The notes beneath the pieces were generated by a model, which was not told the origin of the DNA, made no database searches, and was given only the letters and a program-made list of their open reading frames with translations. From positions 1-24,547 of IMG/VR virus record IMGVR_UViG_3300034418_003125: 24,547 bases of DNA; one strand, written 5' to 3'. The translations under genes were made by a program, and so were the position numbers. This document shows positions 1 to 24,547 of this stretch, piece after piece (the stretch's first letter is position 1; every line of letters starts with the position of its first letter). This stretch comes from a virus.

Positions 1-28
1 TTTGAATTTTACAACAAAACACAAAACA

Positions 29-1219
29 ATGAAATGTAACGAAGCATTAAACATTTATCCAAGACAACAGAACGAAAGCAACAATAAGTGGTTTAAGCGA
101 GTTGCCCAACTTACTGGACTGCACCACAAGAGCCTTAACACTTATTATTATAAATCTCGAAAGTTTGTAGAAACCCAGCGCAAATACGACAAGCAAGGCA
201 ATGTCATAAGCCGAGTAGAAAAGCTACAACAAGCAAATTTGGTCGATGTTCCAGATGGCTTGGAGTTGTCAAGATTAAGCACGAATGTCACTACTGGTCA
301 GCAATGGCAGATATACACTAAAGAAAGCCAAAATAAGGCGTTTTTTAAGCTAAATAAAGACTTAATTAAGCAAACACTAAAGGAATGTAATTTAAAGGCT
401 TTAAACGTGCCTAAAATCACTTCTACGAGCAATAAAGTATTAAAGGTTACATACACAGATGCACATATCGGTTTAAACATCACAGAGAATCTTTATGGAT
501 TGCGCCAATGGAACGAGTTTGAGTTAATGGATGCACTCCAAAAAATAGTTTACTATGTAGGCGAACAGTTTAACGGACAATCTAAAATAATAATTGCTGA
601 CTATGGCGATTTTATGGATGGCTGGGATGCCAAGACCACAAGAGGCGGTCATATATTAGACCAAAATATGAGTAACGAGGAAGCGTTCAAAGTAGGTGCG
701 CAGTTCAAAATTGAGTTAGCCAAGCGATTGGCGAAGTTTGGAGTGCCTTTGGAGTTCTATAACGTGACTAACGACAATCATTCGGGCAGTTTTAGTAAGA
801 TAGTGAATATTCACGTTAAGGAAGTTTTAAGCTACTTGCTACCCGAAGTAAAGTACGAGATATTTAACGACTTTATTAGTCATTACTTTGTAGGTAAATG
901 GTGTTTCATTTGCAGTCACGGAAAGGATGAAAAACACTTGAAGTACGGATTTAACACAAAGCCAGACGACAAAGCCAAAACCCATATAAATAGATACATA
1001 GACAAACACGACCTTCATAAGTATCGAATCGTATGTGAATTTGGCGATAAACACCAGTTAATTCGTGATACAAGCCACGCTAAATTCGAATACAATGTGT
1101 ATTGGGCGTTGAGTCCAGCGAGTGACTGGGTGCAGACGAACTTTGCAGATGGGCGCAGAGGTTTCTGTATTGAGGAGATAGCGGATAATTTTAAAACATT
1201 TACAAGTATTCAACTATGA
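29..1219 (+). CDS. Calcineurin-like metallophosphoesterase (phage nuclease/phosphatase)
   Basis: Predicted two-metal phosphoesterase of the SbcD/Mre11-calcineurin superfamily. Counting from the ATG at 29 (396 aa), the ordered motifs are Asp144-x-His146 (TDAHIG), Gly-Asp194 with Asp197 (GDFMD), Asn-His251 (NDNHS, in place of the usual GNHD/E), His297 (SHGKD) and His342 (GDKHQ, the GHxH position). The first ~50 residues read like a helix-turn-helix, followed by a charged linker, so the enzyme may be DNA-directed. The ATG at 29 is preferred over the TTG at 2 because it follows the A-rich ACAAAACA leader typical of this genome. The stop overlaps the next start by four bases (ATGA), suggesting coupled translation with a small nuclease. 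Substrate unknown; DNA end processing is a plausible inference. Confidence 0.75.
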   Translation: MKCNEALNIYPRQQNESNNKWFKRVAQLTGLHHKSLNTYYYKSRKFVETQRKYDKQGNVISRVEKLQQANLVDVPDGLELSRLSTNVTTGQQWQIYTKESQNKAFFKLNKDLIKQTLKECNLKALNVPKITSTSNKVLKVTYTDAHIGLNITENLYGLRQWNEFELMDALQKIVYYVGEQFNGQSKIIIADYGDFMDGWDAKTTRGGHILDQNMSNEEAFKVGAQFKIELAKRLAKFGVPLEFYNVTNDNHSGSFSKIVNIHVKEVLSYLLPEVKYEIFNDFISHYFVGKWCFICSHGKDEKHLKYGFNTKPDDKAKTHINRYIDKHDLHKYRIVCEFGDKHQLIRDTSHAKFEYNVYWALSPASDWVQTNFADGRRGFCIEEIADNFKTFTSIQL

Positions 1220-1560
1220 ATTATAACAATGACTTTAAATATGATTTACAAGTAGGGCAAGTAAAAGAAAAAGAATTGGGCGCTATTTTTCAAGGCGCTA
1301 AAATTGAGGTAAAATATGATTTACAAGCACTTACTACTGGAAATGTTTTTGTTGAATATGAAAGCAGAAATAAACCAAGTGGAATAAGCACAACTCAAGC
1401 AGATTATTATTGCTTTGTTTTTGGAGATACTTGGCACTTAATAAAAACAACTTTGCTAAAAGAAAGATGTAGAGAATATCTAAATACCAATAGAGATAAA
1501 AAAGGTGGGGATATGAACACAAGCAAAGGAATACTTTTACCCATAAATAAACTATTTTAA
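1216..1560 (+). CDS. Small PD-(D/E)XK-like nuclease
   Basis: A 114-residue protein that looks like a minimal PD-(D/E)XK endonuclease: acidic Glu20, then Glu31-Val-Lys33 (IEVKYD), then a conserved-looking stretch with VEYE and PSGISTTQADYY. That last pattern (glycine/proline turn followed by T-x-A-D-Y) occurs in small phage proteins assigned to this fold. Start and stop overlap the neighbours tightly: ATGA overlap with the metallophosphoesterase, and two bases before the next gene. The pairing suggests a joint DNA-processing role. The fold assignment rests on motifs only; a Holliday-junction resolvase or recombination nuclease are both possible. Confidence 0.55.
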   Translation: MNYNNDFKYDLQVGQVKEKELGAIFQGAKIEVKYDLQALTTGNVFVEYESRNKPSGISTTQADYYCFVFGDTWHLIKTTLLKERCREYLNTNRDKKGGDMNTSKGILLPINKLF

Positions 1561-1562
1561 CT

Positions 1563-1973
1563 ATGAAAAAACTACTATTAATCATCCTATTATTTGGAGT
1601 AAGTCAAGCGCAAGTAAATAAGAATAAATTAAGAAGCAACATAAAAGATTGTGAAAGGGCTTTATCGGCGTGTTTAAGCACAAAAGATACGATAAGTGAT
1701 ACAATCTATATCTATAGCGCAAAAGAAGCCGCAAAGGTCGCTAAACAAGTCGAGAAAACGAAGCGTAAAGTAAAGGTGCAAGAAACAAAGCAGAATAAAT
1801 CCAATAATAAAACCGATGTGAAAACGGATTGGTTTTTAAACTTGATGCAAAGTATGACAAGAATGACTGCGATACTAACTGCTGGTGGCTTTGTTGGTGG
1901 TGGGGTTGTGCTTACGAAATTACTACAAGCACTCAAAACAAAAGTATCTTGGCTATCTTGGCTACCTATTTAA
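1563..1973 (+). CDS. Small exported/membrane protein, possible lysis or envelope protein
   Basis: A 136-residue protein with a typical signal peptide or signal anchor (MKKLLLIILLFGVSQAQ), a Lys-rich hydrophilic middle (about residues 20-90) that could be helical, two cysteines near residues 29 and 37, and a Gly-rich hydrophobic stretch near residues 100-125 that could span the membrane. It is the last gene before a strong terminator. The layout is compatible with a spanin-like or holin-associated protein, but a second hydrophobic segment is unusual for an inner-membrane spanin and no endolysin lies next to it. A perfect 9-base tandem duplication (1946-1954 and 1955-1963) encodes the repeated Ser-Trp-Leu at the C-terminus. 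Function not recognised. Confidence 0.5.
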   Translation: MKKLLLIILLFGVSQAQVNKNKLRSNIKDCERALSACLSTKDTISDTIYIYSAKEAAKVAKQVEKTKRKVKVQETKQNKSNNKTDVKTDWFLNLMQSMTRMTAILTAGGFVGGGVVLTKLLQALKTKVSWLSWLPI

Positions 1974-2066
1974 TGTTCATAAAAAAACAAAAAACAAAAG
2001 TATAAACGACTTATCTTTACGACTCTATGACGCCCTGCTCTGGGTAGTTGCATTGTTTTTGTTTTG

Positions 2067-2096
2067 GTGCGCATCTACTCGGTGCGCACTTTTTTT
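2067..2096 (+). terminator. Rho-independent terminator
   Basis: A 7-bp GC-rich stem, GTGCGCA (2067-2073) with TGCGCAC (2083-2089), a 9-base loop and a run of seven T (2090-2096). The T-run is only on the + strand 3' side, so it terminates the left operon. Confidence 0.85.
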
Positions 2097-2149
2097 AAAT
2101 TATTTTCATTTTTTTTTACTCGAATAGTATAAAATTAAAAAAATAGTTT

Positions 2150-2157
2150 TATATTCG
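2150..2157 (+). promoter_or_regulatory. Possible Bacteroidetes-type promoter (-7 element)
   Basis: TATATTCG differs from TAnnTTTG at one position. It lies in a very AT-rich stretch directly after the terminator at 2067-2096 and before the early block, which makes it the natural place for an early promoter. No clear TTG -33 box is seen. Confidence 0.35.
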
Positions 2158-2191
2158 TGTTGTCAATATGACGGAACATAAACAAAACACG

Positions 2192-2386
2192 ATGGAAAAA
2201 TTATCAAAAATACACAAAGACTACATTCTTAATATGATTAAGAACAACGAGGGAATAAACAACATTAAGGCTTATTGTTTAGGTGCTGGTTTTGATGTTA
2301 CAAATTATTCAAGTCCAATCCATATTGATGAATTTGGAAAGTTAACGATGAGATATAGATGTGAAAATACATACTATTATATTTAA
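2192..2386 (+). CDS. Small protein of unknown function
   Basis: A 64-residue protein, first gene after the terminator and promoter-like site. The ATG at 2192 is chosen because it follows AAACAAAACACG, the genome's usual leader; an upstream in-frame ATG at 2168 would add eight residues but would leave almost no leader if transcription starts near 2164. The N-terminal half is charged and helical (SKIHKDYILNMIKNNEG); the C-terminal half is Tyr-rich. No family was recognised. Its position at the head of the early block suggests an early host-takeover or regulatory peptide, but this is inference. Confidence 0.5.
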   Translation: MEKLSKIHKDYILNMIKNNEGINNIKAYCLGAGFDVTNYSSPIHIDEFGKLTMRYRCENTYYYI

Positions 2387-2450
2387 TAAACAAAAAACGG
2401 AGGATGCCGAAAATCCGAAACAGAGTAGGCTAATTTTAAAACTTATAACA

Positions 2451-3032
2451 ATGATAAACCAATTAAAAGCAGAACGCAAAAGACAAAAGATTAGCAGAGC
2501 CACAATAGCACCTAAACTCGGTGTAACTGAGGCTACATTATTCAACTGGGAAAGTGGCAAGAATAACATTACATTCAACAAGTTTTTAGATTACGCCAAG
2601 CTACTTGGAATAGAAGTAAGCATCGAGTTTGAAAACAAGCAGAATAACAAAGTTAACCAATCGTTAGAAATAGTAGAGCGACTAACTGAATTAAAGCTAC
2701 CTAAAAGCCTTAACGACCGCAACGAGTTAGATGGCATCTACACAAACACTTATTTCGAGTGCGAAAGTTTAACGGATGAAGAAATAGAGATTTCATTATG
2801 CTTTAATGACTTGGATGTTTGGTTTGATTATGTGATAGAACGTGATGCAGTTATCGAACATTTTTACACCACTAATTCCCAATACGAGGCGCTGGTTGAT
2901 ATGGACTATTTAGCAGAGAAACAAGCGTGGGTAAGTTATGATGAAATTGAGTTAGATTATGAGCAGATTTTTGACTATTTAGTTAGAACTGGCGAGATTG
3001 CAAATTACTTACAATATCAATTAGAAAAATGA
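2451..3032 (+). CDS. XRE-type helix-turn-helix regulator with acidic C-terminal domain
   Basis: Residues 1-62 form a Cro/C1-type helix-turn-helix: QLKAERKRQKISRATIAPKL, then LGVTEATLFNWESGKNNITF with the recognition helix, then KFLDYAKLLG. The remaining ~125 residues are strongly acidic and rich in aromatic residues (DLDVWFDYVIERD and similar) and are not a domain I recognise. The ATG at 2451, after TTATAACA, is preferred to an upstream ATG at 2361 because the extra 30 residues overlap the previous gene and precede the domain start. No divergent promoter or opposing repressor gene is present, so there is no classic lysogeny switch here. Likely a transcription regulator of the early block. Confidence 0.7.
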   Translation: MINQLKAERKRQKISRATIAPKLGVTEATLFNWESGKNNITFNKFLDYAKLLGIEVSIEFENKQNNKVNQSLEIVERLTELKLPKSLNDRNELDGIYTNTYFECESLTDEEIEISLCFNDLDVWFDYVIERDAVIEHFYTTNSQYEALVDMDYLAEKQAWVSYDEIELDYEQIFDYLVRTGEIANYLQYQLEK

Positions 3033-3124
3033 AAATAAGAAGCACAGTAAAACCAGATATTCGGTTAAGTTTCAACGACTGGATAAAATACATAAGAGAA
3101 CAAGTAAACAAAACTAAAAAATAA
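3029..3124 (+). CDS. 31-residue basic peptide
   Basis: A short open frame encoding a 31-residue Lys/Arg-rich peptide (begins MKIRSTVKPDIRL). Its ATG overlaps the stop of the XRE gene (ATGA) and its stop lies four bases before the Rad52-like gene, so it exactly fills the gap between two real genes. The arrangement supports translation by coupling. No function can be assigned; some chance it is a spacer only. Confidence 0.4.
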   Translation: MKIRSTVKPDIRLSFNDWIKYIREQVNKTKK

Positions 3125-3128
3125 AGCA

Positions 3129-3746
3129 ATGGAAAATTTAGCACTAATAACAGAAAAGGATTTGAGTTTAGTAGAAGAAAACTCGCTCAACGCACAACAA
3201 CTCAAACAACTATTAAAAAAGACTCCAGAGAGATATGTTCACAAGCGACCTGCCAAAGGTGGTGGGAGTTGGGATTATGTGACTGGCGGATACGTAAAAA
3301 AGGTCTTAAACTTGATGTTCGGCTGGGATTGGGACTTTGAAATTATGGATGAAAAAATTATTCACGGAGAAGCAGTAGTTAAAGGTCGTTTAACTTGCCG
3401 TACAAATGGGCGCACCATTGTTAAAATGCAATACGGAAATAAGGACATAATGACTAAACGAGGAAGTAATGAGCCATTGAGCATAGGTAACGACTTAAAG
3501 GCTGCCGCTACTGATGCACTTAAGAAGTGCGCTGCTGAAATTGGAATAGCCGCCGACATTTACAATAAGATGGATTTCAACGAGGTTAATGTTCACGTTC
3601 CGCAGTCACGAGATTGGAAAGCAGAATTAGAAGCAGAGAACTCAATTACTGGCTTAAACGAAATATGGCGTGAAATGTCCGAGAATGAGCAGGTAAGGTA
3701 TAAGTTATTGTATACCGAAAAATTAAACGAGTGTGGATTGTCTTAA
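3129..3746 (+). CDS. Rad52/22-like single-strand annealing protein
   Basis: 205 residues resembling phage Rad52/22-family annealing proteins: the N-terminal half carries WDYVTGGYVKKVLNLMFGWDWDFEI, a central strand block (GEAVVKGRLTCR) and the signature SIGNDLKAAATDALKKCAAEIGIAADIY. Such proteins coat single-stranded DNA and anneal complementary strands during recombination or end repair. The next gene is a PD-(D/E)XK exonuclease, the classic exonuclease/annealase pair that makes a Red-type system. The C-terminal ~50 residues are less conserved and could bind a host SSB or the exonuclease. Start at 3129 follows AATAAAGCA. Confidence 0.82.
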   Translation: MENLALITEKDLSLVEENSLNAQQLKQLLKKTPERYVHKRPAKGGGSWDYVTGGYVKKVLNLMFGWDWDFEIMDEKIIHGEAVVKGRLTCRTNGRTIVKMQYGNKDIMTKRGSNEPLSIGNDLKAAATDALKKCAAEIGIAADIYNKMDFNEVNVHVPQSRDWKAELEAENSITGLNEIWREMSENEQVRYKLLYTEKLNECGLS

Positions 3747-3770
3747 ATTTAAAAAATATTATTAACTTAG
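3738..3770 (+). promoter_or_regulatory. Promoter-like site upstream of the exonuclease
   Basis: TTG (3738-3740) and TAACTTAG (3763-3770, one mismatch to TAnnTTTG) are separated by 22 bases, close to the Bacteroidetes spacing. The exonuclease ATG follows 20 bases later, after an A/C-rich leader. The TTG lies inside the end of the previous gene. Confidence 0.35.
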
Positions 3771-3790
3771 CGTAAACAAAAAACAAAACA

Positions 3791-4702
3791 ATGGATTTTA
3801 GTAACTACATTTTTCGCAGTCATATGGTCGGCAACATTATATCTGTGCCGAAGCCATTAACACCTAACCAGTCTGAAACATTAGCAGACTATCGCAAACG
3901 TCAAGCTGGAGAGGGCAGACCATTAACAGACAATCAGATTAAGACTTGGCACTCACTCGAGCATAAGCACAACGAAAGCCAAACGTATAAGCTAACCGAT
4001 ACCGCTAAACGTATTTGTACTGATTTAGTCTTTGAGGCAAGAACTGGTCGAAAATCAAAACTTGAAACCAAGTATTTCGACAAAGGCATCGAAAAAGAAA
4101 AAGATGCACGAGATTTAGTTAGCGAGGTTTTAGGCAGACCGTTCACTAAAGACGATGAGCGCAGAGCCAATAGCTGGGTAACTGGTAAGCGTGACATCCA
4201 AGACGATAACGTTATTATAGACATTAAGACATCTTGGTCGTTTGAATCATTCAACAAGCACTTACTTGATACACCTAATGAGGTATATTTGCGCCAGTTA
4301 GATAGTTATATGGACTTATGGTGCATAAAGGATAGCTTACTTTGCCACGTTTTGGTAGATACACCTGCAAAGCTAATAGACGATGAGATTCGCAGACTTG
4401 ATTGGAAGTACAATATCACCGATATGAACGGAGACGTTAGAGATGAGTTTATAGCTGATGTCGTGGAGTTGGTTTGTAACCATATCTTCACGAGAAAAGG
4501 ACTTGAGGACTATTGTTTACAATCAAGCAACGTTTACATAGAGTGGTTTGCAGACTTTAACGAGATACCAGTTGCCGAGAGGCTGCATATGATACCTCAT
4601 TCATTTGATAAGCTACGCATTCAGCAACGTAACGAGTGCATCACATTAGCTCGTGAGTATATGAACACAGTAAAACCTATTAATAACATTATCAAACTTT
4701 AA
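3791..4702 (+). CDS. YqaJ/lambda-exonuclease-type PD-(D/E)XK exonuclease
   Basis: 303 residues with the nuclease core in the middle: an acidic helix (FDKGIEKEKDARDLV), Asp135 in VTGKRDIQ, then Asp144-Ile-Lys146 in VIIDIKTSWS, and a downstream YLRQLDSYM helix that matches the Gln-containing motif of YqaJ-like enzymes. These enzymes resect 5' strands to give 3' single strands for the annealing protein, which is encoded just upstream. Start at 3791 is fixed by a strong AAACAAAACA leader. The Asp-x-Lys in place of Glu-x-Lys is a permitted variant. Likely works in recombination-dependent replication or repair. Confidence 0.78.
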   Translation: MDFSNYIFRSHMVGNIISVPKPLTPNQSETLADYRKRQAGEGRPLTDNQIKTWHSLEHKHNESQTYKLTDTAKRICTDLVFEARTGRKSKLETKYFDKGIEKEKDARDLVSEVLGRPFTKDDERRANSWVTGKRDIQDDNVIIDIKTSWSFESFNKHLLDTPNEVYLRQLDSYMDLWCIKDSLLCHVLVDTPAKLIDDEIRRLDWKYNITDMNGDVRDEFIADVVELVCNHIFTRKGLEDYCLQSSNVYIEWFADFNEIPVAERLHMIPHSFDKLRIQQRNECITLAREYMNTVKPINNIIKL

Positions 4703-4714
4703 AAAACAAAAACA

Positions 4715-5062
4715 ATGACAAGAGCAAAAACAGAAGCCTTTATTCAAGGAATCACAGATGGCACGTTTCAAGGAGATGCAGCCACGATTTACAATCTTAT
4801 AAGAGATAAGCACGTTATGACTTTACCCGAAATATCCGTAATTTTGGATAAATCGCTTAATCAGTTCAGCGGTCGAATTTCCGAGTTGTTGGATGCTGGA
4901 TTGATTAAAGAGATGAAAGGCGAAAAGTACAGTCTATTTCGAATAACACAAAGCGACCAAGAACGCTACGAATGCGCCAAAATTCGACACGATGAAAAGA
5001 TTGAAAAACTACGCAAGAAAGCGGATGAGTTAGGATATTTTTTAGTAAAAAAAATGTGGTAA
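4715..5062 (+). CDS. Winged-helix DNA-binding protein
   Basis: 115 residues. Residues ~20-80 look like a MarR/ArsR-type winged helix: ATIYNLIRDKHVMTLPEISVIL, then a recognition-helix-like segment (LNQFSGRISELLDAGLI) and a wing (KEMKGEKYSLFRIT). The C-terminal 35 residues are a charged helix. It starts 12 bases after the exonuclease with the AAACAAAAACA leader. Could regulate the recombination genes or bind an origin; the sequence does not decide. Confidence 0.55.
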   Translation: MTRAKTEAFIQGITDGTFQGDAATIYNLIRDKHVMTLPEISVILDKSLNQFSGRISELLDAGLIKEMKGEKYSLFRITQSDQERYECAKIRHDEKIEKLRKKADELGYFLVKKMW

Positions 5063-5063
5063 A

Positions 5064-5366
5064 ATGGAAGCAGGAAGTAAAGTAAAAGTATATCTTGGCA
5101 ACGTAGCCGCTTGCTATGGAATAGCCACTGGTAGAGCAAAGGAAATGAACGGAGTTACGATTTATGAACTGAAGGAATGTGAGCCGTTTCAGATTGAAGA
5201 AGCAGACCATTTTCGGGATGCTAACCAAGTGTCGTTTGATATAAAGTTCGCGAAGGAAATTAAGACTTATAATGATATGGAAAGATTTTATGTAAACATT
5301 TCAACTCTTAATTATTTTAAACTTAAGAAAGAGTGCTTTAAATTTGAACAACAAACATTATTTTAA
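5064..5366 (+). CDS. Hypothetical protein
   Basis: A 100-residue protein with a beta-rich N-terminal half (GSKVKVYLGNVAACYGIATG; then NGVTIYELKE) and a Lys/Phe-rich end. It begins one base after the previous stop and is followed three bases later by another small gene, so it is co-transcribed with the recombination block. No domain recognised. Confidence 0.55.
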   Translation: MEAGSKVKVYLGNVAACYGIATGRAKEMNGVTIYELKECEPFQIEEADHFRDANQVSFDIKFAKEIKTYNDMERFYVNISTLNYFKLKKECFKFEQQTLF

Positions 5367-5369
5367 GAG

Positions 5370-5639
5370 ATGAATAAGGAGTTAGAATTTAATAAGCTAA
5401 ATCTATTGTGTTTAGCCATTATAGATAAGTTTGAGGAAATGGAAAGCGAGGGTTTAATTTTTCATAAGCAGAAGCAAATAGGCAAAAAGTTTGTGGCTGA
5501 ATTGGTCAAGATAACTGGAGTGATTTGTGGAGTGGCAAGTGAAACAGACAATAGCAACTACAAAGAAGCCTTAAACGATGTCCATAAAAGCATAGAAAAG
5601 ATAGATAAATTTATGGATGAAATGTATTTAAAAAGTTAA
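5370..5639 (+). CDS. Hypothetical helical protein
   Basis: 89 residues, probably all helical (LNLLCLAIIDKFEEMESEG and VHKSIEKIDKFMDEMYLK). It is the last gene before the HNH unit. Without that unit it would be the immediate upstream neighbour of the replisome-organiser gene at 6322. No family recognised. Confidence 0.5.
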   Translation: MNKELEFNKLNLLCLAIIDKFEEMESEGLIFHKQKQIGKKFVAELVKITGVICGVASETDNSNYKEALNDVHKSIEKIDKFMDEMYLKS

Positions 5640-5645
5640 TAACTA

Positions 5646-5680
5646 TTTACAAAAATTTTAAATGTAATTTATTATCTTTG
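5646..5680 (+). promoter_or_regulatory. Bacteroidetes-type promoter
   Basis: TATCTTTG (5673-5680) matches the TAnnTTTG -7 consensus exactly. A TTTAC at 5646-5650 sits 22 bases upstream and is a weak -33 candidate. It is in a non-coding gap and would start transcription near 5687. Confidence 0.55.
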
Positions 5681-5686
5681 AACTAT

Positions 5687-5787
5687 TAATGCGATGATTC
5701 GGATTGCGCCCGATAGCAAATGATTAACTTAATGGCTTTTTTTGAAACTTGTAGCGCAATTGCAAGGAGTAAAAGAAAGCCTTTTTT
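5687..5787 (+). ncRNA. Structured leader or small RNA upstream of the HNH gene
   Basis: About 100 bases between an exact -7 promoter element and the HNH start codon. Visible structure: ATTGCGC (5703-5709) is complementary to GCGCAAT (5754-5760), and GGCTTT (5734-5739) pairs with AAAGCC (5776-5781) in an imperfect long stem enclosing CTTG/CAAG, followed immediately by six T (5782-5787). The two pairings overlap in space, so they may be alternatives or a pseudoknot. The hairpin plus T-run is terminator-like, so the region could make a discrete ~100-base RNA or attenuate the HNH gene. Not matched to a known RNA family. Confidence 0.4.
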
Positions 5788-5792
5788 ATTTT

Positions 5793-6329
5793 ATGGAAAC
5801 AACAAAGGAAATATGGAAAGACATCCCAAATTACGAAGGATACTACCAAGTAAGCAATTTAGGAAGGGTTAAAAGTTTAAAGAGGGTAGTTTGTAGAAGT
5901 GATGGTAGTTTTCACACACTTAAAGAAAAATTATTAAAAGCATCTATTAATGGTGTTGGATATTTGGCAACTATATTAAGTAAAGATGGTAAAAAGAAAT
6001 CATTCAAAGTTCATCAATTAGTAGCAATGGCATTTCTTGGTCACGAGCCTTGTGGATATAAAATAGTAGTAGACCACGTAAATAACGACAAACTAAATAA
6101 CCAAGTAGACAATTTGCAATTAACGACCAGTAGGCATAATGTGTCTAAAGACATAAGACGTGGTGCATCTAAATACATCGGGGTGTCTTGGTACAAAAAC
6201 TCAAACAAATGGATGGCTTCAATACGCATAAATGGTAAACAAAATTATCTTGGTTTGTTTGAAAATGAAATAGAAGCATCAATAGCATATCAAAATGCAT
6301 TAAAAGGAATAGGAGGTTACAATGGCTAA
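5793..6329 (+). CDS. NUMOD4-HNH-AP2 homing endonuclease
   Basis: 178 residues with a complete free-standing homing endonuclease layout: a NUMOD4 motif at residues 6-50 (EIWKDIPNYEGYYQVSNLGR), an HNH core at ~70-115 (HQLVAMAF, then VDHVNNDKLNNQVDNLQL with Asp94-His95 and Asn residues), and an AP2-like DNA-binding domain at ~125-170 (YIGVSWYKNSNKWMASIR, YLGLFENEIEAS). It would cut a specific site and promote its own spread. The ATG at 5793 is chosen because NUMOD4 starts directly after it. The gene has its own promoter and leader, and its 3' end supplies the ribosome site and first bases of the next gene, consistent with insertion between 5639 and 6322. No intron exons are evident. Confidence 0.85.
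   Translation: METTKEIWKDIPNYEGYYQVSNLGRVKSLKRVVCRSDGSFHTLKEKLLKASINGVGYLATILSKDGKKKSFKVHQLVAMAFLGHEPCGYKIVVDHVNNDKLNNQVDNLQLTTSRHNVSKDIRRGASKYIGVSWYKNSNKWMASIRINGKQNYLGLFENEIEASIAYQNALKGIGGYNG
6309..6324 (+). promoter_or_regulatory. Canonical Shine-Dalgarno site for the replisome-organiser gene
   Basis: AGGAGG ahead of the ATG at 6322 with normal spacing. It is the only textbook Shine-Dalgarno sequence noticed; most other genes here use A-rich leaders. It lies inside the last codons of the HNH gene. Confidence 0.6.
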
Positions 6330-7092
6330 AGAACTACCATATTTTCAGTTTGAACCAGCTGAATATTTGACAAAAGATATATCATTTTGCAGTTTAGAGG
6401 CTCAAGGTTTATTTATAAATATTTGTAGCTATTATTGGCAAAGAAACTGCGAATTAACAAGAGAACAAGTATTAAGGCGATTAAATTACCCAGATGCATT
6501 GAATGAATTAATAAGCGAGGGTATTATTGATTTACAAGAGGATAAGATTACCATTAAATTCCTTGACAATCAAAGAAATAATGCAATAACAAAAAGCGAA
6601 ATAAATGCCAAGAATGGGGCGAAAGGTGGAAGACCTAAAAAGCCAAAAGAAACCGAAATAAAAGCGAATAAAAACCCAAGTAAAAGCGAATCAAAAGGCA
6701 TAAGAAAAGATAAGATAAAAGAAGATGAAATAAAAGAAGATAATACTAATGCCAATAAATTGGCGGAGGGTGTAGTCGAATATTTTAACGGAGTTTGTGT
6801 TAATCTTCCAAAAGTGGTAAAGCTAACCGATAAAAGAAAAAAACATATTTTAGCACGATTAAAAGAACACAGTAAGGAAGACATAAAAAAAGTGATAGAT
6901 TTAACCGCTGAATCTAATTTTCTCAATGGCAAAAATACAAACGGCTGGACTGCGAGTTTTGACTGGATAATAGACAAAAGCAATTTTATCAAAATTTTAG
7001 AAAACAACTACATAAATAAACAAAATGGAAAAGATAGGAGACAAATTAGCGTTGAAGACTTTAACGAGTCTATCGAACGGCACTTTAGATGA
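6322..7092 (+). CDS. Phage replisome organiser / replication initiation protein
   Basis: 256 residues in three parts. The N-terminal ~90 residues (LPYFQFEPAEYLTKDISFCS, LEAQGLFINICSYYWQ) match the winged-helix 'phage replisome organiser' type (DUF1376/DUF4373-like). A Lys/Glu-rich linker follows (about 92-145). The C-terminal part carries the motif TNGWTASFDWIIDKSNFIKI seen at the end of DnaD/O-like phage replication proteins. Such proteins bind the phage origin and help load the host helicase. It overlaps the HNH gene by 8 bases and the next gene by 68 bases. Confidence 0.75.
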   Translation: MAKELPYFQFEPAEYLTKDISFCSLEAQGLFINICSYYWQRNCELTREQVLRRLNYPDALNELISEGIIDLQEDKITIKFLDNQRNNAITKSEINAKNGAKGGRPKKPKETEIKANKNPSKSESKGIRKDKIKEDEIKEDNTNANKLAEGVVEYFNGVCVNLPKVVKLTDKRKKHILARLKEHSKEDIKKVIDLTAESNFLNGKNTNGWTASFDWIIDKSNFIKILENNYINKQNGKDRRQISVEDFNESIERHFR

Positions 7093-7477
7093 AAAAAGCT
7101 TATCGGTTTATCAAGATGACCTTACTATGGAGTGCGTTAAGTTTAACTGCGCTAAAATATTAACTGCATTTAAGGGATTAGATACTAATTTTACTAACTT
7201 ACTGGCTGAAAGTTTAAAGCGTAACGGATTTACAGACCAGCGTTTAACCGATGCAGTAAACTATGTGATTGATAACTGCCCTTATCCATCGCCCAGTGTT
7301 GCTGAATTTGTTAAATTTGACAAAAGCGTAAAGGTTTATTCGTATGATGAAATGATTAAACTGGGTTATGGCACAGAGCCTTTTAAAAAAGTAAGGCTAA
7401 ACCAAGAGCAAGAGAAGCCGTTATGGGTGTTTGCGAGTGATTACGAGAAATATGGACTTAAAAAATTTGAGTGGTAA
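7025..7477 (+). CDS. Replication-associated protein, candidate helicase loader
   Basis: 150 residues, mainly helical in the first 100, with a segment (FTDQRLTDAVNYVIDNCPYP then SPSVAEFVKFD) resembling small phage proteins found next to replisome organisers and sometimes described as helicase-loader-like (G39P type). That role is inferred mainly from context. The ATG at 7025 follows AAATAAACAAA and overlaps the preceding gene by 68 bases in another frame; an alternative start at 7127 (MECVKFN) would remove the overlap but has a poorer leader. Confidence 0.5.
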   Translation: MEKIGDKLALKTLTSLSNGTLDEKSLSVYQDDLTMECVKFNCAKILTAFKGLDTNFTNLLAESLKRNGFTDQRLTDAVNYVIDNCPYPSPSVAEFVKFDKSVKVYSYDEMIKLGYGTEPFKKVRLNQEQEKPLWVFASDYEKYGLKKFEW

Positions 7478-7674
7478 TGGCAACAATAAAACAGATTTCA
7501 CTAATTGAGCCACAAATGGCTATCTTTGTAATTAAGAAGCTACTGCACCAAGTAAATGATGAAGCCATAAGCCAAGCTATTAGCAAACTAAAGGATGAAG
7601 ATTTCGAAGAACTGGTCAATATTTTGATGTGGCTGGGATATGAAGAAAAAACAATTAATCAAATACTAAAATAA
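7477..7674 (+). CDS. Small hypothetical protein
   Basis: 65 residues, helical, acidic in the centre (DEAISQAISKLKDEDFEELV). The start is the ATG at 7477, which overlaps the previous stop by one base (TAATG), rather than the GTG two codons earlier. Co-translated with the replication genes; function unknown. Confidence 0.5.
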   Translation: MATIKQISLIEPQMAIFVIKKLLHQVNDEAISQAISKLKDEDFEELVNILMWLGYEEKTINQILK

Positions 7675-7681
7675 AAAAATT

Positions 7682-7867
7682 ATGTACAATAGAAAGTTTA
7701 AAAGAGGCGTAAAACCAATCGAAGACAGAACAAAGATAAAGAACGAAGCCAAATCAATAAGGTTTACACAAACAGAAAGGGAGCTTTTAGAGTCTTTTTT
7801 AGAAGCTAATGGCATAACCTTTACTGAACTGGTTAAAACTCGCTTAAAAGACATTATAGGGGCTTAA
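7682..7867 (+). CDS. Ribbon-helix-helix DNA-binding protein
   Basis: 61 residues. The C-terminal 38 residues fit an Arc/MetJ-type ribbon-helix-helix: a short strand (AKSIRFT), a first helix (QTERELLESFLEANG), a turn (ITF) and a second helix (TELVKTRLKDII). The N-terminus is basic (YNRKFKRGVK). Probably a dimeric regulator of a nearby phage promoter. Start at 7682 follows an A-run. Confidence 0.6.
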   Translation: MYNRKFKRGVKPIEDRTKIKNEAKSIRFTQTERELLESFLEANGITFTELVKTRLKDIIGA

Positions 7868-7891
7868 ATGTAATAAAATAAAAAAGAAACA

Positions 7892-8230
7892 ATGAAACCA
7901 ATAAATCACGCTTTGATAAGCCACTATTACGAAGGAATAAATAGAAAGCAATTAACTCCCGACGATTTTCGTAAATTATACAATCGAATTATCGCAGACT
8001 ATCGGCTAACGGAATACGCGAATAGTAGGAACGCTGATACGGTATGTATCCGTCAAGCTATAATGAAGATAGCAAAAGAAAAGACTAATTTAACATTGAA
8101 GCAAATTGGCTCGATTTGGGGAATTGACCATAGTACTGTTATTCACGGTCTTCGGAGGGTGGAGGATGCCCACGATACAAACGATGAAATCTATTTGAAC
8201 TGGGAGTCGGAGGTTTACAGATATTTTTAA
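7892..8230 (+). CDS. Stand-alone DnaA domain IV-like DNA-binding protein
   Basis: 112 residues. Residues ~52-95 match the DNA-binding domain IV of bacterial DnaA: IRQAIMKIAKEKTNLTLKQI, then GSIWGIDHSTVIHGLRRVED, including the DnaA signature Asp79-His-Ser-Thr-Val83 and His85. There is no AAA+ ATPase domain. In DnaA this signature reads bases of the DnaA box, so the protein may bind DnaA boxes in host or phage DNA, either to recruit/mimic the initiator or to block it. It sits in the replication block with the genome's AAAAGAAACA leader. The domain call is strong; its action is inferred. Confidence 0.75.
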   Translation: MKPINHALISHYYEGINRKQLTPDDFRKLYNRIIADYRLTEYANSRNADTVCIRQAIMKIAKEKTNLTLKQIGSIWGIDHSTVIHGLRRVEDAHDTNDEIYLNWESEVYRYF

Positions 8231-8241
8231 AAACTAAAACA

Positions 8242-8655
8242 ATGGACATACAAAAACTAACAGATAGCGAGTTAAGCACTTTGATTAAAGAGTGCAGGTT
8301 AGAACTTGAGCAACGGAAGCAGAGCCTTGAGGATGTACTACTGGAAGACGATTTTCAAAAGTATAAAAGCAAGTATGCACGACTAACTTTATTCTACGAC
8401 TTTTGCAGAGGTGTTTACTCGGTTACTGAAAGCGAGTTAAAAGAAAAGAATCAAAGCAAGAAAAAGCGCAATATTAGAAACGCAGTTATTAACTACTTGC
8501 TTTCGGAGGGTTTTAGCCATCAAGACATCGTGGATGAGTTTGATTTAGCACGAACAAGTTTAAGCAGTCCGATTAGCTATCACGAAAAGTACTACAAGCT
8601 TGACAAGAACTACACAGATATTTTTGAGGATGTTAAACAATTTTTTGAGGATTAG
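8242..8655 (+). CDS. Helix-turn-helix protein, possibly a diverged DnaA domain IV relative
   Basis: 137 residues: an N-terminal charged coiled-coil-like region (ELSTLIKECRLELEQRKQ), then a helical domain at ~75-137 (NIRNAVINYLLSEGFSHQDI, VDEFDLARTSLSSPISYHEK). The second part lines up helix by helix with the DnaA-like protein encoded just upstream (IRxAxxxxxxxxxxxxxxDI, then a recognition-helix-like Arg-Thr-Ser segment, then a similar acidic tail), but the Asp-His-Ser-Thr-Val signature is lost. Relationship is inference from reading. Starts 11 bases after its neighbour. Confidence 0.5.
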   Translation: MDIQKLTDSELSTLIKECRLELEQRKQSLEDVLLEDDFQKYKSKYARLTLFYDFCRGVYSVTESELKEKNQSKKKRNIRNAVINYLLSEGFSHQDIVDEFDLARTSLSSPISYHEKYYKLDKNYTDIFEDVKQFFED

Positions 8656-8657
8656 AT

Positions 8658-9299
8658 ATGGCAACTAATAAGAGAAAATGTAAGGAATGCCAAAAGGTGT
8701 TTGAAAAGAAGCAACCACTACAATACGTTTGCAGTCCTATGTGCGCCATAAACTATGCCAAGAAAAAGGAGAAGTCTAAATGGCAAAAGGAGAAGAAACG
8801 GCGATTAATTGACCTTGAAAGCGTAAGCGGTGTTCAATCAAAGTATATCCAGCCAAAGGTTAACGAGTTAGTAAGAATAATTGACAATGGATTACCTTGC
8901 ATTGCAACTGGCAACTTTGGAAAGATGGCTGCTGGTCATTATTACCACGCTGGTGGTCATAGTCAAATAAGATTCAACCTGCATAACATTCACATCCAAT
9001 CATTTCAGTCGAATAGTTTTAAAAGTGGCGATGCGCTAAATTATAGGCAAGGCATTATAAATACATACGGAGAAGAATATATTGAATTTATGGAGTCGCT
9101 GAAACAAACACCAATAAACGACCACACAAAGGTTTTCTACCTTGAGTTAAACAACAAGCTAATAGAAGTAAAAAAGTGGCTTAAAACGCAAATAAATGGG
9201 CAAATGCAAGATGTTTCCAATAGAATACAACTGCGAAACGAAGTAAACTTGCTATTAGGAATTTATGAAAGGGAATATTGCATATTTAAAAACGCATAA
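8658..9299 (+). CDS. ninG: NinG/Rap-type recombination protein
   Basis: 213 residues of the lambda NinG (Rap) family, structure-specific recombination nucleases acting on Holliday junctions and D-loops. An N-terminal zinc-finger-like set is complete (Cys8, Cys11, Cys25, Cys29). The conserved core is present: NGLPCIATGNFGKMAAGHYY, then HAGGHSQIRFNLHNIHIQS and SGDALNYRQGIINTYGEE, with its His/Asn residues. It starts two bases after the previous stop and ends one base before another nuclease. Fits with the Rad52-like protein and exonuclease upstream as a full phage recombination set. Confidence 0.85.
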   Translation: MATNKRKCKECQKVFEKKQPLQYVCSPMCAINYAKKKEKSKWQKEKKRRLIDLESVSGVQSKYIQPKVNELVRIIDNGLPCIATGNFGKMAAGHYYHAGGHSQIRFNLHNIHIQSFQSNSFKSGDALNYRQGIINTYGEEYIEFMESLKQTPINDHTKVFYLELNNKLIEVKKWLKTQINGQMQDVSNRIQLRNEVNLLLGIYEREYCIFKNA

Positions 9300-9785
9300 A
9301 TGATTAAATTAGAAATAAGCAACAGTCAATATAGCCGAGCAAAAGAACTTTATGAATTTAAAGTATTGAAAAATTCAATAAAAAAAGGCGAGGGGAATAT
9401 ATTTGGTGCTATTGGTGAAATAATGGTAAACGATTACTTTATAGGCAAGGGTGCCAATGTAGATTTAAATCAAACATATGACTACGATTTAATAATTAAC
9501 GGATTTAAGGTTGATGTAAAATGCAAGGCTACTAATTATGAGCCAAAAGATTATTTTAATGCCGTTATTCCAGCTTACAATCCACATCAAAAGTGCGATT
9601 TTTACTTTTTCACTTATGTAACTTATAATTTTAAGACCTGCTATTTAGCTGGATATAAAAAAAAGCAAGATTTTTTTAAGGAATCAAGGTTAGCTAAAAA
9701 AGGAGAAATTGATGTAGGAAATTGGAAGTTTAAAACAGATACTTATGTATTGCAAATAGCTGATTTGATTAAATTCAAGCAATAA
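9300..9785 (+). CDS. PD-(D/E)XK nuclease
   Basis: 161 residues with a clear PD-(D/E)XK core: Glu40 (FGAIGEIMVNDYF), Asp63 (YDYDLIINGF), then Asp72-Val-Lys74 (KVDVKCKATN). The rest of the fold follows with beta strands (CDFYFFTYVTYN, TCYLAGYKKK). Related proteins include Holliday-junction resolvases and restriction-like endonucleases. Being directly next to ninG suggests a recombination or resolution role. The gene is more A/T-rich than ninG, which may indicate a different origin. Confidence 0.65.
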   Translation: MIKLEISNSQYSRAKELYEFKVLKNSIKKGEGNIFGAIGEIMVNDYFIGKGANVDLNQTYDYDLIINGFKVDVKCKATNYEPKDYFNAVIPAYNPHQKCDFYFFTYVTYNFKTCYLAGYKKKQDFFKESRLAKKGEIDVGNWKFKTDTYVLQIADLIKFKQ

Positions 9786-9812
9786 AAAAGTAAATAAATC
9801 AAGTAAAAACCT

Positions 9813-9820
9813 TATCTTTA
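9813..9820 (+). promoter_or_regulatory. Possible promoter for the SSB-like gene
   Basis: TATCTTTA, one mismatch to TAnnTTTG, lies in the 73-base gap before the SSB-like gene. The same bases form a small hairpin (CCTTA...TAAGG), so the element is uncertain. No -33 TTG is seen. Confidence 0.3.
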
Positions 9821-9858
9821 AGGAACTCAAACAATTAAATAATTTAAACTAAAAAATT

Positions 9859-10161
9859 ATGGCAAAACTATTAACTGGAAGTATTAACCTTTCAAAAATT
9901 GACAAGACAAAAATTGTTGACCGAGATAAGAACGGCAATCCGTTTGAGAATAACGCAAAGTATTTGAACGTGGTAGTATGGATAAACGATGAATTAGATA
10001 ACTACGGTAATAAGGCGTCAATCCAAATAGGTCAATCTAAGGAGGAAAGAGAAGCTGGGTCAAAATCCATTTACATCGGAAACCTAAAAGAGCCACAAGG
10101 CAGAAATAACGAGCCAACAAGCACAAGAAGCGCACAAGTTGCTGATGACTTGCCATTTTAA
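9859..10161 (+). CDS. Single-stranded DNA-binding-like protein
   Basis: 100 residues. The body has OB-fold-like strands (YLNVVVWINDELDNYGNKAS, IQIGQSKEER, KSIYIGNLK) and the C-terminus ends ADDLPF, the acidic SSB tail that recruits replication and repair proteins. At 100 residues it is shorter than host SSB, and the match outside the tail is modest. It would protect single strands made by the exonuclease. The start follows AACTAAAAAATT. Confidence 0.6.
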   Translation: MAKLLTGSINLSKIDKTKIVDRDKNGNPFENNAKYLNVVVWINDELDNYGNKASIQIGQSKEEREAGSKSIYIGNLKEPQGRNNEPTSTRSAQVADDLPF

Positions 10162-10165
10162 AGAT

Positions 10166-10264
10166 ATGAAACAGATAGATAGATGGCTAATAGCCTTATA
10201 CATCATTATGCTTTATATGACGTATGAAGTAAACCGATTAATAAAGGGTAACTTTTTTAACTGA
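10166..10264 (+). CDS. 32-residue membrane peptide
   Basis: A short open frame starting four bases after the SSB-like stop, encoding a peptide with one strongly hydrophobic segment (WLIALYIIMLYMTYEV) flanked by basic residues at both ends. Typical of small phage single-pass membrane peptides. Function unknown. Supported only by position and composition. Confidence 0.4.
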   Translation: MKQIDRWLIALYIIMLYMTYEVNRLIKGNFFN

Positions 10265-10302
10265 TGTGCATAACTTGAGAAAATAAAGAAAGTAATATTT
10301 GT

Positions 10303-10310
10303 TATATTTA
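10303..10310 (+). promoter_or_regulatory. Possible promoter between early and late regions
   Basis: TATATTTA, one mismatch to TAnnTTTG, in the non-coding gap before the packaging genes. A TTG at 10275-10277 is 25 bases upstream, longer than the usual spacing. Confidence 0.3.
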
Positions 10311-10332
10311 AGCCGATTTGATTTGGTTAAAT

Positions 10333-10372
10333 GAGTAGGTGTTTGAGGTGAGACTTTGCACCTGCTCTTTTT
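10333..10372 (+). terminator. Strong terminator or attenuator before the packaging genes
   Basis: GAGTAGGTG (10333-10341) pairs with CACCTGCTC (10359-10367) in a 9-bp stem with one G-T pair, a 17-base loop, and five T afterwards. The loop holds a second copy of the left arm (GAGGTG, 10345-10350) that could compete for the same 3' arm. It ends the early transcript or controls read-through into the terminase genes. Confidence 0.75.
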
Positions 10373-10390
10373 AAGTTTAAGAAATGGCAA

Positions 10391-10672
10391 ATGTTTACTT
10401 TAGATGATTTTGAGGAGTGTGCTGAGTTTATATTAGAATATGGTGTTTATATCGCTTTACTGGTGATGGATTGGCTTGAAAAAGAGGAACGATACGAGGA
10501 GTGCGAAATAATATACTTAACGATTTTAATAATGAACTTATCGAACGACTGGAATCTGCCAAGTAAACTAACGGAAACAACATTTGAAGAGTTATGCGCT
10601 ATGACTAATCAAGATAGAGACGAAGAAGATTATAGAATGGTAGCGTACGAGATAATTAAAAGCATTGAATAA
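10391..10672 (+). CDS. Small acidic hypothetical protein
   Basis: 93 residues, very acidic (DDFEECAEFILEYG, TNQDRDEEDYRMV), with a hydrophobic helix (VYIALLVMDWLEKE) that is probably buried rather than membrane-spanning. It follows the terminator at 10333-10372 and precedes the terminase genes. An ATG at 10384 in another frame stops after seven codons, so the ATG at 10391 is used. No family recognised. Confidence 0.5.
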   Translation: MFTLDDFEECAEFILEYGVYIALLVMDWLEKEERYEECEIIYLTILIMNLSNDWNLPSKLTETTFEELCAMTNQDRDEEDYRMVAYEIIKSIE

Positions 10673-10673
10673 G

Positions 10674-11081
10674 ATGGCAGCACCTAAAGGAAATAAATTT
10701 GCACAGAAATGGACTGAAGAAACTGCGTTAAGTAAGATTAACGAGGTGCTAAAATACTGCAAGGATAACCCTAATAATTATCATTTAGGATATGCGCTAA
10801 TAGAGTGCGATGTTTACCCAGATTGGTGGGCATACATAGCTAATACCTACGAGGATAATGAAGAAGTTTTTAGAGCAATAAAAAAGGTAGAGGTATTATT
10901 AGAGCAAAGAATAATAAATAGCACCTTAACTGGAGATATAAAAAGTGCAGCTATGGCAATATTCTACCTAAAAAATAAACACGGCTATAAAGACAAGCAA
11001 GAGGTGGATAACACCAATAGAACAGTAGAGCCTACGCAATACGTTATCGTAAATGATAGAAATACTAACACATCAAGCTGA
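10674..11081 (+). CDS. terS: Terminase small subunit
   Basis: 135 residues upstream of and overlapping the large terminase gene. The N-terminus (MAAPKGNKFAQKWTEETAL) is typical of phage small terminases; a helix-turn-helix-like segment follows (YALIECDVYPDWWAYIANTY) and the C-terminal helices (LEQRIINSTLTGDIKSAAMA, IFYLKNKHGYKDKQE) match the oligomerisation part of this family. It recognises the phage packaging site and stimulates the large subunit. The ATG at 10674 is preferred to a TTG three codons earlier. It overlaps the large subunit by 29 bases. Confidence 0.75.
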   Translation: MAAPKGNKFAQKWTEETALSKINEVLKYCKDNPNNYHLGYALIECDVYPDWWAYIANTYEDNEEVFRAIKKVEVLLEQRIINSTLTGDIKSAAMAIFYLKNKHGYKDKQEVDNTNRTVEPTQYVIVNDRNTNTSS

Positions 11082-12249
11082 GTTCCTTAAGAGCAACGCA
11101 GTACATACTGGATTAGTTGCTGGTTTCGGTAGTGGTAAAAGTATCGCAGCTACGATTAAGACTATTGAAAAGAAAAAGCAATACCCGAATATTTCGGTAG
11201 CTTATTATCTGCCTACTTACTCCCTAATAAAAGACATCGCATTTCCTAACTTTGAGAAGTACCTGCAAATGATGGGTATAACTTACGACCTTAATAAGTC
11301 GGATAAAGAGTTTAACACCGAATATGGTAAGATAATAATGAGGTCAATAGATAGTCCCGAGTACATAATCGGCTACGAGGTAGGTTATAGCTTAATAGAC
11401 GAAGCAGATATTCCGCCAAAGGACAAAATGCGCCAAGTGCTAGTCAATGTAGTAGCAAGGAATAGAAAAAAGCTACCTAACGGAGAGCATAATAGTTTAG
11501 ACTTTGTAAGCACTCCCGAGGGGTTTAGGTTTATGTACGATTTTTTCGTTAAAAATAAGGATGAAAATAGAGTGTTGGTTAAGGCGAGAACAAAAGACAA
11601 CCCATATCTGCCAAGTGCATACATTGAGACCTTAAAAGGCATCTATTCGGCTACGGAATTAGAGGCTTATTTGAATGGCGAGTTTGTAAATATTACAAGT
11701 GGAAACGTTTACTATGCTTTTGATAGGGTAAACAACCATTCGGATAGAGAAGCGCAAGAGGGCGATATATTGCACGTTGGTATGGACTTTAACATTAATC
11801 AAATGTGCGCTATTGTAAACGTGATAGATAACGGAGTAGCGACTGCAGTAGCGGAGTATATCAATTACTATAACACCGATGCAGTAGCGAGTAAGATAAA
11901 GCAAGACTTTCCTAATAACCGAGTAATAGTGTACCCAGACGCAAGTGGAAAGAATAGAAAAACCAGCGCAGCGGAAACTGATATTAACATCCTCAAAAAG
12001 TATAATTTCGGGATTAAGGCACTAACGAGCAATCCATTTGTAAGGGATAGAATTAACACAATGAATAAGGTTTTTGAAAATAAAATGGTATTCATAAATA
12101 CCTATAAATGCCCTATCTTTACAGAGCATTTAGAAACGATAGGCTATAAGAACGACGAGCCAGACAAAAGCATTAACCATAGTACAGATGCGATGGGTTA
12201 TTTCGTTTGGTATAATTACGGAAAGGCTAAACCTAAAGTGTATCTATGA
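11053..12249 (+). CDS. terL: Terminase large subunit
   Basis: 398 residues with both terminase domains. ATPase: Walker A GFGSGKS (24-30), Walker B YSLIDEAD with Asp116-Glu117, and coupling motif STPEG (153-157). RNase-H-like nuclease: Asp245 (GMDFN), Asp296 (VYPDAS) and Asp379 (STDAMGYF), the expected metal-binding set. It cuts concatemeric DNA and drives it into the prohead through a portal. The length is at the short end for the family but no motif is missing. The portal gene that usually follows is absent from this window. Confidence 0.93.
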   Translation: MIEILTHQAEFLKSNAVHTGLVAGFGSGKSIAATIKTIEKKKQYPNISVAYYLPTYSLIKDIAFPNFEKYLQMMGITYDLNKSDKEFNTEYGKIIMRSIDSPEYIIGYEVGYSLIDEADIPPKDKMRQVLVNVVARNRKKLPNGEHNSLDFVSTPEGFRFMYDFFVKNKDENRVLVKARTKDNPYLPSAYIETLKGIYSATELEAYLNGEFVNITSGNVYYAFDRVNNHSDREAQEGDILHVGMDFNINQMCAIVNVIDNGVATAVAEYINYYNTDAVASKIKQDFPNNRVIVYPDASGKNRKTSAAETDINILKKYNFGIKALTSNPFVRDRINTMNKVFENKMVFINTYKCPIFTEHLETIGYKNDEPDKSINHSTDAMGYFVWYNYGKAKPKVYL

Positions 12250-12401
12250 TGGAGTTAGAGGCGCAAATATTAGAACTAATTGAAAAACTAAACGACTGCC
12301 CTAACTTAAGGGATGAAAATAAGTTGTATAAACTACTTGGAAAAATAGAAAATGAACGAATACAGAATAACGGCAAACGGCAAAGAGAAGAAAATAGTTA
12401 A
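12246..12401 (+). CDS. Small hypothetical protein between terminase and tail genes
   Basis: A 51-residue open frame (50 residues if the second ATG at 12249 is used), starting with ATGATG that overlaps the terminase stop and ending inside the next gene (50-base overlap in another frame). The peptide is acidic then basic and helical (MELEAQILELIEKLNDCPNL). The tight coupling to terL and the coherent composition suggest it is real. Function unknown. Confidence 0.4.
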   Translation: MMELEAQILELIEKLNDCPNLRDENKLYKLLGKIENERIQNNGKRQREENS

Positions 12402-13068
12402 GCTTCCGACTGGCAGACACGAGGTAACTCTTGAACAATGGAATAACGCTTACAAGTATGTAGAGTTAGCCGTAGAGGCGAATAGACTATTTGAAGAGGG
12501 TAAACTTGAGAAAAGCCAAGCAAAGGTAATAGAGTCAATGTGCGGCACCATCGCAGCGTTAGGCGAGGGCATCACATACGAGGAATTACTGAACGTGGAG
12601 TTTAACAAGATTAATAACTTGTTCTTGATTCAGTTTGGCTGGTTAAGTGAAGAAAAGCCAAAGCGCAACTTTAAGATTAAAGGCAAGAAGTTTAGTGTGC
12701 CGAAATTTGAGCAGGGTACTTGTGGGGACTTTATGGATGTAATGAGTTTATTGGCTATGCACGAAGAATATAACGATGCAGAAAAAGGATTGCTTATTGC
12801 TGCGGTTTATATGCGTAACGGAGAGTACTATCAAGACCTTGAGGAGATTAATCAGCGCATTGAGTTCTTGAAGAAGTATGGCAGAATGGATTTATTTTAC
12901 TCCGCCGCTTTTTTTTTGTTGAGTTCGTTGAGGAGTTACAAAATAGACACCCAGCGACATTCGGCAGTAGTAAGGGAAATGGAAAAGCTAACAAGTACCT
13001 TAGTCAGTTGGGCTACTATCCTCTTTTCGCAAGTGTCGCAGAGGCTGGAGTCTTTTCGTACAACGTAG
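12352..13068 (+). CDS. Tail-assembly-chaperone-like protein, zero-frame product
   Basis: 238 residues as read without frameshift. The first ~187 look like one coherent protein (ANGKEKKIVKLPTGRHEVTL, EQGTCGDFMDVMSLLAMHEE, YYQDLEEINQRIEFLKKYGR) and by position and architecture resemble the G-type tail assembly chaperones of siphophages. After a run of nine T (12909-12917) the zero-frame sequence turns Ser/Arg-rich and low quality for its last ~50 residues, while the -1 frame continues as a convincing protein. The zero-frame stop at 13068 may be the short form. Alternatively the gene carries a real or sequencing frameshift. Confidence 0.6.
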   Translation: MNEYRITANGKEKKIVKLPTGRHEVTLEQWNNAYKYVELAVEANRLFEEGKLEKSQAKVIESMCGTIAALGEGITYEELLNVEFNKINNLFLIQFGWLSEEKPKRNFKIKGKKFSVPKFEQGTCGDFMDVMSLLAMHEEYNDAEKGLLIAAVYMRNGEYYQDLEEINQRIEFLKKYGRMDLFYSAAFFLLSSLRSYKIDTQRHSAVVREMEKLTSTLVSWATILFSQVSQRLESFRTT

Positions 13069-13178
13069 CGTGGTGGAAGTTTTGGCGAAAGGATTTAAAC
13101 AGATTTGACCAAGTGCTAAACACGAGATTAGATGAGGTTATGGCTTTTATAGAATATAAGAGTGCATCGGCTCAATAA
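12864..13178 (+). CDS. -1 frame extension of the chaperone gene (GT-type fusion)
   Basis: Open in the -1 frame from just after a stop at 12861-12863 to the TAA at 13176-13178, without its own good start. From 12918 it encodes 86 residues that look like real protein (FVEELQNRHPATFGSS, YLSQLGYYPLFASVAEAGVF, SYNVAWWKFWRKDLNRFDQV). Joined by a -1 shift in the T-run, the product would be 275 residues. This mirrors the G/GT arrangement of siphophage tail assembly chaperones, where the rare fusion protein loads the tape measure. A T-run can also cause transcript slippage. Confidence 0.65.
   Translation, partial: VLEEVWQNGFILLRRFFFVEFVEELQNRHPATFGSSKGNGKANKYLSQLGYYPLFASVAEAGVFSYNVAWWKFWRKDLNRFDQVLNTRLDEVMAFIEYKSASAQ
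12907..12918 (+). promoter_or_regulatory. Programmed -1 frameshift slippery site
   Basis: Zero-frame codons GCT TTT TTT TTG contain two overlapping perfect heptamers (T TTT TTT and T TTT TTG) in the correct register for -1 slippage. No obvious downstream stem-loop was seen. Confidence 0.6.
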
Positions 13179-13219
13179 TTAAAAAATTTGTAATTTAGAA
13201 TAGTTAAATTTACCGAGAT
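13179..13219 (+). promoter_or_regulatory. 41-base leader of the first tail gene (promoter-like)
   Basis: An A/T-rich gap containing TAAATTTA (13205-13212, one mismatch to TAnnTTTG) and ending ACCGAGAT before ATG. It has the same length and nearly the same 3' end as the gap at 21975-22015. A TTTG at 13187-13190 is only 14 bases upstream, so the -33 assignment is unsure. Confidence 0.4.
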
Positions 13220-14866
13220 ATGAACTTGCTTGAGTTAAGGAACAGAATAAGAGATAAAGCCATAGATAATGGTCTTACTTATACAGAGATAGAAACACTT
13301 TTCGATGTCAACTTATTGTTAGAGCAGACTATGCCTTGCCTTATGTGGCGTTATAGTGGCGAAACTAATAACTTTGACGAAGTAGGCACAGAGATGAGCC
13401 TAAATGTTTACTTGATAACGACGTTTCCCGATAGCGTACGAGTAGAAACAGACACCTATCAACGTGATTACATAGTTACCCAACAAAATGCGCTTAGAAC
13501 GTATTTTTACAACTGGCTGCAAGCTATGCCGTTTGAGAGTGGAGATGATTATTTAGAGATAATTAGCACAGAGGAAATTCCAATAGCTGAAAGGTTAGGT
13601 ATAAATGAGTTTTTAACTGTTGATTTTAGGGTAAATATTTCCATTAAGAGAGATTTCTGTGTAGACCCAGAACAAATAGCACCAACACCAAGCCAAGTGC
13701 AAGTGTACTTTAACGATGTGTTAAGATATACCCAAGCTTGTAACGTGGATTTAGAACTTATCTTAAAGAATCAAAATGGCGATTTAATCAACGATGCTAC
13801 ATTTACTGGATATGAGATAGTAGTAACACAAGGCGGTGGTCAAGTGACCATAAATATCAATGGCGTTTTATGGGATGTTATAGACGCTGGAGAAACCGAG
13901 AACATTATTGTAAGGCAGAGCAGCGGCTCAACTCAAGTAGGTGCTATACAAGGTCAATACTACCGCATAGCAGATAGCGTTATAACTTTAGAAGATGCTT
14001 TAGGTGCAACATTAAGCACAACGAATGTAAAAGCCGAAAACCCTGCGACAATAGTAGCACCAAGTGCAAGAGTAAGTAATAGTGATGATAGCTACGATGT
14101 TAACGTGGCAAGTGGTGGAGATTTAGAACTACCCGATAGTCAAATAAATGTCAACGGAAGTAATGAGGGAAATGTAGTAAGCGTCAAAACTATTGATGTA
14201 AACATAACAGATGGCACAAATCCAGTAGTACCCGATGCAGTTAGTTTAAGTGGAAATACATTAGATATAGAAGTTTCTTTTCCTTTACCGCCAGTGGGTG
14301 CTACACTCATAAAAACTGGTCAAACCACAAGTTATAGAACTGGCGATGATGGAGATTTAGAAGAAGGTAGAGCAACTGACTTTTTAACATTAGCTTCAAA
14401 TAATCCATTTGGAAATACCAATAGATTTACTGATGAATTAGGTGGTGTTGCGTATGCGAATGATATAGTAATAGATTGGAGTACTTATAATGGTACGAAT
14501 GTTTTAGGTTATTATAGAATACCTTTACCAACTAATAATTGGGCAAACCAAATAGATGCTTGTTTGGCATTATCTATTTCAACATTTACAAGTGCTTGGA
14601 GAATGGCAAACTTTAAAGAATTTGATAATATCCATAGCAAAGATGATACACTTTTTAGCGGAAGATTTGATGCTTTAAACTATACGCCCTTTAATATAAG
14701 TTTAGGAAATTACCTATGGACATCAACAAGCCGAGACGCAAGTTTTGCAATTGGATATTTACTTAATCCGTTTGGTAGTTTTGGCATAGCATTATTAAAC
14801 AAAGGAAATAGTTATCAATGTATTGCAGTCCGAACATTCACAGTAACTGGAACAACTTTAACATAA
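13220..14866 (+). CDS. Tail protein with C-terminal DUF1566/C-type-lectin-like domain
   Basis: 548 residues in three parts. Residues 1-150 look like a tail completion/terminator-type domain (LLEQTMPCLMWRYSGETNNF, MSLNVYLITTFPDSV). Residues ~155-360 are beta-rich, Gly/Asn/Asp-rich repeats (DVNVASGGDLELPDSQINV, VSLSGNTLDIEVSFP). Residues ~363-540 match the DUF1566 (Lcl C-terminal) C-type-lectin-like domain: KTGQTTSYRTGDDGDLEEG, AWRMANFKEFDNI (460-471), YLWTSTSRD (498-506) and YQCIAVRTF (532-540). This fold is used for receptor binding and is a known target fold of diversity-generating retroelements. The last third differs from the first in codon style, suggesting domain exchange. Probably host recognition at the virion surface. 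Confidence 0.65.
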   Translation: MNLLELRNRIRDKAIDNGLTYTEIETLFDVNLLLEQTMPCLMWRYSGETNNFDEVGTEMSLNVYLITTFPDSVRVETDTYQRDYIVTQQNALRTYFYNWLQAMPFESGDDYLEIISTEEIPIAERLGINEFLTVDFRVNISIKRDFCVDPEQIAPTPSQVQVYFNDVLRYTQACNVDLELILKNQNGDLINDATFTGYEIVVTQGGGQVTININGVLWDVIDAGETENIIVRQSSGSTQVGAIQGQYYRIADSVITLEDALGATLSTTNVKAENPATIVAPSARVSNSDDSYDVNVASGGDLELPDSQINVNGSNEGNVVSVKTIDVNITDGTNPVVPDAVSLSGNTLDIEVSFPLPPVGATLIKTGQTTSYRTGDDGDLEEGRATDFLTLASNNPFGNTNRFTDELGGVAYANDIVIDWSTYNGTNVLGYYRIPLPTNNWANQIDACLALSISTFTSAWRMANFKEFDNIHSKDDTLFSGRFDALNYTPFNISLGNYLWTSTSRDASFAIGYLLNPFGSFGIALLNKGNSYQCIAVRTFTVTGTTLT

Positions 14867-14875
14867 AAAATAGAT

Positions 14876-15118
14876 ATGGCAACTTACAAATTTGAACAAT
14901 TTAAGTTAGAAATAGACAATCCAACTATCTCGGCTAATAAAGATAGCATCCATCTACAAGTGAATAAGAACACTATTAGCGTGGATGTCACATTGCAAAC
15001 GGATGGTGCGAAGTTTGGAGTCCATTTAACCGAAATAAAGGTTAACAATTTGAACTATGAGGGTTATGACAACTTAATGGAAAGAGTGCTGAACAGATTA
15101 AAGGATTACGAAGTATGA
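14876..15118 (+). CDS. Small structural-block protein, unknown
   Basis: 80 residues, mostly beta strands (YKFEQFKLEIDNPTISA, IHLQVNKNTISVDVTLQTDG) with a C-terminal helix. It lies between two tail-region genes and overlaps the next one by four bases (ATGA). A virion accessory role is likely by context; no family recognised. Confidence 0.5.
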   Translation: MATYKFEQFKLEIDNPTISANKDSIHLQVNKNTISVDVTLQTDGAKFGVHLTEIKVNNLNYEGYDNLMERVLNRLKDYEV

Positions 15119-15513
15119 GCCAACTTGGGGACTTTTTGAAAAAAGCCATTGAAGAAGAAATGGAGTTCAACAAGCGTTTAGCAAGTGGCGAGTCAGTTGC
15201 AACGCTTCGAGAAGAAATAAAGGACGAACATTTACTTATTTATGGTGTAGATTATTGGGATGAAATTAACAACGGAGTACCTTCTGGTACTTTAGTGGAT
15301 ATAGAAGATTTGAGAAGCTGGGTAAATGCAAAGAGTCAAAGATATGGCGGTACATTTCCGCCTATAACGGCAATACAGAGAAGAATATACGCTAAAGGAA
15401 GTAGTACACCTAAAGAGAAGTTAGACATTATTCCAAAGGTAATAAAAAAGAATCAAGCAGAGATAACAAGACAAGCGGAAAACTACGTTACAAACTTTTT
15501 AAAATTAAGATAA
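15115..15513 (+). CDS. Putative neck/tail-completion protein
   Basis: 132 residues, helical N-terminus (LGDFLKKAIEEEMEFNKRLA) and a C-terminal part with the stretch WVNAKSQRYGGTFPPITAIQ followed by RRIYAKGSSTPKEKLD. This resembles small head-tail connector or tail completion proteins (HK97 gp10-like), where basic helices contact neighbouring subunits. The call is tentative. Its stop is one base before the next start. Confidence 0.4.
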   Translation: MSQLGDFLKKAIEEEMEFNKRLASGESVATLREEIKDEHLLIYGVDYWDEINNGVPSGTLVDIEDLRSWVNAKSQRYGGTFPPITAIQRRIYAKGSSTPKEKLDIIPKVIKKNQAEITRQAENYVTNFLKLR

Positions 15514-15514
15514 A

Positions 15515-15781
15515 ATGAGCATAGCAAGTATTAAAGCAAAGATAGCAGAACTTGAAGTTGATGCAGCAAACTACGAGGCAGCAGTGGCTCAAGAAACTGC
15601 GATAACTGGACAGACAAGTGGAACTATCACTATAAATGAAGAAACATTCACAACGGATGGCGCAGAGTTTATTGATGTACGAGATGAAAAGATAACCGCA
15701 TTGCAAAGCACTCAAGCATCTTTAATAACGAGTATGGACACTCTATGCGATGAAATCATTGTTTTATTAGCAGCATTATAA
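15515..15781 (+). CDS. Small helical protein of the tail block
   Basis: 88 residues: helix (SIASIKAKIAELEVDAANYE, Ala-rich), a short beta segment (TSGTITINEETFTTDGAEF) and a second helix (LITSMDTLCDEIIVLLAAL). Looks like a small coiled-coil virion accessory protein. It sits two bases before the next gene. Function unknown. Confidence 0.45.
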   Translation: MSIASIKAKIAELEVDAANYEAAVAQETAITGQTSGTITINEETFTTDGAEFIDVRDEKITALQSTQASLITSMDTLCDEIIVLLAAL

Positions 15782-15783
15782 TT

Positions 15784-16935
15784 ATGGCGATAGCATTAAC
15801 AACACAACCAACGACAGACGGATTATATTCGGCTTATTTACCAGTTAAGTTTGTAGCAACTGAAACTACTAACGACCCAGCGTATTTAGAGTTTGAATTA
15901 AAGACACAAGCAGGTGCATCTATTCCTAACGTACCCAAGTACCGAGCATTAAACGTAAATAATACATTTACATTTGATGCCTCTAACTATTTAAAGTCTA
16001 TTCTAAACGTGTTTACTACGCAGGGGTATAGCACAACTGCCATAGAGCATTTAGATGACTTATATGGCAAATATGAGGTCGAAGTGACTGACCCTATCAA
16101 CTCGCTAACGGCATTAACATCAAATGAGTTTTATGCTTTTGCCAATATTGACGGCTTAAGATACTCAAACGACCAAACTGCAAACGATGGCATAAACCGA
16201 AAAGGTATGCTTTATGGCTCGGAGTTATTTAATGGTAGCTTTGCGCCTAAATATCAAGGTGCTTATGATAGGTGCGTAGTGTTTGCTCAAAGTCCAGAGA
16301 TTAGCATCGTAACGTATGATGCGGATAAGCCTAACCAATACACCACACCGAAACAGTTTGCCGAGATAGATATTTCAAGCTGGACAAATAGGCTAATTAG
16401 TGTACCTTTAAATAGAACATTTTTAGCGACCAACGCACTTGTGCCGCCAAGTAGTACTCCACTATCGAAATACGCAGGATTTAAAGCAAGTCACGCATCA
16501 TTGGGCGATATGTACTACTATGTTGAGGACAGATGCAAGGTAAACGAGTTTATGTTTATTAACCGATACGGAGTTAAGGAGAATATCAAGTTTGAAACCT
16601 ACGATTATGAAAGCGTTAAGACATCAAGTGAAAGTTATTTGGTGGGTGGTTACACTCATACTGGTAACACTAACTTTTTTAATACATCAGCTAACAACGT
16701 AAAAGTAAACCAGTCAATCGTTGAGGATTATGAGGTGCGTGGTAACTTTTTTACAAGCAGACATAAGGGCGAATTGCAAGATTTTGTGAGCAGTCCGTTA
16801 CAATGGGTAGTGGATAATGGAGAGTTAAGACCTATCAACGTGCTGGATGGTAGCTTCAAGTTAGTTGAAAAGTCACGAGGTATAGATTTTAATTTCAAAT
16901 ACAGATACGCACAAACAAAACCAAGTTTTAAATGA
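15784..16935 (+). CDS. Structural protein, probably tail or baseplate
   Basis: 383 residues, beta-rich throughout with few charged helices, as in virion proteins. A stretch near the middle (YYYVEDRCKVNEFMFINRYG then VKENIKFETYDYE) resembles proteins encoded next to tail genes in other Bacteroidetes phages. No enzyme motif seen. Its stop overlaps the start of the 647-residue gene (ATGA), so the two are co-translated and may form one complex. Exact role not determined. Confidence 0.45.
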   Translation: MAIALTTQPTTDGLYSAYLPVKFVATETTNDPAYLEFELKTQAGASIPNVPKYRALNVNNTFTFDASNYLKSILNVFTTQGYSTTAIEHLDDLYGKYEVEVTDPINSLTALTSNEFYAFANIDGLRYSNDQTANDGINRKGMLYGSELFNGSFAPKYQGAYDRCVVFAQSPEISIVTYDADKPNQYTTPKQFAEIDISSWTNRLISVPLNRTFLATNALVPPSSTPLSKYAGFKASHASLGDMYYYVEDRCKVNEFMFINRYGVKENIKFETYDYESVKTSSESYLVGGYTHTGNTNFFNTSANNVKVNQSIVEDYEVRGNFFTSRHKGELQDFVSSPLQWVVDNGELRPINVLDGSFKLVEKSRGIDFNFKYRYAQTKPSFK

Positions 16936-18875
16936 TAACATTTAACGGAATAGAACTTGACTACAAAGAGGATGCGCTGAGCGGTTTAGTTATTAAGGGC
17001 GGTTTGACCAAAATTGAAAACCTCACGGATAGAACTGGAACTGCATCTACTCAATTTACCCTACCAAGAACGGCTAAAAACGAATTAGCATTTGGCAACA
17101 TTACAACAGAGGGCGCACAAACGCAAACAAGCGGAGAGGCTTACATTACTATTGAGGGTAATATCTTTAGCAAAGGTGTGCTTTATGTTACTGGCTACGA
17201 TAACTACAATTTCAAGTGCTTGTTTATGGGGCAGGATAACGACTTAATTAAGACTTTAAGGAATAAACCATTTTGGAAATTATTCCCAAGCGACCAGCAA
17301 TTTATTTATAATGACGCAAATATTAAAACCGCATTAGAGGCAGTTATCCCAAAATCATTAGGTACTGATATAAGTTTTAATTTTGCCAATCCATTTTATG
17401 AACAATTATTCCCAACTCCATTAAGTGCAGAAAACTCTGCGCCATTTTTTAGTTTAAAGCACTTGGTTTATAAAGTATTATCGGATGAGGGATACTCTAT
17501 GGTATCTAACTTTTTTGATTCCGATTATGGAGAATCAATTGTTTATTCCGATTTTAGTGGATTTTCTTTATGCCATAATGGTTTTGAAAATAGTGGAGAG
17601 CAAATTCCATCATCAAGTCCAACGGCTACAATTTACACATATAGCTACCCTAATTATCAAATACTTGATTTAGGAACGGCATTAACAAATAACGTAATGA
17701 CAGTTTCTACTTTTGCTAATGGTAAAAGTTACCAACTGGATAGAAATATAAATAAACTTAAAATAAAAGGTCAAATAACTTGCGAATTAGGCGAGTTAAA
17801 TAGCGCACAGTTATTTATAGATATATGGAATAGTTTTGGAGTAAATAATAGATATACAACCAATCAATTAACTGGTGTAGGTAATAGTTTGCAAAATGGA
17901 ATAAACACATTTTCTCTTGATTTAGATTATAGTTTTAGTTCTGGCGAAATTATTACATTTGGAGTATTTTTAGATACGAATGCAAGTTATCCATTAACAG
18001 AAGCAAGTATAGTTGTAGATAGATGTTCGATAAGTTATGATAATATTGCCCAAGGAGATGCAGTTAGTTGGGCTGATTATGTTAGCAATTTTTCACAGTT
18101 AGATTTTTTAAAAGGCGTATTAAAGCAATTTAATTTAGTTTTGCAAATTGAGGGAGATAAGGCTTATATTGAGCTACAAGATGAGGGAACAGAGCCAATA
18201 GGTGCAAGTCCAGCATCATTACCAAGCATAACGATTGAGCAATATAATTTAGATAGCATCGTATTAGATGAAACGGTAACGGATATAGAATACTTGCAAG
18301 GCGATTTAATATATTTAAAACAAAACATAGAAAATGATTTATATATTAAAACAACTCAACTATTACCTTATCAATCCTATGGAAGTTATTTGTATAATTT
18401 AAATACATTTAATAGTTCTAATGTTGAAACTGTGGAAAGTTTTTTTAATTGTCTTTATGATTCGGTTAGCAGGTCTACAAGAGATGGTAATTTCGCAAAA
18501 AATTATCCATATTTGGCTGATGAGCCAACATCGTGGAGTAAGGTTTTGTCTTTAAGATTTGATTGGAGAAACAACGTATATGATGGTACTGATAACATAA
18601 ATTACACTAATAGCGATACAACCACAACGAATATAGATGCTTTAATAACTTGGAGCGAGCCAGTTATGATAGGTAAAGTTTTAAATGGATTATTTATCAA
18701 CACCCTAAACCAAAAGAAAAACAACAAGATAATAGAGGTAACATTTAAAGACGAGTTAGGTACAATCGTTAGCAATAGACGAGAGTACATTTACAAAGAC
18801 CAAGTCTACAAAATAGTGGAGTGGTCTTACGATATTATTAAACGATTAGTGAAAGCTAAATTAATTATGAAGTAA
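16932..18875 (+). CDS. Tail hub/baseplate-like protein with inserted beta-sandwich domain
   Basis: 647 residues. The N-terminal region (IKGGLTKIENLTDRTGTAST, QFTLPRTAKNELAFG) and the C-terminal end (IVEWSYDIIKRLVKAKLIMK) look like a tail-hub protein contacting the tail tube. Residues ~230-372 (LTNNVMTVSTFANGKSYQLD, FSLDLDYSFSSGEIITFGVF) look like a jelly-roll beta-sandwich of the carbohydrate-binding type, and this middle section is more A/T-rich than the ends. It ends TAATG, overlapping the tape measure start by one base. Placement just upstream of the tape measure is unusual for a hub protein. Tentative. Confidence 0.45.
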   Translation: MITFNGIELDYKEDALSGLVIKGGLTKIENLTDRTGTASTQFTLPRTAKNELAFGNITTEGAQTQTSGEAYITIEGNIFSKGVLYVTGYDNYNFKCLFMGQDNDLIKTLRNKPFWKLFPSDQQFIYNDANIKTALEAVIPKSLGTDISFNFANPFYEQLFPTPLSAENSAPFFSLKHLVYKVLSDEGYSMVSNFFDSDYGESIVYSDFSGFSLCHNGFENSGEQIPSSSPTATIYTYSYPNYQILDLGTALTNNVMTVSTFANGKSYQLDRNINKLKIKGQITCELGELNSAQLFIDIWNSFGVNNRYTTNQLTGVGNSLQNGINTFSLDLDYSFSSGEIITFGVFLDTNASYPLTEASIVVDRCSISYDNIAQGDAVSWADYVSNFSQLDFLKGVLKQFNLVLQIEGDKAYIELQDEGTEPIGASPASLPSITIEQYNLDSIVLDETVTDIEYLQGDLIYLKQNIENDLYIKTTQLLPYQSYGSYLYNLNTFNSSNVETVESFFNCLYDSVSRSTRDGNFAKNYPYLADEPTSWSKVLSLRFDWRNNVYDGTDNINYTNSDTTTTNIDALITWSEPVMIGKVLNGLFINTLNQKKNNKIIEVTFKDELGTIVSNRREYIYKDQVYKIVEWSYDIIKRLVKAKLIMK

Positions 18876-21796
18876 TGGCAGAAAAAGTAATAATAGACAT
18901 AGAGTTAAAAGGATTGGGCGATGCTAAAAAAGGTCTTGATGATTTGACTAAACAACAAATTGCACAACAAGATGAAATAAAAAAGACTACCGCCGAAATT
19001 AAGGAGTATGAAAAAGAATTAGCATCACTCCGAAAAGAGCAAGAGGCTGGAGGTCAGTTAACGGATGAGCAGATAGCAAGAGAGCAAGAACTAACGGCAA
19101 ATATCCAAACAAGCAAAGTAGAATTAGCAAGTCAAAAAGATGAGTTAAGCAAAGTAAATGCAGAACGTAGAGCGGCAGTTAAAGAGGTAGACCAGTATAA
19201 CACCGCATTAAATGCAGAACTTGGCAGTAATGAGCAATTAAAGGCGCAATTAGGCATCTTAACAAAGGAGTATAACTCGTTAAGTGCAGAGCAAAGGGAA
19301 AACACCGATAAAGGTCAGCAACTTACTACGCAAATAAAGGACATCACGGACAAGCTAAAAGAGAACGAGAGCGCAGTAGGCGACAACAGAAGAAACGTAG
19401 GAAACTACTCCGAGTCTATTCAAGACGCTTTAGGCAACGTGACAATCTTCGGCACTAATTTAAGCGGTCTTACAAAAAGTTTTCAGCAAACTAAAGAAGC
19501 CACGTTAGCACATATTAAGGCATTAGTAATGACTGAGGGTGTACAAAAAACGCACACCGCAGCGACTAACTCACAAACGGCAGCGCAGAAAGCGTTGAAC
19601 GTAGCGACATTAGCAGGCAAAGTAGCAATGAACGTGTTTAAACTTGCTTTGATTGCTACTGGTATAGGTGCATTTGTGGTAGTGGTAGGAAGTTTAGTAG
19701 CTTATTTCCAAAGCACAGAACAAGGTGCGATGAAACTTAAAGTTATTATGGCTGCATTGGGCAGTGTTACTGCTAACATCACAAGCAAAATGGCTGACTT
19801 TGGGAAGATTATTTTTGATGCGTTTAACAAAGTTAAAGAGTTAAAAATTAGCGACGTATTTAAGAAAATTGGGGATGCCATACAAAAGAACATAATGAAT
19901 CGAATAGAGGCATTGGGTTTAGCAGGTAAGGCTATCGTTAAAATATTCAGCGGAGATATGAAAGAGGGTTTTAAGGATTTAAGCAACGCAGTGGCGCAGG
20001 GTGCTACTGGAATACAAGACCCAATAGGAAAATTAGAAAAAGCGGGAGAAAAAGCAGTAGAAGTATTTGAAAAAGGCAAAGAAGCAGTCAAAGAGTTTGC
20101 AGCAGAGGTGGCAGCAGATGCAAAAAAAGCGGCAGCACTACAAGAGAAAGAAAATGCGTTAGTATTTCAGCGTAGAAACTTGCTAAAAGAAAATGCACAA
20201 ATAGAGGGTCAAGTAGCGCAGTTAAGAGCAGATGCAGCGGATAAGGCAAACCTATCACAAGAGGAAATAATAGCCAAGTTAGAGGAAGCGAGTGCATTAG
20301 AATCTAAAAAGTTAAAGAATTTAACAAAAATCGCACAGACTGAATTTGACATCCAAAAGGGTAGAAGTCAATTAGCCACAGATAGTGCAGCAGAAGCCGA
20401 ACAATTAGCACAAAAAGAAATAGCACTTTTACAAGCACAAGCAAATGAAAAGAGTGGGATAGTTAGACTTGAAAAACAAATAGCGGCAGAGCAATACGCA
20501 CTACAAAGAGAAAATTTAGCAGCACGATTAAAACTAATTCAAGCGCAGGGCGGAGACGATGTAGCTACTTTAATAGAAATAGAAAAGAACAAACGAGAGG
20601 CGCAGTTAGCCGAAACAAGTTTAAGCGAGCTGGAACGCCAAGCAGTTATAGCAGAGAGCGAAAAGAAGATAGCAGACTTAAAGTTAAAAGGATTAGAGGA
20701 AGAAGAACAACAAAGAAAAGAAGCGTTAGAAAATGAGTTAGCAGATTTAGACTATCAGCAGTTTAGAGAGTTAGAACAAGCTAACCTAACGGCTGAAGAA
20801 AAGTTAGCGATTGATAGAAAATACCAAAAACAAAAAGCCCAGTTAGAGTTAGAGTCATTAACTAATCAAGCTACTTTAATTAAAGCGCAGTTAGAACAAA
20901 TAACGGCAGATACTGGGCAGGGATTGATACCGCCATTAACACCCGAAGAAGAAGCACTACTTAAAAAGCAATTAAATGAGATTAACACTCAAATGCTTAC
21001 AATCGGTCAAACAATTAACGGAATTGATGAGGAAGAAGCAGGACTTAATTTATTAAATGGATTAGGTTTAGATGAAGCAGGTCAAGAAAAATTAAACTTT
21101 GCAATAGATACTGTAAAATCATCTATTTCAAGCATAGGTGCATTAATGGCATCTATAACCGAACGGAATAAAAAGGTAATTCAAGAGCAAGTAGAGGCAG
21201 GAGTAATAAGCCAAGAACAAGCAGATAAAAAACTTGAGCAAATTGAACGTAAAGCGTTTAAAAGACAAAAAGCTATACAAATATCAACGGCAACGGCAAA
21301 CGCTGCTCAAGCGGTATTAGCAGCACTTGCACAAACTACTGACCCAACACCTACCCAAACATTAAGAATTGCAAACGCAGCAGCAATAGGTGTACTTGGT
21401 GCAGTTCAAGTGGCAACGGTAGCAGCGCAAAAGTTCCAAGATGGTGGACTTATTCAAGGTGCAAGTCATTCACAAGGTGGAGTTCCGTTTAGTGTCGCTG
21501 GTCGTGGTGGATTTGAAGCAGAGGGTGGCGAGTATATCGTAAAGAAAAGCACAGTAGATAGCTACGGCGTGGATTTTATGAACGCTTTGAATAATATGCG
21601 TATCCCGAAGATGTTTGCTGAGGGCGGATATATAGCACCTACTCCAACGGGAACGATAAGCGACCAAGTAAGCAGAGGAGTAAGCGAGTTAGTTAGTGCA
21701 AACGAAAATAGACAAATGCAAGTAATTAACGTAGAGCAAGATTTTACTAAACTACAAACAAAAGTATTAAATGTTGAACAAGCAAGAACATATTAA
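18875..21796 (+). CDS. Tape measure protein
   Basis: 973 residues, the longest gene in the window. It is mostly coiled coil (residues ~10-180 and ~430-720), with a hydrophobic segment at ~250-277 (LIATGIGAFVVVVGSLVAYF) and a second Ala-rich one at ~805-855. The C-terminal part has the typical tape-measure FQDGGLIQGASHSQGG and FEAEGGEYIVKKS pattern. Such proteins set tail length and may help DNA entry through the membrane. At about 1.5 angstrom per residue this would give a tail near 145 nm, indicating a long siphophage-type tail. Overlaps the next gene by 26 bases. Confidence 0.9.
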   Translation: MAEKVIIDIELKGLGDAKKGLDDLTKQQIAQQDEIKKTTAEIKEYEKELASLRKEQEAGGQLTDEQIAREQELTANIQTSKVELASQKDELSKVNAERRAAVKEVDQYNTALNAELGSNEQLKAQLGILTKEYNSLSAEQRENTDKGQQLTTQIKDITDKLKENESAVGDNRRNVGNYSESIQDALGNVTIFGTNLSGLTKSFQQTKEATLAHIKALVMTEGVQKTHTAATNSQTAAQKALNVATLAGKVAMNVFKLALIATGIGAFVVVVGSLVAYFQSTEQGAMKLKVIMAALGSVTANITSKMADFGKIIFDAFNKVKELKISDVFKKIGDAIQKNIMNRIEALGLAGKAIVKIFSGDMKEGFKDLSNAVAQGATGIQDPIGKLEKAGEKAVEVFEKGKEAVKEFAAEVAADAKKAAALQEKENALVFQRRNLLKENAQIEGQVAQLRADAADKANLSQEEIIAKLEEASALESKKLKNLTKIAQTEFDIQKGRSQLATDSAAEAEQLAQKEIALLQAQANEKSGIVRLEKQIAAEQYALQRENLAARLKLIQAQGGDDVATLIEIEKNKREAQLAETSLSELERQAVIAESEKKIADLKLKGLEEEEQQRKEALENELADLDYQQFRELEQANLTAEEKLAIDRKYQKQKAQLELESLTNQATLIKAQLEQITADTGQGLIPPLTPEEEALLKKQLNEINTQMLTIGQTINGIDEEEAGLNLLNGLGLDEAGQEKLNFAIDTVKSSISSIGALMASITERNKKVIQEQVEAGVISQEQADKKLEQIERKAFKRQKAIQISTATANAAQAVLAALAQTTDPTPTQTLRIANAAAIGVLGAVQVATVAAQKFQDGGLIQGASHSQGGVPFSVAGRGGFEAEGGEYIVKKSTVDSYGVDFMNALNNMRIPKMFAEGGYIAPTPTGTISDQVSRGVSELVSANENRQMQVINVEQDFTKLQTKVLNVEQARTY

Positions 21797-21974
21797 CGAA
21801 GCGTTAGGTTTAGCCGATAAGGGGTTATATCACAAAGACAGAATTAAAGAAGTAATAAAGGCAGATTTTTATAATCAAAATACTGGCAGAATTAGCGTTA
21901 TGGAGTTAAGGAATAAGCTATCTCGAAAGTATGGCGTATCGCTGCAAACTATTTACAACATCACTAATAGATAA
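21771..21974 (+). CDS. Small helix-turn-helix-like protein
   Basis: 67 residues, starting inside the end of the tape measure gene in another frame. The C-terminal part (RISVMELRNKLSRKYGVSLQ then TIYNITNR) looks like a helix-turn-helix recognition unit. A DNA-binding protein between tail and capsid genes could regulate late transcription; the promoter-like leader at 21975-22015 follows directly. Weak evidence overall. Confidence 0.45.
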   Translation: MLNKQEHINEALGLADKGLYHKDRIKEVIKADFYNQNTGRISVMELRNKLSRKYGVSLQTIYNITNR

Positions 21975-22015
21975 TTTACAAAAATTATAATTATAACGTA
22001 GTAAATTTACGAGAT
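21975..22015 (+). promoter_or_regulatory. 41-base leader of the head genes (promoter-like)
   Basis: Contains TAAATTTA (22002-22009) and ends ACGAGAT before ATG. It matches the leader at 13179-13219 in length and 3' motif, and its 5' part (TTTACAAAAATT) also resembles the promoter at 5646-5680. Confidence 0.4.
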
Positions 22016-23107
22016 ATGAAAGTAACACCCTTTTTAAACATAAAGAAAACCGATAATGTCGCAGATATTGAGATATTTGGCGACATAGGGTATAACGTTT
22101 GGGCGGATACATACGAGGAGTATAAAGCCAATACAAGCGAACAGAAAGCAGAGGAGATAAAAGCCTTGCAGAATTTAGGTGTTGATGTAATTAATGTAAC
22201 TTTAGAGAGTTTAGGCGGAGATGTTAGCCACGCTTTAGCTATTTATTCCCTATTAAGAAATAGCGGTGCAACGATTAACACTTATTATCGTGGTGTAAAC
22301 GCATCTGCCTCTACTATTATAGGAAGTGCAGCTACAAGCGTAAAGAACATTTATATGGACAATACTGGTTTATTCCTTGTTCATAAGGTTATGAGTTACG
22401 TAGAGGGCAACGAGAACGATATGCAGGATATGATTAACGACCTTGAGAAATGGCAGGGTGCGATTAATCAAGTATATTTAAACTTGGGAGTAGAAAAAGA
22501 AGTGATTGCCGAGTTAATGGAACGCAATGGTGGACACGGCGAATACCTAAACTTTAAAGAAGCTAAAAAATACGGATTTGTAGGTAAGGAGTGGGAGACT
22601 AAAAAAGTAGCTAACTACTCAAGAGATACATTCGTGAACAAAGACTTATTAGTACCTAATTTTATAAATCAAAAAGAAGAAAAAATGGAAGAAACAACAC
22701 CAGTTGTGACTGAAGAAAAAACTTTGCTTCAAAAGATTTGGAACAAAATCTCTAACGAGACTGAGCCAAGTGTAGAGAACGAAGTGGATAACGAAGTTAC
22801 ACCAGAAGAACAAACGGCTATTGTAGATGAAGTAATGCAGATACTTGAGCCGAGATTAGTAGCTTTAGAAGAAGCTATGGCTGAATTAATGCCTAAAGAA
22901 GAAGAAGAGGCAGAAGCAGAAGAGCCAATGGAGGAGGAAGTAGTAGAAGACAAAAAAGAAAACTTGAGCGAGGTTATCAAAAACGAAATCGCTGAGGCTT
23001 TCAAGAATTTCGTTGAGCCTACTCCGACAAAATCAAACAAGACTAATTCGGTAAATGAGCCGACTTGGAAACAACATTTAAATAACTTTCAAAATTTCAT
23101 TAAATAA
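22016..23107 (+). CDS. ClpP/S14-type prohead maturation protease fused to a scaffold-like region
   Basis: 363 residues. Residues ~10-200 form a ClpP-like serine protease: SLGGDVSHALAIYSLLRNSG, then GVNASAST with candidate catalytic Ser97, and LFLVHKV with His123. Spacing agrees with ClpP. Residues ~224-363 are strongly acidic and helical (EEEEAEAEEPMEEEVVEDKK), ending in a Lys-rich tail (TWKQHLNNFQNFIK), the composition of a scaffold protein removed during capsid maturation. The gene overlaps the major capsid start by one base, the expected protease-scaffold-capsid order. The family assignment is strong; the fusion as scaffold is inference. Confidence 0.82.
   Translation: MKVTPFLNIKKTDNVADIEIFGDIGYNVWADTYEEYKANTSEQKAEEIKALQNLGVDVINVTLESLGGDVSHALAIYSLLRNSGATINTYYRGVNASASTIIGSAATSVKNIYMDNTGLFLVHKVMSYVEGNENDMQDMINDLEKWQGAINQVYLNLGVEKEVIAELMERNGGHGEYLNFKEAKKYGFVGKEWETKKVANYSRDTFVNKDLLVPNFINQKEEKMEETTPVVTEEKTLLQKIWNKISNETEPSVENEVDNEVTPEEQTAIVDEVMQILEPRLVALEEAMAELMPKEEEEAEAEEPMEEEVVEDKKENLSEVIKNEIAEAFKNFVEPTPTKSNKTNSVNEPTWKQHLNNFQNFIK
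22685..23107 (+). CDS. Nested in-frame scaffold protein (internal start)
   Basis: An in-frame ATG at codon 224 of the protease gene, preceded by the A-rich stretch AAAAAGAAGAAAAA, the same type of leader that precedes most starts here. It would give a 140-residue acidic helical protein equal to the scaffold-like half. This is the arrangement of lambda C/Nu3. Evidence is the start context and the sharp change of composition at this point. Confidence 0.45.
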   Translation: MEETTPVVTEEKTLLQKIWNKISNETEPSVENEVDNEVTPEEQTAIVDEVMQILEPRLVALEEAMAELMPKEEEEAEAEEPMEEEVVEDKKENLSEVIKNEIAEAFKNFVEPTPTKSNKTNSVNEPTWKQHLNNFQNFIK

Positions 23108-24282
23108 TGGCAACACCAACAATTTCACCAAACACTTATGCTGGTAAGGATTTAGAAGGCATAATAGCGCAGTCGGTACTACGAGGTAGAACGATTGAAA
23201 ACGGATTGATTTCTGTACACACAGACATCGACTCAAGAGCGGTAGTTAAAACTATGGCTAACACAATTACAGTTCAAGATTCTGTAGCTGCTTTCAATAG
23301 CGCAGGGTCTATGACTTTGGGCGAGAAATACCTTGACCCTAAAAAATTTATGGAAGCAGTTGAATTTGATTACCAATCATTAAATGGTACTTGGTATGCA
23401 AGTCAGCAGCCAAGAGGTCGTGGTGGCGATTTCGTTCCTCCAGCAACTATCGAAGAAGCTTTGATTGAGCAACAAGCGCTTATCCGTTCAAAGTTCATCG
23501 ACGCTTCTATTTGGAGAGGTAGTGTTGCTGCTGGTCAATTATCTAAAATCACAGTTTCTGCTTCTTCTAACGTAGTGACTGGTCTTATTCCTTTAATGGA
23601 AGCTGGTAGCGATGTAAGCAAATTGGATTCTGATAAAGTTGCGGTAACGGCTTTCACTAAAGCATCTCCAGCAGTTTTAACAGTAGCTTCTACATCTAAC
23701 TTGCAGACTGGCGATGTAGTTACTTTCTCTTCAATGGTAGGCTCTTCTGGAACTGATTGGAGTGATTTAGATGGTGCTTCTTATGCTATCACAGTATTGA
23801 GCGCAACTACTTTCTCTATCGCTTTAGATACAAGCGGATTTACTGGAACTTTCACAAGTGGTAACATCAACTACATCAACGCTTCTAACGCTTTAGCAGT
23901 ATTAACAAGCGTATACAACGGATTGAGCGAGTCAGTAGAAGATGACCCAGATTTCTATATCTTCGGTAACAAAGGTTTAGGCAAAGCTTATTCTTTGGCT
24001 CAAGCAGCAGCAGCAAATGGTGCAGGGTCTTACTACATCGGTGCTAAAGAATTGGATTTCTTGGGTAACAGATTGGCTATTTTGCCTTTCGTATCTGCAA
24101 ACACAATCGTAGCAGCTAACGTATCTAACCTACACTTTGGAACTGCTTTAGATGCAGAGTGGAATAACGTATCTATCTTACCTCAGTACGAAGTGACTGG
24201 AGACAGAACAGTGCGTTACAGATGTGACTATGCTTTTGATGTTAACTACACCAACGGCGAGGACATCGTTTTATTCCGATAG
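23107..24282 (+). CDS. Major capsid protein (HK97-fold) with inserted beta domain
   Basis: 391 residues, directly downstream of protease/scaffold. The N-terminal third (LEGIIAQSVLRGRTIENGLI, MTLGEKYLDPKKFMEAVEFD, PATIEEALIEQQALIRSKFI) and the C-terminal part (YIGAKELDFLGNRLAILPFV) fit the capsid proteins of Bacteroidetes siphophages. Residues ~178-258 are a Gly/Ser/Thr-rich beta segment (LTVASTSNLQTGDVVTFSSM, SATTFSIALDTSGFTGTF), similar to small beta domains also seen in tail proteins and apparently inserted into the capsid fold. Codons are visibly richer in C-ending forms (AAC, TTC, ATC) than elsewhere, as expected for a very highly expressed gene. Confidence 0.85.
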   Translation: MATPTISPNTYAGKDLEGIIAQSVLRGRTIENGLISVHTDIDSRAVVKTMANTITVQDSVAAFNSAGSMTLGEKYLDPKKFMEAVEFDYQSLNGTWYASQQPRGRGGDFVPPATIEEALIEQQALIRSKFIDASIWRGSVAAGQLSKITVSASSNVVTGLIPLMEAGSDVSKLDSDKVAVTAFTKASPAVLTVASTSNLQTGDVVTFSSMVGSSGTDWSDLDGASYAITVLSATTFSIALDTSGFTGTFTSGNINYINASNALAVLTSVYNGLSESVEDDPDFYIFGNKGLGKAYSLAQAAAANGAGSYYIGAKELDFLGNRLAILPFVSANTIVAANVSNLHFGTALDAEWNNVSILPQYEVTGDRTVRYRCDYAFDVNYTNGEDIVLFR

Positions 24283-24294
24283 TATTAAATTTAT

Positions 24295-24321
24295 AAAGGG
24301 GGTGTTTATTCATCCCCTTTT
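24295..24321 (+). terminator. Strong hairpin after the major capsid gene
   Basis: AAAGGGGGTG (24295-24304) pairs with CATCCCCTTT (24311-24320) in a 10-bp stem with one G-T pair and a 6-base loop. Only a short T-run follows, so it may be a partial terminator or an mRNA-stabilising 3' end of the capsid transcript. Confidence 0.6.
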
Positions 24322-24345
24322 AACAACAAAAAAAATAATTATAAA

Positions 24346-24547
24346 ATGGCAGCAAATTTAAGTTTAGCAGCAGTAGCAGGGTCAAACTGCCCAAGAACGG
24401 CGGGAGTCAAAGAACTCTATACCATTCCAGTTGCAGATATTACAAGCATCACATTAGGAAGTGACCACGACATTACAGACATCGTGTTCGCTTCGGCTGG
24501 TGTTGGTTTTGGTAAAATCAATTTCAAGCGTGGAGAATGTGAAGTAA
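24346..24547 (+). CDS. Structural protein, 5' part only
   Basis: An open frame starting at 24346 after AATTATAAA and running off the end of the window; 67 residues are visible (begins MAANLSLAAVAGSNCPRTAG; later VADITSITLGSDHDITDIVF and GFGKINFKRGECEV). Position after the capsid gene and the beta-rich, low-charge composition suggest a virion protein, possibly a head decoration or tail tube protein. The C-terminus is missing, so the family cannot be fixed. Confidence 0.5.
   Translation, partial: MAANLSLAAVAGSNCPRTAGVKELYTIPVADITSITLGSDHDITDIVFASAGVGFGKINFKRGECEV

Follow-up and report, generated by a model that had tools for sequence, protein, structure and literature searches.

The C-terminal tips of the T4 gp37 and lambda Stf fibre proteins swap between phages, and in both cases a chaperone gene (gp38 and Tfa, respectively) lies downstream. 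A chaperone requirement is also described for Alteromonas phage V22 (PMC7289586). Phage recombinases of the annealase type join and exchange diverged phage DNA (PMC3945230). A second route to variable phage proteins is the diversity-generating retroelement (DGR), among whose targets DUF1566 is the commonest named domain (PMC6642488), and in Bacteroides phages the DUF1566 targets are diversified over their last 35 residues (PMC8143477). DUF1566 is also found in the Legionella surface adhesin Lcl, whose C-terminal domain (Lcl-CTD) forms a trimer and binds sulphated glycosaminoglycans without Ca-binding lectin motifs (PMC11162425). Here we describe a phage gene that combines elements of these systems. 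The stretch of DNA analysed, referred to as the window, is one whole IMG/VR virus record of 24,547 bases, and its features are collected in Table 1. We consider it likely that the product of the gene at its centre is a modular protein with which a siphophage of Bacteroidota type binds its receptor, that the tips of this protein are renewed by recombination and that they are served by a dedicated partner encoded downstream. The protein would consist of a constant anchor (probably tail-terminator-like), a shaft of variable length and a DUF1566 tip with a varying core.

Table 1. Features of the window. Positions are counted from its first base; empty cells, nothing reported.
Feature	Position	Strand	Basis or remarks
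Rad52/Sak-type single-strand annealing protein	3129-3746	+	PF04098, E 2.7e-9; phrog_3290, E 1.5e-6
Exonuclease, likely partner of the annealase	3791-4702	+	phrog_5715, E 4.3e-27
Small and large terminase	10665-12249		
Tail/fibre protein (anchor, shaft and DUF1566 tip), 548 aa	13220-14866	+	ORF with ATG start; identical or nearly so in L001 and L002
Anchor, residues 1-165, probably tail-terminator-like	13220-13714	+	99-100% conserved between strains; low-confidence alpha/beta model; same position as ARB25_6
Shaft/linker, beta-type repeats, length strain-dependent	13715-14290	+	Whole protein 470-570 aa among strains with a 99-100% identical N-terminus
DUF1566 (Lcl_C) C-type-lectin-like tip, exchange cassette	14291-14866	+	Pfam; fold model; DNA homology to unrelated phages starts at 14291 (P358)
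First part of tip, conserved, residues 358-432, left homology arm	14291-14515	+	DNA 68-76% identical between otherwise different tips; mean entropy mostly 0.5-1.2 bits
Hypervariable core, residues 433-538, most variable 513-532	14516-14833	+	DNA unalignable between strains with flanks mostly 87-92% identical
Conserved tip end (TFTVTGTTLT), right homology arm	14834-14866	+	DNA identity back at 14828-14859 in strain comparisons
Obligate partner of the tip, 80 aa	14876-15118	+	After the tip in 103/103 tip loci (partly circular count); tip precedes in 138/138 loci
Counterpart of ARB25_7 (head-tail/tail completion region)	15115-15513	+	BLASTP E 2e-6, single comparison; same gene order
Further tail genes			After the small gene that adjoins the tip gene
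Tape measure gene	18875-21796		
ClpP-type head protease	22016-23107		
Protein in capsid position	23107-24282		

From its gene content the virus reads as a siphophage. The organism names listed for the 147 cultured-phage records that its tape measure protein matches are almost all those of phages of Bacteroides, Phocaeicola, Parabacteroides, Nonlabens, Flavobacterium and Croceibacter, which points to a probable host within the Bacteroidota; the terminase, at 39-41% identity to many phages, is uninformative in this respect. A tblastn search of 50,697 phage records found no cultured relatives of the tip or its partner. The 548-residue reading frame is not an assembly chimera, as it is reproduced in two independent assemblies that agree with the window at 100% (L001, 9.7 kb) and 99.99% (L002, 15.7 kb). 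Two further genes were noted. The protein in the capsid position looks as if it had received a beta-type domain by insertion, since its residues 171-263 match a major tail protein PHROG and, weakly, Pfam E1_FCCH, and the product of 5742-6329 resembles, by eye, a homing endonuclease with NUMOD4/HNH and AP2-like motifs.

An initial annotation, made from the letters alone, had assigned the C-terminal part of the protein to the DUF1566 fold. The motifs it quoted are all present in the reading frame, and profile searches and structural modeling confirm the DUF1566/C-type-lectin-like identity of the tip. The full-length protein gave no DUF1566 match in the Pfam scan; residues 361-548 scanned alone match Lcl_C/DUF1566 (PF07603) with an E of 0.0027, which is under the gathering cut-off. 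Lcl_C is matched by 22 of the 22 members of an alignment of relatives (best E 8.6e-14), none of which matches a different Pfam family at E <= 0.01. The tip domain was modelled by AlphaFold with a pLDDT of 80.9 (about 90 or more at domain residues 30-110 and 170-188). The top match of this model in the PDB is the C-terminal domain of Legionella Lcl (8q4e; Foldseek E 1.1e-3), onto which 122 residues align with a Z of 11.2 and an rmsd of 3.9, and the next-best structural matches are C-type lectin domains (Z 8-10). Both proteins thus carry the DUF1566 fold at the C-terminus of a shafted adhesin, but Lcl is a bacterial surface protein with a collagen shaft and is only 19% identical to the phage tip. 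Bacterial DUF1566 proteins in general are distant from the tip (25-38% identity over substantial matches); its relatives occupy at least 417 IMG/VR stretches. The lectin part had also been credited with a different codon style. Its GC3 is indeed lower than that of the upstream part (0.16 versus 0.30; p 5e-4), but the choice among the synonymous codons of each amino acid shows no difference between the two parts (p 0.61), and a distinct codon usage of the tip was accordingly rejected.

Comparison of strains shows that the tip is highly diversified, as the initial annotation had proposed. A search with the N-terminal 167 residues yielded strains that are 99-100% and about 80% identical there. 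The tips of strains that are 99-100% identical to the window over residues 1-165 are 39-51% identical to its tip, and shaft length differs within this group as well. The converse is also seen, as in the pairs L138/L149 and L139/L148, in which the anchors are 80-81% identical and the tips 73-75%. Over 93 distinct tips, conservation is found at both ends (the first 70 residues and the final ten), whereas residues 433-538 vary, most of all at 513-532, where the entropy is about 3 bits (up to 3.0). The tip pN/pS ranges from 0.12 to 0.59 across the pairs compared and is always below 1; positive selection on the tip was therefore rejected as a demonstrated claim, and selection for novelty is not itself shown. 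In a separate contig (L150, 2960-4157) a window-type anchor and shaft are followed by an end that, as far as it can be read before the contig stops, is not DUF1566 (KDVFIKGIFKASEAQMQSL...), which suggests that other tip types may also plug onto this anchor.

The DNA identity between the window's strains drops abruptly at shared breakpoints. On either side the strains are mostly 87-92% identical, upstream as far as 13836-14138 or 14445 and downstream from 14828-14859 onwards, with the exception of L145, in which identity just downstream of the tip is 76%. Between the flanks most pairs align at about 14310-14516 only, with 68-76% identity, and the breakpoints cluster at 14137/14445 and 14828-14859. 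In the anchor tree the 99% group forms a single clade (support 100/100), which the tip tree rejects (AU p 3e-10 for 12 strains, and 9e-56 for 34 rows after 22 further tips were added). The tip of the window groups instead with those of L026 and L027 (support 98/96), where it sits on a leader of 22-24 residues, and the DNA similarity of the window to these two phages is limited to 14291-14915 and 14291-14923, a segment that starts at Pro358 and ends within the opening codons of the gene that follows. Because the tip and anchor trees conflict, the breakpoints are shared and the nearest tips belong to unrelated phages, we conclude from these alignments that tip diversity is generated by the exchange of whole tips through recombination. 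If tips instead diverged in place, by point mutation under strong selection and with no exchange between phages, the relative excess of amino acid changes that close pairs accumulate in the tip (pN/pS 0.24-0.59 versus 0-0.05 in the anchor) would be explained, but not the abrupt fall in identity at shared breakpoints between flanks of about 90%, nor the change of shaft length along with the tip; as the AU tests refute it for the strain set examined, we regard divergence in place as very improbable.

Strain L003 equals the window over 6331-14559 and then departs from it by 10 SNPs in the tip, of which 7 leave the amino acid unchanged. Read from the sequence, this pattern is a recombination mosaic and not the product of A-directed mutagenesis. 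The same two records also differ at 45 positions within 15126-15822, in the neighbouring tail genes and beside nearly identical 8 kb, which appears to be a further recombination tract. New binding specificities would be gained by homologous or homeologous recombination between co-infecting phages. The conserved start of the tip would serve as one arm, and the conserved tip end together with the beginning of the following gene as the other. Plausible agents of this exchange are encoded by the phage itself, whose Rad52-type annealase and exonuclease would probably do the joining. A point against this is that, with 68-76% identity, the homology arms are near or beyond the 12-17% divergence that is discussed for known annealases (PMC3945230).

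The initial annotation had also raised the possibility that the tip is a DGR variable protein, into the end of which a reverse transcriptase (RT) copies a template repeat (TR) with A-to-N errors. This was reasonable at the outset, as DUF1566 proteins are such common DGR targets (PMC6642488), and in those of Bacteroides phages the diversified part lies at the end of the domain (PMC8143477), where variability also peaks in the present tips. The suggestion was not borne out, and we now consider it extremely improbable. At an E of 0.01 no RT was detected in any of 122 records (the window's own and 121 related virus records, all of them fragments), whereas positive controls were detected. Neither self-BLAST nor a scan that tolerates mismatches at template adenines only found a template repeat in the window or in 102 related loci; the best 60-base stretch in the scan of the window record has 7 forbidden mismatches and 29 identities. 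Moreover, adenine-directed, non-synonymous variation is absent between the window and L003, whose tip differences are mostly synonymous, and strain differences cover the whole tip and shaft and include indels. The 'Bacuni' phages of Bacteroides uniformis (PMC8143477) resemble the present Bacteroidota phages in having a DUF1566 adhesin with a variable extreme 3' end, but they carry an RT, Avd, TR and VR, whereas here neither RT nor TR was found and the variation takes the form of whole-tip exchange.

Immediately after the tip gene (-4 to +21 bases) lies an ORF of 75-82 residues whose product mostly begins M(A)TYKFxQF. A profile of this partner matches downstream of the tip in 103 of 103 tip loci, second tandem copies included, although there is some circularity in this count, as these same ORFs supplied the profile. 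In a reverse search IMG/VR was queried with a narrow alignment of the partner alone and the best relatives were taken. This search returned 138 loci (95 distinct in sequence, 64 new), all 138 of which have a DUF1566 tip directly upstream; even the weakest of these tips, which come from loci where the sequence starts partway through the tip gene, pass an E of 0.001. In both directions, then, the partner gene is found directly downstream of the tip gene, where the known fibre chaperones are encoded. Within the window's strains the partner mostly follows the backbone, being 88-92% identical beside different tips, though in L145 it has been exchanged. The tip-partner Mantel r is 0.52 overall, but as the partner mostly tracks the backbone within strains, we make no claim of specific tip-partner pairing. 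Constant presence combined with indifference to the variable core is what one would expect of a chaperone, adaptor or cap that acts on the unvarying part of the tip, and the partner is most likely a folding or assembly chaperone or a small structural cap. It would work with many different tips by recognising the constant part of the tip. The tendency to follow the backbone could also mean that the partner has nothing to do with the tip and is a conserved component of tail or head whose gene happens to lie next to it. We judge this rather unlikely, as the linkage holds in both search directions, the partner also stands beside second tandem tips and stand-alone tips on unrelated anchors, and among its best relatives no homologue was found in a phage that lacks a DUF1566 tip.

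A chaperone-like role for the partner would place the locus beside those of T4, lambda and V22, with which it shares a tip exchanged via conserved arms and a small assembly partner downstream. The tip fold differs from theirs, however, the partner here is only 75-82 residues long, and the anchor that carries the pair in the window is probably tail-terminator-like. For the partner there is no match above noise in Pfam, PHROGs or the PDB, known chaperones included, and for want of such homology it is not filed as a Tfa/gp38-like member, only as working like one. We know of no obligate small partner of Legionella Lcl.

The identity of the anchor is less certain. The N-terminus had been called tail-completion-like, a description that remains plausible but unproven, as gene position and some structural matches favour it but residues 1-165 have no profile match. 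The anchor model has a pLDDT of 57, and about 11 of the 50 structural matches listed are phage terminator or neck chains; it superimposes on lambda gpU with an rmsd of 4.1 over 99 residues and a Z of 4.9, a value within the range of unrelated matches. An hhalign comparison with the ARB25_6 family is weak (probability 9.5%, single-comparison E 0.0034) and colinear over 123 columns. Genes 6-10 of Bacteroides phage ARB25 comprise a 136-aa gene, a 144-aa gene, two tail genes and the tape measure gene, an order that the window mirrors: the fusion gene occupies the place of the 136-aa ARB25_6, upstream of a gp10-like gene and of the tape measure gene, the 80-aa partner being an insertion into this order. 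A homologue of ARB25_6 was annotated as DUF3168-like by its depositors, and ARB25_5 does not share the anchor domain. In L005 one gene lies between the portal gene and the fusion gene. Our best guess, held with slight preference, is that the anchor is tail-terminator-like. In one contig (L156, 1293-1613) codon 107 of the anchor gene is an in-frame TAG, beyond which the frame stays open; this stop may be a sequencing error.

The window-type anchor is one of at least five kinds of N-terminus on which the same tip is found, the junction often reading PVGAT(L)xKTGQTTSYRTGDD. The commonest is a leader of 18-24 residues; the others are a WG-rich leader of 37-38 residues, a short domain (L009, L084) and a large domain of another kind (L014, L022). 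Large contigs mostly have one tip, and four (L005, L007, L008 and L015) have a tandem pair. Their order is tip1-partner1-tip2-partner2 (e.g. L005, 8001-9609), the second partner being diverged and the second tip having its own short leader, which has the same 19 residues in L005, L007 and L008. Second tip copies were considered as silent cassettes and rejected, as the window has one tip and each tip of the tandem pairs elsewhere has its own start and partner. A broader reading, which we offer tentatively and hold to be slightly on the doubtful side, is that the DUF1566 tip and its obligate partner of about 80 residues form a two-gene mobile specificity cassette that circulates by recombination among many environmental Bacteroidota phages, on at least five unrelated anchors, one of them tail-terminator-like, so that receptor-binding fibres would be placed at the neck end of the tail.

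Such a location bears on what the tip does. Ig-like decorations occur on phage parts such as the neck region, and if the anchor is tail-terminator-like, the DUF1566 domain may lie near the neck, far from the tail tip, and could be a decoration or weak surface adhesin that does not determine host specificity. We think this unlikely, because specificity-determining tips typically show both a hypervariable core between conserved flanks and wholesale exchange, which generic decorations usually do not. The proposal of a receptor-binding, diversified protein is strongly supported by the fold, the variable core and the exchange of tips, from which we infer receptor binding itself.

In phages DUF1566 has been known mainly as a DGR target, and here the same fold, again most variable at that end, is diversified by whole-tip exchange without a detectable DGR. 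Exchanged adhesin tips with a helper encoded downstream were already known; what is new is the strict linkage of this tip to a partner of about 80 residues. Across hundreds of uncultured phages, the tip-partner rule can serve as a simple marker of the gene that likely determines specificity, and how the tips fold or are mounted can be tested through the constant partner. Should the anchor be a tail terminator, the receptor-binding module would sit in an unusual place. The exchanged tips probably let related viruses change what they stick to without dedicated mutation machinery.
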